A stretch of 64,000 nucleotides of DNA from Pseudoalteromonas sp. '520P1 No. 423' (GTDB taxonomy: Bacteria; Pseudomonadota; Gammaproteobacteria; Enterobacterales; Alteromonadaceae): positions 2,542,001 to 2,606,000 of the forward strand of contig NZ_BBZB01000001.1 in assembly GCF_001269985.1 (NCBI RefSeq), written 5' to 3'. The notes beneath the pieces are model-generated. The model was not told the origin of the DNA. It saw only the letters and a list, made by a program, of their open reading frames with translations, and searched no databases. Both the position numbers and the translations under genes were made by a program. Each line of letters begins with the position of its first letter. Positions within the stretch are counted from its first letter, which is position 1. Of this stretch, positions 1 to 64,000 are shown in pieces.

Positions 1-1
1 T

Positions 2-1609
2 CGTGCACCAATAAAAGAGCATCTAGCTGCAGCTTTAATTCAACGCAGTGGCTGGTTAAATGATGTATCTCAGCCATTATTTGACCCGTGTTGTGGTTCA
101 GGTACATTATTGATCGAAGCCGCAGGCATGGCCAATAACGAAGCCCCTGGTCTTAAAAAAGAACAATTTGCTTTTGAACGCTTACCAAATTTTAATGAAT
201 CACAATACCTAGAAGTACGTGAAGAACTAATAGCACAAGAATCACCTAAAAAACTTTATTTGATTGGTCAAGATATAGATGGTTTTGTGCTTTCTAAAGC
301 ACAGAATAATGCAAGAGCCGCAGGTGTTGAGCACCTGATTAAATTCAGTAAAGGTGATGCGGCAAATCTTAAACCCGTTTCAAAACGTGCCGGTGTTGTG
401 CTTTCTAACTTACCATATGGTGAGCGTATGGGCGGTACAGCTGAACTAATAAATTTATATCGTAATATGGGTATTGCATTTAAAAAATATTACGCTGATT
501 GGTACCTTGCATTATTAAGCTCTGATGAAGCATTATCAAAATTATTAAAAATTGTACGTCATAAGCGTTACAAATTTAAGAATGGTCCAATTGACTGTGT
601 ATTAAACACTTATATTCTCGATGAAAAACAAGTTATTGAATCTACACACTCAACTGAGCTAAATTATGAAGATTCAACTGCATTTGCAAACCGTTTAAAG
701 AAAAATAAACAAGGTTTAAAAAACTGGTTAAAACAACACGCTGTGACTACTTATCGTTTATACGATGCCGATATTCCACAATATAATGTTGCTGTTGATA
801 TTTATAATGATCATGCTGTTATCTATGAATATGCAGCTCCAAAAGATGTGAATGAAGAAGTATCGAATAAACGTTTGCAAGACATTATCTATCTAACTGG
901 TAAACAGTTAGATATTCCAGCTGAAAAAATCGTTGTTAAAGTACGTAAAAAGCAAAAAGGTGACTCTCAGTACCGTACAATCGCTCAGCAAGATCAATCT
1001 ATGGTAGTGACTGAGTACGGTGCTAAATTTAAAGTTAATTTATTTGACTATCTAGATACGGGTTTATTTTTAGATCACCGTTTAGCACGCCAATATATTC
1101 AGCAAAATTCACAAGACAAGCGTTTCTTAAACTTATTTGCATATACAGGAACTGCATCAGTTCAAGCTGCAATTGGTGGTGCTAAATCTATTACTACAGT
1201 TGATATGTCTAAAACATATATCAACTGGGGTAAAGAAAACTTTGAATTAAACAATATTCAAAACCCAAGATACAGATTCTTCCAAGCTGATTGCTTATCA
1301 TGGTTAGACCAAGCACAAGGTGAATATGATTTGATTTTCTTAGATCCGCCTACATTCTCAAACTCAAAACGTATGACTGACGCGTTTGACGTACAAAGAG
1401 ATCATATCAAGTTATTTGAAACCACTAAAAATATTTTAAGTGAAGATGGCGTATTGTTTTTCTCTAACAATAAGCGTGGCTTTAAAATGGATGAAGAGGC
1501 ATTAACTGCTTTAGGTTTAAAGGCTAAAAACATCAGCGATAAAACTCTATCTCCAGACTTTAAACGCAACAAGAATATACATAATAGCTGGTTGATAACC
1601 CGTGTTTAA
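2..1609 (+). CDS. rlmL: Bifunctional 23S rRNA methyltransferase RlmKL, 3' part (N-terminus outside window)
   Basis: The reading frame is open from the first bases, so the gene starts upstream; 535 codons are visible of about 700 usual for the family. The RlmL half shows the SAM-binding motif FDPCCGSGTLLIEAA (visible residues about 28-42) and the catalytic-type motif NLPYGERMG. The RlmK half follows, with the SAM loop LNLFAYTGTASVQAA and DPPTFSNSKRM. By family knowledge, RlmL makes m2G2445 and RlmK makes m7G2069 in 23S rRNA during 50S assembly in the cytoplasm. The stop overlaps the GTG start of the next gene by 8 bp, suggesting translational coupling. An internal ATG near base 128 is not the real start because homology continues upstream of it. 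Confidence 0.96.
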   Translation, partial: RAPIKEHLAAALIQRSGWLNDVSQPLFDPCCGSGTLLIEAAGMANNEAPGLKKEQFAFERLPNFNESQYLEVREELIAQESPKKLYLIGQDIDGFVLSKAQNNARAAGVEHLIKFSKGDAANLKPVSKRAGVVLSNLPYGERMGGTAELINLYRNMGIAFKKYYADWYLALLSSDEALSKLLKIVRHKRYKFKNGPIDCVLNTYILDEKQVIESTHSTELNYEDSTAFANRLKKNKQGLKNWLKQHAVTTYRLYDADIPQYNVAVDIYNDHAVIYEYAAPKDVNEEVSNKRLQDIIYLTGKQLDIPAEKIVVKVRKKQKGDSQYRTIAQQDQSMVVTEYGAKFKVNLFDYLDTGLFLDHRLARQYIQQNSQDKRFLNLFAYTGTASVQAAIGGAKSITTVDMSKTYINWGKENFELNNIQNPRYRFFQADCLSWLDQAQGEYDLIFLDPPTFSNSKRMTDAFDVQRDHIKLFETTKNILSEDGVLFFSNNKRGFKMDEEALTALGLKAKNISDKTLSPDFKRNKNIHNSWLITRV

Positions 1610-1826
1610 TATCACTTTATATCATACTCAAGGCTGCCACTTATGTGAGCAAGCCTATGAGTTATTAATACAAGTTGTAGACGCATCAAAAATTCAACTT
1701 GTAGATATTATTGATAGTGAAGCGCATATGGCGCTTTATCAAACTTCGATCCCAGTAATAGAAAATAATCACAACGGTAATAAATTGTTTTGGCCGTTTA
1801 ATGAACAAGATATAAAAGGTTTGTAA
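1602..1826 (+). CDS. Glutaredoxin family protein (DUF836-like)
   Basis: A 74-residue thioredoxin-fold protein starting at GTG. It opens with a beta strand (ITLYHTQ) followed by the redox motif C12-H-L-C15 and has the expected cis-proline (SIPV, P51). The length suits short DUF836/glutaredoxin-like proteins. It overlaps rlmKL by 8 bp and its stop overlaps the uup start (TAATG), so rlmKL, this gene and uup probably form one operon. The substrate is unknown; a thiol-disulfide role in the cytoplasm is inferred only from the fold and CxxC. Confidence 0.85.
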   Translation: MFNITLYHTQGCHLCEQAYELLIQVVDASKIQLVDIIDSEAHMALYQTSIPVIENNHNGNKLFWPFNEQDIKGL

Positions 1827-3751
1827 TGGACTTAATAAGAATAACAGGCGCTAGATTAGCATTTGGTACACACTGTTTACTAGATAATGCAGAAGCAATT
1901 ATTGAACAAGGTGAGAGAGTTTGTATCTTAGGTCGCAACGGTGCCGGTAAATCTACATTGCTAAAAATACTTGATGGTGAAGTTGTTTTAGATGATGGGA
2001 ATATCAATCGCGTAAATGACCTTAAGGTTTCGCGACTTGAGCAAGATCCACCAAAAGGTGCACAAGGCACTGTTTTTGATTATGTTGCCCAAGGTTTACC
2101 TGGCATGGCGCAATTATTAATTGATTATCATCATGTAAGTACAGAACTGCAAACAGACTGTACAGATCAATTATTAAAAAAATTGGAACGACTGTCTGAT
2201 GAATTAGAAGCAAGAGACGGTTGGCGCTTTGATTCTCAAATAAATCTTGTATTAAGCCAATTAAAAATTGACCCTGAAGCTAAGCTCGAATCTCTTTCCG
2301 GTGGTTGGTTACGTAAAGTCGCATTGGCAAAAGCATTAGTATGCGAACCAGACCTACTTTTACTTGATGAACCAACTAACCACTTGGATTTAGCAAGTGT
2401 TATGTGGCTAGAAAAATTCTTAAAAGAATTTAAAGGCGCTATTGTATTTATTTCACATGACCGTGCTTTCATTCGTTCATTAGCAACACGTATCTTAGAT
2501 TTAGATCGCAGCAAATTAGTTTCTTATCCTGGTGATTATGCATTATATCTAGAGCAAAAAGAGCATGATTTAAAAGTAGAAGAACAACAAAACGCGTTAT
2601 TTGATAAAAAACTAGCCGAAGAAGAAACGTGGATCCGTCAGGGTGTTAAGGCTCGTAGAACTAGAAACGAAGGGCGAGTACGTTCATTACAAGCACTTAG
2701 AAATGAGCGTAAACAGCGTATAGAAAAAGTAGGCAAAGCTGATTTTAATGTCGAAATAGCACAAAGATCTGGCAAACTTGTTTTTGAAGCAGAAAACCTA
2801 AACCATGCATTTAAAGATTTAACTATCGTTAAAGACTTTTCTACTTTGGTCATTCGAGGCGATAAGATAGGTTTAGTTGGACCAAACGGTATTGGTAAAA
2901 CAACTTTATTGAAATTACTTTTTGGACAATTAGAAGCACAAAGCGGTACCATAAAACAAGGTACAAATTTAGATGTAGCTTATTTTGATCAGTATCGTGC
3001 AGTATTAGATGAAGAAGCAACTGTACAAGAAAATGTTGCTGAAGGTAAACAAGAAGTATTAGTCGGCGGAAAACATCGCCATGTGCTTGGTTACTTACAA
3101 GATTTCTTATTCCCACCTGCAAGAGCACGTACACCTGTAAAAGCATTATCAGGTGGAGAAAAAAACCGCTTATTACTTGCTAAATTATTCTTAAAACCTT
3201 CTAATATACTTGTTCTTGACGAACCAACAAATGATTTAGATGTTGAAACGCTTGAACTTTTAGAAGAAATAGTCGATAAATATGATGGTACAGTACTTGT
3301 TGTAAGTCATGACCGTGAATTTATTGATAATACCTGTGGTAGCATTTGGGGTTTTGAAGGTAATGGTGTTGTTTCTGAAATAGTTGGTGGTTACACAGAC
3401 TATCAAGAGCATAAGCAGTATAAAGAAGAACGAGCAAAAAAAACTTCACAAGCAGCTGACGTAAAAAAACAAACTAATACAAAACAATTACAAACTAATA
3501 CAAAAGCATCTTCAGATAGTAAACCTAAAAAACTATCATACAAATTACAATTAGAGCTAGAACAATTACCAGCACTACTTGAAACATTAGAAAATGATGT
3601 TGAAGCACTACAGACTGAAGTAACAGCCGCTGATTTTTACAAACAATCAAGTGATATTACTCAAGTTAAATTGAACGAATTGGCCCAAGCCGAGTCCAAA
3701 CTCGAAGTTGCGTTTGAGCGCTGGGAAGAATTAGAAGAATTAAAAGGTTAG
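1826..3751 (+). CDS. uup: ABC-F ATPase Uup
   Basis: A 641-residue soluble protein with two ABC cassettes and no membrane segments. Cassette 1: Walker A GRNGAGKST, signature LSGGWLRK, Walker B LLLDEPTNHLD. Cassette 2: GPNGIGKTT, LSGGEKNR, LVLDEPTNDLD. A charged linker joins them, and a Lys/Gln-rich segment leads to a C-terminal coiled coil (about 560-640), the hallmark of Uup among ABC-F proteins. The family acts on ribosomes or branched DNA intermediates; in E. coli uup mutants show raised precise excision of transposons. The start overlaps the stop of the glutaredoxin gene, which is the usual arrangement in Alteromonadales. Confidence 0.95.
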   Translation: MDLIRITGARLAFGTHCLLDNAEAIIEQGERVCILGRNGAGKSTLLKILDGEVVLDDGNINRVNDLKVSRLEQDPPKGAQGTVFDYVAQGLPGMAQLLIDYHHVSTELQTDCTDQLLKKLERLSDELEARDGWRFDSQINLVLSQLKIDPEAKLESLSGGWLRKVALAKALVCEPDLLLLDEPTNHLDLASVMWLEKFLKEFKGAIVFISHDRAFIRSLATRILDLDRSKLVSYPGDYALYLEQKEHDLKVEEQQNALFDKKLAEEETWIRQGVKARRTRNEGRVRSLQALRNERKQRIEKVGKADFNVEIAQRSGKLVFEAENLNHAFKDLTIVKDFSTLVIRGDKIGLVGPNGIGKTTLLKLLFGQLEAQSGTIKQGTNLDVAYFDQYRAVLDEEATVQENVAEGKQEVLVGGKHRHVLGYLQDFLFPPARARTPVKALSGGEKNRLLLAKLFLKPSNILVLDEPTNDLDVETLELLEEIVDKYDGTVLVVSHDREFIDNTCGSIWGFEGNGVVSEIVGGYTDYQEHKQYKEERAKKTSQAADVKKQTNTKQLQTNTKASSDSKPKKLSYKLQLELEQLPALLETLENDVEALQTEVTAADFYKQSSDITQVKLNELAQAESKLEVAFERWEELEELKG

Positions 3752-3763
3752 TAGTAGGTCATA

Positions 3764-5506
3764 ATGAAAAATAAATTAATCGCATTAGCGGTCGCGGGTG
3801 TTTTAAGCCCGCAAATACATGCTGCCACATATAAAGTTGTTGAGTTAGGTAGTGCAGAAACAGCAAAGCATAGTTACGTAACAGATTTTAATGATGATGG
3901 TACAGCGATAGGTGTAATTCGCGATAACTATAATTTACCAATTGATATCAGTGCGATAGATTTTGAAGATAATAGCCTAGACAATGCTTGGAAAAATCAA
4001 GAGAAATATGAAAAAAGCATAGACAAACAGATTACTTTTACTTTACAAGATATTGAATCTGGTAATATAAACGCAGATGCTCTTAGCTTTATGCTGTCTT
4101 TCTTATCTGGTAAAAGAAGCGATCCAAACTGGCAAAAAGTAGATGACACTGTTGTTGTTTCGTTTGACAGTGGTACTCAAGAGCAGGTTATCTTTGACTC
4201 ACAACTGCTTATCGACTCTGGTGATTACCAATACGATGGTCTGAGTCGTTCTGTGAGAAATAACTTAACTGCAATTTCTGAAAATGGCATAAAGGTAGGT
4301 TGGGGTAGCCCAGCTTATACCAAACAAATGTTCACGCCAGATGGCAAAACTCAAGAAGAACTTTTCTACCTTCGTGAATTTGAAAGCCGTGGCATAGTAA
4401 TTAAGCCAGATGGTAGTCAAATGGTCATTGAACCAGAATTTAATGAACATGGTGGGATGAGCATTATCACCGATATCTCACAAAGAGATGGCGGCGGTTA
4501 TGTATTAGTTGGTGATGTTTCTACAGGTATTCCAGAAGATCGACAAAAGAACTTAGACGATAACTGTGATGGCAAAGATGAACCTGAAGCTGTATGCGTA
4601 TGGCTTTATAAAAATCAATCAAATGAATTATTTGATCGTCGCGCTGTAAAGTGGACTTTAGACTCTGAGTTTAACCTTACAAATACTGAGATTTTAGGCT
4701 TAGCACTTACACCTGAAGATGATGAAGATTTTGCATTTAAAAGTACTGCTTTAACCGTTAATGCAGAAGGTATCGCTGCAGGTTACTCTCATGTCAGAAG
4801 GTACAATAATGACAACAGAATTGACACGATGCCAGTTTACTTTAAAGATGGTGAGGCTACTCAATTTATTAAACAAGAAGATGATTGGTTAGCCGGTCAA
4901 GCTTCTGATATTAATGATAATAATATAATTGTTGGTTACGCGAATAAAACAATTAGTGGTACAACTCGTACAAAGTTTTATTACCATGATATTAATACTG
5001 GTCAAACAATGTTCCCAGAAGATTATTTCTCTAGCTCAAGCTCAATCGCAAGAGACATAAACAATCAAGGCATAATTGTGGGTGAAGGTGAGACAGAAAC
5101 GAATACCTCTTCTAACCGTAGAAGAGAAGCTTTTATGTATGAGATTCATGCAGAAAAATTCACTAACATAAATGATTTACTACCGTGTTATGCAAGTAAT
5201 GGTCAAGATAGATATCCTTACGTTATCGCTGAAGCAACGGGCATCAATGAAAATAATGAAATCATTGGATCTGCAACAAAAACAGTTAAAAAACGTGATA
5301 AACAAGGTAACATTGTAATTGATAGTACAGGCCAAGAAGAGTTTGAAAGTGTTGTTGTTGCAGTTAAACTTGTACCAATTGAAGGTGATATTGAAAAATG
5401 TCCAACTCAAGCATCTGAAACTTATGAAAGACAAGGCGCAAGTTTCGGGTTCTTAAGTGTATTACTGCTCCCATTAGTTGCTATTCGTAGAAGATTCTTT
5501 TTATAA
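3764..5506 (+). CDS. DUF3466 family exported protein with C-terminal sorting tail
   Basis: 580 residues. A signal peptide (MKNKLIALAVAGVLSPQIHA) is followed by a mature region with repeated Asn/Gly/Asp-rich short units of the type DINDNNIIVGYA, NNQGIIVGEG and INENNEIIGSA, as in extracellular beta-propeller-like HAF/DUF3466 repeats. The C-terminus has a hydrophobic stretch and basic end (FLSVLLLPLVAIRRRFFL), like GlyGly-CTERM tails processed by rhombosortase, though no clean GG pair is present. It lies 12 bp after uup and ends at a strong terminator. The function of the family is not known; a cell-surface location is inferred. Confidence 0.85.
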   Translation: MKNKLIALAVAGVLSPQIHAATYKVVELGSAETAKHSYVTDFNDDGTAIGVIRDNYNLPIDISAIDFEDNSLDNAWKNQEKYEKSIDKQITFTLQDIESGNINADALSFMLSFLSGKRSDPNWQKVDDTVVVSFDSGTQEQVIFDSQLLIDSGDYQYDGLSRSVRNNLTAISENGIKVGWGSPAYTKQMFTPDGKTQEELFYLREFESRGIVIKPDGSQMVIEPEFNEHGGMSIITDISQRDGGGYVLVGDVSTGIPEDRQKNLDDNCDGKDEPEAVCVWLYKNQSNELFDRRAVKWTLDSEFNLTNTEILGLALTPEDDEDFAFKSTALTVNAEGIAAGYSHVRRYNNDNRIDTMPVYFKDGEATQFIKQEDDWLAGQASDINDNNIIVGYANKTISGTTRTKFYYHDINTGQTMFPEDYFSSSSSIARDINNQGIIVGEGETETNTSSNRRREAFMYEIHAEKFTNINDLLPCYASNGQDRYPYVIAEATGINENNEIIGSATKTVKKRDKQGNIVIDSTGQEEFESVVVAVKLVPIEGDIEKCPTQASETYERQGASFGFLSVLLLPLVAIRRRFFL

Positions 5507-5530
5507 ATTTTACGTAAATGCATGAAATAA

Positions 5531-5555
5531 AAAAACCGCTTAATTGCGGTTTTTT
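5531..5555. terminator. Bidirectional rho-independent terminator
   Basis: A 9-bp stem AAAAACCGC / GCGGTTTTT with a 6-nt loop and A/T tracts on both sides. It lies between the convergent DUF3466 and DUF2062 genes and can serve both. Confidence 0.9.
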
Positions 5556-5585
5556 ATTTTTAATAATATGAAATTAAACTAGTCT

Positions 5586-6092
5586 CTATTTATGGCGGTT
5601 TTTCCAAGCTCTTCTAACAGAAGTTTGCCATAAGATATCACTGCCAAAATATCCGATTAAAGCAGCTATAGATGCACAAATTAAACTACCTAGCATAAAA
5701 GCAGGACCAATAGTTGATAAGCTATCAAGGAGCCATTGAACTGTTGGCTCAAATGAAAAATCTTGACTATTTTGCCCAAGCACTGTTGAACCAACTAAGT
5801 ATGAACCATAAAAAATAGGCGGCATGGTCAACGGGTTGGTGAGCCAAACTAAAGCAACTGAAAGCGGTAAGTTTACACGAAAAGGAATTGCAAGCGCAGC
5901 AGCTAACAGCATTTGAAAAGGAACGGGTATGAAGGCAAAAAATAAACCAATTGCAAAAGCACCTCTTGAAGAGCGGCGATTCAAATGCCATAAGTTTGCA
6001 TCATGTAATAATGAACCAAATATTCTAAGTGACTTATTATTTTTAATCTTATCGTGATCTGGTAAAAAGCGTTGAATAATTTTTTTTGCCAT
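5586..6092 (-). CDS. DUF2062 domain inner-membrane protein
   Basis: 168 residues from ATG (MAKKIIQRFLPDHDKIK). The family pattern is visible: a basic N-terminus, then WHLNRRSSRGAFAIGLFFAFIPVPFQMLLAAALAIP split by the conserved F-x-P-x-P-x-Q, then WLTNPLTMPPIFYGSYLVG and a final membrane helix. Three to four membrane segments are predicted by eye. An in-frame TTG upstream at 6119 would add nine residues but run inside comEC, so the ATG is preferred. Function unknown in the family. It lies head-to-head with comEC. Confidence 0.88.
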   Translation of the reverse strand: MAKKIIQRFLPDHDKIKNNKSLRIFGSLLHDANLWHLNRRSSRGAFAIGLFFAFIPVPFQMLLAAALAIPFRVNLPLSVALVWLTNPLTMPPIFYGSYLVGSTVLGQNSQDFSFEPTVQWLLDSLSTIGPAFMLGSLICASIAALIGYFGSDILWQTSVRRAWKNRHK

Positions 6093-6101
6093 GACGCTAA
6101 A

Positions 6102-8366
6102 ATGTTTCCTTTGAGTCAAATCTGTTGTGGATTTGTTTTTGGGTGCTTATTGTCGCTGTTTGAGTTTAATACTCCAGTCTTTTTTACAATTTTGGCATCT
6201 ATTTTTCTATTAAGCCTATATTTTAAACGCTTTATAATTTTATCTCTTAGTATTTTAACAGCAGCAGTGTATTTAATGGTTTATTACCATATATTTTATA
6301 GTTGGGAGTTACCTCATTATAAAAAAGCTAAAAGCTATCAGTTTAGAGCACAGATAGTTAAAGTATATGCACATTCTATAAATAAAGAGCGTGATTCAAA
6401 TGTACCACTATATTTTAAAGCTAAGCTACTAAATCTAAATTCAAAGGAAATCAAACAAACTGTATTTATAAATTTAGCTTGGTATAAAACAAAAAATAAG
6501 CTTTTACCTTCTGACATTATTACTGGTAATGCTAAGCTTAGACCCTTTAGAACTTTGCAAAACTTTGGAAATACTAATGGAGAATTATGGGCTTTTTACA
6601 ACCATATTAAAGCGAAAGGATATATAGATTCTAAGTTTAATATTCAAGTTATTAAAGATAATCCTCTAAGTAAAATACAAAAACTAAAGTACACTGTATC
6701 AAGTATATTTAACGAATCTAATAACAACTGGTTTTACCAAGCCGTATTATTTGGTAACAAATCTTTGATCTCAATTAAAAATAAAGAGCAGTTTAAAATA
6801 CTCGGAATAAGTCATTTGTTTGCAATCTCGGGTCTGCATATTGGGATGATGTTTGCTATTGGTTTTTATTGTCTAAAATTTACCTTTAGATTACTTAGTA
6901 TCCAAGTAAATCAAAAATATAACCTAAATATATTATACACATGTTCGGGCTTAGTATTTTCTGTTATTTATACACTGCTAAGTGGTTGTACGGTTTCTGC
7001 AATTCGCGCATTAATCATGTTATGTGTATTTTCATTAATGTATTTGAGAGGCTATCAATACGTTAGCTACAAAGCGTTACAACTAGCACTGATTATATCG
7101 TTACTGATGAACCCATTTCAGCTTTTAAATCCTGGTATATATTTTTCATTCTTAGCTGTTTATATATTAATTTTTAGTTATACAAATATAGGATTAAATC
7201 ACGATACATATTTTAAACGATTTTTATGGCTCATGATAATTCAGTTTAATCTTACAATCGGTTTATTACCGCTAGTATGGTTTTTATCTGATGGTGCCAG
7301 TATTGCAGGAATACTTGTTAATTTAATAGCTATTCCTTTAATGGCGTTTTTTATTTTGCCAAGTATTATCACGATTATTTTTTCTTCTATTATCAATTGT
7401 TCAGAAAAGTTATTATTGTATTTAGATTATATTTTATCTGAATTATTTTTATATATAACTTCACTTGACTTGTCTGTATTGTGGTTTCAACTAGGAGAGT
7501 TAAGCTGGCAATCTTTAATATTAATATATCTAATTTTATTGATGTTTAGTTATCGTCTAACATGGATGTTATTAATTCCGCTTAGTACTTTATTAGCAAA
7601 CAAACTATCTTACGAATCGCCTTTATGGCAAGTTGATATTTTAGATGTTGGTCATGGACTCAGTATATTAATATCACAAAATAATAAAACCTATGTATAC
7701 GACCTTGCAGCTAAATATAGTTCAGGTATGAGTGTCGCTCAAACCCAAATCATTCCTTATATTGAAGGACAAAAATTAACTGTAGAACATACTTTGATCA
7801 GCCATAAAGATAATGACCATTCAGGGGGTCTACAAGAATGGATAAATTATGGTTTACTAGGGACATTACTAACACCACTGGATGAAAACCAGAACATCAC
7901 AGCGTGTAAATTAGGTAAAAGTGAATTTGGCATGTTAACTATAAACAATATTGGACCTAAAACAATAAGTAAGTTAACTAATAATAACTCCTGTGTTGTC
8001 AGAATAACTGATGGTCGGTTTTCTATACTATTGCCCGGAGATATCCATAAAAATGCAGAAATAGATTTGATAAAGTCTTTAACAGATATCAAATCTACAA
8101 TTTTGATAAGTCCTCATCATGGGAGTAAAACGTCTTCTAGTATTGAATTTATAAAACAAGTATCTCCATCTTGGGTAATACATTCAAGTGCATTTAATGG
8201 CCGTTGGTTAATGCCTCACTATGAAATAGTACAAAGATATGCAGATCTGAATGTTCAACAATTAATCACCGGAATATCAGGTCATATTAGAATAAAAATA
8301 TTTGAGCATGAATATCTAATTGAAAGTACGAGAAGTAAGCAAAGTTATTGGTTTTTGGTGAATTAA
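6102..8366 (+). CDS. comEC: ComEC/Rec2 family DNA internalisation protein
   Basis: 754 residues from ATG; a TTG at 6072 would add ten. N-terminal membrane helices are followed by a DUF4131-type soluble segment, then the Competence domain with FAISGLHIGMM and SAIRALIMLCVFSL, then further helices. From about residue 500 there is a beta-lactamase-like domain: VDILDVGHGLSILIS, HKDNDHSGG and LISPHHGSKTSSS. By family knowledge this is the inner-membrane channel for transforming DNA, with the metal-dependent domain probably degrading one strand. Its place before msbA is conserved in gammaproteobacteria. The gene is very AT-rich compared with msbA. Confidence 0.93.
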   Translation: MFPLSQICCGFVFGCLLSLFEFNTPVFFTILASIFLLSLYFKRFIILSLSILTAAVYLMVYYHIFYSWELPHYKKAKSYQFRAQIVKVYAHSINKERDSNVPLYFKAKLLNLNSKEIKQTVFINLAWYKTKNKLLPSDIITGNAKLRPFRTLQNFGNTNGELWAFYNHIKAKGYIDSKFNIQVIKDNPLSKIQKLKYTVSSIFNESNNNWFYQAVLFGNKSLISIKNKEQFKILGISHLFAISGLHIGMMFAIGFYCLKFTFRLLSIQVNQKYNLNILYTCSGLVFSVIYTLLSGCTVSAIRALIMLCVFSLMYLRGYQYVSYKALQLALIISLLMNPFQLLNPGIYFSFLAVYILIFSYTNIGLNHDTYFKRFLWLMIIQFNLTIGLLPLVWFLSDGASIAGILVNLIAIPLMAFFILPSIITIIFSSIINCSEKLLLYLDYILSELFLYITSLDLSVLWFQLGELSWQSLILIYLILLMFSYRLTWMLLIPLSTLLANKLSYESPLWQVDILDVGHGLSILISQNNKTYVYDLAAKYSSGMSVAQTQIIPYIEGQKLTVEHTLISHKDNDHSGGLQEWINYGLLGTLLTPLDENQNITACKLGKSEFGMLTINNIGPKTISKLTNNNSCVVRITDGRFSILLPGDIHKNAEIDLIKSLTDIKSTILISPHHGSKTSSSIEFIKQVSPSWVIHSSAFNGRWLMPHYEIVQRYADLNVQQLITGISGHIRIKIFEHEYLIESTRSKQSYWFLVN

Positions 8367-8396
8367 CCCATACTTATTTGTAATAGAATTTGGGTT
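8365..8396 (+). terminator. Weak stem-loop after comEC
   Basis: AACCCA (8365-8370) pairs with TGGGTT (8391-8396) across a 20-nt loop, followed by TTATT. The stem is short, so read-through into msbA is likely. Confidence 0.3.
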
Positions 8397-8463
8397 TTAT
8401 TAGATGCAAGGATACAATAGTACTTCTTGATCATATTTTATATAATTATCAGAGAGTATTTTA

Positions 8464-10221
8464 ATGAGTTCAACCTCATCATTACATTTCAAACGCTTAT
8501 TAAGTTATGTCAAAAAATTTAAAGTTGTCGCTGCTTTTTCTATTTTTGGCATGTTAGGGTATTCAGCAATGGATGCTTTATTTATTCAACTTATGCAACC
8601 ATTTATAGATTTAGGTCTCAGTGGTGAAAATACAGAACTTAAATCAGAAACTTTGTCGATGGCACCAATGATTGTCATGTTATTAGTATTTTTTAGAGGG
8701 TTATTTAACTACATATCAAGCTACAGCTTAAGTTATGTTGGCTCACAGGTCGTAAGAAGTTTGAGGCAAGAGATATTTGAGCATATGTTACATTTGCCTG
8801 TTTCTTTTCATGATAAACACTCTACTGGTAGTTTAATTTCTAAAATAACTTTTGATACTGAACAAGTTCAACAAGCTATAACCAAAGGCATGTTAATTTT
8901 AGTCAGAGAAGGTGCTTTTGTTATATTCTTACTTGCAGGTATGTTTTATGTTAGTTGGAAGCTGTCGCTTATATTTCTCATTATTATGCCGTTAGTGGCC
9001 ATTGTTGTTACGATAGTTTCAAAACGCTTTAGAAAAATATCAACTAATATTCAAAATGCGATGGGAGATGTTACCCGTAGCTCCGAGCAAATGCTAAAAG
9101 GACATAAAGTAATTCATAATTTTTCTGGGCAAGAAATTGAAATTGAAAATTTTTCAAAAGTGAATAACAAAAATAGACAACAAAGAGTCAAAATGGATGC
9201 TACTAAAGCATTAAGTGTTTCTGTTATTCAGTTATTAGCTGCCAGTTCTATGGCTGTTATTTTATATTTAATGGCGCAACCTTCTATGGTTAATTCGATA
9301 ACAGCAGGCTCTTTTACTGCATTATTAACATCAATGATGATGATGTTACGACCTCTAAAGCAACTAGCTAATGTGAACAGTGATTTTCAACGTGGTCTTT
9401 CTGCAGCAAAAAGCATCTTCGAGATCTTAGATACCCCAGTAGAAAAAGACACAGGTTTAAAGTCAATTTCAAAATCACAAGGCTTAATTGAAATTAAAGA
9501 CTTAACTTTTGCTTATCCTTCAAAAGAAGAACCAGTCTTAAATAAGCTTAACCTAACTATACAGCCAGGTACGAGCATTGCTTTAGTTGGTCGCTCAGGT
9601 TCAGGTAAATCAACCATATCAAATTTATTACCGCGTTTTTATGATGTATCAACTTCTGGCAGTATCTTGCTTGATAAAGTTGCTATTGATGAATATCAAT
9701 TAAAAGATTTAAGAGCACAATTTTCAATCGTATCCCAACAAGTTATTTTATTTAATGACACGATTAAGAACAATATTTGTTACGGGCATAAGACTGAGTT
9801 AACAGAACAACAACTTGTAGAAGTGTGTAAAAAAGCCCATGTTTGGGAGTTTGTAAAGGATTTACCTGAGGGTTTAAATACTATGGCAGGTGAAGATGGC
9901 GTAATGTTATCTGGTGGGCAGAGACAAAGAATAGCCATTGCACGTGCTTTAGTCAAAGATGCGCCTATTTTAGTATTAGATGAAGCAACATCAGCATTAG
10001 ATACTGAGTCTGAAAAATTGATCCAGCAAGCATTAAGCGAGTTGATGCAAAATAAAACTTCAATCGTTATTGCACATAGGTTATCTACTATAGAAAATGC
10101 AGATCAAATCTATGTGATAGATTCAGGTAAAGTTATAGAGCAGGGAACACATACTGATTTACTGGCTATAGATGGTGCTTATGCTGGATTAAGCAAAATT
10201 CAATCCGGTGAAAACGGATGA
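8464..10221 (+). CDS. msbA: Lipid A export ATP-binding/permease MsbA
   Basis: 585 residues, the family's usual length. An N-terminal six-helix transmembrane domain (about 20-310) is followed by a nucleotide-binding domain with Walker A VGRSGSGKST (about 376-385), Q-loop SIVSQQVILFND, signature LSGGQRQRIAIARAL and Walker B ILVLDEATSALD. The homodimer flips core-lipid A across the inner membrane. It overlaps lpxK by four bases (ATGA), making coupled translation likely, and is the first gene of the msbA-lpxK-ycaR-kdsB operon. Confidence 0.97.
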   Translation: MSSTSSLHFKRLLSYVKKFKVVAAFSIFGMLGYSAMDALFIQLMQPFIDLGLSGENTELKSETLSMAPMIVMLLVFFRGLFNYISSYSLSYVGSQVVRSLRQEIFEHMLHLPVSFHDKHSTGSLISKITFDTEQVQQAITKGMLILVREGAFVIFLLAGMFYVSWKLSLIFLIIMPLVAIVVTIVSKRFRKISTNIQNAMGDVTRSSEQMLKGHKVIHNFSGQEIEIENFSKVNNKNRQQRVKMDATKALSVSVIQLLAASSMAVILYLMAQPSMVNSITAGSFTALLTSMMMMLRPLKQLANVNSDFQRGLSAAKSIFEILDTPVEKDTGLKSISKSQGLIEIKDLTFAYPSKEEPVLNKLNLTIQPGTSIALVGRSGSGKSTISNLLPRFYDVSTSGSILLDKVAIDEYQLKDLRAQFSIVSQQVILFNDTIKNNICYGHKTELTEQQLVEVCKKAHVWEFVKDLPEGLNTMAGEDGVMLSGGQRQRIAIARALVKDAPILVLDEATSALDTESEKLIQQALSELMQNKTSIVIAHRLSTIENADQIYVIDSGKVIEQGTHTDLLAIDGAYAGLSKIQSGENG

Positions 10222-11198
10222 GTTTAATAGAAAAAAGTTGGTATAAAAAACACTGGTATTTAAACCCTTTAACTTGGCTATTATTGCCTTTATCTTTACT
10301 ATTTTGCTTGTTATCAAATTTAAGAAAAGTATTATTTAAATTAAAAATTAAAAAAACAATTACTTCACATGTACCTGTAATAGTTGTTGGTAATATTAGT
10401 GTAGGTGGCAACGGTAAAACACCTATGGTTATTTGGTTATGTGAATACTATAAAAAGTTGAATAAAAATGTTGTTGTGATCAGCAGAGGTTATGGCGGTA
10501 CAAGTGAGTCATATCCCTGTGAGGTTGACCAGCACTCTTCGCCATACGAGTGCGGAGATGAACCTGTATTAATTGCAAAGAGAACACATTTCCCAGTAAT
10601 TGTTGGGCCAAATCGTATTGAGAATATAAAACTAGCGATAGATAAACATCAACCTGATGTGATCATTTCAGATGATGGTATGCAGCATTATAAAATGGGT
10701 AGACAGCTAGAGTTGTGCATTGTTGATAGCAAACGTCAGTTTGGTAATGGACTTTTAATGCCAGCAGGTCCACTGAGAGAAACTAAAAGTAGATTAAAAT
10801 CAATTGATTTAGTAATTGAAAATGGTGGTAATTCACCACTTCATTATGTACTAGAGCAAGGCGGTTTTTATCACGTTAAAGATAATAAACCTGCTAAATT
10901 TAAAAAAGCACAAAAAAGTGGTATTGCGGTATCGGCTATTGGCAACCCAGCGAGATTCGAAACTTCATTGACACAAGCTAATATCAATATTATAGAAAAA
11001 CATCACTTTAGAGATCATCATAAATTTACAATTGATGATTTTACACATGATTCAAATATAAATATTTTCATGACAGAAAAAGATGCGGTAAAATGTAAGT
11101 CATTCGCAAAGGATAATTGGTATTATCTAAAAGTAGATGCCAAACCCAATGCTCTAACTCATGAAAAATTAATAAAATTACTTAATACGCTCACTTAA
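10218..11198 (+). CDS. lpxK: Tetraacyldisaccharide 4'-kinase LpxK
   Basis: 326 residues. An N-terminal hydrophobic anchor ([21 protein letters not shown]) precedes the P-loop [12 protein letters not shown] (about 58-69) and the conserved ISRGYGG, the DDGMQHY motif and MTEKDAVK. It phosphorylates the 4' position of the lipid A disaccharide at the inner face of the inner membrane. It overlaps msbA by 4 bp and precedes ycaR by 19 bp, the classical order. Confidence 0.97.
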
Positions 11199-11217
11199 AA
11201 AGAGAAAAGAGAACCTT

Positions 11218-11415
11218 ATGGCTTTTGATAAAAAACTATTAGAAATACTGGCTTGCCCTGTCACTAAAGGTAAATTGATCTTAGATAAAGAAAATAGTGA
11301 ATTAATAAGTACACAGGCAAAACTTGCGTATCCAATCAATGATGATATTCCTGTTTTACTTGAGACTCAAGCACGAGAGCTTAGCCATGAAGAGATTGAA
11401 AAATGGCATTCGTAG
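11218..11415 (+). CDS. ycaR: Trm112-like protein YcaR (UPF0434)
   Basis: 65 residues starting [20 protein letters not shown], the Trm112 signature; the zinc-ligand cysteines are partly lost in the family, and here only the first Cys remains. The central segment [20 protein letters not shown] is typical. It overlaps kdsB by 13 bp. In bacteria its role is unsettled; its constant place between lpxK and kdsB suggests a link with LPS synthesis, but this is inference. Confidence 0.93.
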
Positions 11416-12179
11416 TTGTCATTCCAGCGCGTTTTGCATCAAGTAGATTACCAGGTAAGCCTTTAGCAGATATCTGCGGTAAACCTATGATCCAACATGT
11501 TTATGAAAAAGCATGTCAGTCAGGTGCAAGTAAAGTTGTGATCGCAACAGACCATCAAGATGTCTTTAATATCGCTCAGGGTTTTAAGGCACAAGTTGTT
11601 ATGACTAAAGATTCACATGAATCTGGCACTGAAAGACTTGCTGAAGTAGTAGATATTTTAAATTTATCTAAAGATACTATCGTAGTGAATGTTCAAGGCG
11701 ATGAGCCGCTATTAGCCCATGAAAATGTTGACCAAGTTGCTGCTTTATTAGCTGATTCATCGGCACCAATGGCAACATTAAGTGTTGCTATTAATGAGGT
11801 AGAAGAAGCTTTTAACCCTAATGCAGTAAAAGTTGTTAGCGATAATGATAATAATGCACTTTATTTTTCTCGAGCAACCATTCCTTACGACAGAGAACGT
11901 TTTTTAGCGAATGATACAAGCAAAATAAAAAATAATGAAATTGGTGATTTTTATCAAAGACATGTTGGTATTTATGCTTATAGGGCTGGCTTTATTAATG
12001 AATATATCACACTTGATCCTTCGCCACTTGAAAAGATTGAAGCGCTTGAGCAGTTAAGGGTTTTGTTTCACGGTAAAAAAATAAAAGTTCAAACAGCTAA
12101 GATTACTCCTGAAGCGGGTGTTGATACACCAGAAGATCTAGAGCGTGTTGTCAGTTTTCTTACAGCTAAAAGTTCATAA
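11403..12179 (+). CDS. kdsB: 3-deoxy-manno-octulosonate cytidylyltransferase KdsB
   Basis: 258 residues, slightly over the typical 245-255. The N-terminal nucleotide-binding motif [29 protein letters not shown] is clear, followed by NVQGDEPLL and the C-terminal [11 protein letters not shown]. It makes CMP-KDO in the cytoplasm for inner-core LPS. The ATG lies within the end of ycaR, consistent with coupled translation. Confidence 0.97.
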
Positions 12180-12188
12180 TATATATTG

Positions 12189-12875
12189 ATGATAGAACAA
12201 CTTAATATCCTTTATGATCATAAAGATTTTGTCATTTTTGTAAAACCGCCAGGTTTAAGTTTTCATAGTGAAGACGGTCCTGGCTTTGTTGTAAAAGCAG
12301 AAGAACAATTACAAACAAAACTATTTTCAGTTCATAGATTAGACAAGGTAACATCAGGCCTAATTATTTTAGCTAAAAATAAAGTTGCTGCCGCAAAGTT
12401 TACTGAGCTGTTTACAACAAATAGCCAGAATGAAAAACAAATTGAAAAGTTTTATATTGCATTAAGTACTCAAAAACCAAAAAAAAAGCAGGGTTGGATA
12501 AAAGGCGATATGGCAAAATCCCGTAGAGGTGCTTTTAAATTACTAAACTCGAATACAAATCCTGCAGTAACACGTTTTTATTCTTACTCAGTACAACCTG
12601 GAATTCGCGCTTTTTTACTTAAACCTTATACAGGTAAGACACATCAATTAAGAGTTGCCTTAAAAAGTTTAGGTTCTCCAATTTTAGGAGATGCACTTTA
12701 CGCATGTAAAGAACAGACTGACCGAGTTTATTTACATGCATTTGCGCTGAGATTTAAGTGGAACAGTGAAACAATCCAACTGATAAACTGGCCTGAACAA
12801 GGTGAACACTATGTGTCTAATGAATTCAAAATGTTGAATCAAAACTTGTCACAGCCTTGGAATTTAGATTGGTAA
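12189..12875 (+). CDS. RluA-family pseudouridine synthase (TIGR01621-like)
   Basis: 228 residues from ATG; a TTG three bases earlier is less likely. Motifs: KPPGLSFHSEDGPG, the catalytic HRLDKVTSGLIILAKN with the invariant Asp, KPYTGKTHQLRVALKSLGSPILGDALY. There is no S4 domain. The RNA target is not predictable from sequence. It follows kdsB by about 10 bp and may be cotranscribed with the LPS genes. Confidence 0.88.
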   Translation: MIEQLNILYDHKDFVIFVKPPGLSFHSEDGPGFVVKAEEQLQTKLFSVHRLDKVTSGLIILAKNKVAAAKFTELFTTNSQNEKQIEKFYIALSTQKPKKKQGWIKGDMAKSRRGAFKLLNSNTNPAVTRFYSYSVQPGIRAFLLKPYTGKTHQLRVALKSLGSPILGDALYACKEQTDRVYLHAFALRFKWNSETIQLINWPEQGEHYVSNEFKMLNQNLSQPWNLDW

Positions 12876-12898
12876 GTTAACAAAATGAAGATAATAGT

Positions 12899-13693
12899 AT
12901 GAATGAAAGTAGTAAAATGCGTTTTGGTGGAATTCAAAGATTATATGGTGAGCAACAAGCTGATTTACTGATGCAAGCTCACTTTTGTGTCATTGGTATT
13001 GGTGGTGTTGGCAGTTGGGTTGCTGAAGCACTCGCTAGAACGGGTTTAGGAAATATTACATTAATAGATCTTGATGATTTATGTGTAACCAATATCAATC
13101 GACAGATCCATGCGCTAACAGATACAATTGGAGAGTCAAAAACCGAAGCTATGTCAGCACGGCTCAAACAAATTAATCCTGAAATAAATGTCACTGAAAT
13201 TGATGACTTTTTAACAACGGATAACTTATTTGAATATATCAATGGTTTTGATTATGTAATCGACTGTATTGATCAAGTAAAGGTAAAAGCTGCGCTAATT
13301 TATCATTGTAAACGCAACAAATTACCGATAATTACTATGGGTGGTGCAGGTGGACAAACTGATCCTAGTGAAATAAAATTTGGTGATGTTGCCAAGACAA
13401 CAAATGATCCCTTACTGTCTAAAGTAAGATATTTACTTAGAAAACAATATAACTTCACTACAAATCCAAAACGAAAATTTGGTATAGACTGTGTCTTTTC
13501 TACGGAACAATTAGTTTATCCAAGTAAAGATGGTTCAGTATGTACTACTAAACAAAATGCTGATGGGTCTTTAACCATGGATTGTGCTAACGGTTTTGGT
13601 TCAGCAACTATGGTTACCGGTAGTTTTGCTTTCTTTGCGGCTTCTAAATCTATCAGAAAATATTTAGATAAACAATTAAGATCTGTGAAGTAA
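12899..13693 (+). CDS. tcdA: tRNA threonylcarbamoyladenosine dehydratase TcdA
   Basis: 264 residues of E1/MoeB-like fold. The ATP-binding loop is GIGGVGSWVAEALARTGLG (about 33-51), then LIDLDDLCVTNINRQ with the adenylation Arg, DCIDQVKVKAAL, and a C-terminal Cys-containing segment. It converts t6A37 in tRNA to its cyclic form using ATP, normally with the CsdA/CsdE sulfur-transfer partner. It stands 23 bp after the pseudouridine synthase gene. Confidence 0.94.
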   Translation: MNESSKMRFGGIQRLYGEQQADLLMQAHFCVIGIGGVGSWVAEALARTGLGNITLIDLDDLCVTNINRQIHALTDTIGESKTEAMSARLKQINPEINVTEIDDFLTTDNLFEYINGFDYVIDCIDQVKVKAALIYHCKRNKLPIITMGGAGGQTDPSEIKFGDVAKTTNDPLLSKVRYLLRKQYNFTTNPKRKFGIDCVFSTEQLVYPSKDGSVCTTKQNADGSLTMDCANGFGSATMVTGSFAFFAASKSIRKYLDKQLRSVK

Positions 13694-13841
13694 AAATTAC
13701 GGATTTAAAATTTAGCGCTATAATTAAATAACACCTTTAGAACCAAGGTTTTATATTTTATAAAATATCATCTGTTATTTTTTATTTTTCGCTAATGAGT
13801 CTATTAACGATACCATTCTTTGATTTAGCTTTGTGGTTTGA

Positions 13842-14134
13842 TGAAACTTAGTTGAAGCCAATAACTCACAATTTACTTTGATTGCGGGAGATAAAAATAT
13901 ATCCCCTTGCTCATTTAATTTTCCAAAATAAAAAATTTTACACAATGCTATCAAGGACAAGGTTATTTAACATCATGGAAATTACAAAACGATTTCCCTA
14001 AATCCCTGATAACTAGTTTTATTGCTCATTGCTTATATAATCAAGGCTTTTCATTAAAAGATTATAAACACATGAAAATAAAAGGAAGTGATCATCAAGC
14101 ACTTGTTTATCAATTAGAGCTAGTGATAAAGTAA
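13842..14134 (+). pseudogene. Remnant of an endonuclease/exonuclease/phosphatase family gene (C-terminal part)
   Basis: Two frames together read like the end of a YafD-type EEP protein. The first gives LVEANNSQFTLIAGDKNISP (the GDxN metal motif with flanking residues), then a stop at about 13932. The second, +1 shifted, gives QGYLTSWKLQNDFPKSLI, IAHCLYNQGFSLKDYKHM and GSDHQALVYQLEL, where SDH is the family's C-terminal catalytic motif. The N-terminal two thirds are absent or unrecognisable. At least one frameshift and several stops are present, so it cannot be functional. Confidence 0.6.
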
Positions 14135-14163
14135 CTGAACTTAATTTAATAAAGTTCATCACC

Positions 14164-15264
14164 GTGAAAAACAATTTATCTGAGCAAGCAGTAAATCGTA
14201 TTGCTTATGTTTTATCAAAATCTATCTCAGACTTTGATCAACATACATTTAAAACACATGCCTTGTTAGGCTTAGATAACCTAGAGTTGAAACAGCGGGT
14301 AACACATTTAATTCACGTTATGCATATTTTTTTACCTGATGACTTTGAGACAACGGCTGAAATTTTATTATCTGTAAAATCAAATTGGGACTATGGTGAT
14401 CCAGATGATAGTTATAATAGTTTCGCAGCTTGGCCAATGATAGATTACGTCAGTACTTATGGACTAGCGCATAAAGAAACGTCATTAAATTTACTAAAAA
14501 ACCTCACATGTTTATTTTCATCTGAATTTGCAATCAGACCATTTATTGTTAAGTATCCAGAATATTGTTTTGAACAGTTTAGAATATGGATCAATGATGA
14601 AGATGAACATGTTAGGCGACTGGTATCAGAAGGTACAAGACCTAGATTACCTTGGGGCTTGCAACTTAAATCATTTATAGTCGATCCTACTCCCAACCTA
14701 AATTTATTAACACATCTGAAGTCAGATCCCAGTTTGTATGTAAGGCGATCGGTGGCAAATCATTTAAACGACATTGCAAAGGACAATCCCGATGTTGTTA
14801 TTAAAGTATGTAAACAATGGCAAAAACATAAACTAAATAAACAAGAAAAATGGGTTATTCGGCATGCTACACGTAGTTTAGTAAAAATGGGTAATGAAGA
14901 TGTGTTCAGATTACTCGGTTATACTGATAATCCACAAGTGAAAATTAAAGACTTCAAGTTAAACAATCATAAAATAAATAGAGGAGAAGACTTAAATTTT
15001 GATTTTAACTTAACATCACACAGTAATAGAAACCAAAAAATTGTTGTCGATTTTGCAATTCATTTTGTTAAAAAAAATGGTAAAACAACTGCAAAAGTGT
15101 TCAAACTAAAATCATTCACGATAGAGGCAAAAGCTGATGTGGATTTATTTAAGAAACATTCGTTTAAGGAAATATCGACAAGAAAATACTATATCGGCAC
15201 ACATAAAATAGAAATATTAGTTAATGGACAAACAAAGGCAACAAAACACTTTGATCTGATATAA
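14164..15264 (+). CDS. AlkC-like DNA alkylation repair protein with Ig-like tail
   Basis: 366 residues from GTG. HEAT-like helical repeats cover about 1-260, with the family-typical WPMIDYVSTYGL, HVRRLVSEGTRPRLPWG and YVRRSVANHLNDIAKDNP. A C-terminal beta-rich region of about 110 residues (NRGEDLNFDFNLTSHSN onward) looks like the immunoglobulin-like domain known in AlkC. The family excises cationic alkylated bases without base flipping. No good Shine-Dalgarno is visible upstream of the GTG, so the start is moderately certain. The gene is monocistronic between a gene remnant and a helicase. Confidence 0.85.
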   Translation: MKNNLSEQAVNRIAYVLSKSISDFDQHTFKTHALLGLDNLELKQRVTHLIHVMHIFLPDDFETTAEILLSVKSNWDYGDPDDSYNSFAAWPMIDYVSTYGLAHKETSLNLLKNLTCLFSSEFAIRPFIVKYPEYCFEQFRIWINDEDEHVRRLVSEGTRPRLPWGLQLKSFIVDPTPNLNLLTHLKSDPSLYVRRSVANHLNDIAKDNPDVVIKVCKQWQKHKLNKQEKWVIRHATRSLVKMGNEDVFRLLGYTDNPQVKIKDFKLNNHKINRGEDLNFDFNLTSHSNRNQKIVVDFAIHFVKKNGKTTAKVFKLKSFTIEAKADVDLFKKHSFKEISTRKYYIGTHKIEILVNGQTKATKHFDLI

Positions 15265-15308
15265 GTTCTGTTAAACTGCGGACAAAATTAGTGTAGGTGG
15301 AGTAATAT

Positions 15309-16550
15309 ATGGGTTTTTCAACCTTAGGCATAAACGAAGATTTATTAAAAGCAGTAGTAGCACAAGGCTATAAAGAACCAACACCTATACAGGCTTCAGC
15401 TATCCCAGCAGTGTTAAAGGGTAAAGATGTTATGGCCGGAGCTCAAACTGGTACTGGAAAAACAGCTGCTTTTGCTTTGCCACTATTACAAAAGACTATA
15501 GAAAACAAACAACAGAACCTTGTAATAAAAACATTAGTTTTGACACCAACACGAGAGTTAGCGCAACAAGTACATAATAGCTTTGAAACTTACGCACAAT
15601 TTACTGATATAAAATCTACTTTAGCCTACGGTGGTGTCAGTATAAAAACACAAGTAAAAGCGTTAAAAGCAGGTGCTGATATATTAGTTGCAACGCCTGG
15701 TCGCTTATTTGATCATATTGTAAATGGAACAGTAGATTTAAGTCATGTTGAATATTTAGTATTTGACGAAGCAGACCGTATGCTAGATATGGGTTTTATT
15801 GATGAAATTAACAGGATTTTAAAACGACTACCACCTAAGCGCCAAACATTATTATTTTCAGCGACCTTCGACGAAGCGATTTTTAAATTAAGTAAAACAT
15901 TACTTAAAAATCCTGAGTTGATAGAAGTTAACGAAAGAAACAAAGCGACTACACAAGTGGAGCAAGTTGTATATAATGTTGATGCTGATAGAAAAAGGGA
16001 ATTAGTATCTCATTTAATAGGGTCTAAAAATTGGCAACAAGTTTTGATTTTTACACGAACAAAACAAGGAGCGGATGAGCTTGCTAAAGAGATGTGTAAA
16101 GATGGGTTAAAAACACAATCAATTCATGGTGATAAATCTCAAGGTGCACGTGAAAAAGCATTATTAGAATTTAAATCGGGTAAAACTCGTGTATTAGTTG
16201 CTACTGATGTTGCCGCGCGAGGTTTAGATATTGAACAACTCTCGTACGTTATTAACTATGAACTACCTTATATAGCAGAAGATTATATCCATAGAATAGG
16301 GCGTACAGGTCGCGCAGGGAGTACTGGATTAGCAATAAGTTTATTAAGTCCTGACGAAAATTGGTTGTTGGAAGAAGTCGAAGCTGTGTTAAAAGATCGC
16401 CTTCCACAACAATGGCTTCCAGGTTATGAACCTGATTTAACAAAAAAACCAACTAAGGATGACTTTAAAAATACTCGTTCAGCTCAAAAACGCAGAACCA
16501 AAAAACGTGCAAGTGGTGAAAAAACAGGTAATAATAGAAGAAGACGTTAA
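15309..16550 (+). CDS. DEAD-box RNA helicase, RhlE-like
   Basis: 413 residues. Motifs in order: Q motif (GYKEPTPIQASAIP), I AQTGTGKTAA, Ia PTRELAQQ, II DEAD, III SAT, then IV-VI including TDVAARGLDIEQL and HRIGRTGRAG. A short Lys/Arg-rich tail follows (KRRTKKRASGEKTGNNRRRR). Such tails bind RNA; RhlE proteins help ribosome assembly and RNA turnover, particularly in the cold. The exact paralogue (RhlE or an SrmB-like form) is not certain. Start ATG with GGTGGAG about 9 bp upstream. Confidence 0.9.
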   Translation: MGFSTLGINEDLLKAVVAQGYKEPTPIQASAIPAVLKGKDVMAGAQTGTGKTAAFALPLLQKTIENKQQNLVIKTLVLTPTRELAQQVHNSFETYAQFTDIKSTLAYGGVSIKTQVKALKAGADILVATPGRLFDHIVNGTVDLSHVEYLVFDEADRMLDMGFIDEINRILKRLPPKRQTLLFSATFDEAIFKLSKTLLKNPELIEVNERNKATTQVEQVVYNVDADRKRELVSHLIGSKNWQQVLIFTRTKQGADELAKEMCKDGLKTQSIHGDKSQGAREKALLEFKSGKTRVLVATDVAARGLDIEQLSYVINYELPYIAEDYIHRIGRTGRAGSTGLAISLLSPDENWLLEEVEAVLKDRLPQQWLPGYEPDLTKKPTKDDFKNTRSAQKRRTKKRASGEKTGNNRRRR

Positions 16551-16576
16551 TATAAGTTCATAAATAAATGATGGTC

Positions 16577-17459
16577 TTATAAGCTGTCATTTATTTTATC
16601 TTTATCAACCGCTTCAAATGGTTTTGACCTTATCTCATCAAGACCATATTGTCATTTATCTTTTAAAACTTTAAGTAAACTGATAGCTATACTATGATTA
16701 TGTGGTGCAATTTTTAATACCTGTGATAAAGAATTTAGAGTAGGGCGCATTTTATTCTTTTTATAAAATTCAACTGCCATGGTATTTAATTATTAGGTGC
16801 AAAATGAATTTCAGTTCTTTCTTCGCTTTCTTGCTCAATAACAGACTCTTCTCTTTGGCCAAGATCATGAAATATCTTAACTTTATCTAAATTTTCTTCA
16901 ATAGAAAGTCTTAATCTTTAAGCCATTGATTTTTCGTATTTTAAAGCATAAAGTCGCGCTTTTAACCACAATAATCGCTTCTTTATACATAGTTATATCA
17001 TCATAGTCATGTCCAAGGGTTTACATAAATGTATCTGTTTGGTTTTAAGATACTGAAAGATTTTTCATCTGTTACTGTTGAAGCGTAATCAACTCCATCT
17101 CTTATCACATTTAGCTGAAGTTCAGGATTGTCATGAATAGAATTTTTTTCATATTTAGCCATGTTTTTTATTTCTTTCAATATTTATTAGGGCCAATTCA
17201 GTCGCTTTCTTAATTTCATCGTAAGCAAATCATACTCTTCATATCTCTACATGATATTGTGCTAGTAGATCATAAGTTACACAACGTGTATCAGGTTGAC
17301 TAATTAGTGTTTCTAACAAATCCAAATTCAAAAAAACTACGTCTCAAAGTATTACGGATAAGAAGGTTATCATCAATGATTAAAACATGCAGTTTACTAA
17401 AATTTGAAAGTTCATTAAGCTCATCCGTATAATTTAAATTCAAGAAACCAAGCAAAAAT
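16577..17459 (-). pseudogene. Decayed response regulator/TPR-type gene
   Basis: The 1.2 kb between the helicase and moxR holds no intact gene, but the minus strand reads as a broken regulator. From its 5' end: NFSKLHVLIIDDNLLIRN, the start of a receiver domain with the acidic pair; then frameshifted pieces including QPDTRCVTYDLLAQYH, KKATELALINIERNKKHG, DNPELQLNVIRDGVDYA, LSIEENLDKVKIFHDLGQ and LNSLSQVLKIAPHNHSIAI, which resemble helical TPR-like repeats. At least five stops or frame changes are needed to join them. This is a relic, not an error of one base. Confidence 0.6.
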
Positions 17460-17656
17460 ATAAAATTCTTATATAAACTATAGTATTAAATAACAAAGTA
17501 GGCGTGTTTATTTGAATATATTTAGGTGATTAGCTTTATGTAAACACTTTAAAATCTTATTTAACATAACATGAATTATAGGCCATTATATATATCTACT
17601 GGCATACTAATAGTTAGTACTCTTTTGTCAGATATGCTGATTTGCTTAACACTGTT

Positions 17657-17690
17657 AAAATGTCCAGTACTAGACAGTATCGGACATTTT
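17657..17690. repeat. Stem-loop with TGTCC/GGACA arms
   Basis: AAAATGTCC (17657-17665) pairs with GGACATTTT (17682-17690); after one mismatch, four more pairs (GTAC with GTAT, one G-T wobble) close a 6-nt loop. It lies about 75 bp upstream of moxR. It could be a terminator, an operator or part of a small RNA; no T tract follows. Confidence 0.5.
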
Positions 17691-17768
17691 GATGTTTTAA
17701 TATTATATAATAATCATTATCTTGAGCTAATTTTATTCTTAGCTTAATATAAAAATAATTATCGTTTG

Positions 17769-18686
17769 ATGTATAAATTTATGAATTCAATAATAAACTC
17801 AGTATTAAATGACATCTCATCAGTTATTTTTGGTAAAGAAAAACAAATTAAATTAGCCATATCTTGTTTATTAGCGCAAGGCCATTTGTTGATTGAAGAT
17901 TTACCAGGCATGGGAAAAACATCTTTATCACATGCATTAGCAATCTCTTTAGGCCTTTCATATCAGAGGATCCAGTTTACAAGTGATTTATTACCATCCG
18001 ATATCATTGGTACATCAATCTTTGATATAAAAACACAAGCATTTAGCTTTCATAAAGGCCCTATCTTTAATCAAGTTATTCTCGCTGATGAAATAAACCG
18101 TGCAGGCCCAAAAACTCAAAGTGCATTATTAGAAGCCATGGAAGAAAATCAAGTTAGTGTTGATGGACATAGTTACTTATTACCACAACCATTTTTTGTG
18201 ATCGCAACGCAGAACCCCGTTCATCAAGCCGGTACTTATCCTTTACCTGAATCACAATTGGACAGGTTTTTAATGCGTATTACACTTGGTTACCCGGGAA
18301 TTGAAGCTGAAAAAAAGATAATTCTAGGAATTGATAACAATATAAACAACATTAAAAAAAGTTTAAAAGAATATCAATTCAGAGACTTACAAAATATAGT
18401 GAAATCAGTAAAACTCAGCGAACCAGTTCTTGATTATATTTTAGCATTGGTTAACCACAGCCGATTAGTTGGGCGATATCCCATGCCTTTATCACCTAGA
18501 GCCAGTATAGCTCTGAGCCGTGCAGCTCAAGCATGGGCATTTATAAATGGTCGAGATTTTGTAACGCCTGATGATGTTCAAGCTATATTTCCAAGTGTTG
18601 TTGAACATCGACTAAATGTAAATTCGGGTATAAACCAAGGAGATCTTGCATCAGAGTTGCTAAAAGAAGTTAAAGTGCCAGTTTAG
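17769..18686 (+). CDS. MoxR family AAA+ ATPase
   Basis: 305 residues from the second of several close starts (TTG 17766, ATG 17769, ATG 17781). Walker A is GLPGMGKTS, Walker B ILADEINRAGPKTQSALLEAMEE, sensor 1 ATQNP, and the lid holds SPRASIALSRAAQAWAF. It is followed immediately by DUF58 and a transglutaminase gene, the classic MoxR module. MoxR proteins are thought to act as chaperones for maturation of a membrane or secreted complex. Confidence 0.92.
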   Translation: MYKFMNSIINSVLNDISSVIFGKEKQIKLAISCLLAQGHLLIEDLPGMGKTSLSHALAISLGLSYQRIQFTSDLLPSDIIGTSIFDIKTQAFSFHKGPIFNQVILADEINRAGPKTQSALLEAMEENQVSVDGHSYLLPQPFFVIATQNPVHQAGTYPLPESQLDRFLMRITLGYPGIEAEKKIILGIDNNINNIKKSLKEYQFRDLQNIVKSVKLSEPVLDYILALVNHSRLVGRYPMPLSPRASIALSRAAQAWAFINGRDFVTPDDVQAIFPSVVEHRLNVNSGINQGDLASELLKEVKVPV

Positions 18687-19640
18687 ATGAAATCAATATT
18701 TAACGAATTTAAAAACAAACTAAATCAATTTATCAATAATACATTGTTAAAGCGTAAACATAATAAAAGCAATTTAGTTTTAAAACATCATAATATTTAT
18801 GTTGTTCCCACTAAGTTTGGATTATCTTTTTTATGTTTTAATATTTTGATTTTTATTTTAGGAAGTAACTATCAAAACAATCTTATTTTATTAAGTGCAT
18901 ATTTATTAATATCATTTTTTATTATTAGTATTTTGCAGAGTTATTTTAATTTGATGAATACGCAAATAACGTTCTCTTCTGCAGAAGATGGCATTGAGAA
19001 AACAGGTTATAATTTATCATTTTTGATTTCAAATCCAAGTATGGCATATAGTTTAATAATTCAGTCTCAAAATAATGAAACACTCATTGAAACTATCAGT
19101 AAAGATCATAAAAATATAAAGATACAAGTTGCTGGCTTAAAACGTGGGAAGCATAAAGTAGCCCGATTAAAAATATTATCTCGTTATCCATTTGGATTGA
19201 TGTCTGTATTTAGCTATAGTATTTTTCCAAAAACGGTATATATCTACCCTACTCCATTGCCAATAATATCACATGGTATGACCTTATCAGATCAAGGCGA
19301 TCAAAAAGATGATCTTTTTGTCAAAGGATCTAATGAGTTTTATGCTATTAGAGAGCATCAAGTTGGCGAAGCTTTTTCACGAGTTTCATGGAAACACTAT
19401 GCAAAAACGCAACAATTTTTGGTAAAGGAATTTACAGAATCTTACTCGGGTGATTTTATTTTTAATTTATCAGATATGCCTGGAGATTTTGAAACTAAGT
19501 TAAAACATTTAAGCTATTTATTGTATCAAGCCCATCATGATGAATTAACTTTTGGACTCAACTTGCCTAACTGTAAAATACCCGCTGAAAAAGGTTTTCA
19601 TCATTTAGAATTATGTTTAAGAGCGTTAAGTGAGGCATAA
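18687..19640 (+). CDS. DUF58 domain protein
   Basis: 317 residues starting directly after the moxR stop. Two membrane helices lie near residues 48-95 (FGLSFLCFNILIFILGSNYQNNLILLSAYLLISF). The DUF58 signature appears about 230-255 as EHQVGEAFSRVSWKHYAKTQ, where the family has R-x-W-K/R. It overlaps the next gene by 11 bp. By analogy with MoxR modules it is a membrane-bound partner of the ATPase; the substrate is unknown. Confidence 0.88.
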   Translation: MKSIFNEFKNKLNQFINNTLLKRKHNKSNLVLKHHNIYVVPTKFGLSFLCFNILIFILGSNYQNNLILLSAYLLISFFIISILQSYFNLMNTQITFSSAEDGIEKTGYNLSFLISNPSMAYSLIIQSQNNETLIETISKDHKNIKIQVAGLKRGKHKVARLKILSRYPFGLMSVFSYSIFPKTVYIYPTPLPIISHGMTLSDQGDQKDDLFVKGSNEFYAIREHQVGEAFSRVSWKHYAKTQQFLVKEFTESYSGDFIFNLSDMPGDFETKLKHLSYLLYQAHHDELTFGLNLPNCKIPAEKGFHHLELCLRALSEA

Positions 19641-21615
19641 TAAATTGAACATCTCCTTTTTATCAATTAATTTCAAAAAAATTGAATTATTACAGTCTAT
19701 TACACTTATCATAATTGTTTTTTTACTATCTGAATTTATATCTCTGACATTTATTTCTGTTGTTTTTTTATTAGCGCTTTGGTCGTTAGCAATCGCACTT
19801 AATCAAGTAAAAAAACCAGGCGTTATCGCTGGAAATATTTTAGCAATGTTGACTTCTGTAGGTTTATTTATAGATATAGGTTTTAGCGATACAGTTAATT
19901 TATTTGTGGCTATGTTGTTATTGTCTACTGTATTGAAACAATTAATTTCAACAACGTTATTCCATTTTAAAACAGTTTGTTTAATCCATTTATTTTTAAT
20001 TGCGAGTGTCTATTTATATCAACAATCTTTATATACAAGTCTGTTAACTTTTATCTTTTTAATTGCAAATATAGCAACGTTAAACTTAATTATTAGACCT
20101 AATCAAAAATTAAATAACGCCTTAAGTCTAGCAAGTAAATCTTTATTAATGAGTTTACCAATTGCATTTTTGTTGTTTATATTATTACCAAGATTACCTT
20201 CATTTTGGAGTTTACCAGGCCCAGGGATTGCAAAAACCGGATTAAATGAAAATATTGATCCCTTTAGTATTTCAAAACTTTCCAATTCTAGTGAACTAGT
20301 TTTTAGAGCTAATTTTAAAGATAAAAAACCTTCTGCACCGTACTATTGGCGCTCCATGGTACATGAAGAGTTTTCTGAGCAAACATGGAAGATTACGCAT
20401 AGAGCAAAAACGACAAACAGAAATAACATTGCTAATAGGGATTCAGAATATAAATATGAGATTATTGCTGAAAAGTCAGGTTTGCATTGGCTATATGCAT
20501 TAGATTATGCCCAAAGTAATACACAATTTGTTGAAAATAAATATGCCGGTGTATTAGCACGGAATAAAAACTTATCGCAAACTTTTAAATATAATGTTTC
20601 AAGTTTTAAAATAGAAAATATTAAAAAACTCAGTTCTTATGATCGTAATATTAATTTGCGTTTAATATCGGGTTCTAATCCAAAAAGTATTTTAATCGCT
20701 AAAGAGATTCAGCAGATATCTGACACGGATAAAATGTTTTTTAATAACCTGTATCAATATTTTATCAATCAAAAATTCGTATATACCCTAGAGCCCCCTG
20801 CACTTTATGGCACTAATAAATTAGACCAATTTCTTCTTGAATCAAAAAAAGGCTTTTGCGGTCATTATGCCAGTTTATCTGCTTTTATGTTCAGAAGTGT
20901 CGGTATCCCAGCTCGGGTAGTATCGGGTTATCTTGGTGGAGAACTATCAACGGATAAAAATTATTTAAGTGTTTTTCAATATGATGCCCATGCTTGGACC
21001 GAAGTATGGTTAGAAAATAAGGGCTGGACGAGATTTGATGCAACATCTGTTGTATCCCCTGATAGACTCTATGGATCATTATCTCAAAGTGAAGCAAATA
21101 AAGAAGAGTTTTTACGTAACTTAGATTTTGGTTTGTTAAGTCTACAAAACTTCCCTATGTTAAATTGGGTTAGGCTTAATTTAGATTCAATAGATTTTAT
21201 GTGGACAAACTGGATATTAGGTTTTAATTCACAAGAACAAAAAGGATTATTAGAAAGTATTTTTGAATCTAATCTATCATTAAAAATTGCGGTAAGTATT
21301 TTATCGGGATTGGCTTCTATTTTGATTTCTATTTATGCTTTTATGATTTGGACAAAAAGAGAAAGGTTTAATATACCATTAGAGCGAGAATTTAATGATT
21401 TAAAACTATGGGGTGAGAAAAACCAGATCCCTTTAGGATCTGGAGTCACACCGCAAGCTTATTTACTATTATTGGTTAACAAGTTTGAGATTAAATCAAA
21501 ATATATTAATCAATTTATAAATTTATATATTGATACTCGGTATAAACAAATACCTTTAACTATTGAGAATCAAAAATATGCTAAGCATTTGGTAAAAATA
21601 ATAACCAAGAATTAA
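19630..21615 (+). CDS. TgpA-type membrane transglutaminase (DUF3488-transglutaminase-DUF4129-like)
   Basis: 661 residues from GTG, overlapping the DUF58 gene. An N-terminal block of about six helices (20-190, DUF3488) is followed by a periplasmic transglutaminase core with the triad Cys410 (GFCGHYASLSAF), His454 (DAHAWTEVW) and Asp470 (RFDATS). One more helix near 555-575 precedes a cytoplasmic tail. Family knowledge: Pseudomonas aeruginosa TgpA is essential and its periplasmic domain has transglutaminase activity. All three catalytic residues are present, so the enzyme should be active. Confidence 0.92.
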   Translation: MRHNKLNISFLSINFKKIELLQSITLIIIVFLLSEFISLTFISVVFLLALWSLAIALNQVKKPGVIAGNILAMLTSVGLFIDIGFSDTVNLFVAMLLLSTVLKQLISTTLFHFKTVCLIHLFLIASVYLYQQSLYTSLLTFIFLIANIATLNLIIRPNQKLNNALSLASKSLLMSLPIAFLLFILLPRLPSFWSLPGPGIAKTGLNENIDPFSISKLSNSSELVFRANFKDKKPSAPYYWRSMVHEEFSEQTWKITHRAKTTNRNNIANRDSEYKYEIIAEKSGLHWLYALDYAQSNTQFVENKYAGVLARNKNLSQTFKYNVSSFKIENIKKLSSYDRNINLRLISGSNPKSILIAKEIQQISDTDKMFFNNLYQYFINQKFVYTLEPPALYGTNKLDQFLLESKKGFCGHYASLSAFMFRSVGIPARVVSGYLGGELSTDKNYLSVFQYDAHAWTEVWLENKGWTRFDATSVVSPDRLYGSLSQSEANKEEFLRNLDFGLLSLQNFPMLNWVRLNLDSIDFMWTNWILGFNSQEQKGLLESIFESNLSLKIAVSILSGLASILISIYAFMIWTKRERFNIPLEREFNDLKLWGEKNQIPLGSGVTPQAYLLLLVNKFEIKSKYINQFINLYIDTRYKQIPLTIENQKYAKHLVKIITKN

Positions 21616-22046
21616 TTTTGATTGCTTAATTTAAAGAGGTCTTTAAACACCCATGCAGGGCCAATTAGCAAAAAGCTTAAATCATCTAAAAACGAAGGTT
21701 TTTCACCTTCAATTTTATGACCTACAAATTGAAATATCCAAGCTATGATGAATAATCCAGCCGATATTTCAAATATATAGGGTGTCATAAACTGTATAAT
21801 AGCCAAAGAAATACCTGTATATAAACACATGTATAAGCCTAAATATTTATTTAGTGTAAAGTAAAATGCCATCGCTGCTACTATACAAACGCTTAATATA
21901 ACTGTGCCGATAAGTGATGGTATTGAGTAAATGAAGCCTATAACACTTAAATAGATAATGGGAACTGCAATTTTGTGTATTATGATATTGGTATGGTTTT
22001 GATGGCTTTGACCATATAAATCAAACCATTGATTAAGGTTTTTCAT
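21612..22046 (-). CDS. DUF962/Mpo1-like membrane protein
   Basis: 144 residues with four hydrophobic segments. The family pattern is clear: a N-terminal MKNLNQWFDLYGQSHQNHTNIIIHKIAVPIIY with the H-x3-N-x2-H-x2-G/A-x-P type motif, and the C-terminal FQFVGHKIEGEKPSF plus a terminal LIGPAWVFKDLF. Yeast Mpo1 is an iron-dependent dioxygenase for alpha-oxidation of 2-hydroxy fatty acids; whether the bacterial protein does the same is unknown. Its 3' end overlaps that of the convergent tgpA-like gene by 4 bp. Confidence 0.88.
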   Translation of the reverse strand: MKNLNQWFDLYGQSHQNHTNIIIHKIAVPIIYLSVIGFIYSIPSLIGTVILSVCIVAAMAFYFTLNKYLGLYMCLYTGISLAIIQFMTPYIFEISAGLFIIAWIFQFVGHKIEGEKPSFLDDLSFLLIGPAWVFKDLFKLSNQN

Positions 22047-22060
22047 ATTTTTGCCTTATT

Positions 22061-22090
22061 ATTGTTCTAGTGTATTTACACTAGAACAAT
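22061..22090. repeat. 30-bp perfect inverted repeat
   Basis: ATTGTTCTAGTGTA (22061-22074) and TACACTAGAACAAT (22077-22090) form a perfect 14-bp palindrome with a 2-bp centre, between the thioesterase stop and the DUF962 start on the minus strand. No T tract follows on that strand, so it could be an operator rather than a terminator. Confidence 0.7.
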
Positions 22091-22103
22091 TTAAGCATGA
22101 TAT

Positions 22104-22520
22104 CTAGTCATTAAATCCATTTAACATAGAATCGCATACAACGGGTGTTGGTTTATACTCATCATTAACTGCTACAAATGTAAAAGAGCCGGTTATTGCT
22201 AAATGTTTATCATCTTTATGCGTCGTTTCTAAGAATATTTGTATATCAACTTTCAAACTTGTATTACCAACATGTGCAACAGTTGCTACTAATTCAGCAA
22301 ATGTCCCTGCAGGAATTGCTTCTTTAAAGTCAACACGATCTGAAGATATGGTTACTAATGGTTTACGGCAAAATCGTGTTGCGCAAATAAAAGCAACTTC
22401 ATCCATCCAAGCTAAGGCATCGCCACCAAATAATGTATTGTGATGATTTGTTCTACTTGGAAAAACTGTTTTGGTAATTTTAGCAGAATGCGCATTTTGA
22501 GTTGTTTCAAAAAAAATTAT
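22104..22520 (-). CDS. Acyl-CoA thioesterase (hotdog fold, YciA-like); start codon abnormal
   Basis: The hotdog signature NTLFGGDALAWMDEVAF, then SSDRVDFKEAIPAGTFAELVATV and VGNTSLKVDIQIF, mark an acyl-CoA thioesterase hydrolysing acyl-CoA in the cytoplasm. The only in-frame ATG (22406) lies inside the core of the fold, after FGGDALAW. The frame is open and homologous-looking back to about 22520 (FFETTQNAHSAKITKTVF), yet that stretch has no ATG, GTG or TTG. The feature is drawn from the ATA at 22520, which with the following ATT is the best candidate for a mutated or non-canonical start. It may be poorly expressed or inactive. It directly follows the M23 peptidase gene. Confidence 0.65.
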   Translation of the reverse strand: MIFFETTQNAHSAKITKTVFPSRTNHHNTLFGGDALAWMDEVAFICATRFCRKPLVTISSDRVDFKEAIPAGTFAELVATVAHVGNTSLKVDIQIFLETTHKDDKHLAITGSFTFVAVNDEYKPTPVVCDSMLNGFND

Positions 22521-22525
22521 TAATA

Positions 22526-23350
22526 TTACTTATTTGTAAATTTACTGGCAGACACGTGACTCATAACAAGCGCAGGATCTAAACGGACTTGCTTCCAGTT
22601 TAAACGCCAATCTAAATGTGGTCCAGTAACACGCCCTGTTGCACCTATTTTTGCGATTTTATCTCCGGTGTTAATTTCTTGACCCAATTTAGCCGTCACT
22701 TCACTTAAATGAATATAAGTTGAAGTAATACCAAAACCATGATCTATGATCAAAGTACCACCAGAATAATATAAATCAGAATGCGCAAAAACGACTTTAC
22801 CAGGCAAAGGAGAATAAACTTGTGTGCCAGTTTTGTTGGCAATATCTAAACCAAAATGAGGTCTTTTTGGTGTGCCATTAAAGTATCTTTGACTACCATA
22901 AACGCCAGAGATCCTTCCTGAAGCCGGTCTGTAAACAGGTTTGAGAAAATCTAATCTATTAGATAAAACATTTCTGGCTTTTCTTACTGCTTGTGCTTCT
23001 TTTTTTGTTCTTGCTAATACTGATTTAGGTGGAGAGACATATTTTTTTGCCACCCCCTCTATTTTATCAATTTTATAATCGCGTTTTGTGATAATAAATG
23101 ATTGGTTATGCTCTGAGCCATCTGAATCTTTCCAGGTAAGCCTATGGTCTAATTTTGCATCACGACCAAAACCAAATACAAAAAACCCTTTTTTTGACAG
23201 TTTAAGCTCAGTGTCATTAAACTTTACCGACTGTGCATTAGGAAGTGATCCTGTCACCATACCACCTTGAATTAAATTACCTTTGAGTTCAAGTGCACTA
23301 ACAGGAAAATTTATTAAAATCGCAATTGATAATACTGTTTTTTTGAGCAT
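22526..23350 (-). CDS. M23 family peptidase (LytM-like), exported
   Basis: 274 residues from MLKKTVLSIAIL, which gives a signal peptide ending near FPVSA; an ATG at 23371 lacks an RBS. A beta-rich N-terminal domain precedes the LytM domain, with the zinc motif HFGLD and, at the C-terminus, GRVTGPHLDWRLNW. The usual HLH is HLD here, a variant I recall in a subgroup of M23 proteins; H-x3-D and the first H of the second motif are kept. Likely a periplasmic peptidoglycan endopeptidase or regulator of one. A thioesterase frame follows within 10 bp. Confidence 0.88.
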   Translation of the reverse strand: MLKKTVLSIAILINFPVSALELKGNLIQGGMVTGSLPNAQSVKFNDTELKLSKKGFFVFGFGRDAKLDHRLTWKDSDGSEHNQSFIITKRDYKIDKIEGVAKKYVSPPKSVLARTKKEAQAVRKARNVLSNRLDFLKPVYRPASGRISGVYGSQRYFNGTPKRPHFGLDIANKTGTQVYSPLPGKVVFAHSDLYYSGGTLIIDHGFGITSTYIHLSEVTAKLGQEINTGDKIAKIGATGRVTGPHLDWRLNWKQVRLDPALVMSHVSASKFTNK

Positions 23351-23386
23351 GTTATCTATTACCTTTGGCATATCTAATATTAAAAA

Positions 23387-24244
23387 TTATGCGTATGCAA
23401 TTGCGCCTTTGCCGACACCTTCATATGCCACAACTTTAAAGTCAGAGGTTTGATTGCTTATTTTAAGTTCGTTAGCGATGTATTGAGCGATGCACTCAAC
23501 AGTTGTATCTACAGGCAAAATCTCACAGTCAGACTGACTGATACTTAATTCAAAATAACCTTGTGGTGCAACGTAAGCAAAATTAAGAGCGTCCTCAACA
23601 GGTTTTATAAACTTAAGTGATTCCGCAGCAATTAAATCTTCTTTACTGCCTAAATAAATATCTTCCCATCTAAGGGCCCATTCTTTTTGAAGACGAACAC
23701 TTTTCATATCATTTTCAAAAATACCAATTGTTGATCTATGACCATGAACGATACGCTGGCAGTTACCATCATGCTTTTTAAGGCCATGACTATAATGATA
23801 ATAAAAACCATTTATGTGTTCAGCTCTAAGATCAAGTTCAATTTTTTTAATATTACTTGGCATTTTAGGCATTATTTGATCTATCAAAAACTTTGATACT
23901 ACTTTCTCATCTATATGTTCGCTGTCTAGTGAACAGAAAGCTTGTGAAGGTGCACTGATGTTAATAGTTTTATTGTCAGAGTATTTAAAACTGACATTTG
24001 TTTGTGTATTTGACTCTAAAATTTTTACTATTGTTTTGTTGGTTAAAGCAAGTTTATGATCTAACGTATCATCAATGATTGTTTTGATTTGTTTTTTAAC
24101 TAATCCAAAATCTAATACCATGGACTCGTCATTTAAATCACCATGAAGTGTCATATCGACGATCCAACTTTCACCTACTGCACCTCTTTGATCACAAAGA
24201 TAAGAAAAATCAATAACAGTAAGGTCGTTTACAAAAAGGATCAT
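23387..24244 (-). CDS. 6-pyruvoyl-tetrahydropterin synthase/QueD-like double-domain protein
   Basis: 285 residues made of two PTPS-like halves, about twice the length of QueD. The first half has ESWIVDMTLHGDLNDESMVLDFGLVKK with DFG-L and LDHKLAL, as in PTPS; the second has CQRIVHGHRSTIGIF with the zinc HxH and catalytic-type Cys, and ends with VVAYEGVGKGA, matching the family's E-G. The split of motifs over two halves suggests a fused, partly specialised enzyme. Substrate (queuosine or pterin precursor) cannot be told from sequence. It is divergent from fabA. Confidence 0.82.
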   Translation of the reverse strand: MILFVNDLTVIDFSYLCDQRGAVGESWIVDMTLHGDLNDESMVLDFGLVKKQIKTIIDDTLDHKLALTNKTIVKILESNTQTNVSFKYSDNKTINISAPSQAFCSLDSEHIDEKVVSKFLIDQIMPKMPSNIKKIELDLRAEHINGFYYHYSHGLKKHDGNCQRIVHGHRSTIGIFENDMKSVRLQKEWALRWEDIYLGSKEDLIAAESLKFIKPVEDALNFAYVAPQGYFELSISQSDCEILPVDTTVECIAQYIANELKISNQTSDFKVVAYEGVGKGAIAYA

Positions 24245-24358
24245 GGATTGCCTATTAGCTTAATTATTTAAATGAAAATTATTCAGGCATCATTATAATT
24301 GTTACAAGGGTTATAAATACAGCAAAAACTCCCCTTTTTATGCTTTTTTTATCAAAAA

Positions 24359-24396
24359 ACAACTGTTCGGAGTTGTTAAGCTTACAACTGTTCGCT
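24359..24396 (+). promoter_or_regulatory. FabR-type operator with an upstream repeat, fabA promoter region
   Basis: AGCTTACAACTGTTCGCT (24379-24396) is a near-palindrome closely matching the FabR site as I recall it from E. coli fabA/fabB (AGCGTACA-N2-TGTTCGCT type). The 11-mer ACAACTGTTCG occurs twice, at 24359-24369 and 24384-24394, exactly 25 bp apart. It is 43 bp before the fabA ATG, suited to repression of unsaturated fatty acid synthesis. Matching is by eye. Confidence 0.65.
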
Positions 24397-24438
24397 AAAG
24401 TAGCTGCAATTTTATTGAACAAGTGAAATAAGTAGACA

Positions 24439-24954
24439 ATGGAACAACAAAATAGTTATACAAAAGAAGAACTGATCCAATGTGGTAATGGTGATTTATT
24501 TGGTGAAGGTAACTGTCGTTTACCAAGTGATAACATGTTAATGATGGACCGCATCATCGAAATCAATGATGACGGTGGCGAATACGGTAAAGGTGTAATC
24601 GTTGCTGAACTTGATATCGACCCTTCGCTATGGTTCTTCGATTGTCACTTTAAAGGCGACCCTGTAATGCCTGGTTGTTTAGGTCTTGATGCAATGTGGC
24701 AATTAGTTGGTTTCTTCTTAGGTTGGTCTGGTGGTCCAGGTTCTGGTCGTGCTTTAGGTGTGGGTGAAGTAAAATTCACAGGTCAAATCTTGCCCTCAAA
24801 TAAAAAAGTAACTTATCGTCTAGATATGAAACGTGTTATCAAACGTAAATTATTTATGGGCCTAGCTGACGGTACAGTTTCTGTTGATGGTCGTGTTATC
24901 TATGAAGCAAAAGATTTAAAAGTTGGTTTATTCCAAGACACAACAAGCTTCTAA
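24439..24954 (+). CDS. fabA: 3-hydroxydecanoyl-ACP dehydratase/isomerase FabA
   Basis: 171 residues, exactly the family's length. The hotdog active site is [23 protein letters not shown], with catalytic His and Asp both present, plus [14 protein letters not shown] and the [13 protein letters not shown] end. It dehydrates 3-hydroxyacyl-ACP and isomerises trans-2- to cis-3-decenoyl-ACP, the branch point to unsaturated fatty acids. It is transcribed alone, with a FabR-type operator upstream and a strong terminator after. Confidence 0.98.
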
Positions 24955-24978
24955 TTTTTAGTTATAAATATATAAATT

Positions 24979-25008
24979 AAAAGCCGCTTACTTGTAAGCG
25001 GCTTTTTT
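24979..25008 (+). terminator. Rho-independent terminator of fabA
   Basis: GCCGCTTA-CTTG-TAAGCGGC (8-bp stem, extended by flanking A/T pairs) followed by TTTTTT. Confidence 0.92.
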
Positions 25009-25028
25009 ATGATTTTTATTTTTAGATC

Positions 25029-25054
25029 AAAAATGTCCCTTTCGGGACATTTTC
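25029..25054 (-). terminator. Rho-independent terminator of rmf
   Basis: On the minus strand AAAATGTCCC-GAAA-GGGACATTTTT: a perfect stem with a GAAA tetraloop and T tract, 33 bp past the rmf stop. Confidence 0.85.
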
Positions 25055-25086
25055 TCCAATTCTTTTTTGTTTAAATTTTGGTAAAA

Positions 25087-25257
25087 TTATACTTTAAACA
25101 TATTACGACTTTCTATGGCTTCTCGCCAACCCCCGAGCCACTGAGATCTTGGGTCTAAACTTTGATACGGACACATTTCTTTTGATCGTCCAGCTAAACC
25201 CGCTTTAAAGCCTTGAGTATGTGCTCTCTCAAGACGATCTCGTTTCTGTCTCTTCAT
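25087..25257 (-). CDS. rmf: Ribosome modulation factor
   Basis: 56 residues starting MKRQKRDRLERAH, almost identical to E. coli RMF over the first part and through AGRSKEMCPYQ and RSQWLGGWREA. It binds 30S and drives 100S ribosome dimers in stationary phase. The frame is open 20 codons further upstream, but GAGG lies 10 bp before this ATG and the match to RMF begins here. It has its own terminator. Confidence 0.97.
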   Translation of the reverse strand: MKRQKRDRLERAHTQGFKAGLAGRSKEMCPYQSLDPRSQWLGGWREAIESRNMFKV

Positions 25258-25556
25258 AGGTAACGTCCTCACCTTATTATTGATATATGTGATGTTTAAC
25301 ACACCACTGTTTAACAAATAGTTAATAAATACGTTAATTACAACAAATAAACTTCTTTAAATGCACAATAAATAATAACACTTTGAATTATAAAGCATTT
25401 TATTTTTAATTAATTATATAATAATTAAGATTATCATTGTGTCTGACTACTAGAAAAACATATAATTTAGGCAAGATCAATGATCTTTTTTACAATTTTA
25501 ATAAGTTTTTTTGACAGTTTTTGTAAGTGCTTGCTTCTACGAATAATTCAAAAATT

Positions 25557-27389
25557 TCAATGTATTTTCTTAGGATTTTTAGGAAAGAAAAACTCAGGTT
25601 GTCTCTCACACAAATCAAATTCACGTGTATTTTTATAAGGTAATTTCATAAATCCGGCTACACCAACCGATTTTATTTTTACAATATTTTGCATGATTTT
25701 TTGTAATAAATTTGAAAATTGATTTTCTTTTTCAGGATCTAATAATCTGTAATAGTGATGTACTTTAAGTCTATCAGGGAGAGATTCAAATATAATACAA
25801 CCCGTATGGTGTATTTGGTTTAATGCAAACACACATTTTAATACTTCTTTGGGCAGTTTTAATTGCTCATCAGGGTCATTACCATCCTCAAAATACGAAT
25901 GTGGCCTATTTAATTCGTTTAAAGCCACAGAACTCATTACTTGATATTCTAATTGCGCAATTTCATCAAATATAAAATTTCCTTTGTCATTTTTTTCTAT
26001 TTGTATTGTTTTTCTTGCATCAAATAAACAACATTTAAATAGACCTTGTTGCTGTATCCCCTGTGCAAGTTTAACTGTGTTATTAATCGCTGAAGAAAAT
26101 GAATGCTCTAGGTTTTTTTGATGTAAAATTAAGCTAGATTCAATAAATAGTTGTTTTTCTTTCCAATGAAAACTCAATCCCCCTACAACCGGAAACTTTG
26201 CTAATCTGCTAATTGAAGCTAGGAAAGCTTTTTCGGTATCGCCCGTATCAAGTAAAAACTCTCTATAATACCTGTCTAACTGGGCATCATTAACATCTAA
26301 TAAAGCCTGTTTTTTATCAGCAATCCTTAAAAAGGATTTACGCGAGCTATACACAACTGTATCAGGTAAGTCTTTTAATTCGTTGTGCCAAAAAGGAATA
26401 AATGACTTAGTTTCTTTTTGTGCTATTTCTGGCAGGTAGGCTTTTGCCATATTTGGCATATTTTTCATAAAGTAATCACCAGCTTTATCGCGTATTACTT
26501 TGTCTTTTGACAACATACCATCAATTACTTTGGCCAGTTCAACCGGTAAACCTAAACTGGATGCTGGGATCACTTGTGCTCCAAATCGACAAGATTGCGC
26601 TGATGCTAAGGCATAAAGTGTTGAAGCAACACCTTGTTCATCAAACCTTGGCGAGGATTTAGCGCCCTCCATTTGTTCATCACCAATAAAATAAACATCT
26701 CCCATTCTTGCATTTGAATGCTGCGTATCAGAGGACATTAGGTCCATAATATTTGACGCAATACCATTACCATAGCTATCTTGTTGTGCAAAAACAGAGG
26801 AGCCCCAATCAACTAAAGACAATTGGTCAGATTCCTCTAACCATACTAAGTTAGACGGTTTTACATCTCCGTGAACTATTGGACTAAGCGTCATACCTTG
26901 CTTATTCTCTCTTAAATCAACTAATACATTTCTTAATTTAAGTGCAAGATCAGTTATAAATCGTGCTGATAATTTGCCCTTATTAAGTGAAACTTGTTCT
27001 AAATTAATACCAGGGGCCCTTGCCATCATAAGGATGCCTTGCTTCTTTATTCTCTCAAATGCATAAAATTTTGGAACTAAAGGGTTATCAACTTGAGACA
27101 ACATATAAGCTTCATCTTCAAGCCTGTCTCTAACACTTTGTGCTAGGGTAATACGTGAGAATTTAAATACCCATTGGCTAGGGGGGGTGACATGAACATC
27201 CGTACCAGAGAATACAAAACCAAAAGCACCAAAGCCTATTTCTTCTACATCTTTATAACCGAGTAATTCAAGCTGTTTAATACAAATTTTTAACCATTGT
27301 TTATGTTTTTTTGCGTCCGTATGCGACAACAAATATATGGATTGTTCTTCATTAATATAAAAGTTGTGAATTTTTTTCTTTTCAGGCAT
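25557..27389 (-). CDS. Eukaryotic-like Ser/Thr protein kinase-fold protein
   Basis: 610 residues from ATG (a GTG lies one codon upstream). The kinase fold spans about 45-340: Gly-rich loop GFGAFGFV (about 52-59), Lys in VFKFSR, E in LEDEAY, catalytic loop VHGDVKPSN with Asp and Asn, and DWG in place of DFG. The HGD-for-HRD change is as in aminoglycoside-phosphotransferase- and ABC1-like atypical kinases. The C-terminal 250 residues match nothing I recognise. No membrane segment or signal peptide was seen. It stands alone, between rmf and the proA terminator. Kinase activity is inferred; substrates are unknown. Confidence 0.8.
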   Translation of the reverse strand: MPEKKKIHNFYINEEQSIYLLSHTDAKKHKQWLKICIKQLELLGYKDVEEIGFGAFGFVFSGTDVHVTPPSQWVFKFSRITLAQSVRDRLEDEAYMLSQVDNPLVPKFYAFERIKKQGILMMARAPGINLEQVSLNKGKLSARFITDLALKLRNVLVDLRENKQGMTLSPIVHGDVKPSNLVWLEESDQLSLVDWGSSVFAQQDSYGNGIASNIMDLMSSDTQHSNARMGDVYFIGDEQMEGAKSSPRFDEQGVASTLYALASAQSCRFGAQVIPASSLGLPVELAKVIDGMLSKDKVIRDKAGDYFMKNMPNMAKAYLPEIAQKETKSFIPFWHNELKDLPDTVVYSSRKSFLRIADKKQALLDVNDAQLDRYYREFLLDTGDTEKAFLASISRLAKFPVVGGLSFHWKEKQLFIESSLILHQKNLEHSFSSAINNTVKLAQGIQQQGLFKCCLFDARKTIQIEKNDKGNFIFDEIAQLEYQVMSSVALNELNRPHSYFEDGNDPDEQLKLPKEVLKCVFALNQIHHTGCIIFESLPDRLKVHHYYRLLDPEKENQFSNLLQKIMQNIVKIKSVGVAGFMKLPYKNTREFDLCERQPEFFFPKNPKKIH

Positions 27390-27414
27390 CACTAATCAAT
27401 TTAATTGTAGGTAA

Positions 27415-27440
27415 TAAAAAAGGCAGTTTTCACTGCCTTT
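27415..27440 (-). terminator. Rho-independent terminator of proBA
   Basis: On the minus strand AAAGGCAG-TGAAAA-CTGCCTTTTTT, 54 bp past the proA stop, so the kinase gene beyond it needs its own promoter. Confidence 0.88.
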
Positions 27441-27493
27441 ATATCAATATTCTCTTTAAAATGATATCACTAATCATTTCTCAATTGTAATTG

Positions 27494-28735
27494 CTAACTG
27501 CGTATTAAATTATCACCTTGACCAATCCATTTGTAAGTCGTTAGTGCATCTAAGCCCATAGGGCCCCTTGCATGTAATTTCTGTGTAGAAACCGCAACTT
27601 CAGCACCTAAACCAAATTGAGAGCCATCACTAAAACGTGTGCTTGCATTGACATAAACAGCCGCAGAATTAACAGCCATAACAAATAAGTCTGCATTTTT
27701 AATATTTTGAGTTAATATGCCGTCAGAGTGCGCTGTTGAATGTGCTCTAATATGTAAAATAGCGTCTTGTACGCTATCAACCACTTTTATACCTAAAGTA
27801 AGACTCAACCATTCAGTATCGTAACCATCAATCTCAATCGGAGCAATACGCTTATCAATAGTAATGCTTTCTGGGCACCCTTTTAAGAACACATCCTTTT
27901 TTCCAAGCCTAGCAATTAATTTAGGGATAAAAGTGTGTGCAACTTCTTTATGTACTAATAGTGTATCCAAAGCATTACATACACTTGGTCGTTGTATTTT
28001 GGCATTTTCAATAACAGCTAATGCTTTAGATTGATCGACATCAGAATCAACAAATAGATGACATATACCAATACCACCAGTGATCACTGGGATCGTGCTG
28101 TTTTCAGTACATACTTGTTGTAATTTTTGACCACCACGTGGAATGATCATATCGATGCACTTGTCCATTTTAAGTAGTTCAAGTATCAGCGCGCGATCGG
28201 GATCTTTAATTAATTGTACACAATTTTCATTAAAACCAACTGATACAAGTGCTTGTTTTATTATTTTTATTAAAGTGATATTTGAATTAAGCGTCTCTTT
28301 ACCACCACGTAAAATACATGCATTCCCTGTCTTTAAAGTAAGGCTTGCAATATCTATTGTCACATTGGGTCGCGCTTCATAAATAACACCAATTACACCT
28401 AAAGGTACCGTACGTTTTTTAAGAAATAATCCATTTTCAAGTTGTTTACCATCAAATTCAGCACCGACAGGGTCATCAAGGTTTATAACAGTGTCTATAT
28501 CAGCACAAATTGTATCTAAGCGCTCAGATGTTAGTAATAACCTATCTAATAAAGATTCATTTAAACCATTACTTCTACCTGCATTCATATCTAATTCATT
28601 TGAAGATAATATTGATTCTTTATTATCTAAAATATGATTTTTGATTGCTGTCAAAGCAGCATTTTTTTGAATAGTTGAAGCCTGTAATAAATCAAAACTT
28701 GCCAGTTTTGCCGCTTCAGCGATATGTGTTAACAT
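27494..28735 (-). CDS. proA: Gamma-glutamyl phosphate reductase ProA
   Basis: 413 residues with the aldehyde dehydrogenase-like fold. Seen: VIYEARPNVTIDIASLTLKTGN, IIPRGG, and the catalytic Cys in IQRPSVCNALDTLL, plus the C-terminal GPMGLDALTTYKW. It reduces gamma-glutamyl phosphate to the semialdehyde in proline synthesis. It starts 34 bp after proB in the same direction, forming proBA. Confidence 0.97.
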   Translation of the reverse strand: MLTHIAEAAKLASFDLLQASTIQKNAALTAIKNHILDNKESILSSNELDMNAGRSNGLNESLLDRLLLTSERLDTICADIDTVINLDDPVGAEFDGKQLENGLFLKKRTVPLGVIGVIYEARPNVTIDIASLTLKTGNACILRGGKETLNSNITLIKIIKQALVSVGFNENCVQLIKDPDRALILELLKMDKCIDMIIPRGGQKLQQVCTENSTIPVITGGIGICHLFVDSDVDQSKALAVIENAKIQRPSVCNALDTLLVHKEVAHTFIPKLIARLGKKDVFLKGCPESITIDKRIAPIEIDGYDTEWLSLTLGIKVVDSVQDAILHIRAHSTAHSDGILTQNIKNADLFVMAVNSAAVYVNASTRFSDGSQFGLGAEVAVSTQKLHARGPMGLDALTTYKWIGQGDNLIRS

Positions 28736-28769
28736 TTTTCATTCCCGTTGAGTGATTCTATTTAAAACT

Positions 28770-29879
28770 TTAAATTTCAATGACTACAAGGTCATCTCTA
28801 TGAATGATGGTTGTGCCGTTTATAAAACCCAGCTCATTTTTTATATCTTCTGAATGCAAGCCTTTTATTTTTTGAAGTTCAAGTGAATTATAGCTAGTGA
28901 TACCTTTGGCAATAGTTTTATCATTCAAATTTTTAATTTCAATTAAAGATGAAGAATTAAATTCACCTTTAATACTCAATACTCCTTTAGCTAATAGGCT
29001 TGATCCTTTGTTTAAAAGCGCATTTTGAGCACCATCATCAACAATTACACTACCTAATGTAGCAGGACCTGCTAAAATCCATTGTTTACGACCTTCAATA
29101 ATGTCGTCCATCACTTTAAAACGTGTGCCAACAGTTTTTTCATTCACTAAATCTGTAATAATATTAGGCTCTCTACCTTTGGCTATGATTACTTCAACAC
29201 CTGAGCGGGTAGCGATTTCTGCTGCTTGCAATTTAGTCGCCATGCCTCCAGTACCAACATCACTGCCACTGCCACCTGCAATTGATTTTAACTCGTTATC
29301 GATTTTACTAACTGTAGATATTAATTCTGCATCTTTATTTTTTCTTGGATCACATGAAAACAAGCCTGATTGATCTGTGAGTAAATACAGTTCGTCAGCT
29401 TTAGCTAAAATAGCTGTCAAGGCTGATAAGTTATCGTTATCACCCACTTTTATCTCTTCGATACATACAGCGTCATTTTCATTCACTATGGGTAAGATAT
29501 TATGATTTATAAGAGAGTTTAAAGTATGTTTAGCACGCAAATATCTTTCCCTATCTTCTAAATCTGCGCGAGTTAATAGCATTTGCCCTACGGGGATATT
29601 ATAAAGGTTAAATAAGGTTTGCCATGTTTGTATGAGGTTACTTTGCCCTACAGCTGCAAGCACGTCTTTATCATATTCTAAATCTGATTTGTGGTTTACT
29701 AGCTGTGATCTACCAGCGGCTATTGCGCCACTGGAAACTAATATTATTTTATGTCCTTGTTCCATCATTAAAGCGCACTGTCTTACCAGTTCTACCATAT
29801 GACGCGTATCTAGATGATAGCCATTGCCCGTTAAAACACTTGTTCCTAGTTTTACAACTATCGTTTTGTTATTTTTCAT
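28770..29879 (-). CDS. proB: Glutamate 5-kinase ProB
   Basis: 369 residues from MKNNKTIVVKLGTSVLTGNG, the family's length. The amino-acid-kinase domain shows VKLGTSVL, SSGAIAAGR, NENDAV, GDNDNLSALTA and GTGGMATKLQAA; the PUA domain follows at about 275-369. The frame is open 28 codons upstream, but those are not family sequence. First enzyme of proline synthesis, usually proline-inhibited; cotranscribed with proA. Confidence 0.97.
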   Translation of the reverse strand: MKNNKTIVVKLGTSVLTGNGYHLDTRHMVELVRQCALMMEQGHKIILVSSGAIAAGRSQLVNHKSDLEYDKDVLAAVGQSNLIQTWQTLFNLYNIPVGQMLLTRADLEDRERYLRAKHTLNSLINHNILPIVNENDAVCIEEIKVGDNDNLSALTAILAKADELYLLTDQSGLFSCDPRKNKDAELISTVSKIDNELKSIAGGSGSDVGTGGMATKLQAAEIATRSGVEVIIAKGREPNIITDLVNEKTVGTRFKVMDDIIEGRKQWILAGPATLGSVIVDDGAQNALLNKGSSLLAKGVLSIKGEFNSSSLIEIKNLNDKTIAKGITSYNSLELQKIKGLHSEDIKNELGFINGTTIIHRDDLVVIEI

Positions 29880-30063
29880 CTTAGAATATTTGTTAATGAC
29901 TTGGTCAAATACTATAACACTGTGTTGATAGGAAATAATATGAACATTTTTCAATTTGCTCAAATAAATATACTTTCATCGTTAAATTATGCAAGCTCAA
30001 GTAATTAATTGGATTTTTATTTGCATAAATATCTAAATAACGGATTTTTTATTCCTTCAGAAA

Positions 30064-30091
30064 CAAAAAACCGGAGAAATCTCCGGTCTTT
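30064..30091 (-). terminator. Rho-independent terminator of purEK
   Basis: CCGGAGA-AA-TCTCCGG stem with A and T tracts; on the minus strand the T tract follows the stem, 24 bp after the purK stop. Confidence 0.9.
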
Positions 30092-30114
30092 AAATAGAAT
30101 TTAATTTTGTAGTG

Positions 30115-31260
30115 TTAACTTCTTAATGAAGTTGCTGCTTTTAAAATTCCAGGATAGTCTTCTTCAGGTAATACTTTAGCTAATGATTCAAGTTTTTGAG
30201 CTAGTGCTTCATTGGTCGGAGCTGAAATATTAATATGACCCATCTTACGACCTGGTTTTTGACTTTTACCATACCAATGACTTAATAGATCAGGTGTATT
30301 TAATACTTGTGTTGGTATAGAGGATTGGCCTAAAACATTTATCATGGCTGAAGGGCGCAATAACTCTGCACTACCTAATGGCAATCCACATACTGCACGC
30401 ATATGATTTTCAAACTGACTAGAAGCACACCCTTGCTGTGTCCAATGTCCTGAATTATGTACACGAGGTGCAATTTCGTTAACAATTAGCGTGCCATCAA
30501 CATCGAAAAACTCTATCGCTAAAACACCAACATAATCCATTTTTGTTGCAAGTTTTTTAAAAGCTGATTCACCTTGCGACTGAATTTTTTCGCAAATCTC
30601 ACTGGCAATTGATAATGTTAATACACCATTGGTATGTTCATTTTCAGTTACCGGATAAATTGCCATATTACCTTGTTTGTCACGGGCACCAATAACCGAT
30701 ACTTCTCGACAAAATGGGATCATCTTTTCAGCAATAATTGTATGAGGTAAGCTGTCAGTACCTGTAGCAATAAAGTCAGCCATTTCAGACCAAATTTGTT
30801 CGATTTGATCATCTGATTTTAATCGCCACTGACCTTTACCATCATAACCAGCCTGGCAAGTTTTAATAACTAGAGGTTTACCTAGTAAAGCAACAGCTTC
30901 AATCAAATGTGACTTTTCTGTAATAAGTTTATAAGGTGCACAAGGCACATTAGATTCATCTAATAAAGCTTTTTCAATCGCACGATCGCCACCTGTTTTA
31001 ATCGCTTGTTTACCTGGGTAAAACTTACCGCTTTGGCAACATAGTTCTAAAACGTCATGAGGAATGTGTTCAAATTCAGCTGTGATCACGTCAACTTCAG
31101 CAATGCTTGCCTGTAAATCTTGAGCATATATCTCACCCGTTAAAGGATGAATAATATTTTTTGTACCTACATCATATGAAGTTATATTGAGATCCAGTGG
31201 TGCACCTGCCAAGCTCATCATTCTAGCTAATTGGCCTGATCCTAAAACCAGTATCTTCAT
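30115..31260 (-). CDS. purK: 5-(carboxyamino)imidazole ribonucleotide synthase PurK
   Basis: 381 residues of the ATP-grasp fold. N-terminal ILGSGQLARMM-type motif (LVLGSGQLARMMSLAG), TCQAGYDGKGQW for ATP binding, EKMIPFCREVSVIGARD, and NEIAPRVHNSGHWT. It makes N5-CAIR from AIR, bicarbonate and ATP. It begins one base after the purE stop, so the two are cotranscribed. Confidence 0.97.
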   Translation of the reverse strand: MKILVLGSGQLARMMSLAGAPLDLNITSYDVGTKNIIHPLTGEIYAQDLQASIAEVDVITAEFEHIPHDVLELCCQSGKFYPGKQAIKTGGDRAIEKALLDESNVPCAPYKLITEKSHLIEAVALLGKPLVIKTCQAGYDGKGQWRLKSDDQIEQIWSEMADFIATGTDSLPHTIIAEKMIPFCREVSVIGARDKQGNMAIYPVTENEHTNGVLTLSIASEICEKIQSQGESAFKKLATKMDYVGVLAIEFFDVDGTLIVNEIAPRVHNSGHWTQQGCASSQFENHMRAVCGLPLGSAELLRPSAMINVLGQSSIPTQVLNTPDLLSHWYGKSQKPGRKMGHINISAPTNEALAQKLESLAKVLPEEDYPGILKAATSLRS

Positions 31261-31261
31261 G

Positions 31262-31747
31262 CTATTCGCCTTGAGGATTTGGATTATCTAAAATAGTATC
31301 AGTTTGTTTTTTGCGGAAAGCTTCAATTTTCTCAAAGATTTCAGGATTTTGACAACCTAAAATTTGAGCAGCAAGCAAACCTGCATTTGCAGCACCAGGA
31401 TCACCTATCGCTAAAGTACCCACAGCAACACCTTTAGGCATTTGACAGATTGATAGTAGTGAATCGACACCATTTAACGCTTTAGATTTTACTGGAACAC
31501 CCAGTACTGGAAGACTTGTAAAAGCAGCAGCCATACCTGGTAAATGTGCAGCACCACCCGCACCCGCGATAATTACTTTAATACCACGTTCTGCAGCAGA
31601 GCTTGCATAATCACATAATAACTGAGGTGTACGGTGAGCAGACACAACTTTAGTTTCGTAAGCAATGCCAAAACTTTCTAACATATCCGCTGCATGTTGC
31701 ATTGTTGGCCAATCTGATTTTGACCCCATTATAATACCTACTGTCAT
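31262..31747 (-). CDS. purE: N5-CAIR mutase PurE
   Basis: 161 residues from [22 protein letters not shown] lies 8 bp upstream, so this ATG is preferred over an upstream TTG that would add eight residues. Family motifs [25 protein letters not shown] and [16 protein letters not shown] are all present. It converts N5-CAIR to CAIR. First gene of purEK. No PurR-type operator was seen in the 140 bp upstream. Confidence 0.97.
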
Positions 31748-31774
31748 TCTATGCTCCTGAAAAATACTCAACCA

Positions 31775-31800
31775 TCAAATACCCAAAAATGAGTATTTGA
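31775..31800. repeat. Short inverted repeat upstream of purE
   Basis: TCAAATAC (31775-31782) and GTATTTGA (31793-31800), 10-nt loop, between ybiT and purE. It might weakly terminate ybiT or act in the purE 5' leader; neither is clear. Confidence 0.4.
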
Positions 31801-31885
31801 TATAACTTTTATTTAAATTATGGTTCTATTTTAGTACTACATTGTGATGTTCAGCGTGCAAATATTATTTACACTATTTGACTTA

Positions 31886-33478
31886 TTAGCCTTCAAGGCC
31901 TTGTGAAGCTAAGTACTCTTCATAGTTGCCTCTGAAGTCAATAATCTTTCCGTCTTTGATTTCCCAAATACGCGTTGCAAGTGATGATACAAATATTCTG
32001 TCATGACTTACAAAAAATAATGTGCCTTCATATTTTTCAAGTGCAGTGTTTAAAGACTCAATAGATTCCATATCCATGTGGTTTGTTGGCTCATCCATCA
32101 GTAATATATTGTGTTTATGCATCATTAGCTTACCAAACAACATACGACCTTGTTCACCACCAGATATGACATTTACTGACTTTGAAATATCATTTTGAGA
32201 GAATAATAAACGACCTAAGTAACCTCGAACAACTTGTTCATCGTCACCTTCTTGTTGCCATTGTTCCATCCACTGAAATAAGTTTTGGTCTTTTTCAAAA
32301 TCTTCTGCATGATCTTGTGCGTAATAGCCAATATTGGCATTTTCAGACCATTTAAATCCACCAGCAGTCGGTGCTTTTTTACTTGCAAGTGTATTTAATA
32401 ATGTTGTTTTACCAGCCCCATTCTCACCGATAATTGCAATACGTTCACCCACTTCTACTAGTCCATCAAGTCCTGAGAATAATTGTTGATCATACCCTTG
32501 TGCTAGATTATCAAGCTCTAACGCATTTCTAAATAAAGGTTTTTCTTGCTCGAAACGTAAGAAAGGATTTTGACGACTTGACGCTTTAACTTCTGCTAAT
32601 TCAATTTTATCTAGCTGTTTAGCACGAGATGTTGCTTGTTTAGCTTTTGAAGCATTTGCAGAAAAGCGTGCTACGAATTGCTGTAAATCAGCAATTTGTG
32701 TTTTCTTTTTAGCGTTATCAGCTAATAATTGCTCACGTGCTTGGTTAGCTGCAAACATGTACTCATCGTAGTTACCAGGGAATAAACGTAACTCACCGTA
32801 ATCTATATCAGCCATATGTGTACAAACAGAGTTTAGGAAATGGCGATCATGCGAGATGATAATCATAGTACAGTTACGTTGTTTTAAAACTTCTTCTAAC
32901 CAACTGATAGAGTGGATATCTAAGTTATTTGTTGGCTCATCCAATAACATAATATCAGGATCAGAGAACAGAACTTGTGTTAATAGCACTCGAAGTTTAC
33001 GACCAGGAGCTACTTCAGACATTAAGCCGTAATGCATTGATTCAGGAATACCAACACCAGATAATAATTCAGCAGCTTTTGATTCTGCAGAATAGCCATC
33101 CATTTCAGCAAATTCAGTTTCAAGGTCGGCTACTTTCATACCATCTTCTTCACTCATTTCTGGTAAAGAATAGATACGATCACGCTCTTGTTTTATTTCC
33201 CAAAGCTCTTTGTGACCCATGATCACAGTATCAATTACACTATATTCTTCATAAGCGAATTGATCCTGATTTAGTTTTGCAACTCTTTCATTAGGATCTG
33301 TGCTTACATTGCCTGATGATGGCTCTAATTCACCACTTAAAATTTTCATGAATGTAGATTTACCACAGCCATTAGCACCAATTAAACCATAGCGGTTACC
33401 TTCGCCAAATTTAACTGATATATTTTCAAACAAAGGCTTAGCGCCAAATTGCATGGTGATGTTATTAGCTTGAATCAC
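31886..33478 (-). CDS. ybiT: ABC-F ATPase, YbiT type
   Basis: 530 residues with two ABC cassettes. Cassette 1 has GANGCGKST and [11 protein letters not shown], but its signature is replaced by [16 protein letters not shown], as is characteristic of YbiT. Cassette 2 has [22 protein letters not shown] and [11 protein letters not shown]. An arm-like linker with many Ala/Lys/Gln lies between. There is no C-terminal coiled coil, which separates it from Uup. ABC-F proteins act on translating ribosomes. Monocistronic. Confidence 0.93.
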
Positions 33479-33716
33479 ATGAAGTCCTATTTATTTATTA
33501 ATGATTATTTAAGTATTAAAGATACTCAAAATAATTTGCGGCATATTATAGCGCAGCTACTCATTAAATCACAGACTCAGATTATAAGGATGTGAAATTA
33601 AGTATTAGTTTTTTAATCAGCATTTGATAGCTGGTTATTTATGTTTTTTAAATTTCTATGTTCATCATTCCAGATAGTATTCAATTTAAGCTAATAAAAT
33701 GATTAGCTTAAATATT

Positions 33717-33890
33717 TTATTTATCAGTTTTATTAATAGTTATTTCAATAGTTTTGGCATTTTCTGCGAACCATTTCTGAACATAAATGCTACCTATGAC
33801 TTCAGCTTTGCCTGGTTCTGGCACTTCTTTGTAACGAATACTGTGTTTATTTTCTTTTTCAAATTCCATTTCAACTATAGTTTGCGTCAT
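33717..33890 (-). CDS. Small conserved-looking protein, 57 aa
   Basis: The frame on the minus strand gives MTQTIVEMEFEKENKHSIRY with a following KEVPEPGKAEVIGSIYVQKW and a Lys/Thr-rich end. The amphipathic beta pattern and GSIYVQKW ending resemble small single-domain proteins of unknown function found in several bacteria. ATG with AGAG 10 bp upstream. The plus-strand frame over the same bases is Phe-rich and is a shadow. It stands alone between ybiT and ilvE; function unknown. Confidence 0.7.
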   Translation of the reverse strand: MTQTIVEMEFEKENKHSIRYKEVPEPGKAEVIGSIYVQKWFAENAKTIEITINKTDK

Positions 33891-34036
33891 TTTTAAAATC
33901 TCTGTATTTTTTATGCTTTAATATAAAGATAATTAAATAAACTATTTTATATTACTCAAGTATTGCTTTTATTTGACAACATCTTCATTATGCTTGCAAT
34001 AATTTTTAGAACCGTGCAGATAATAAGTAGTAGATA

Positions 34037-35128
34037 ATGAATATTGATTACCAATTAAAAAGTGCAGAAACACGTCGTACAGAGCAATTTAAGCCTGAAG
34101 AAGATATTGGTTTTGGCAAACTAAGAACTGACCATATGTTTTTAATGGATTATAAAGATGGTCAATGGGTTGAGCCACGTGTTGTTCCTTACGGCCCGCT
34201 TACAATGCCTCCAGGCGCTATGGCATTACATTACGGTCAATCAATTTTTGAAGGTGCTAAAGCATATAAACATGCAGATGGTGAAATACATACATTTAGA
34301 TTAGATATGAATGCAGCTCGTATGAATCATTCAGGTTCTGTTGTTTGTATGCCGTCTATTGATGAACAAATGCAAATCGATGCTATACACGCACTCATTG
34401 ATGTCGATCGCCTTTGGTTCCCTGAACAAGCTGGCGCATGTTTATATGTTCGTCCATTTGTTTTTGCTACTGAAGATCATATCTCTGTAAGAAGTTCTAA
34501 AAATTACACTTTTTGTGTATTACTAAGCCCAAGTGGCGCTTATTACAAAGATGGTAACAATAAAGCAATTCGTTTATTAGTAAGCGAACAATACCATCGC
34601 GCAGTATCAGGTGGCACAGGTTCTGCCAAAGCATCTGGTAATTACTGCGCATCATTAAAAGCATCTGAAACCGCACAAACTTATGGTGCTTCTCAAGTAT
34701 TATATTTAGATTCAACTAATCAATATATCGAAGAAGCAGGAGCTATGAATCATTACCATGTCCGTAAAGATGGCACGGTTATTATTCCTGAATTTACAGA
34801 TACAATTTTAAAATCAATCACTTCTCAGTCAATTTTAAGTTTAAGTGAGCAGCTTGGTTTTGAAGTAAAACAAGAAACTATCAAAATTCAAGACTTTATC
34901 GCCGATGTAAAATCTGGTGATATTATTGAAGCAGGTGGTTTTGGTACTGCAGCGGTTGTATCTCCTGTTGGCTCTTATATCTTTGAAAACAATGACGTGA
35001 TCACTGTTGGTGATGGCAATGTAGGTAAATATACTTTAGCTATGTATACATTGTTAACTGATATTCAAATGGGTCGCCAACAAGGGCCTGATGGATGGGT
35101 AAATCTAGTTGAGCGTAAAGCGCCTTAA
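34037..35128 (+). CDS. ilvE: Branched-chain amino acid aminotransferase IlvE (type II)
   Basis: 363 residues, fold-type IV PLP enzyme of the longer, eukaryote-like BCAT class. Seen: HYGQSIFEGAKAYKH, YVRPFVFATE, SGGTGSAKASGNYCASL with the PLP lysine, and ETIKIQDF plus EAGGFGTAAVVSPV. It makes Val, Leu and Ile from 2-oxo acids with glutamate. Monocistronic; no leader peptide or attenuator was seen in the 140 bp upstream. Confidence 0.95.
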   Translation: MNIDYQLKSAETRRTEQFKPEEDIGFGKLRTDHMFLMDYKDGQWVEPRVVPYGPLTMPPGAMALHYGQSIFEGAKAYKHADGEIHTFRLDMNAARMNHSGSVVCMPSIDEQMQIDAIHALIDVDRLWFPEQAGACLYVRPFVFATEDHISVRSSKNYTFCVLLSPSGAYYKDGNNKAIRLLVSEQYHRAVSGGTGSAKASGNYCASLKASETAQTYGASQVLYLDSTNQYIEEAGAMNHYHVRKDGTVIIPEFTDTILKSITSQSILSLSEQLGFEVKQETIKIQDFIADVKSGDIIEAGGFGTAAVVSPVGSYIFENNDVITVGDGNVGKYTLAMYTLLTDIQMGRQQGPDGWVNLVERKAP

Positions 35129-35140
35129 ACTCAGCTGTTA

Positions 35141-35168
35141 AAGTGGTATAAAAGTTAATTTATACCAC
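35141..35168 (+). terminator. Stem-loop after ilvE
   Basis: Perfect 11-bp stem AGTGGTATAAA / TTTATACCACT with a 6-nt loop, 13 bp past the stop. It lacks a T tract, so termination may be partial. Confidence 0.5.
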
Positions 35169-35295
35169 TGACTGTTAAAACCGCCATATAAAACCTTACA
35201 TCACTTTCATTTACCGCCTATCATAATTTTTAGCTAATTTTTTTGTACTTCACTACAATTCGCTCAAATAAAAAATGATAACCCCGGACAGTATT

Positions 35296-38181
35296 ATGAA
35301 ATTCAACTCCATTGTTAAAGCATTCTCTTTAAGCACCCTTGCATTATACTCTCTTAATAGCCAAGCAGTATCTGTCGATAAATCATCACAATGGCAAACT
35401 TTCGAAACTGAAAACTTCAGAGTTCATTTCACACCTGAATATAGAGATTGGGCACTATCTAGTGCCAGAGAAATGGAAAATGTACGTTTGCTTATCCAAA
35501 AGCAACAAAATCGCGTTTTAGACGAAAAAGTTGATGCCTATATTGTTGATCCACTTAATGCTTCAAATGGATTTGCAGTTCCACTTAGCAGTAAACCCTA
35601 TATGGCTTTATTTGCAACTCCGCCACAATCAGATAGCGTTATTTCAAACTCTAGTAGTTGGCAACAATTATTAGTTTTACATGAATACGTGCATTTAGTT
35701 CACTTAGCACAAAAAAATCGAAGTGAATGGCGAAACCAATTAGCGCAAGTATGGGATCTATATGATGCATCTATCATCAAAGCTGATCGATGGGTTGCTG
35801 AGGGCTATGCGACTTTACAAGAATCAAAACTAACAGGTCGTGGTCGGTTATATCATGATGGTGTAGAAGCTATAATTCAACAATTTTCCCGTGAAGGTGC
35901 CTTACCTACATATAGCCAATTGAGTAAAATGGACAAGCGTTATATGTCAGGTTCTATGGCATATTTAGTTGGTGTACGTTATTTAAAATGGCTTGAAGAA
36001 AATTATGGAGAAGATACTTTAGATGCTGTTTGGTCACGTTGGAAAGCAGTTAAGCAACGTAGTTTTAATCAATCATTTGAGGGTGTATTCCAAGATTCAG
36101 CCCAAACCTTGTATAAAAGATTTGTAGCGGAATATACATTCAAAGCCATGAGTAAAGAAGCGCAGTATGCAGATTCAAATTCTGAACTTTGGTTAGATTT
36201 AACAGGTCAAGTATCTGAACCAGCTTTAAGTCCAAATGGCAATTTACTTGCCGTTGTAGAAACACAAAGAAAAGAAGACCACAAAGAAGTTATTTTAAAC
36301 ATATATACAACACAAGATAATATTAAGGCTGCGGAAAAGTTTGATAAAAGATCGAAAGAAATCCTTAAAGACGATCCTCAAGATATTATAGGCAAGACAC
36401 CTAAAGTATTTAAAAGAGAAATCAAATTCACTTTAAATCAAACTAATTACCAATCTATAAGAAACCCTCGATGGTTAAATGACGATACCATTATCTTTGG
36501 TGCATCTACCAAAGGCAGCGATTCACAATTACACCAAGATTTATTCAGTTGGAACTTAAATACAGGTAAAACAAAACAAATAACCCAAGCAGCTAATCTT
36601 CGTCGATTCGATATTACTGATGATGTCATTATCGCAGAACAATCTCGTTTTGGTAAATCACAACTGGTTAAATTTGATTTTAACGGCAATAAGATATCAG
36701 ATTTAAATAAAGCATCTACCTCGAACATTTATGATTTTCCACGATTAAACTCTGATGCAAGTCAACTTGCTTATTTAACAACAGGTTTAAATAACAAATG
36801 GCAATTAAAAGTAAAGGATTTAAACTCAAGCTCTCACTCAGACTTTGTAATACCAGTGCCTACTAATTACCAGTTCTTGTCCTATCCTGAATGGTCTAAA
36901 GATAGTAATTCGCTTTATTATGTTGCGGGTACGCAAGGTGAAGTGAAAATGTATCAATATAATTTTGAAACGGATTCTCTGTCAGCCATGACTTCTGGTG
37001 AACACCCAGTTTCTTGGCCTATCGCACAGAATGATGATTCATTATTACATTTATCAATTAATTCTAAAGGTCCTGATATATATCAATTAGCGTTAAAACA
37101 ACAAGATTTTGTACAAGTTACCGATATAATAAAACATAACAATATTGATATTATGGCCATCGATAATAGCCCAATTAAACTAAGCCCTGCTCAAATGACT
37201 GTTGATGAATCCATAGGTCAGCAACGTGACTATGGTATAGGTCCACAGGAAGGCACACTGAGTATTGGAGAAAGCTTCTACTCTGCTTCTACAAACTTAA
37301 TTGAATTAGGTTACAAAAGTGGCGATGTGTTAAGTCGTTTTGATTGGCAAGTGAATGTGAGCTCAGATTTAAATAAAAATATTTTATCAGGCGCCAGTGC
37401 AAATGTACGCTGGCAAGGTTGGCCAATAAAACTGTTCGCCCACGCTTATCAATATGATTTAAAAGTTGACGAACAAAAACATGCTGTTACAAATGCCCCT
37501 ACAGATATTTCAGACACAGGTTTATTACTTGAAGCATCTTATCCATTTAGAACAAATACTTTATCTATCAATACAATTGCGCAAATACGTTTTGCAGATA
37601 CACAAACTAATGACATAAGTGCTAATCACCATTATCAGTCTTTTGGTTTTGAACAATCTTGGTATTTTGATAAACAAGTATGGGGTGTAAGTCAAAAATC
37701 AAAATTAAATTATATATCTGGCGAATTAGAGGATATGAATTATGATGGCTATAATGCCATGTTCTCATTAGCTGGCCATGTTAAGCGTTTTGGATTAGGC
37801 GCAGAAGTTCAAGCTATCAAGCGAAGTGATGAGGCTAGTAATATAATAAATATAGGTGGATTTGGTTCAACTTTAATGCAGCCAAAAGCACATCAAAATA
37901 CGGTTTTCGCACCTGAAATGCCATTTTACTCTGCAACAACAAATGACTATGTAAAATATGAGGTGTTCTCACCATTTGAAGCTGGCAGATTATTTTACAC
38001 CAGACACACAATGAAAGATCAAGACAATATAGATGTTTATGGTATTAAAGGTGAATTTACCAATGATTTTGGTTTTACCGGTATTTCAAATTTATCTATC
38101 AATTTAGGCCTAGCGCAAGTCAATCCAGAAAACAGTAAATCTGATTTAAAAACATGGTTAGGTTTATGGCATAAATGGTAA
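35296..38181 (+). CDS. Exported peptidase MA-like/beta-propeller/outer-membrane barrel protein
   Basis: 961 residues from MKFNSIVKAFSLSTLALYSL, a signal peptide ending near NSQA. The N-terminal third is a zinc peptidase-like domain with HEYVHLVHLA (HExxH) and AEGYATLQES, the second motif of peptidase MA-type gluzincins. The centre (about 300-640) has WD40/TolB-like blades such as EPALSPNGNLLAVVE and YPEWSKDSNSLYYVAG. The C-terminal 300 residues alternate aromatic and polar residues like a membrane barrel, ending in LGLWHKW. Probably an outer-membrane protease; substrate unknown. The architecture recurs in Alteromonadales as far as I recall. Confidence 0.8.
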   Translation: MKFNSIVKAFSLSTLALYSLNSQAVSVDKSSQWQTFETENFRVHFTPEYRDWALSSAREMENVRLLIQKQQNRVLDEKVDAYIVDPLNASNGFAVPLSSKPYMALFATPPQSDSVISNSSSWQQLLVLHEYVHLVHLAQKNRSEWRNQLAQVWDLYDASIIKADRWVAEGYATLQESKLTGRGRLYHDGVEAIIQQFSREGALPTYSQLSKMDKRYMSGSMAYLVGVRYLKWLEENYGEDTLDAVWSRWKAVKQRSFNQSFEGVFQDSAQTLYKRFVAEYTFKAMSKEAQYADSNSELWLDLTGQVSEPALSPNGNLLAVVETQRKEDHKEVILNIYTTQDNIKAAEKFDKRSKEILKDDPQDIIGKTPKVFKREIKFTLNQTNYQSIRNPRWLNDDTIIFGASTKGSDSQLHQDLFSWNLNTGKTKQITQAANLRRFDITDDVIIAEQSRFGKSQLVKFDFNGNKISDLNKASTSNIYDFPRLNSDASQLAYLTTGLNNKWQLKVKDLNSSSHSDFVIPVPTNYQFLSYPEWSKDSNSLYYVAGTQGEVKMYQYNFETDSLSAMTSGEHPVSWPIAQNDDSLLHLSINSKGPDIYQLALKQQDFVQVTDIIKHNNIDIMAIDNSPIKLSPAQMTVDESIGQQRDYGIGPQEGTLSIGESFYSASTNLIELGYKSGDVLSRFDWQVNVSSDLNKNILSGASANVRWQGWPIKLFAHAYQYDLKVDEQKHAVTNAPTDISDTGLLLEASYPFRTNTLSINTIAQIRFADTQTNDISANHHYQSFGFEQSWYFDKQVWGVSQKSKLNYISGELEDMNYDGYNAMFSLAGHVKRFGLGAEVQAIKRSDEASNIINIGGFGSTLMQPKAHQNTVFAPEMPFYSATTNDYVKYEVFSPFEAGRLFYTRHTMKDQDNIDVYGIKGEFTNDFGFTGISNLSINLGLAQVNPENSKSDLKTWLGLWHKW

Positions 38182-38189
38182 GATAGAAT

Positions 38190-38214
38190 TAAGGGGGTGA
38201 AAACTATCACCCCT
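38190..38214. terminator. Bidirectional terminator
   Basis: GGGGGTGA-AAACTA-TCACCCCT stem between the convergent protease and TonB-receptor genes, with TATTATTT on the plus side. Confidence 0.8.
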
Positions 38215-38222
38215 ATTATTTA

Positions 38223-40466
38223 TTACTTTAACGTATAACTCAATGTTAACCAAAATGAACGTCCAGGTTGTGCGCTAAGGGAGTTACTAAACCCAAGGCT
38301 CCGTTTAGAAAAATCATTACCGGAATCTGCTTTTTGAATACCTGGTGCAAGTATTTTTCTATCAAATAAATTAAGTGCTTTTAATGAAACTTTCCAATTT
38401 TTACTTAAATAGCTTATAGATGAGTCAAAAATCACCCTGGAACCAACTTCAATACCTTGAAGAATAAGTGGATTACGTGAATATAGCTTAGTGCGATCTA
38501 AATAGTTTGCTTTAAAATTAACATTCCAACTTTCTTTGAAAGGTATGTCTATTAGGAAATTTATTTTGTGTGGCGAAATATCCCCTAATGTACCGTTTTT
38601 ATTAACCCATACATTATCATCGTGAGAAAACATTCGATCCGTTTTAGCGTGAGTGAATGTGTAATATAAATGACCAGTAATATTATTTTGTTCGCTAAGA
38701 AAGTTTTGAAATTCAAAACGGCCTCTATATTCAAGCCCAGTAACATTTCGGCTACCATTGTTTATTGAATCTTCACGGATCACGTTGTCATACCATGCAC
38801 TATACAAAGAAATATCATGTAGCCATAGATATGTTTTATGCATAAAAATAAGTTCTAAGTTTTTGGCTTTTTCTGGTTTTAGATCTGGGTTTTCCTGTCT
38901 ACCAGACCAACCTCCATATAATTGTTGTGCTGGTGGCTCTTGAAATGCTTCACCATACACCAGTTTTATAGAAGATTTACTATTGTTATATTTATAAATT
39001 CCAGACACTCTTGGGTTTATTGACGAGCCCCAAATTTTATTTTTGTCATATCTGATCCCGAAATTAGCCCTGAAGGCTTCATTGTCATATATAAATGATG
39101 CGTAACCACCATAATCATTAAATTTAACACGATTATCACTAGGTACTTCTTTAAGCGTTTTCGAATCAAAATCATAAATAGGATCTGTGCTGTAATATAT
39201 TGCGGCACCAAATCCATATGGACCCACATTACTAGTTGGAGTTGTAGAGCTATAGGCTCCCCAATACCCTGGAACGTCATATGCTTTGGTTAAATCAGAA
39301 CGTTTAAAGCGCCAGCCAGATAAATATCTAAATTGTGTATTAAGCATATAATCAAAATCTTGTTTTATTTCAATTGCTGAATTTGAACTATTCCAATTCG
39401 TGACACTTATGTAAGAAAAATTTTCCATACCTGTTTCCCAGTCAGGTGTGGCTTCAGCCCAATTCCCCCATATGCGGCTTTCACTATATGTAAGGTTTGT
39501 ATTCACCTTAAATTTATTATTATTTTTCCAGTCATGATTTAAATACATCTGTTTTGAAGAGCGGTACCAGTCTCCATTATTTTGCCCTCTATCTGCCGTA
39601 TATTGTCCTCCATAGCCCTCATCAATTAGCCAATTGAACATCCCAATAGTTATATTATTAAAATATATATTAGCAAACACCCCCCAATCATCTGATTCAT
39701 CCTGATATGAGCCGTAAGATTTTCCATTGTTTTTATATTCTAAAATAGGTCCCCAAATATCAGTTTGACTATATAAGTCATTTGAAAGAAACCCCCATCT
39801 ATCAGATAGATCCTCTTCATCAGAGTTAAATATTACAGCTGCGATGTCAAAACTAAGCCTTTTTAACTTTGCTCTTGTAAATATCTCTAATGCTTTTGAG
39901 TTCCAACTACCTATTTCAGTTTTTATTAAAAATTCTGATTCATGCTCTTTTAAAGTTTTACATTTTTTTGTGATGACATTTATCACACCTAAAAATGCAT
40001 TTGCGCCATAGCGAACTGATGAGGGACCATATAAAACTTCGACACGATTTATCATACTTATTGGATATTGATGGGCCATTATATACTCGTGGCTCCACAA
40101 ATTATTATCCACGACTCCGTCAATCATGAACAATGTTCTGTTAGTCGTAGGGGTTCTATATCCCCTTTGATAAGAAGTTGTGTTATTTGCTCCCCCAGTT
40201 TGAATCACATCAAACCCGGGTAAATCAATAAATATCTCTTTTAAATTATTATATCCCCTTCGGTGAAAATCATCTTCAGTCAAAACAACCATAGCTGCGG
40301 GAGCATCTATCAAATTTTCTTCAATACCATTACTACTCACCACTGTAATATTTAATAAATCAACTAATGATAATTCAAATAAATCATTATCCTCAGCTAA
40401 TGTATGCTGACTTTTTAATAGAAATATTAATGAGGAAAATATATATAACTTTTTAACAGTATTCAT
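38223..40466 (-). CDS. TonB-dependent outer-membrane receptor
   Basis: 747 residues. Signal peptide (ends near HTLA), a TonB-box-like ELSLVDLLNITVVSS, plug domain with DAPAAMVVLTEDDFHRRGY, DLPGFDVIQTGG and RVEVLYGPSSVRYGANAFLGVINVIT, then a 22-strand-type barrel ending in Phe/Leu-Tyr-rich SFWLTLSYTLK. The plug resembles colicin-I/vitamin-type receptors more than SusC. The ligand is unknown; no Fur box was recognised. It is divergent from the ABC exporter genes and shares their 255-bp control region. Confidence 0.9.
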   Translation of the reverse strand: MNTVKKLYIFSSLIFLLKSQHTLAEDNDLFELSLVDLLNITVVSSNGIEENLIDAPAAMVVLTEDDFHRRGYNNLKEIFIDLPGFDVIQTGGANNTTSYQRGYRTPTTNRTLFMIDGVVDNNLWSHEYIMAHQYPISMINRVEVLYGPSSVRYGANAFLGVINVITKKCKTLKEHESEFLIKTEIGSWNSKALEIFTRAKLKRLSFDIAAVIFNSDEEDLSDRWGFLSNDLYSQTDIWGPILEYKNNGKSYGSYQDESDDWGVFANIYFNNITIGMFNWLIDEGYGGQYTADRGQNNGDWYRSSKQMYLNHDWKNNNKFKVNTNLTYSESRIWGNWAEATPDWETGMENFSYISVTNWNSSNSAIEIKQDFDYMLNTQFRYLSGWRFKRSDLTKAYDVPGYWGAYSSTTPTSNVGPYGFGAAIYYSTDPIYDFDSKTLKEVPSDNRVKFNDYGGYASFIYDNEAFRANFGIRYDKNKIWGSSINPRVSGIYKYNNSKSSIKLVYGEAFQEPPAQQLYGGWSGRQENPDLKPEKAKNLELIFMHKTYLWLHDISLYSAWYDNVIREDSINNGSRNVTGLEYRGRFEFQNFLSEQNNITGHLYYTFTHAKTDRMFSHDDNVWVNKNGTLGDISPHKINFLIDIPFKESWNVNFKANYLDRTKLYSRNPLILQGIEVGSRVIFDSSISYLSKNWKVSLKALNLFDRKILAPGIQKADSGNDFSKRSLGFSNSLSAQPGRSFWLTLSYTLK

Positions 40467-40548
40467 TTTTTGCTTTGTTTTGGAGTTATTTATCTAGTTT
40501 AGTAAATTTGACCTATTTATCAAAAATATATAATTTACTGCTCACCGC

Positions 40549-40605
40549 TGTCCACCATTTATTTAACTGGACACAAACGGACAATTCAGGTGTCCGATCG
40601 GACAC
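40549..40605 (+). promoter_or_regulatory. Array of TGTCC/GGACA elements, probable enhancer site
   Basis: GTGTCCGATCGGACAC (40590-40605) is a perfect 16-bp palindrome. Upstream lie TGTCC (40549-40553), GGACA (40569-40573) and GGACA (40579-40583). The cluster is 64-120 bp upstream of a sigma-54 promoter, the usual place for an NtrC-class activator to bind; the likely activator is the response regulator at 45684. Confidence 0.7.
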
Positions 40606-40668
40606 ACCTTGCTTAACCAATAAAAGTAATACACTTATTAAACAGTAACTTATATAAATATAAAAAGT

Positions 40669-40684
40669 TGGCACTCAACCTGCT
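40669..40684 (+). promoter_or_regulatory. Sigma-54 (RpoN) promoter for the exporter operon
   Basis: TGGCACT-CAAC-CTGCT fits the -24/-12 consensus TGGCACG-N4-TTGCW, with GG and GC at the right 10-bp separation. It lies 38 bp before the membrane-fusion protein ATG. Confidence 0.8.
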
Positions 40685-40721
40685 CTATTACATATATAAA
40701 TTATTAATATGTTGAAAAGCC

Positions 40722-41990
40722 ATGATAAAAAGCACAGAGACTCAAGATGAGCAAATACAAAACGTTAAATCGAACACTTGGGTTAAATATATGCTTTTTT
40801 CGATTATTGTAATCATCGCAGGTATTTATACATTACCAACACTTAGCAATTGGTATTCAGGTATTATCTCAGTAGATAAAACCAATTTACTCACAGCTAA
40901 AGTATTTCGTGGTGAATTAATAAGAGATGTAGCAGTATCAGGTAAATTAGTGGCAGCCAATGCGCCGCAACTTTACAGTCCAGAAATTGGTGATGTTACT
41001 ATGCTAAGTCGCCCAGGCGATAAAGTAACTAAAGGTCAAATTGTAGCTAAGCTAAATAGCCCTGAACTGATATCTTTAATAAAACAAAATAAATCCCAAC
41101 TGGACAAACTTAAAATTGAAGCTAGTCGTGGATCATTAAAAGATGACGAAGCACAATTAGATTTAGAACGCAGTTTAGATGAAGCAAAAGTCAGATTAAA
41201 TGCTGCAAATAGGGAGCATCAACGCGCGAAATTATCTTTTGATAAGCAAGTTATCAGTGAGCTTGATTACGCTAAAACTCAAGATGAACTATTAGAGGCT
41301 AACTTAAGACATCAACATGCGAATAAACGCGTAGAGCTTGCTAAAAAACGTTTAGAGTTTGAAAATCAAACCCGTCAATTTGAGGTAAACCAACAGCAAA
41401 TCATTTTAGATGAATTACTTCGCCGAGAACAGGCTTTAGCAATAAAAGCCCCAGTCGCAGGTATAGTCGGTAACTGGTTAATCGAACAAAAAGAGCGTGT
41501 TGCAGACTCTCAAGCACTTATGACAATCGTTGATTTAACACAATATGAAGCGCAACTTAATGTGCCTGAGTTTTACGCTGATGATTTAGGCATAGGTCTA
41601 ACAGTTAATATGACTGTTGCCGGAAAAAAACTAAAAGGTACATTAAGTTCTATCTCACCTGAAATTAACAATAGCCAAGTACAGATCAGGATCTCTATTG
41701 ATAATAATCATGCGCATAATTTAAGACAAAATCAAAGAGTTAATGCCACTATCGAATTCGAACGAAAATCTGACGTATTAATGGTTAAACGTGGTGCTTT
41801 CTTAAAAGCCGGAGCCGCTAAATCAGTATTTAAAGTTACTGATAACTATGCAGTAAAACAAAAAATCAGTGTGGGTATATCAAGTGTAGAATTTGTTGAA
41901 ATTTTACAAGGCGTTAAAGAAAATGATGAGTTAATAATATCTGATCACTCTGACTTCGCCACGAACACACACATTAAGCTAACTATATAA
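40722..41990 (+). CDS. HlyD/MacA-type periplasmic adaptor (membrane-fusion protein)
   Basis: 422 residues. One N-terminal helix (about 25-44) anchors it in the inner membrane. Then a lipoyl half-motif (LYSPEIGDVTMLSRPGDKVTKGQIVAKL), a long coiled-coil hairpin (about 120-245, rich in Glu/Lys/Leu/Arg), the second lipoyl half (AIKAPVAGIVGNWLIEQKERV) and beta-barrel domains. It bridges the ABC permease to an outer-membrane channel, but no TolC-type gene is in the window. First gene of the sigma-54-controlled operon. Confidence 0.9.
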   Translation: MIKSTETQDEQIQNVKSNTWVKYMLFSIIVIIAGIYTLPTLSNWYSGIISVDKTNLLTAKVFRGELIRDVAVSGKLVAANAPQLYSPEIGDVTMLSRPGDKVTKGQIVAKLNSPELISLIKQNKSQLDKLKIEASRGSLKDDEAQLDLERSLDEAKVRLNAANREHQRAKLSFDKQVISELDYAKTQDELLEANLRHQHANKRVELAKKRLEFENQTRQFEVNQQQIILDELLRREQALAIKAPVAGIVGNWLIEQKERVADSQALMTIVDLTQYEAQLNVPEFYADDLGIGLTVNMTVAGKKLKGTLSSISPEINNSQVQIRISIDNNHAHNLRQNQRVNATIEFERKSDVLMVKRGAFLKAGAAKSVFKVTDNYAVKQKISVGISSVEFVEILQGVKENDELIISDHSDFATNTHIKLTI

Positions 41991-42040
41991 AACAATAATT
42001 AAAACAAAATAACAGTTTTAAATAAATTAAGGAAATCACA

Positions 42041-42757
42041 ATGTTAAATATGCAATCAATCAGTCGAGTATTTAAAACAGACACCATTCAAACGCACGCT
42101 TTAAGAGACTTTCATTTACAAGTAAATTCGGGGGAATTTGTTGCAGTGACAGGCCCTTCAGGCTCTGGTAAATCAACTTTCTTAAATGTTGCAGGTTTAT
42201 TAGATGGTTTTGATGGCGGAACTTATGAATTAGATGGTGTAAACGTCAAAGGACTTAAAGATGACGAGCTTTCGCGATTAAGAAACGAAAAAATTGGTTT
42301 TATTTTTCAAAGCTATAATCTTATTCCTGACTTTAATATATTTGACAACATTGATATGCCACTGAGATATCGTGGATTTAGTGCAAAAGAGCGAAAACGC
42401 CGTATACAGTCAGCACTTGAGCAAGTCGGTTTAGCAAGTCGCCATAAATATTTACCTAGCCAGCTATCAGGCGGTCAACAGCAACGTATCGCAATTGCCA
42501 GAGCCTTAGCGGGTGAGCCTAAAATTTTATTAGCTGATGAGCCAACTGGTAATCTAGATTCTTTAATGGCACGTCAAGTCATGGAATTATTGCACACATT
42601 AAACGATCAAGGCAGTACCATCATTATGGTGACACATGACCCTGACCAAGCACGTTCGGTAAAACGTAATGTTCAAGTAATAGATGGTCAAATAACTGAT
42701 ATGAGCATTTACGCGCCATTAAACAATCAAGCCTTAAATACAGCACAAACGGCTTAG
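42041..42757 (+). CDS. ABC transporter ATPase, MacB/LolD type
   Basis: 238 residues, a single cassette. Walker A GPSGSGKST, Q-loop FIFQSYNLIPDF, signature LSGGQQQRIAIARAL, Walker B ILLADEPTGNLDS, H-loop VTHDP. The NLIPDFNIFDNIDMPLRYRG region is of the LolD/MacB clade that powers mechanotransmission exporters. GGAAAT before the ATG. It is followed 10 bp later by two permease genes rather than being fused to one. Confidence 0.93.
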   Translation: MLNMQSISRVFKTDTIQTHALRDFHLQVNSGEFVAVTGPSGSGKSTFLNVAGLLDGFDGGTYELDGVNVKGLKDDELSRLRNEKIGFIFQSYNLIPDFNIFDNIDMPLRYRGFSAKERKRRIQSALEQVGLASRHKYLPSQLSGGQQQRIAIARALAGEPKILLADEPTGNLDSLMARQVMELLHTLNDQGSTIIMVTHDPDQARSVKRNVQVIDGQITDMSIYAPLNNQALNTAQTA

Positions 42758-42767
42758 GGAGAAAGTA

Positions 42768-44060
42768 ATGGATATGTTTTTATATTATTTAAAACTCAGT
42801 AAACATAATTTAAAGCGCCATAAGTTATTTTTTATACTGATGATCACAACTTTAGCTGTCGGTGTCGCGGTATTACTGGCTAATCTAGCTATTTTAAAAG
42901 TGATGTCGAGTGATCCTATTCCAGAAAAAAGCGATAAAATATTTAGTGTAAATATGACAACTTGGCCTGAAAAAGATGGCAATAACTCAGAGCCTTTGCA
43001 TATATTACGTTATAGAGATGCCATGCATATCTTAAAAAGTGATATACCAACATATAGCCTAGCACATTATGCTTCTCAGGTTTATACGCGTAATGTTGAA
43101 TCTAAAAGTTTAACGCGTTTTAGTGCAGAAACTCGCGCAACAACCAGCGAGTTTTTTGAACTGACCAACGCACCGTTTGAATTTGGCGGTACGTGGGCAA
43201 ACGAAAATGCCAACGACATTGTTATTGGCTCAGATTTAAACCAAAAACTCTTTGGTGGAGGAAATAGTATTGGCAAATCGGTTGAAATTGGTACACAAGT
43301 ATTTCGTGTAGTAGGTGTGTTAAAGCCTTGGACTTTAAAGCCTTTATTCTATCATGCAACAGAAAGACGTGCGTTTAACAAAACCGATGATTTATATGCC
43401 CCATTAGAAACTGCACTTACAAATAATTGGGGCATAGGTGCAAGAGCATCTTCTACAGAACGATATGAAAATGCATCTGATACAAGAGATAAAAATGCAT
43501 TTTATATGCAAGCTTATGTTCAATTAGATAACGCACAGCAAAAAGCACAATTTCAAAATTATTTAGATAGTTATAGCCAAAGTTTAAAAGATTCTGGTGA
43601 GCACCCTTTTCCAATCAATAATAAGTTGTATAACGTTAATCAATGGCTAGATAAAAACAAAGTAGTCGATGAAAAAATACTGGCATTTGCATTAGCAACT
43701 GTATTGTTTCTTGCTGTATGTATATTTAACGCCAGTAGCTTATTATTAGCCCGTTATCACAGTGCAAAGTTTGAAACTGGACTTCGTCGCGCTGTAGGTG
43801 CTAGTAAAAAACATGTTTTGTACCAAAGTGCGGTTGAAAGCTTGATCATAGGTACATGTTGCGCTGTGTTAGCTTTAATTTTAGGCTGGCTTTTCTTAAA
43901 GTTCTCATTAACTTTATTTCCTTATTTAAGTGATAGCGCATCTTTTGATTCAGGTTTGGTCTTTATGGGCATTTGTATAGCAATCATTACGAGCTTTTTA
44001 AGTTCATTGTATCCACTAGTACAAGCTAGTAATTCAAGCTTAAGTGCCCAACTGAAATAA
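42768..44060 (+). CDS. ABC transporter permease, MacB/FtsX type (first)
   Basis: 430 residues with the topology of MacB membrane parts: one N-terminal helix (about 22-45), a large periplasmic domain of about 240 residues, then three helices (about 300-325, 350-375, 395-415). LRRAVGASKKHVLYQSAVESLIIG is the conserved coupling region next to helix 2. With the following gene it probably makes a heterodimeric permease. Confidence 0.9.
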   Translation: MDMFLYYLKLSKHNLKRHKLFFILMITTLAVGVAVLLANLAILKVMSSDPIPEKSDKIFSVNMTTWPEKDGNNSEPLHILRYRDAMHILKSDIPTYSLAHYASQVYTRNVESKSLTRFSAETRATTSEFFELTNAPFEFGGTWANENANDIVIGSDLNQKLFGGGNSIGKSVEIGTQVFRVVGVLKPWTLKPLFYHATERRAFNKTDDLYAPLETALTNNWGIGARASSTERYENASDTRDKNAFYMQAYVQLDNAQQKAQFQNYLDSYSQSLKDSGEHPFPINNKLYNVNQWLDKNKVVDEKILAFALATVLFLAVCIFNASSLLLARYHSAKFETGLRRAVGASKKHVLYQSAVESLIIGTCCAVLALILGWLFLKFSLTLFPYLSDSASFDSGLVFMGICIAIITSFLSSLYPLVQASNSSLSAQLK

Positions 44061-44086
44061 ACGGCTCAGATAAAAGGAGAAAACAA

Positions 44087-45322
44087 ATGAATATAAAAGC
44101 ATTACTAAAAGCACTATTACTGAGAAAATTTGCAACCTGTTTACTGTTATTACAGTTAGCTTTAACTTTAGGATTAGTCGTTAATACTGTATTGATCAGT
44201 TTAGACACCAGTAAAAAAATTAATGATCCATTAATGTTTGATGTACCAAACCTATTAGCAATTCAACTATTACCCACGTCAGGTGAATATAAAGATCAAA
44301 CTTTTTATGATGCAATAACTAAACAAGATTTAAAAAAGTTAACTGAGCTTGATGGTGTTATAAGTGCAGCACAATATAATCAACTACCTATACAAAATGG
44401 AGGCTGGAACGGTAACTTCAAAGATGAAGCGACACCTAGAGATGCCATCACTGCAAAAGATTTAGATTACGTTCCAATATTTTATTCAAATGAATTAGGT
44501 GTAGAAAACCTAGGTCTTGAAATAATCGAAGGCCGCGCATTAACAAAAGATGACGATATGACAGAGGCTTACTACGCAGGTAAACGAGATGAGTTACAGC
44601 CAAATATAGTTATTACTGAATCTCTAGCAAAAGCGGTTTACCCTAATGAGTCTGCAATCGGAAAACTTTCAAATCACGGTAGAATTGTCGGTATCGCTAA
44701 AGACTTTATGGTTAATCCAAGATGGGAAGATCGCGCTAAATATTTCGCTGTGTTTGGTAACTTTACATTTGCCCAATTTGATTACACACAAAATTATTTA
44801 TTACGAATCAAACCTGGTCAGTTGAATAATGTTAAAAAGTTAGTCGAATCTACGATTTTAGCAGTACAACCGGAACGCGATATAATGGATGTATATAGCA
44901 TGAGTGAACGTCATAAAAACTTCTTTAGCCAAGAAACTGGCTTGGCTAGTTTATTTAAAATATTGTGTGTATTAATGATTATGGTGACAATTGTCAGTAA
45001 TTTCGCTCATGCGCATTTTCACATGTCACAACAGCGTAAGTATATAGGCATACGTCGTGCTTTAGGTGCAACAAAAAAAGATATTATTTTATATGTATTT
45101 AGTGAAAATTGGTTAATGAGTTTATTTGCATGTATTTTAGGGATAGCTTCGACCATTATAATTAATATCTTATTAAGCCAAGTGATCACTATAGACAAAC
45201 CAGATATTCTGTTATATTTCATCGCGGCAAGTATTATATTTATATCAGGCACGCTAGCAACATGGTTACCTGCATATAAAACAACAAAAATATCACCTGT
45301 GGTGGCAACACATACTTTATAA
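44087..45322 (+). CDS. ABC transporter permease, MacB/FtsX type (second)
   Basis: 411 residues with the same plan as the preceding permease: N-terminal helix (LLLLQLALTLGLVVNTVLI), periplasmic domain with EGRALTKDDD and VGIAKDFMVNPRW, and three C-terminal helices beginning after GIRRALGATKKDIILYVFSENW. GGAG lies before the ATG. The two permeases differ much in sequence, so this is a true pair rather than a recent tandem copy. Confidence 0.9.
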   Translation: MNIKALLKALLLRKFATCLLLLQLALTLGLVVNTVLISLDTSKKINDPLMFDVPNLLAIQLLPTSGEYKDQTFYDAITKQDLKKLTELDGVISAAQYNQLPIQNGGWNGNFKDEATPRDAITAKDLDYVPIFYSNELGVENLGLEIIEGRALTKDDDMTEAYYAGKRDELQPNIVITESLAKAVYPNESAIGKLSNHGRIVGIAKDFMVNPRWEDRAKYFAVFGNFTFAQFDYTQNYLLRIKPGQLNNVKKLVESTILAVQPERDIMDVYSMSERHKNFFSQETGLASLFKILCVLMIMVTIVSNFAHAHFHMSQQRKYIGIRRALGATKKDIILYVFSENWLMSLFACILGIASTIIINILLSQVITIDKPDILLYFIAASIIFISGTLATWLPAYKTTKISPVVATHTL

Positions 45323-45338
45323 GTTAATAATAAAAAAT

Positions 45339-45356
45339 GCGGGACTGAAGTCCCGC
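45339..45356. terminator. GC-rich stem-loop after the exporter operon
   Basis: GCGGGACT-GA-AGTCCCGC directly after the second permease. The T tract is on the minus-strand side; on the plus strand GTAAGAC follows, so it may stop RNA from either side incompletely. Confidence 0.6.
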
Positions 45357-45371
45357 GTAAGACAAAGCATA

Positions 45372-45637
45372 TATACCAATGTTACCTCAAGATGCAGGAT
45401 TCAGTTGGAGTTAGAAACGCTTTAAGCAAGGCAGATGAATACAGTCATAGTTATTCTATTTCAAATTCATCTAACGCAGCATAAAGCATTTCTAAACCAA
45501 CCCTGCGGGGACTTCTGAGCAATTCAAGCTCGTTGTTCCATCTTCTTTTAAGGGAGCGACCATTAATACAAAGATGCGCCTAGATCATGAATTGCTCAGT
45601 TATCCTGAAACTCGCATCTTGAGATAGCATGGGTATA
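45372..45637. mobile_element. MITE-like element, about 266 bp
   Basis: The ends form imperfect 33-bp terminal inverted repeats: TATACCAATGTTACCTCAAG inwards on the left and, read on the other strand, TATACCCATGCTATCTCAAG on the right, both continuing as ATGC, two or three changed bases, and TTCAG. The interior codes for nothing and has the AACCAACCCTGCGGGGACT and GAGCAATTCAAGC / GAATTGCTCAG inner pairing. This fits a non-autonomous miniature element; similar sequences are familiar to me from Colwellia-type genomes. No target duplication could be confirmed. Confidence 0.7.
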
Positions 45638-45683
45638 ATATCCGTAATTTGTTTTGTAATAAAAATAATAAAGGAAAATAAAA

Positions 45684-46973
45684 TTGAAGCGTATTTTAGT
45701 TGTTGACGATAACCCAGACATATTAGACGCGCTAGATTTATTACTAGGTCTTTATGATTATGAAGTGAACACTGCAATTACCATAAAAAAAGCTTTAATG
45801 GCTGTGTCACATCAAAAGATTGATCTTGTCATTCAAGACATGAATTTTACCGATGGTACAACCTCCGGAGACGAAGGTAAAAACCTGTTTTACGATATAA
45901 AACATATTAATCCTAATATCCCAATAATTCTAATAACAGCGTGGAGTCAGTTAGAAACCGCAATCGAACTTGTCAAAGCTGGCGCTGCGGATTATTTACC
46001 TAAACCTTGGAACGATGATAAATTACTAGAGGTTATAAGTGAAAATTTAAATAAAGCGACACCAGATGTAAAACAAGAACCAAGTTCTAGTTTTATCTAT
46101 CAAAGTCAACAAATGAATAGCTTGATCCATACGGCTAATAAAGTCGCTCAGTCTGATATCAATACATTGATCACAGGCCCTAATGGTTCAGGTAAAGAGA
46201 AATTAGCTGATCATATTCACCAAAACTCCAAACGTAAAAACAGCCCTTTTATAAAAGTTAATATGGGTGCATTACCCCATGATTTAATGGAAGCTGAGCT
46301 TTTTGGTGCTGAAAAAGGCGCATTTACAGGCGCGAATACTGCAAGAGAAGGACGCTTTGAAGCAGCTAATGGCGGTACTTTGTTTTTAGATGAAATCGGA
46401 GATCTCAATTTAGCCGGTCAAATGAAATTATTACGTGTACTGCAAACAGGTGAATTTGAAAGACTCGGTTCCAGTAAAACATTAAAAGTAGACGTTCGTG
46501 TGATTAGTGCAACCAATAGCAATCTACAAGAAGATATTAACCAAGGGTTGTTTAGAGAAGATTTATACTACAGACTCAATATTGTTGAATTACAGTTAGC
46601 AGAACTTAATCAAAGAAAAGATGACATTTTACCCTTAGCAGAATACTTTATTGGTAAAGATCATAGTTTATCAGCTTGTGCAAAAAATCATTTATTAGCT
46701 CAGTCTTGGCCAGGTAATGTTAGAGAACTAGAAAACGCATGTAAACGTGCGTTGGTATTTGCAAATGAAGCTTGTTTATCTATTGAAGATTTTTTATCTA
46801 ATGATCCACAAACTTTAGGCTCGATACAAAAACAACCAAGTGAAGCTGAACTCATTGAAGCAACATTAAATAAATATAATTGGGTTATTTCACGTGCAGC
46901 AAATGAATTGGGTTTTAGTCGCCAAGCACTCTACCGCAGAATTGAAAAGCATAATATAAAGCAACAGGACTAA
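45684..46973 (+). CDS. NtrC-class sigma-54 response regulator
   Basis: 429 residues from TTG, with AAAGGAAA about 9 bp upstream. Receiver domain with D8-D9 and phospho-acceptor Asp52, Lys107 in LPKPW; AAA+ domain with Walker A GPNGSGKE (Lys171), the sigma-54 contact loop GAFTGA (212-217), GGTLFLDEIGDL and an arginine-finger region LFREDLYYRLNIV; C-terminal Fis-type helix-turn-helix NWVISRAANELGFSRQALYRR. It should activate sigma-54 promoters when phosphorylated by the next gene's product. Its likely target is the exporter promoter at 40669. Confidence 0.95.
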   Translation: MKRILVVDDNPDILDALDLLLGLYDYEVNTAITIKKALMAVSHQKIDLVIQDMNFTDGTTSGDEGKNLFYDIKHINPNIPIILITAWSQLETAIELVKAGAADYLPKPWNDDKLLEVISENLNKATPDVKQEPSSSFIYQSQQMNSLIHTANKVAQSDINTLITGPNGSGKEKLADHIHQNSKRKNSPFIKVNMGALPHDLMEAELFGAEKGAFTGANTAREGRFEAANGGTLFLDEIGDLNLAGQMKLLRVLQTGEFERLGSSKTLKVDVRVISATNSNLQEDINQGLFREDLYYRLNIVELQLAELNQRKDDILPLAEYFIGKDHSLSACAKNHLLAQSWPGNVRELENACKRALVFANEACLSIEDFLSNDPQTLGSIQKQPSEAELIEATLNKYNWVISRAANELGFSRQALYRRIEKHNIKQQD

Positions 46974-46977
46974 ATAA

Positions 46978-48279
46978 ATGAACTTAATGATTATCCTTTT
47001 AAGTAATATCATTTTCTTTATTCTATGTTTTTATAATCTTCCCCAAAATACTACTATGGTAATACTTTTAGGTTTATGCCTATTTGCTTTTAATGCTTTT
47101 ATTATTGTTAAACACAATAGAGCTCAAAAGCTATTAGTTAAAAGCTTAGAGCAAGGGTTTTTAAATTTTATAGATGGAGATTTTTCAGCAAGTTTACCCG
47201 AAAAAATTTCTCATCAACATAAAGCACTGTTTAACCAATTTAATCAAGCCAGTGAATTTCTTCGATTGGAACGACAACGTCTTTACCAAAGAGAAATGTT
47301 ACTCGATATGGTGATCAACGCCTCCTCTGTTATTACCCTTTTAATAGATCATCGAGGAAAAGTAGTATTTGCTAATCAACAATGCAGCTCTTTATTCAAT
47401 ACTGATGGCTTAATTGGTTCTGACATTAATGAATTAACAAAAGATTTATCTCATGAGCTTAAACAAGCTTTACATGTTAATGACGTCAGCCAAGGATCAG
47501 ATTCAATATTTACAAGCACAGATGATTACGGCCAACCTCAGGCTTGGCACATTTCACGATCATCTGTACGACTAAACCTTGCATCACATACTTTATTTTT
47601 ATTAAAGCCTATGACTGAGCAGCTTGCAAAACAAGAAAGCAATACTTGGAAAAAAGTCATAAAAGTATTAAACCATGAGTTAAATAATTCAATCGCTCCT
47701 ATTAGTAGCATGTGTCACAGTGGTAAATTGATTTCAAAAAAGTTGGACGAACCTAAATTAGATCGTGTATTTAATTCTATATCTGGTCGTATAAACCATT
47801 TAAGTGAATTTGTCAGTGGTTACGCAACTTTTGCTAAATTAAGGCAACCTATTAAAGCACCCATTGAAATTAACGATCTCATGTTACATCTATCGGAGTT
47901 ATATCCTTTTAAACTTGATAATAAATTAACATGCAATACGCTAGATTTAGATCAAAGCCAATTTGAACAAGTATTAGTAAACCTTTTGAAAAATGCAGAC
48001 GAAGCCGACCCTGATAGCATTACACTAGTTAATATTTCCGAGATTAATGCTAATGGACAAAAAGCACAATTCATTAAAATAGATATTTTAGATAAGGGAC
48101 TAGGTATGTCTGATGAGGTGATCAAACATGCTTTATTACCTTTTTATTCTACTAAACATTCAGGAACAGGTTTAGGCTTAGCACTGTGTAAGGACATCAT
48201 TGAAGCACATCAAGGAAAGTTACTTTTTAATAATTTAGCACCACAAGGCTTTTGTGTTAGCGTGATTTTACCACGCTGA
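46978..48279 (+). CDS. Sensor histidine kinase
   Basis: 433 residues. Two N-terminal helices (about 4-20 and 26-44) with almost no periplasmic loop, then a PAS-like domain (about 105-215, MVINASSVITLLIDHRGKVVFANQQC), the phospho-acceptor His233 in LNHELNNSIAPISS, and ATPase boxes NLLKNADEA, DKGLGM and GTGLGLALCKDIIEAHQG. The short periplasmic loop suggests it senses a signal within the membrane or from the permease. It follows the response regulator by 4 bp. Confidence 0.93.
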   Translation: MNLMIILLSNIIFFILCFYNLPQNTTMVILLGLCLFAFNAFIIVKHNRAQKLLVKSLEQGFLNFIDGDFSASLPEKISHQHKALFNQFNQASEFLRLERQRLYQREMLLDMVINASSVITLLIDHRGKVVFANQQCSSLFNTDGLIGSDINELTKDLSHELKQALHVNDVSQGSDSIFTSTDDYGQPQAWHISRSSVRLNLASHTLFLLKPMTEQLAKQESNTWKKVIKVLNHELNNSIAPISSMCHSGKLISKKLDEPKLDRVFNSISGRINHLSEFVSGYATFAKLRQPIKAPIEINDLMLHLSELYPFKLDNKLTCNTLDLDQSQFEQVLVNLLKNADEADPDSITLVNISEINANGQKAQFIKIDILDKGLGMSDEVIKHALLPFYSTKHSGTGLGLALCKDIIEAHQGKLLFNNLAPQGFCVSVILPR

Positions 48280-49182
48280 TCACACATTCATTTCTCTTTT
48301 GAGCCAATCCATAAACACTTGTAATCTTGCTCGCTTAGGCGAGTTATGATCAAAGATTAGATAGCGTTTTACTGCTGTAGGGTGTTTTATTTTAATTGGA
48401 ATGGCCAGATCGCCCGACTCTTGGCCTTCACGATATAGTGACTTAGCCGCTAAAGTAAAACCATGACCACTCTTTACTGCGCTTAAACCGATATCAGTGC
48501 TCACCACTTCAGTCCATTGAGTGTGATTTTCATGGCCTTTTACACTAGCAGCTTCAAACCAAGCCTGCCAATTATAAGGTCCTTCTTTTTCTAGTCGAAT
48601 TAACCACGAATTTAAAATATCTTGCGGGCTATTAAAATTAACTTTCCCAGCTAATTTTTTAGAGCAAACAGGATACACTTCATCTTGGCCAAAATATTCA
48701 CATTTAAGATCTGAGGGGGTATTTTTATCTACACTGGTACCAAAGCGTATCGCTAAATCTATATGGCTTTGTTTTAAGTCTTCGAATCTATTCGATGATG
48801 CTACACGTATCTTAACTTCTGGATGCTGCAGTGAGAATTCATGTAATTTAGGCATTAACCACATTGAAGTAAAAGCAGGTGTTGAAGTAATTGTTAAACT
48901 GCCTTCAATACCCTCACTTTGGATATCATTGAGTCCATTAATTAGTAAGCCAAAGGCTTGCTGTGTCACTTCTAACAACTTTAGTCCACAAGGCGATAAG
49001 GTCATTTGTCGCCCTTTACGTATAAACAATTTAGTATTTAATGACTCTTCTAGCTGACGCATCTTTTGGCTGACAGCGGCTTGAGACAAACATAATTCAA
49101 TTGCTGCTTTACTATAACTTTGATTACGTGCCGCGCTTTCAAAACAGCGTAAATTATTTAAATTGTTTAAACGTTTATCCAT
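48280..49182 (-). CDS. LysR-type regulator, GcvA-like
   Basis: 300 residues. N-terminal winged helix NLRCFESAARNQSYSKAAIELCLSQAAVSQKMRQLEE, then a periplasmic-binding-type effector domain (about 90-300) with IEGSLTITSTPAFTSMWLMPKL. It is divergent from the PEP-mutase-family gene, the usual layout for a LysR gene and its target. It abuts the histidine kinase stop tail-to-tail. Confidence 0.92.
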   Translation of the reverse strand: MDKRLNNLNNLRCFESAARNQSYSKAAIELCLSQAAVSQKMRQLEESLNTKLFIRKGRQMTLSPCGLKLLEVTQQAFGLLINGLNDIQSEGIEGSLTITSTPAFTSMWLMPKLHEFSLQHPEVKIRVASSNRFEDLKQSHIDLAIRFGTSVDKNTPSDLKCEYFGQDEVYPVCSKKLAGKVNFNSPQDILNSWLIRLEKEGPYNWQAWFEAASVKGHENHTQWTEVVSTDIGLSAVKSGHGFTLAAKSLYREGQESGDLAIPIKIKHPTAVKRYLIFDHNSPKRARLQVFMDWLKREMNV

Positions 49183-49222
49183 AATTGTAAAGGTAACTAA
49201 ATAATTTAAAACTGATAATAAT

Positions 49223-49256
49223 CTTATACAGCTTACTAATATAAGTACAGCTTATA
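49223..49256. promoter_or_regulatory. Probable LysR operator
   Basis: CTTATA (49223-49228), TATAAG (49240-49245) and CTTATA (49251-49256) alternate in orientation, and TACAGCTTA occurs at 49227-49235 and 49246-49254. It lies between the divergent LysR and PEP-mutase-like genes. Confidence 0.5.
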
Positions 49257-49354
49257 ATTGAGTTAAGAATTTACCATTGGCTTTAAATATCATCTAATAG
49301 CAAAATTATCTCATACAAAAATATTCAGTATTTATAAAACTAATAGGCTTTTAT

Positions 49355-50116
49355 ATGAAATTTAAACAACTGCACCATAAAAATACACCTTTGTTAATTT
49401 GTAATGTTTGGGATGCAAATAGCGCTAAGATAGCTCAAAAATCAAACTTTAAAGCGCTTGGTACTTCCAGTGCTGCAATTGCTCAGATGCTTGGTTATGA
49501 AGACGGAGAACAAATGAGCTTCGATGAATTGCTATACATAGTAAAACGCATTTTAGCCTCTACAACTTTGCCATTAACAGTCGATATTGAATCTGGCTAT
49601 AGCCGTGACCCTTTAGTTACTGCTGGTTTCATTAAAACATTATCTGAGTTAGGTGTCGTCGGTATCAATATTGAAGATAGTCTAGTCAATAAAACCAGAA
49701 AGTTGATTAATATAGATGCATTTGCTGATTATCTTAATGCTGTTACTGAACAGTTAGCAAAGGATAATGTCGATATATTTATAAATGTAAGAACAGATAC
49801 CTTTATCTTAGGTTCTGACAAGGTGCTAGAGCAAACAATAGAGAGAATAAAACGATATGAAACTGCAAATATAGATGGTGTATTTGTGCCATGTATTACT
49901 AATGAAAGTGATATAACAGCAGTTGTAAACAGTACTGAGCTTGCCGTAAATGTGATGTGTATGCCTGAGTTGCCTAACTTTGAAGCATTAAAAGAATTAA
50001 AAGTTAATAGGATCAGTATGGGTAACTTTTTGTTTGATAGCTTAGCTGCTAATTTAGAATATAAGATTACCGATGTTTTAGAGTCTAAATCTTTTGATCC
50101 CGTTTTTAATAACTAA
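49355..50116 (+). CDS. Isocitrate lyase/PEP mutase superfamily protein
   Basis: 253 residues of the PEP mutase type beta/alpha barrel: ICNVWDANSAKIAQKSNFKALGTSSAAIAQ, VDIESGYSRDP (metal-binding Asp-Glu), GVVGINIEDS, INVRTDTF and VFVPCI. The isocitrate-lyase KKCGH loop is absent, so it is not AceA. Members cleave or mutate C-C or P-C bonds of 2-hydroxy or oxo acids; the substrate here is unknown. Likely controlled by the divergent LysR gene. Confidence 0.87.
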   Translation: MKFKQLHHKNTPLLICNVWDANSAKIAQKSNFKALGTSSAAIAQMLGYEDGEQMSFDELLYIVKRILASTTLPLTVDIESGYSRDPLVTAGFIKTLSELGVVGINIEDSLVNKTRKLINIDAFADYLNAVTEQLAKDNVDIFINVRTDTFILGSDKVLEQTIERIKRYETANIDGVFVPCITNESDITAVVNSTELAVNVMCMPELPNFEALKELKVNRISMGNFLFDSLAANLEYKITDVLESKSFDPVFNN

Positions 50117-50181
50117 TCTCATATTTTAAAATATATAGCCTACAAATGAATTTAGTAGGCTAGATTAGATTTAAATAAAAT

Positions 50182-50923
50182 CTAATCGGTAAATTCAATC
50201 ACGCCAATACTGCCATCTGCAGCTAAAATTAAGCTATTATTACTGGCTAAAGTATAAAAACCCTGTTTGGTTTTACTATTTAACGGTTGCCAGTTTACCT
50301 GTTGTGATACAAGTATTATTAATACATGACATAGCTGTTCTCAGACCAAGATCACCCGTATTAACCTTTGACCATTTATTATCTTTTAATCTCTCGAGGT
50401 TATTATATTTATTATTTCTTTTTAAATAATCACCACCCAAAACAAATAACTGTTTTTGAGAATTTAAAGCAAGTGCATAACCACCAGATGTTGGTGATTC
50501 TTGATGAAGTGGCAAGGCTTCACTTTGCCATGTATTGCCAAAATCATCACTTGAATATACTGATGCTGATAATCTTCCTGTAGTAAACCACGCATTGCCA
50601 TTGTCACAAACAATGAGCGTATTACCGCTCGCAGCAAAAGCTGATTCGTTCTCTAAAATCTTAGGTATATTGTTTTGCGGAATTCTACTCCAAGTTTTAC
50701 CGCCATCTTTAGTGCGTTTAATGACATAAAAACCATCGACAGGGTCGCCCATTAATAGGCCATTATTTTCATCCCAAAATGCAATTGAATCAAAAAAACC
50801 TTTTATATCTTGATTTTGATAGCGCTTTTCCCAGGTTTTACCTGCGTCTAATGTTTTAAATAATATTGACTGATTACCAATACCTATTCCTATAACAATC
50901 GCGGTTTTATCATTTATAGCACC
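50182..50923 (-). pseudogene. 5'-truncated, frameshifted YCF48/BNR-repeat protein gene
   Basis: On the minus strand a frame open from about 50923 reads AINDKTAIVIGIGIGNQS, FKTLDAGKTWEKRY, IAFWDENNGLLMGDPVDGFY, KRTKDGGKTWSRIP and YSSDDFGNTWQSEALP, which are BNR/YCF48 propeller blades. There is no signal peptide or start: upstream it meets a stop and the GNAT gene. Near 50290 the frame stops, and the homology goes on in another frame (NWQPLNSKTKQGFYTLASNN to GVIEFTD) to a stop at 50182. The gene has lost its N-terminus and is broken near its end. The internal ATG at 50752 is not a real start. Confidence 0.75.
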
Positions 50924-51471
50924 TTTGTATTTTTATATAGGGTGTTATTTTGCCAAATTCTTTTAGTTAATTGATATTGCTGAATATCATTATTATTGAT
51001 GTTATTTTCACACTTAACAAAACCTAGCTTTGTTAATAACTTGATCGAAGCAATATTTAAATTCAACACATTAGCATTTATCTTATTCACCACAAAATAA
51101 CAACTATCACTGAATATATAAGCGATTAAATAGTTAACGGCTTCAATCATGAAACCATTTTTCCAGTACTTTGGATCTAATTCATAACCTATTGTTGCAG
51201 TTCTGCAGCTTGCGTTATATTCGTGCACACCACAACTACCAATAAACTCATCTACGCTATTATTTATGGCATAGCGAATTCCGATATTGTTATAGCTATT
51301 CTCTAAATCCTGCTGTATCAGATCTTGTGCCTGTGCTTTATTATCAAGTACTGAAAAATTATTATATAAACATACTTCATATTGACTCAATAAATTAAAC
51401 AACGCGGTTGCATCTCTATAAGAGATGGGTTTTAGCGCTAGTCTAGGTGTTTTTAATATTGGAAATTGCAT
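50914..51471 (-). CDS. GNAT N-acetyltransferase, RimJ/RimL type
   Basis: 185 residues. Opening TPRLALKPISYRDATALFNLL is typical of the RimJ/L-like group, with IGSCGVHEYNASCRTATIGYEL and KYWKNGFMIEAVNYLIAYIF forming the acetyl-CoA-binding core, then NLNIASIKLLTKLGFVKCE. Substrate unknown (often a ribosomal-protein N-terminus or a small amine). Its 3' end runs into the truncated YCF48-like gene. Confidence 0.88.
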   Translation of the reverse strand: MQFPILKTPRLALKPISYRDATALFNLLSQYEVCLYNNFSVLDNKAQAQDLIQQDLENSYNNIGIRYAINNSVDEFIGSCGVHEYNASCRTATIGYELDPKYWKNGFMIEAVNYLIAYIFSDSCYFVVNKINANVLNLNIASIKLLTKLGFVKCENNINNNDIQQYQLTKRIWQNNTLYKNTKVL

Positions 51472-51564
51472 ATTTATAGTCCAAACTATCCTTTTTAATC
51501 ATCATTACCTTTATTGCACAACGGAAATCTCTTATTATTTAGTTATTAGTGTTTAATTAAGAAA

Positions 51565-51774
51565 ATGATGACAACAGAATTTAAAGTGATACAACCAACA
51601 ACAACCGTTTTTTGCCATGAACGTGGTGAAGGCTGGACCCTTACAGGTATAACCGACATAAACGAAAAAACATCTGTTATGTTTGGCGGTAAGCGATATA
51701 CAGTAGATGCTCGAGAAGTGGTTGAAGTACTTTTACCTAACCAAATTTCAAGAGCTGAGCTAGAAAAAAAATAA
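51565..51774 (+). CDS. Small hypothetical protein, 69 aa
   Basis: A frame from tandem ATGs (51565 or 51568), with a plausible beta-strand-rich small domain: FKVIQPTTTVFCHERGEGW, TGITDINEKTSVMFGGKRYT and a charged end. It stops 5 bp before the stop of the convergent MOSC gene. I do not recognise the family. Coding is supported by codon-like composition and lack of overlap with other genes. Confidence 0.6.
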   Translation: MMTTEFKVIQPTTTVFCHERGEGWTLTGITDINEKTSVMFGGKRYTVDAREVVEVLLPNQISRAELEKK

Positions 51775-51779
51775 ATTTA

Positions 51780-52478
51780 TTAACTGCCTTCTAATCTACC
51801 AGACCAGTCTTCAACTTTTTTATTTTTTAATCGATTGGTCACCATTTTTTGCCAAGAAGGCACTAACTTTAGCTTAGATAATTGCTCTAATGCGCTGTAG
51901 TTAAGTTTATCGATAAATAATAGTTCCAGTATTCTATGCAATGACCACAATGGATTAGGTCTATGGATCAGAATAATGTCATCTCCTGCTGACATTTGGC
52001 CATCTTCAATTACTTTAAAATACCAACCTGTTTTCATACTATCTTGCATCAAACGAGACATATTATCTTGGTCAAACTTAACATTGAGTTTCCAGCAAGG
52101 GAGTCGAGTTTGCACCACTTCAAAAATACAGCTTCCAATTTTTATTTCATCACCTAAACAGATATCATTTTCAGTTATTCCTGTTGATGATAAATTTTCG
52201 CCAAAGGCACCAAAGTTATCTAAGATGTCGCAATTGTGAAGTTTTTCTTTCCAAAATTCATAATGCTCAGATGGATACAAGTGTACGGCCTTATTTATGC
52301 CACCATGAATTTTTTTATCTCCCACTTCGTCACCGATTATGCCCATTTCATTTATATTGACTGGCTCAATAACAATTTTTTTATTTATGGCTGATTCAAA
52401 TGCACGCTCAGATCCCTTTTTAAAAAAGGCTTCAGCTTTTCCAATATAAATACTCTCTAACTTCCCTAAAATTTGCAT
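51780..52478 (-). CDS. MOSC domain protein, YiiM-like
   Basis: 232 residues from MQILGKLESIYIGKAE; the frame is open 27 codons upstream but into the htpX terminator, so this ATG is taken. MOSC signature: GDKKIHGGINKAVHLYPSEHYEFW, GAFGENLSSTGITENDICLGDEIKIG and TRLPCWKLNVKFDQ with the conserved Cys. MOSC proteins bind molybdenum cofactor; YiiM detoxifies N-hydroxylated bases. A C-terminal extension of about 60 residues is YiiM-like. Monocistronic. Confidence 0.9.
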   Translation of the reverse strand: MQILGKLESIYIGKAEAFFKKGSERAFESAINKKIVIEPVNINEMGIIGDEVGDKKIHGGINKAVHLYPSEHYEFWKEKLHNCDILDNFGAFGENLSSTGITENDICLGDEIKIGSCIFEVVQTRLPCWKLNVKFDQDNMSRLMQDSMKTGWYFKVIEDGQMSAGDDIILIHRPNPLWSLHRILELLFIDKLNYSALEQLSKLKLVPSWQKMVTNRLKNKKVEDWSGRLEGS

Positions 52479-52537
52479 TTGTAACACCCTTAACTTATAT
52501 ATTTTTGACTGTCTCAATTCTTGTTTCTTTAAAATAC

Positions 52538-52574
52538 AAAAAGCACTGCCTTCATGCAAGAGCAGCGCTTTTTA
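52538..52574 (-). terminator. Rho-independent terminator of htpX
   Basis: On the minus strand AAAAAGCGCTGC / GCAGTGCTTTTT with one mismatched pair and an inner loop, ending in a T tract, 19 bp past the stop. Confidence 0.75.
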
Positions 52575-52592
52575 ATTATTAATCTTACTAAA

Positions 52593-53456
52593 TTATTTTA
52601 ATGCAGCAATACGGTCTTCAAGTGGTGGATGAGATGAAAAATACTCGCTCATGCCTTTACCTGAAGCGATTCCAAACGCCATCATTGAACCTTGTAACTG
52701 TGATGGGTGATTTGATTGCAATCTTTCAAGTGCAGAGCGCATTTTATCAGCACCCACTAATTTAGCAGCACCGGCATCAGCTACAAACTCACGCTTACGA
52801 CTAAAGTAAGCCACAATAACACTTGCTAAAATACCAAATATCATTTGGAAAACCATATCTAAAATAAAGTAAGTCCAAGAATGACCCGATTGCTCTTCTT
52901 CATCTGATGATAAAAAGTTATCAACAATACCCGCTAAAACTTTTGCCATAAATATTACAAATGTATTAACGACACCTTGGATCAAAGTCAAAGTAACCAT
53001 ATCGCCACCAGCAACATGAGATACTTCATGAGCCAGTACCGCTTCTGCTTGATCTTGATTCATACTTTGCAATAACCCTGTGCTTACAGCAATTAATGAA
53101 TTGTTTTTACTTGGACCTGTGGCAAATGCATTCATATCAGGGCTATCGTAAATTGCAACTTCAGGCATTTTAATGCCTGCTTTTTGAGCTTGTGAAGCGA
53201 CTGTATCAACTAACCATTTTTCGGTTTCATTTCGTGGCTGCTCAATAACATGAGCCCCAGTTGATTTTTTTGCCATCCACTTTGACATAAATAAAGAAAT
53301 AAAAGATCCACCAAAACCGAATACAGCTGCGATCATTAAGATCCCACCTAAACTGCGATTATCAATGCCAAATACTGACATTAAAATTGATAGAACAATG
53401 CATAAAACTAGCATAACAGCTAAGTTTGTGACTAAAAATAAAACAACGCGCTTCAT
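52593..53456 (-). CDS. htpX: Membrane zinc metalloprotease HtpX
   Basis: 287 residues from [18 protein letters not shown], the standard length; an in-frame upstream extension of eight residues is ignored. Two N-terminal helices, the active site [15 protein letters not shown] with HExxH and the later metal-ligand Glu in [16 protein letters not shown], two more helices between, and the C-terminal [14 protein letters not shown]. It degrades misfolded inner-membrane proteins with FtsH; in E. coli it is under Cpx control. Confidence 0.96.
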
Positions 53457-53531
53457 AGGTACCTCATAGTTAAATATCATTTATAAATATGGGGCCTTTA
53501 CTTTTAATTTCAATGAAACGCTTTCCTTAAG

Positions 53532-53780
53532 GTGTTACAAATTGAAAAGTTTAAAGGGCAACAAATAAAAGTTGTTGATGCTGAAAAAATGGAAGTTGCT
53601 TTCCAAGTAATGGTGGATGGTAAACAGACCGGCTTTAGTATTCGGGTATTTGAATCTGATAAAACATTAAAAGGAGACGAATTTCTTACCAATATTAAGC
53701 AGGGTTTAATGACCAAATTCGATTTAAAGGAAGATCAAATTAAGTTTACGGGCATGCTTGTTTTATATACAAAAAAATAA
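53532..53780 (+). CDS. Small hypothetical protein, 82 aa
   Basis: A frame from GTG gives a compact alpha/beta protein (KFKGQQIKVVDAEKMEVAFQ, DGKQTGFSIRVFESDKTL, LKEDQIKFTGMLVLYTKK). No cysteines, signal peptide or membrane part. The AAGG before the GTG is too close for a good ribosome-binding site, so the start is unsure. Family not recognised. It is divergent from htpX. Confidence 0.6.
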   Translation: MLQIEKFKGQQIKVVDAEKMEVAFQVMVDGKQTGFSIRVFESDKTLKGDEFLTNIKQGLMTKFDLKEDQIKFTGMLVLYTKK

Positions 53781-53980
53781 TGGTGTTGTTAATTGCCAAG
53801 TTGAAGTAGCATTAGATAATATGAAGTGAGTATCAAAAGAAAAATATATAGTTGTAGAAAACATTGTTGATGATTTGTATTGTGAATGTTTACCAAAAGA
53901 ATCTGCCCAACAGTTGCTAACGCACACTTTTGTTCGATTCGGTCGCGGCTTGTAGTGCAATTTCTTATAATACATCACAA
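53781..53980. other. Intergenic stretch with no recognisable gene
   Basis: About 200 bp between the 82-aa gene and the terminator-like stem at 53983. Short frames on both strands match nothing I know. With the relic at 54037 it suggests an old insertion or deletion site. Confidence 0.4.
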
Positions 53981-53982
53981 AA

Positions 53983-54007
53983 AATGCCACTCTCAATGAG
54001 TAGCATT
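53983..54007 (-). terminator. Terminator-like stem downstream of mmsA
   Basis: On the minus strand AATGCTACT / AGTGGCATT with one mismatch and a short loop, followed by TTTTT. It fits the end of the minus-strand mmsA unit, beyond the mmsA relic. Confidence 0.6.
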
Positions 54008-54036
54008 ATTAGTTTTTTACTAATACCAAAGACTAT

Positions 54037-54098
54037 TTATTTCATAGAAATAGTTGCATTCACTTCACCGGCTTAGTGGCATGAGTTAATGCGAACAT
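54037..54098 (-). pseudogene. Relic of a second mmsA 3' end
   Basis: Read on the minus strand, this piece ends AGEVNATISMK-stop; the intact gene just upstream ends AGEVNTTISMK-stop. About 60 bp match at nucleotide level (TTCATAGAAATAGT is identical). Before the match a TAA interrupts the frame. It looks like the remains of a tandem duplication or of a paralogous gene. Confidence 0.7.
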
Positions 54099-54128
54099 AG
54101 GTTTGCACGTTCAAGCCTCAAGGCATAT

Positions 54129-55628
54129 TTACTTCATAGAAATAGTGGTATTTACTTCGCCTGCTTGGTGATCAGGAGCGAACCAACGAGTAGAAACTGT
54201 TTTAGTTTGTGTCCAGAAAGAGATCGCTTGTTTACCATTAGGACCTAAGTCACCTAATTTAGAACCACGAGAACCTGTGAAACTAAAGTATGCTACTGGA
54301 ACAGGAATTGGTAAGTTGATACCTAACTGACCCGCATCTGCTTCATTTTCAAAGCGACGTGCGTAGTATCCTGAATTTGTAAAGATAGAAGCACCATTAC
54401 CAAATGGATTATCATTAATAAACTTAACAGCATCTTCAAATGTATCTGCCTGTAATATTAATAATGCTGGACCAAAAATCTCTTGAGTATAAATGTCCAT
54501 ATCAGTTGTTACATCAGTAAACATAGTTGGGCCGACAAAGTTACCTTTTTCGTAACCTTTAACAACACAATCACGACCATCAACTAATAGTGTTGCACCT
54601 TGCTCAACACCAGAATTAATAAGATTAACAATACGTTGTTTAGCTTGAGGATTTACTACTGGCCCTAAGTCAGCAGAGCGGTCTGATCCTGGGCCGATTT
54701 TCATCTCATGACTTCGACTTGCAATTTCGTCAATCCAGTTGCGTGTTTCACCAACTAAAATTACAACAGAGTTTGCCATACAACGCTGGCCTGCCGCACC
54801 GTATGCTGCGCCTAAAATATTATTTATTGCTTGGTCTTTATCACAATCCGGCATTACGATAGCGTGATTTTTTGCGCCAACCATAGATTGTGCACGTTTT
54901 CCGTGTGCACTTGCACGTTCATAAACATGTTTACCAACATGAGTAGAGCCGATAAATGATACTGCTTTAATTAATGGATGATCACATAAACGGTTTGCAA
55001 CTTCAGGGCCACCGTGAACTACATTAAGTACGCCTGGTGGAATTCCGGCTTCTAATGCAAGCTCAACTAAAAATACAGAAGAAGAAGGATCTTGTTCAGA
55101 AGGTTTCAATACAAATGTATTACCTGTTGCTAATGCTAAAGGAAACATAAAACAAGGAAGCATGATTGGGAAGTTAAATGCAGTGATACCTGCACCTACA
55201 CCTAATGGTTTTTGTAATGTATGAACATCTACATTACCTGCAACATTATTTGCCATTTCGCCTAATTGAAGTGATGTAATTGAACAAGCATGCTCAACCA
55301 CTTCTAAACCACGTGCAACTTCACCTTCAGCATCTGGTAATGTTTTACCGTGCTCTAAAGTAATCATTTCAGCTAGTTTAGTCGTATTTTCGCGAATTAA
55401 GTTTTGAAGCTTAAGCATAATACGCATACGTTGGCCCATAGGTACCAGTTTCCAGGTTTGAAATGCTTCATGTGCATTTTCAATCGCAGCATCAACTTCA
55501 TCAAGTGTTGCAAAAGGAACTTGTGCAACAACTTCTTGTGTAGCTGGATTTAAAACATCTACCCAGTTACCTGACGTAGATTCAATTTTTTCACCATTTA
55601 GGATCATCGGAACGCGGCGTATAGACAT
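54129..55628 (-). CDS. mmsA: CoA-acylating methylmalonate-semialdehyde dehydrogenase MmsA
   Basis: 499 residues, the typical length. ALDH fold with NAD-binding ITAFNFPIMLPCFMFPLALA, FIGSTHVGKHVYERA, the catalytic Cys in AAGQRCMANS and the C-terminal PVPVAYFSFTGSRGSKLGD that marks the MmsA class. It oxidises methylmalonate or malonate semialdehyde to propionyl- or acetyl-CoA in valine, inositol or beta-alanine breakdown. Partner catabolic genes are not adjacent. A divergent LysR gene and palindromic operator lie upstream. Confidence 0.96.
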   Translation of the reverse strand: MSIRRVPMILNGEKIESTSGNWVDVLNPATQEVVAQVPFATLDEVDAAIENAHEAFQTWKLVPMGQRMRIMLKLQNLIRENTTKLAEMITLEHGKTLPDAEGEVARGLEVVEHACSITSLQLGEMANNVAGNVDVHTLQKPLGVGAGITAFNFPIMLPCFMFPLALATGNTFVLKPSEQDPSSSVFLVELALEAGIPPGVLNVVHGGPEVANRLCDHPLIKAVSFIGSTHVGKHVYERASAHGKRAQSMVGAKNHAIVMPDCDKDQAINNILGAAYGAAGQRCMANSVVILVGETRNWIDEIASRSHEMKIGPGSDRSADLGPVVNPQAKQRIVNLINSGVEQGATLLVDGRDCVVKGYEKGNFVGPTMFTDVTTDMDIYTQEIFGPALLILQADTFEDAVKFINDNPFGNGASIFTNSGYYARRFENEADAGQLGINLPIPVPVAYFSFTGSRGSKLGDLGPNGKQAISFWTQTKTVSTRWFAPDHQAGEVNTTISMK

Positions 55629-55736
55629 GGTCTTTCCTTATCTTTATCTCTATTTTTTTTATAATTTATGATTAAATTGTAAAAAATGATTTTAAATAGC
55701 ATAGAGGGTATAAATATCCTTGACAAGAGACCTCAG

Positions 55737-55764
55737 TGCAAGGCAGCCTTGCATATATGCAAGG
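55737..55764. promoter_or_regulatory. Palindromic operator between mmsA and its LysR gene
   Basis: Three alternating copies of TGCAAGG: forward 55737-55743, reverse (CCTTGCA) 55747-55753, forward 55758-55764. The last two make the 18-bp perfect palindrome CCTTGCATATATGCAAGG, containing a T-N11-A-type LysR box. It lies 109 bp upstream of mmsA and 24 bp before the LysR ATG. Confidence 0.7.
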
Positions 55765-55787
55765 AACTAAACTATATAAATAAAAAT

Positions 55788-56678
55788 ATGAATTGGGATG
55801 ACCTAAAAGTCTTTTTGGAAGTTGCTAGAAGTGAAACTTTAACCATGGCCTCAAAGCGATTAAATATTGACCCTTCTACGGTTTCTAGGCGAATTCATAA
55901 ATTAGAAAATGAATTAGGCACACAACTTTTTGATCGCAGTGTAACAGGCCATCAATTAACTGAGCACGGTCACGAATTACTAACCACAGCATTAGATATT
56001 GAGAAAAAAACGGTGGCGACCCTTGATATTTTGCAAGGCAAAAACCTTGAAGATAAAGGCAATATCAGAATTGGTACCACAGATGCATTTGGTAGCTACT
56101 TTATTACTGAGCAATTAACATCTTTTCATCTTCAACATAAACAAATATCAATAGATCTACTTCCTTTACAACGTTTGGTTAAACTAACGCAATATGAAGC
56201 AGATTTGGCCGTTACCGTAGAAAAGCCGGAAAATAAATCTCTTGTTGTGACTAAACTCTGTGACTACCGCTTAAAAATGTATGCCAGTAAAGAATACTTA
56301 GCGCAACACGGTGGTATGAGCTGTTTATCTCAACTTTCAAATCATGCAATGATAGGATATGTTGATGACTTAATATTTAGTGATCAACTGTGTTATTTAG
56401 ACAGATACTTAGAAAAAGTAAAACCCGTTTTTAGAAGTACCAGTGTTATCGCGCAGTATAAAGCAGTTGAAAACGGCCTAGGTTTAGCAATATTACCTTG
56501 TTTTTTAGCATCAAAATCAGAAAACTTAGTGCCAGTATTAGAAAATGATATTAATATAATACGCAGTTTTTGGATGGCCGCACCCGTTGAACGTAAAAGA
56601 TTAGCCAGAGTAGAGAAACTTTGGCAACATCTCAAGTTAACAACCCAGCAAGCTGAAGCTTTACTACTAGGCCAGTAA
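55788..56678 (+). CDS. LysR-type regulator, probable mmsA regulator
   Basis: 296 residues from MNWDDLKVFLEVARSETLTM; the frame is open 34 codons further up, but those codons cross the palindromic operator and are not family sequence. The winged helix MASKRLNIDPSTVSRRIHKLENELGTQLFDR is of the group that includes MmsR-like regulators controlling mmsA in other proteobacteria. The C-terminal effector domain (about 88-296) follows. It is divergent from mmsA. Confidence 0.9.
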   Translation: MNWDDLKVFLEVARSETLTMASKRLNIDPSTVSRRIHKLENELGTQLFDRSVTGHQLTEHGHELLTTALDIEKKTVATLDILQGKNLEDKGNIRIGTTDAFGSYFITEQLTSFHLQHKQISIDLLPLQRLVKLTQYEADLAVTVEKPENKSLVVTKLCDYRLKMYASKEYLAQHGGMSCLSQLSNHAMIGYVDDLIFSDQLCYLDRYLEKVKPVFRSTSVIAQYKAVENGLGLAILPCFLASKSENLVPVLENDINIIRSFWMAAPVERKRLARVEKLWQHLKLTTQQAEALLLGQ

Positions 56679-56740
56679 TTTACTTTTTTAAAAATGATAA
56701 TTGCCAATTGTCATTTGATTTAACTTTTAAGGCATTTTTT

Positions 56741-57769
56741 ATGAAAATTTCTAAAATTCTTTCGATTGGACTTTTGTCACTTTCGATAAATACAGCCATC
56801 AATTTTGATGCAAAAGCAAAAGACCCTGTACCACTATTTGATCAATGGTTAGTAGAACTTCGAGCAGAAGCCAAGAAAAAAGGTATTACAGATGAAACGA
56901 TTGAAGCGGCATTAACCGATTTAAAACTTTACCCTAAAGCCATTAAAAGTGACCGTGCACAACCTGAATTTAAACGCACATTTAAAAATTATAGTGAAAA
57001 GCGTTTATCTCAGTGGCGGCTAAAAACAGGCGCTAAAATGCAAAAAGAGCATGGCGCATTACTTAAAGAAGTTGGTGAAGCGTATGGTGTTCAACCACGA
57101 TTTATTTTGTCATTTTGGGGATTAGAAACTAACTACGGAAATTACATGGGTAAGAACGATATTATTCGTTCACTCGCTACGTTAGCTTATGATAAACGCC
57201 GCGCAGCCTATTTCAGAAAAGAGCTATTTAATGCTTTAATCATTTTAGATGAAGGACATATCGCACTTAAAGATATGAAAGGTTCTTGGAGTGGTGCTAT
57301 GGGTCAAGGTCAATTTATGCCATCTAGCTTCTTGCGTTTTGCACAAGATTTTGACGGTGATGGTAAAAAAGATATTTGGGGTAACCATGCTGACGTATTT
57401 GCATCTATCGCAAATTACTTAAAACACTTTGGCTGGAATAATAACCAAACTTGGGGCCGTGAAGTCACTTTACCTGATAATGCAAGTACTTGGTTAAAAA
57501 CTGTAAAAGCAGATAAACCAGAAAAAGGTTGCCGCGCTTTAAGAACTCATACAGATAAACTATCTCTTAAAGAGTGGAATGATTACGGTATACGCCGTTT
57601 AAATCTTAAAAATTTACCGGATGTAAACTTAAAAGCCACGCTTATTTTACCTGATGGTGAAAAAGGCCAAGCATTCTTAACATATGATAACTACCGCACT
57701 ATTTTACGTTATAACTGTGCAAATAGTTACGCACTGACTATTGGTTTATTGGCTGATAAATTTAAATAA
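56741..57769 (+). CDS. Lytic murein transglycosylase, MltB family
   Basis: 342 residues from MKISKILSIGLLSLSINTA (signal peptide without a lipobox, unlike E. coli MltB); a frame upstream of the ATG is ignored. Family 3 signature: FWGLETNYGNYMG with catalytic Glu, AYFRKELFNALIIL, WSGAMGQGQFMPSSFL and FDGDGKKDIWGNHADVFASIANYL. C-terminal part has NYRTILRYNCANSYAL. It cleaves peptidoglycan to anhydro-muropeptides in the periplasm; may be soluble because the lipid anchor is missing. Confidence 0.93.
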   Translation: MKISKILSIGLLSLSINTAINFDAKAKDPVPLFDQWLVELRAEAKKKGITDETIEAALTDLKLYPKAIKSDRAQPEFKRTFKNYSEKRLSQWRLKTGAKMQKEHGALLKEVGEAYGVQPRFILSFWGLETNYGNYMGKNDIIRSLATLAYDKRRAAYFRKELFNALIILDEGHIALKDMKGSWSGAMGQGQFMPSSFLRFAQDFDGDGKKDIWGNHADVFASIANYLKHFGWNNNQTWGREVTLPDNASTWLKTVKADKPEKGCRALRTHTDKLSLKEWNDYGIRRLNLKNLPDVNLKATLILPDGEKGQAFLTYDNYRTILRYNCANSYALTIGLLADKFK

Positions 57770-57787
57770 CTTAGACTCCAAAATAAT

Positions 57788-57816
57788 GTGTGCTTAGATA
57801 CTTTTTCTAAGCACAC
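57788..57816 (+). terminator. Stem-loop after the transglycosylase gene
   Basis: GTGTGCTTAGA / TCTAAGCACAC perfect 11-bp stem with a 7-nt T-rich loop, 18 bp past the stop; no T tract follows. Confidence 0.65.
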
Positions 57817-57930
57817 TTCCACTACCCTAAACTAAACACTCAATTCGACATCCCCTACAATTTTCATCGCATAATTTTATATATGTTTTTGTGGAGCTAG
57901 GTTATATTATCCATGAAAATATCAAACAAA

Positions 57931-58098
57931 ACCTCCAATAAAACAACTCGAAGAGGACAATCTTATAAATTAAAACTGAGTTTTCATAACATCTCCGAAA
58001 TACTGCCGATGTCATTCCCGAAGTCCCTTATCGGGAATCTATCTTTTATAATCTATAAACTACTCACAAAAGATCTCCGATAAAAACAACTCGGAGAT
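57931..58098. repeat. Cluster of REP-like small hairpins
   Basis: ATTCCCGA / TCGGGAAT (58014-58038) and ATCTCCGA / TCGGAGAT (58073-58098) are perfect 8-bp inverted repeats. A decayed copy (CCTCCAATAAAACAACTCG then AAGAGG) lies at 57931-57957. The loops AATAAAACAACTCG and ATAAAAACAACTCG are alike, so they share an origin. The stretch 57817-58103 has no gene besides these. Confidence 0.6.
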
Positions 58099-58103
58099 GA
58101 CGA

Positions 58104-58510
58104 ATGAGATTTACAATATTAAATATTAATCTGAATGTTTTACGGAAATTGTTACAAAACACTTACCATTTTTTATTGGACCATTATGGCTATGAGCGAG
58201 ACAATAATACCCAACTACAAAACGATAAAGACTCTGTTTTAAGTCAATTATATTCGTGTGATGCTGTGGTTATTGTTGAACCGGAATGGGACGGCAAGAT
58301 CCCACCTGCACTTGTTAATTTACTATTATGTGCTAATGACTCCTATTCAGGTTTACTGCTTGGCCATAACCCAGCTTTTACAATTGGATTATCTACATCT
58401 GCTGGTGGCAGTAACCCCATTTCATTACTTAAGTCTTATGCTGCTAAAAATACTCACTTTCGGTATCAAATACAGTTATTTTATCTGTTAACAATCAATA
58501 AACAACAGGA
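58104..58510 (+). pseudogene. Remnant of an NAD(P)H-dependent FMN reductase gene
   Basis: The frame reads FTILNINLNVLRKLLQ, CDAVVIVEPEWDGKIPPALVNLL and NPAFTIGLSTSAGGSNPI, LLKSYAAKNTHFRY, i.e. the flavodoxin-like core with the EPEW and GGSNPI loops. The N-terminal phosphate loop (G-S-x-R) is missing, and after NTHFRY the sequence is foreign to the family and runs into the next remnant. The apparent start ATG lies in the REP-like sequence. Non-functional in this form. Confidence 0.65.
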
Positions 58511-58518
58511 CTTACTTT

Positions 58519-58850
58519 GTGCTTTTAGATTTTTCTGCCATCATCTTATTACTTTTAGGCATAGCACATTCATATTTAGGTGAAAAATATATTTTAACCA
58601 GACTGTTTAAAAGAACGAATATTCCCCACCTTTATGGCAGTGATGATTTCACAAAAAATACTTTAAGATTTGCTTGGCATATCACTACATTTACCTGGTT
58701 TGGAATTGCTATATTACTGGCTTTTGAAAATAAACCAGTAATTTATTGTTATATACAATCAGTATTGTTTTTTTAGTGAGTGGCTTAGTATCGGTTTACT
58801 TTAGCAAAGATTAGTATTTTTTTGGCAATCAGTTTATTTAAAACTTTGAT
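58519..58850 (+). pseudogene. Frameshifted small membrane-protein gene
   Basis: From GTG: LLDFSAIILLLLGIAHSYLG, YILTRLFKRTNIPHLYG and TLRFAWHITTFTWFGIAILL, a small multi-helix membrane protein of unknown function that resembles a family with conserved H-S-x-L-G-E and W-H motifs. The frame breaks in a run of seven T (58768-58774); one frame later it continues LVSGLVSVYFSKD, and then in a third frame ISIFLAISLFKTLI. Two frame changes indicate decay, or errors at T runs. Confidence 0.6.
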
Positions 58851-58977
58851 TTAAATCTATTTCAGAAGTACGCACACATAAAGGTATTTTAGATATTCCA
58901 ATGACATTAAATTTAGCTGCTACTGGTAACAATTGATTACGTTTTATAATCTCGATCTATTTTAATATAAACAAAAA

Positions 58978-59446
58978 TTGCATCGAGATTTATACGCCAA
59001 TAAAACAAATAAACTTTCTGGTTTTACCTTATTAGAACTTATCATTGTCATTGTCATTGTTATTGTTATTGTTATTGTTATTTTAGCTGTATTAGCAATT
59101 ATAGCCCTACCTAAGTTTTTAGATCTCAACTCTAATGCTGCAACTTCTGTAGGTAGTGATATATTTCCAATATGTTACTTACAAGTGGAATGCCTCAAGA
59201 GGTAGCAGCAACAGAACGGGTGTTACAAGTTCTTATTTCCAAAGCTTTCAAGAAGCAGGTTATAAAGTATTTATTCATCAAGCAAGAACGTTTTATTCAT
59301 CTTGTCATTTTTATTATTTAGACGGTGTCGATTTGACCAAAACACCTTACTTGCTTTATGACGCCGATAACGTTGTTAAAGCAAGTGGTGTAATGGATAT
59401 ATCAAATGGTATTACTTGGTCTGACAGCCTAACTTTGTATAATTAA
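58978..59446 (+). pseudogene. Broken type IV pilin (MSHA-like) gene
   Basis: The N-terminus is a prepilin: basic leader, cleavage site SG-FTLLELIIVIV, hydrophobic helix, then ALPKFLDLNSNA as in MSHA pilins. No ATG exists (TTG at 58978). The helix is lengthened by six ATTGTY repeats. After about residue 65 the frame is lost, and the C-terminal part continues in another frame (YKWNASRGSSNRTG, CHFYYLDGVDLTKTPYLLYD, VVKASGVMDISNG) to a stop at 59446. The total is shorter than normal, so a middle piece is gone too. Not functional. Confidence 0.65.
59044..59082 (+). repeat. Hexanucleotide microsatellite in the pilin helix
   Basis: ATTGTC twice, ATTGTT four times, then ATT; it encodes (Ile-Val)6-Ile in the N-terminal helix of the pilin remnant. 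Each gain or loss of a unit changes the helix by two residues without shifting the frame. Confidence 0.85.
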
Positions 59447-59830
59447 TAGATTAACCCACATGGCTAATATACAGATAAAACCGATAAAAAAACTTATCAT
59501 TCGATGCATCACATTATTATAACTAATATGAATTACTGCATGAAGATAACGAGATATTACAAAAACAATTGCGGTATATAGTGCAAATTCACTTCGTATG
59601 TTTAACGATATAAATAGCGTACATACAACATAAAATAATACTGGTAACTCAAACTGATTATTAAAATTACGGGTTGTCTTAGTCACTAAGTCAGGTAAAT
59701 CATCTCCTTGCATAAGTCTAAAATATTTACGACTCATCTTACCTTTTTTAACATTTTTAATTCTAACTGTTACTGTTATTATTCCTACAATAAACGTCAG
59801 TAGTACCATCATAAACATTGTTATTAACAT
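59429..59830 (-). CDS. MAPEG family membrane protein
   Basis: 133 residues, four membrane helices. The MAPEG core is TTRNFNNQFELPVLFYVVCTLF, matching the R-x-F-N-Q-F-E-x-P motif, followed by SRYLHAVIHISYNNVMHRM. Family members act on glutathione or eicosanoids in eukaryotes; in bacteria the role is mostly unknown. The gene appears intact, and its last 18 bases overlap the end of the pilin remnant on the other strand. Confidence 0.85.
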   Translation of the reverse strand: MLITMFMMVLLTFIVGIITVTVRIKNVKKGKMSRKYFRLMQGDDLPDLVTKTTRNFNNQFELPVLFYVVCTLFISLNIRSEFALYTAIVFVISRYLHAVIHISYNNVMHRMISFFIGFICILAMWVNLLIIQS

Positions 59831-59973
59831 AATAATTTTCTTTGTTATTTTTAGAGTTCATGATTATTATAGGATTCGAGCAAGTTAGCAACTCACTATG
59901 TAAAGAATTTCTGTTAAATACTTGCCCTACTTATTAATATCGTTTTTATTACTAAAGGAATAATTAGCCCTTA

Positions 59974-60246
59974 ATGGACAACTTAGACTTTAATGCTTTT
60001 TGTAAATCAATCTTAATTGAGCTAAGCATTGCTTACCCTTTTAGCAAAACGATTGCTTTTAGTGATATTAATAAAGATGTAGTCTCAACAACTGAACAGC
60101 TTGATTTTCACAATCAAATCATTCAATTTTTAGTTAATGAAAAACTTATTAGACAACTACCCATACAACATAATGATTTAAATTATTATCAATTAACACC
60201 TAGCGGATTTAAATTATTCAGTAAAAATGAACAAATGTGCTTTTAA
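59974..60246 (+). CDS. Small hypothetical protein, 90 aa, winged-helix-like
   Basis: The frame encodes a mostly helical protein with a wHTH-like end: DFHNQIIQFLVNEKLIRQLP, then YYQLTPSGFKLFSKN, the L-T-x-x-G-x-x-L of winged helices. ATG, with AAAGGAATAA upstream. The family is not recognised; DNA binding is only suggested by the pattern. It ends 2 bp before the cupin remnant on the opposite strand. Confidence 0.6.
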   Translation: MDNLDFNAFCKSILIELSIAYPFSKTIAFSDINKDVVSTTEQLDFHNQIIQFLVNEKLIRQLPIQHNDLNYYQLTPSGFKLFSKNEQMCF

Positions 60247-60247
60247 T

Positions 60248-60765
60248 TTATAAATGCCCTACTTTTACTAAAATAATTGAATCTTGTTCAACATAAGGAT
60301 TATGAACACTCATATGCGGGTTTCTGATCCAACTACCCGCAGGATAGCGACCTTTTTTATCAATAAACTCACCGCTTATTACATATATTTCTTCTCCTGA
60401 AAAATGTGTATGTTGAACAAAGTGCTCTCCTTTTGGCCAATAAACCAGTGCTGTAGATTCTCCTTCAAACTCATGCAAAGGCATAACTTTTAAGTTACCA
60501 CAGCCTTGTAACCATGATGGCGTATTTGTATAAAAATTAATGTGTTTGTTATCATTTTTTTAAATTGATGTAGTTTAACAAGTAAAGTATAGACCTGTTT
60601 ACTAAATGGACTATGAATAAATCCTTGTGGATTTCTAAAGTATGTACCAGCATGATAATCACTTAACTCGTCTGAAAATACACCTTCCAATACTAATATT
60701 TCTTCCCCTAATGGATGATCATGGTTGGAAAACTTTGAACCCGGTTCAAACTTTACAAGACTTTA
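60248..60765 (-). pseudogene. Frameshifted ChrR-type double-cupin gene
   Basis: On the minus strand two cupin halves are visible. First: LVKFEPGSKFSNHDHPLGEE with LVLEGVFSDELSDYHAGTYF and RNPQGFIHSPFS. Second: STALVYWPKGEHFVQHTHFS, GEEIYVISGEFIDKKGRYPAG, SWIRNPHMSVHNPY and the end LVKVGHL. The metal-ligand His-x-His and Glu of both halves are present. The frame changes near the T7 run (60555-60561), and the N-terminus is lost behind a stop near 60765. It resembles the anti-sigma/cupin module of ChrR-like proteins. Confidence 0.7.
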
Positions 60766-60873
60766 ACGAAGTACAACCTAGAGTTGAATACTAACTAACA
60801 ACTTTTGGCAACAAATTTGTTATAATAATAGATCAATTAGAAGCACTTCAAACCTAAATCAATTTAACAGGAT

Positions 60874-60898
60874 AAAAGTCAGGAGCATCCTGACTTTT
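60874..60898. terminator. Bidirectional terminator
   Basis: AAAAGTCAGGA-GCA-TCCTGACTTTT perfect 11-bp stem with flanking A/T. It ends the minus-strand 319-aa gene. Confidence 0.88.
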
Positions 60899-60909
60899 TA
60901 ATATTAGAG

Positions 60910-61869
60910 CTAAGGTGCAATAGGACATTTACACGGATTATCATCATTATCCGCAGATTTACAGCGTTCCTTAGCTTGCTCCCATGTATAAACGGGCTTT
61001 ATATTTTTACTATCAAAGAATAAGTCCATTTGAGCTAAAGCACATATAGTTAGCTGATCTTCAGCTTTTTGTGGATCAGGTGCGCCTTCTCCAGTTTCAT
61101 TATTAAACCATCTCTTACAAGCTTGTGCTTTTGCTTCTTCAGGTGTGATACCTGGATTATCACCACAGATTTTTAAGAAAGTGGCTGCAACTAAATCTTG
61201 TGCTTCATATTTTCTTATATCAGGAATTGTTGCAGGGTTGTTACTACATTTTCCTGTAACACCAGCTGCAATCATATGATTTGCTATCATATATGGGGTT
61301 TCTTTTTCACTGTGTTCAAACAATTTAATACTACCCGCTTGTAAAATATTAACTTGAGGTACGCCATCACTATTAACTGGTAGTTGATCTTTGAATCTTA
61401 CTCTAAACCAGGCAGGTGCTTGCGGATCATATAATGCTGAACCACAAATCAATAAAGGTAAAGTATAAGGATTATCTTTATTATGTTCTGGATTTAACTG
61501 TAGCTGAAGCATATTGCGAATATAATTCGATTTTTCTTCATTATCAAAAAATACTGAAGATAGCATCACTGGGAAATAGTCGTTTTCATATTCACTTTCA
61601 CCAGAGCCTGGAGCTGCAATTGGATTAACATCTAAACAAGCCTTATAAAGGTCAATTTCAGATTCATTTATACCTACACATTCTAAAACTTGTTGCCAAC
61701 GATTTAATGTCATGTTTTCTAAATAGTCAGCAGTTTGCATTGCTACATATGGAGGATAATGTAATAATGTCAATGATTTTTGTCTTGAAATTGGCATTCC
61801 TAATGGTAAATACAATTCCCATTTTGACTTACCATCACTTTTATTACCATTAACAGGAAATCCCGCCAT
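60910..61869 (-). CDS. Hypothetical protein, 319 aa, family not recognised
   Basis: A complete frame with its own terminator. It has no signal peptide or membrane helix. It holds ELYLPLGMPISRQKSLTLLH, a central PLLICGSALYDPQAPAWFRV, and a Cys-rich tail (KCSNNPATIP, KICGDNPGITPEEAKAQACK, DNDDNPCKCPIAP). The many NNP/DNP turns and eight or more cysteines suggest a metal-binding or oxidised protein, but nothing proves it. I cannot name a family; a role in secretion or toxin-like activity would be guesswork. No related gene stands beside it. Confidence 0.75.
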   Translation of the reverse strand: MAGFPVNGNKSDGKSKWELYLPLGMPISRQKSLTLLHYPPYVAMQTADYLENMTLNRWQQVLECVGINESEIDLYKACLDVNPIAAPGSGESEYENDYFPVMLSSVFFDNEEKSNYIRNMLQLQLNPEHNKDNPYTLPLLICGSALYDPQAPAWFRVRFKDQLPVNSDGVPQVNILQAGSIKLFEHSEKETPYMIANHMIAAGVTGKCSNNPATIPDIRKYEAQDLVAATFLKICGDNPGITPEEAKAQACKRWFNNETGEGAPDPQKAEDQLTICALAQMDLFFDSKNIKPVYTWEQAKERCKSADNDDNPCKCPIAP

Positions 61870-61991
61870 TGTTTAGTCTTTAATATTTGATACTTTAACG
61901 AAAATTTACATAAAACCAGATTTTATTCATGTCAACTTCTGATAATCTACTCATTGATTTACTTTAATCTCCACCTTAATAAGAGAGCAAA

Positions 61992-63617
61992 ATGAAAAAA
62001 CTTCTTAGTTTAAGCCTACTAAGTACATTGGTACTGGCTGGCTGTGCAACTACAGCATTAAATAAAACCGATTTTGAATCAGCATATAACACAATTAATA
62101 GCGAACAGCTAACAACGCATATTAAAGCTTTTGCATCCGATGAATTTGGTGGCCGAGGCCCTTCAACTGAAGGTGAAAAACTGACTTTAGCTTACCTAAC
62201 TAAACATTTTAAAGAGTTAGGTTACCAACCAGGTAATGGTGACAGTTTTTTACAAAAAGTCCCTTTAGTATCTCTTGAAGCATCACCTGAAATGGGCTTA
62301 ACGATTGGCGATAAAACATACCAATATAAAAAAGAAATGGTAATGGGTTCATCGCGTATCAGTGAATTTGAAGTAATTGAAAATTCAGAGCTTGTTTTTG
62401 TAGGTTACGGCGTAAATGCACCAGAATATAACTGGAATGATTACAAAGATTTAGATGTTAAGGGTAAAACAGTCGTTATTCTCGTAAACGATCCTGGTTT
62501 TGCAACAAAAGATCCTGAATTATTTACAGGCGATGCAATGACATATTATGGTCGTTGGACTTATAAATATGAAGAAGCTAGTCGTCAAGGTGCTGCAGGT
62601 GCAATCATAGTGCATGAAACGGCTCCAGCATCATACCCTTGGTCTGTTGTTGAAAACTCTTGGACAGGCCCGCAATTCGGTTTCCAAAAAGAAAATAATA
62701 ATATGGACCGTGTTGCAGTTGAAGGCTGGATCACAAACGATGTCGCGATTGAAATTTTCAAAAAAGCGGGTTTAGACTTCGGTAAACAAAAGCAACTTGC
62801 AGCAAAATCTTCACATCATGCTGATTTAGGCGATTTAACAGCAAGTGTAAGCGTAAAAAATACAATTAAAAAGTCTATCTCTAATAACTTTATCGCTACT
62901 TTGCCTGGTAGTGACAAAGCAGATGAGCATATTATCTATTCTGCACATTGGGATCACTTAGGTACAGATCCAACTAAAAAAGGCGATAAAATATATAACG
63001 GTGCTCATGATAATGCGACTGGTACAGCTGGCATGATTGAAGTAGCTGAAGCGTTTGCTTCATTACCTAAGAACCCTAAACGTTCTATCACATTTTTAGC
63101 TTTGACAGCTGAAGAACAAGGTTTATTAGGTTCTAAGTACTATGCTGCTAATCCTGTTATTTCTCCAAAAAGTACTGTCGCTAACATCAATATGGATAGT
63201 TTAAACCTTTTAGGAAGAGTAAAAGATGTCAGTGTTGTTGGTATCGGAAAATCTGAACTAGACGATATGCTTGCTGTTGCTGCAACAAAGCAAAACCGTA
63301 CAATAGGTGGTGATCCAAAACCATCTTCAGGTGGTTACTACCGCTCTGATCATTTTGCTTTTGCTAGCATGGGTGTACCGGCTATGTACGCTGGTGGCGG
63401 TACCTTACCAATTGATGATGCTACAGCGAAATACAGAAAACGTATGGGTCTAATATTGCGTGGTTGTTACCACCAAGCATGTGACCATTACAGAAAAGGC
63501 TGGGATTTATCAGGAGCAGTTCAAGATTTGAAATTGTTCTATCATGTAGGCTTTGATTTATCAGAACAAAAAGATTGGCCAAAATGGGATACTAAATCCG
63601 AATTCCAAAGAAAATAA
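61992..63617 (+). CDS. M28 family metallopeptidase, lipoprotein
   Basis: 541 residues. Signal peptide with lipobox LVLAGC (Cys near 18), so probably membrane-anchored. A PA-type insert domain lies in the middle (about 130-280: VFVGYGVNAPEYNWNDYKDL). The zinc aminopeptidase domain has HWDHLGTD, HDNATGTAGMIEVA, TAEEQGLLGSKYY with the catalytic Glu pair, MDSLN and YYRSDHFAFASMGVP. It should release N-terminal residues from peptides at the cell surface. GAGAG before the ATG. Confidence 0.94.
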   Translation: MKKLLSLSLLSTLVLAGCATTALNKTDFESAYNTINSEQLTTHIKAFASDEFGGRGPSTEGEKLTLAYLTKHFKELGYQPGNGDSFLQKVPLVSLEASPEMGLTIGDKTYQYKKEMVMGSSRISEFEVIENSELVFVGYGVNAPEYNWNDYKDLDVKGKTVVILVNDPGFATKDPELFTGDAMTYYGRWTYKYEEASRQGAAGAIIVHETAPASYPWSVVENSWTGPQFGFQKENNNMDRVAVEGWITNDVAIEIFKKAGLDFGKQKQLAAKSSHHADLGDLTASVSVKNTIKKSISNNFIATLPGSDKADEHIIYSAHWDHLGTDPTKKGDKIYNGAHDNATGTAGMIEVAEAFASLPKNPKRSITFLALTAEEQGLLGSKYYAANPVISPKSTVANINMDSLNLLGRVKDVSVVGIGKSELDDMLAVAATKQNRTIGGDPKPSSGGYYRSDHFAFASMGVPAMYAGGGTLPIDDATAKYRKRMGLILRGCYHQACDHYRKGWDLSGAVQDLKLFYHVGFDLSEQKDWPKWDTKSEFQRK

Positions 63618-63642
63618 ATGCAAATGATATTGATTTGCATTT
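63616..63642 (+). terminator. Stem-loop overlapping the M28 stop codon
   Basis: AAATGCAAAT / ATTTGCATTT perfect 10-bp stem starting at the TAA; no T tract. Confidence 0.5.
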
Positions 63643-63653
63643 AAATTAACTTT

Positions 63654-63686
63654 AAAGTACAACCTCCTATAATGAGGTTGTACTTT
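63654..63686 (+). promoter_or_regulatory. 13-bp hairpin containing the ribosome-binding site of the next gene
   Basis: AAAGTACAACCTC (63654-63666) and GAGGTTGTACTTT (63674-63686), 7-nt loop. The 3' arm holds GAGG about 9 bp before the ATG at 63687, so folding would hide the ribosome-binding site. With the following T-rich bases (TTTATGTTTTTT) it could instead act as the M28 terminator. Confidence 0.7.
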
Positions 63687-64000
63687 ATGTTTTTTAATTC
63701 GACGTTATATTCAAACACCTATAATATTTCAAAAATATTATTTAACAAACGTGCTTTACTGCCTTTGGCATTGTTCGCATTTTTATTGACACCTGCTACA
63801 CAAGAAATCGTTTTACAATCGTTATCAGATGCTTTTTTACAAGTATCAATTTTTGTAGCAGGTACGCTATTTTTATATTATTACCTCGTAGATAAATTCC
63901 CTCAATTAGAACTTACCTATGTACGCAGACATGCGCCTAATTTAGAAGTACCTATTAGTGCAGTATTAGGTGCCTTGCCGGGTTGTGGTGGTGCTATTAT
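63687..64000 (+). CDS. Putative multi-TM metal (manganese) exporter, 5' part
   Basis: Runs off the end of the window; about 104 residues are visible. MFFNSTLYSNTYNISKILFN is followed by two hydrophobic segments (ALLPLALFAFLLTPAT and FLQVSIFVAGTLFLYYYLV), a polar link and VPISAVLGALPGCGGAI. The GALPGCGGAI motif is that of the 10-TM heavy-metal exporter family annotated as putative manganese transporter or ArsP_2-like. The assignment rests on this motif alone. Its translation may be controlled by the hairpin directly upstream. Confidence 0.7.
   Translation, partial: MFFNSTLYSNTYNISKILFNKRALLPLALFAFLLTPATQEIVLQSLSDAFLQVSIFVAGTLFLYYYLVDKFPQLELTYVRRHAPNLEVPISAVLGALPGCGGAI

Follow-up and report, generated by a model that had tools for sequence, protein, structure and literature searches.

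A conserved sigma-54 export module with its own two-component system and operator in Pseudoalteromonas and its relatives

Introduction

The described systems that come closest to the locus analysed here are the MacAB-TolC exporter, the darobactin exporter DarBCD, the ADOP-type duplicated permeases and the BceAB-BceRS and LiaFSR systems. A general link between sigma-54 and permeases of the FtsX/MacB kind is already on record: the available text of a 2025 study that predicted promoters genome-wide reports sigma-54 enrichment of the permease family COG0577 in Gammaproteobacteria, Opitutia and Bacteroidia, and presents this as the first evidence for that family (PMC12316311). According to the available part of a second paper, the Toastrack domain partners the Psp/Lia systems of envelope stress and is predicted to be mostly intracellular (PMC11237479). 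Our literature search, conducted mostly without subscription journals, found no paper on the module described below or on a link between sigma-54 and DUF4097 beyond the general result of PMC12316311.

The window, by which we mean the whole 64,000-nucleotide stretch of DNA analysed, comes from a Pseudoalteromonas genome of 5,387,613 bases in two contigs. Judged from its sequence and that of its relatives, the locus within it is a real, conserved and self-contained sigma-54 export module of a general kind that was already known.

Results

Layout of the module

The locus is a six-gene unit (MFP, ATPase, two permeases, NtrC-type regulator and histidine kinase) that lies downstream of a -24/-12 promoter and five half-sites:

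40549-40604, no strand: operator, TGTCC-N15-GGACA-N5-GGACA-N7-TGTCC-N4-GGACA, read from the sequence and conserved in relatives
40549-40553 (TGTCC), 40569-40573 (GGACA), 40579-40583 (GGACA), 40591-40595 (TGTCC) and 40600-40604 (GGACA): the individual half-sites
40591-40604, no strand: proximal palindrome TGTCCGATCGGACA, read from the sequence
40668-40684, + strand: sigma-54 -24/-12 promoter TTGGCACTCAACCTGCT, with GG and GC 10 nt apart
40722-41990, + strand: MFP (periplasmic adaptor), 422 aa, one N-terminal TM helix, HlyD domain (HlyD_D23/HlyD_3)
42041-42757, + strand: ABC ATPase, 238 aa, MacB/LolD/DarD type (ABC_tran)
42768-44060, + strand: permease 1, 430 aa, MacB_PCD and FtsX, 4 TM, aligns with the ADOP N-terminal half
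44087-45322, + strand: permease 2, 411 aa, MacB_PCD and FtsX, 4 TM, aligns with the ADOP C-terminal half
45323-45683, no strand: hairpin-bearing gap between permease 2 and the regulator (fold prediction)
45684-46973, + strand: NtrC-type response regulator, 429 aa, TTG start (Response_reg, Sigma54_activat and HTH_8)
46978-48279, + strand: sensor histidine kinase, 433 aa (HATPase_c), two TM helices with a short loop, linker, HELNN H-box

The ORFs and their domain matches bear out the gene set of the original prediction, which comprised an MFP, an ABC ATPase, permeases, a regulator and a kinase, and the promoter and TGTCC/GGACA elements that it placed 5′ of the MFP gene are both present in the sequence.

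The original prediction passed over the 361 bp that separate permease 2 from the regulator, where there are a GC-rich hairpin and a long element predicted to form hairpins (-118 kcal/mol). In the nearest relative, the same intergenic gap spans 66 bp and lacks the element; when the window was compared with loci L003-L032 of its own genome, partial copies turned up in L027. This element could make regulator expression independent of the pump transcript in the window’s strain.

A promoter and operator conserved across relatives

By its score the promoter does not stand out, as another match in the window, at 13008, also reaches 22 points; it is conservation and the operator context that carry the case. 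The pattern TGTCCNNNNGGACA has a single site in the 5.4-Mb genome, versus 10 for a reversed control pattern, and a genome-wide pattern search found no second target of the strict operator there. This single TGTCC-N4-GGACA points to a local closed loop. The genome also has a single match to rpoN (C1:183105). The combined half-site and promoter pattern has another match in this genome (C1:2774970), which we judged by eye to be coding.

A contig scan with one adaptor protein yielded no relative of the module, whereas one with an alignment of 27 adaptor sequences did; we kept the best 80 of the 267 relatives found with that alignment. Among these 80, the named loci come from Pseudoalteromonas, Colwellia, Thalassotalea, Psychrosphaera, Paraglaciecola, Alteromonas, Shewanella and others, and the nearest in the named set is Pseudoalteromonas denitrificans DSM 6059 (adaptor 76%); Shewanella decolorationis S12 also carries a relative. 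The exact order adaptor, ATPase, permease 1, permease 2, regulator, kinase recurs in 72 of the 80, which supports the earlier suggestion that such clusters exist elsewhere in Alteromonadales. Two of the remaining eight end early at a contig end (L176 and L183), and in the other six there is either a small additional ORF or a permease 2 match that appears twice. A kinase match follows downstream in 78 of the 80 and is missing from the two contig-cut loci.

For the upstream analysis, 79 regions from this set could be used (L136, with only 40 nt upstream, was dropped). The best promoter score was at least 19 in 76 of them, versus 5.5% of 3950 dinucleotide shuffles, and at least three half-sites lay in the 150 nt above the promoter in 78, versus 1 of the 3950 shuffles; the module sequences are kin, and these counts are not independent events. 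The exceptions were L161, which has no half-site at all, and L161, L198 and L203, whose promoter scores fell below 19. In a second set of 59 loci, which shares genomes in part with the set of 80, all 59 had at least three half-sites. The strict proximal palindrome, with N4 or N2 spacing, is found in 73 of the 79 regions, its center 57-61 nt above the promoter element in 27, 68-71 nt in 43 and 81-91 nt in 3. Among the helical periods tried, 10.75 bp fitted these distances best, with a flat optimum from 9.5 to 11.75 bp; the spacing thus weakly suggests that one face of the helix is important. In the interval between operator and promoter, a putative IHF site was weakly enriched (9 of 9 positions in 15 of 79 regions versus 54 of 3950 plain shuffles), and we make no claim for it.

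The pattern TGTCCGCGGACA occurs in 27 of 31 genomes, at 29 sites, 26 of which are at the adaptor promoter by their coordinates; the reversed pattern has 3 sites overall, and the reversed control of the 12-base operator matches 3 of the 31 genomes. By these pattern searches, the operator is unique in the window’s genome and mostly present once per genome elsewhere. Promoter and palindrome might in principle be chance matches upstream of an operon transcribed by other means, as the equal score at 13008 would allow, but conservation exceeds that in shuffles, which rules out chance, and with the operator unique in the genome as well we regard this alternative as exceedingly improbable. Co-conservation of palindrome, promoter and regulator across genomes, on which the original prediction had staked itself beforehand, was thus observed, and conservation likewise supports the dedicated regulator-operator pairing, the sigma-54 drive and the self-containment that it proposed. 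On this comparative evidence, the locus is almost certainly wired to sigma-54 as a self-contained module.

The TBDR at 38223-40466 was considered as a partner and rejected: it adjoins the module in P. denitrificans, not in nine other loci compared, and none of the sigma-54 elements in the window is oriented toward it.

The regulator

The regulator combines a receiver, an AAA+ domain and a Fis-type HTH, and its receiver aspartate, Walker A and B motifs and GAFTGA loop are present; the alignment shows the last to be intact, as had been noted from the window alone. Across 85 aligned regulators (78 from relatives and 7 from the window’s own genome), the loop reads GAFTGA in 48, GAYTGA in 15, GAYTGI in 13, GAFTDA in 4 and GAFTGS in 2, with GSFTGA, GAFTGI and GAYSGL once each, so that 84 of the 85 differ from GAFTGA by at most two changes.

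The sensor kinase

The window’s kinase is predicted to have two TM helices (3-21 and 26-44) only 4 residues apart, in agreement with the original description of a kinase with almost no periplasmic loop; a near-zero extracellular loop between two predicted helices is also the topology of BceAB-RS-type kinases. Two helices were predicted for 74 of 78 kinases, with at most 19 residues between them in 70 of those 74. In the other four (L197, L199, L202 and L206, all from named Shewanella), the inter-helix stretch is 127-138 residues long, so a separate sensor part is tolerated. An alignment of 22 kinases shows that the helices are not conserved in sequence; what is conserved is the linker (DxDFS..., LRxERQ.LYQRE) and the H-box (HELNN), and the conserved sensor part is this cytoplasmic linker plus a PAS-like region. 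Pfam reports no PAS domain for the window’s kinase; we infer the PAS-like region from alignment to the NtrB and AtoS models.

Sensing within the membrane in the manner of BceS, which the original prediction suggested, is possible. Sensing of flux on the BceAB-BceS model, in which the permease itself would be the sensor and the two-helix kinase would read its state, could account for the short-loop topology in 70 of the 74 two-helix kinases and for the kinase match in all 78 loci (among the best 80 of 267) that are uncut by a contig end. We nevertheless consider it unlikely: the helix sequences are not conserved, 4 of the 74 kinases have the long inter-helix stretch, the conserved sensor part is cytoplasmic, and BceB chains are weaker fold matches to the permeases than MacB. 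BceB also has ten helices and a large extracellular domain, whereas the module is predicted to have two four-helix permeases.

The pump

Of the 803 positions of the ADOP model (TIGR03434), permease 1 matches 11-400 and permease 2 matches 415-799. Because they cover successive halves, the two together are equivalent to a single duplicated permease that has been divided. The “two different permeases” of the original prediction are better read as both halves of one ADOP-type permease. They are not an ADOP protein in the strict sense of one duplicated chain of about 800 aa, as each chain is one half and falls below the 622-bit cut-off.

Folds were predicted using 31 relatives of each permease, from 36 loci with coordinates, and reached a mean pLDDT of 88.8 for permease 1 and 88.5 for permease 2. 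The nearest fold for both is MacB (5gko), with E 2.6e-20 and a TM-score by query of 0.66 for permease 1, and E 7.3e-16 and 0.61 for permease 2; 5nik is a close second, and LolC/E are also among the matches. In addition to the MacB-type fold, both permeases carry the periplasmic core domain, the MacB_PCD score of permease 2 (26.4 bits) lying slightly below the cut-off of 27. The ATPase-permease fusion of MacAB is replaced by a separate 238-aa ATPase.

The adaptor scores 110 bits against RND_mfp (cut-off 95), and by sequence it matched none of the solved structures. What we take to be a TolC docking motif matches in part, with R168 invariant in the 27-sequence adaptor alignment. No outer-membrane partner or TolC gene lies in the six-gene unit, and TolC would therefore come from elsewhere.

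A Lol-like machine, extracting lipids or lipoproteins instead of exporting drugs or peptides, would also combine a separate ATPase with two different permeases, as LolCDE does, and LolC/E appear among the fold matches; in addition, a lipobox is present in both of two aligned Toastrack proteins that appear to be co-regulated with the module in other genomes (see below). Against this, both permeases match the MacB fold best, and an RND/HlyD-kind adaptor is present in all 80 loci (by design of the search), whereas we know of none in Lol systems. We regard a Lol-like function as very unlikely.

The named family that scores best for the ATPase is DarD (263 bits, cut-off 375), and the best equivalog-type family for the adaptor is DarC (65 bits, cut-off 450); the permease halves match DarB weakly (19 and 26 bits, cut-off 700). 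These matches would suit a module dedicated to exporting one product of the cell itself, in the way that DarBCD serves darobactin, with the two-component system timing its release. All of the scores are far beneath the cut-offs, however, and no biosynthetic or precursor gene recurs: no non-module gene family flanks more than 13 of the 80 loci (best 80 of 267; ORFs of at least 80 aa), so no cargo-making gene travels with the module. Moreover, the adaptor or a paralogue (E at most 1e-40) is found in 95 of 108 same-genus genomes, wider than expected for one natural product. We thus consider a self-made cargo improbable, and prefer a MacAB-like exporter whose cargo would come from outside.

Seven modules in one genome

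A regulator and permease search, with the loci then read, identified seven complete modules in the window’s genome: that of the window and L023-L028. The 23 MacB_PCD matches in the genome collapse into 14 loci, of which seven adjoin an NtrC-type regulator; by coordinates, the other seven have no regulator match nearby. TGGCAC or TGGCAT lies above the adaptor gene in all seven modules, five of which have GT, GA or CC instead of the -12 GC. The palindromes differ among the modules, and in L026-L028 we saw no clear operator palindrome. The permease is split only in the window’s module and L024; the other five have permeases of 802-834 aa. The original prediction held sigma-54 control of MacAB-like exporters to be uncommon, a view contradicted by seven modules in one genome and by the enrichment in three bacterial classes given in the available text of PMC12316311.

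Toastrack loci under the same kind of switch

A search of 16 genomes with the combined half-site and promoter pattern revealed further promoters in one Shewanella-like genus, which we take to be Shewanella because they match those of named Shewanella loci. A Toastrack (DUF4097) lipoprotein gene is accompanied by operator and promoter in 4 of 30 Toastrack loci (genomes G350, G196, G486 and G461), and the TGTCC operator is absent from the other 26. The DUF4097 match of the G350 protein (E 5.4e-4) is under the cut-off and the G196 protein has none; the two are 46% identical, and these are the two aligned proteins that carry a lipobox. A 204-aa protein has the same operator and promoter in G350, G461 and G486, which are all three of the 30 genomes that hold it, and in all three the gene after it encodes a relative of the G350 M48 peptidase.

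More broadly, a sigma-54-like element scoring at least 20 lies upstream of 17 of 29 Toastrack loci (L274, the same ORF as L263, was left out of the 30), versus 30 of 268 control ORFs, which themselves include some genuine module and Toastrack promoters; 13 of the 17 lack the TGTCC operator. One locus within a set of 25 (L096) is apparently a chance ORF. The link between operator and Toastrack was seen in the four genomes of this one Shewanella-like genus and not in the window’s genome, where the strict operator is unique; the module loci of the paralogous modules gave no Toastrack match, and a 120-aa lipoprotein in L025 is not Toastrack.

The same switch thus probably also drives a Toastrack lipoprotein and the pair of 204-aa protein and M48 peptidase in some Shewanella-like genomes. 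Taken with the association of Toastrack with Psp/Lia systems, this apparent co-regulation favors an envelope-stress role, although the parallel is loose: Toastrack domains are predicted to be mostly intracellular in the available part of PMC11237479, and the Shewanella-like ones look like periplasmic lipoproteins.

Discussion

At the level of DNA and protein comparison, our analysis establishes a six-gene unit in which an NtrC-type regulator is paired with a unique or near-unique operator just above a -24/-12 promoter. In the mechanism that we propose, the kinase would detect an envelope disturbance or a membrane-inserted compound and phosphorylate the regulator, which would bind the TGTCC/GGACA array and activate sigma-54 polymerase, raising the level of the pump and, through read-through, of the regulator itself. 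The permease halves would pair into a MacB-like heterodimer powered by the separate ATPase, and the adaptor would dock this pump to a TolC encoded elsewhere. The cargo may be an envelope-active amphipathic or peptide compound of outside origin, which the pump, like MacAB, would drive out from the inner-membrane/periplasm side. The Toastrack lipoprotein and the pair of 204-aa protein and M48 peptidase, probably under the same switch in some Shewanella-like genomes, would fit an envelope-stress response. Taken whole, the statement that this is an inducible MacAB-like tripartite exporter for envelope-active compounds with a closed control loop seems to us evenly balanced between right and wrong, and the role in envelope stress or against foreign compounds falls slightly short of that balance. 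A bolder generalization strikes us as unlikely: that marine gammaproteobacteria run several sigma-54 switches side by side and insulated from one another, in which every MacB-type exporter has a kinase, a regulator and a private operator to itself, and that these switches make up a Gram-negative equivalent of the Bce/Lia envelope-stress network in which Toastrack lipoproteins are co-regulated and the pump is the sensor.

What was a statistical association of sigma-54 with FtsX/MacB permeases in general here becomes a specific switch open to testing, which consists of a single operator, promoter and pump and belongs to a family of seven modules within one genome. Given their near-unique operators, such units are candidate orthogonal genetic sensors, and envelope stress is the signal suggested by the Toastrack lipoprotein that appears to be co-regulated.

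Among known systems, MacAB-TolC shares with the module an adaptor and an FtsX/MacB_PCD permease and provides the nearest solved fold; in contrast to it, the module has a separate ATPase, two unequal half permeases and its own sigma-54 two-component system, with no TolC gene in the unit. DarBCD is the nearest equivalog-type family for ATPase and adaptor, and DarB (777 positions) spans both permease halves, but the module is far under the Dar cut-offs, splits the permease into two genes and has a dedicated two-component system, and we saw no precursor or modifying enzyme. Compared with the ADOP duplicated permeases (TIGR03434), its permease is split and below the whole-model cut-off. The likeness to Bce lies in a self-regulated ABC unit with a short-loop kinase, and that to LiaFSR in the Toastrack partner found in some genomes, whereas the module differs from both BceAB-BceRS and LiaFSR in its NtrC-type sigma-54 regulator, adaptor-linked Gram-negative pump and PAS-like kinase. 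PMC12316311 gives the general association of sigma-54 with COG0577, and its available text mentions neither a six-gene module nor an operator, a split permease or a link to Toastrack. To the known kind, the module adds a permease divided in two, an operator logic private to the unit and the apparent co-regulation of Toastrack.

A small gene at the head of the operon

In a sister Pseudoalteromonas group, the first gene of the operon encodes a membrane peptide of 26-30 residues with a single helix (for example, MFTIGLFLISPIILFIASLMITVFEKH), located as follows:

Peptide ORF: between the promoter and the adaptor gene, at module loci L047, L048, L055, L060, L061, L174, L181, L188 and L198 of relatives, among others

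Such an ORF is present in 25 of the 139 upstream regions, with 19 distinct sequences, although the member at L096 is probably a chance occurrence. Its pN/pS of about 0.22 over 7 pairs suggests that the peptide is translated. The window module lacks the ORF, the 54 nt there leaving too little space.

Variation elsewhere in the modules

Between permease 2 and the regulator, the window carries an element rich in hairpins (45323-45683), which may partly uncouple transcription of the regulator from that of the pump; L027, a paralogous module in the same genome, contains partial copies of it (80% over 59 nt and 70% over 98 nt). In another paralog, L025, a gene for a 120-aa lipoprotein lies between permease and regulator (7598-7960); this protein was considered as a Toastrack (DUF4097) candidate and is not one. 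A third, L023, encodes three successive permeases of ~810 aa each that resemble ADOP, the duplicated single-chain form, together with one ATPase and one adaptor (4586-12234).

Strong sigma-54-like promoters also precede many Toastrack genes (L249-L257, L261, L273). Because these promoters lack the TGTCC operator, the genes may answer to a different activator; PspF is one candidate, and a paralogous module is another.
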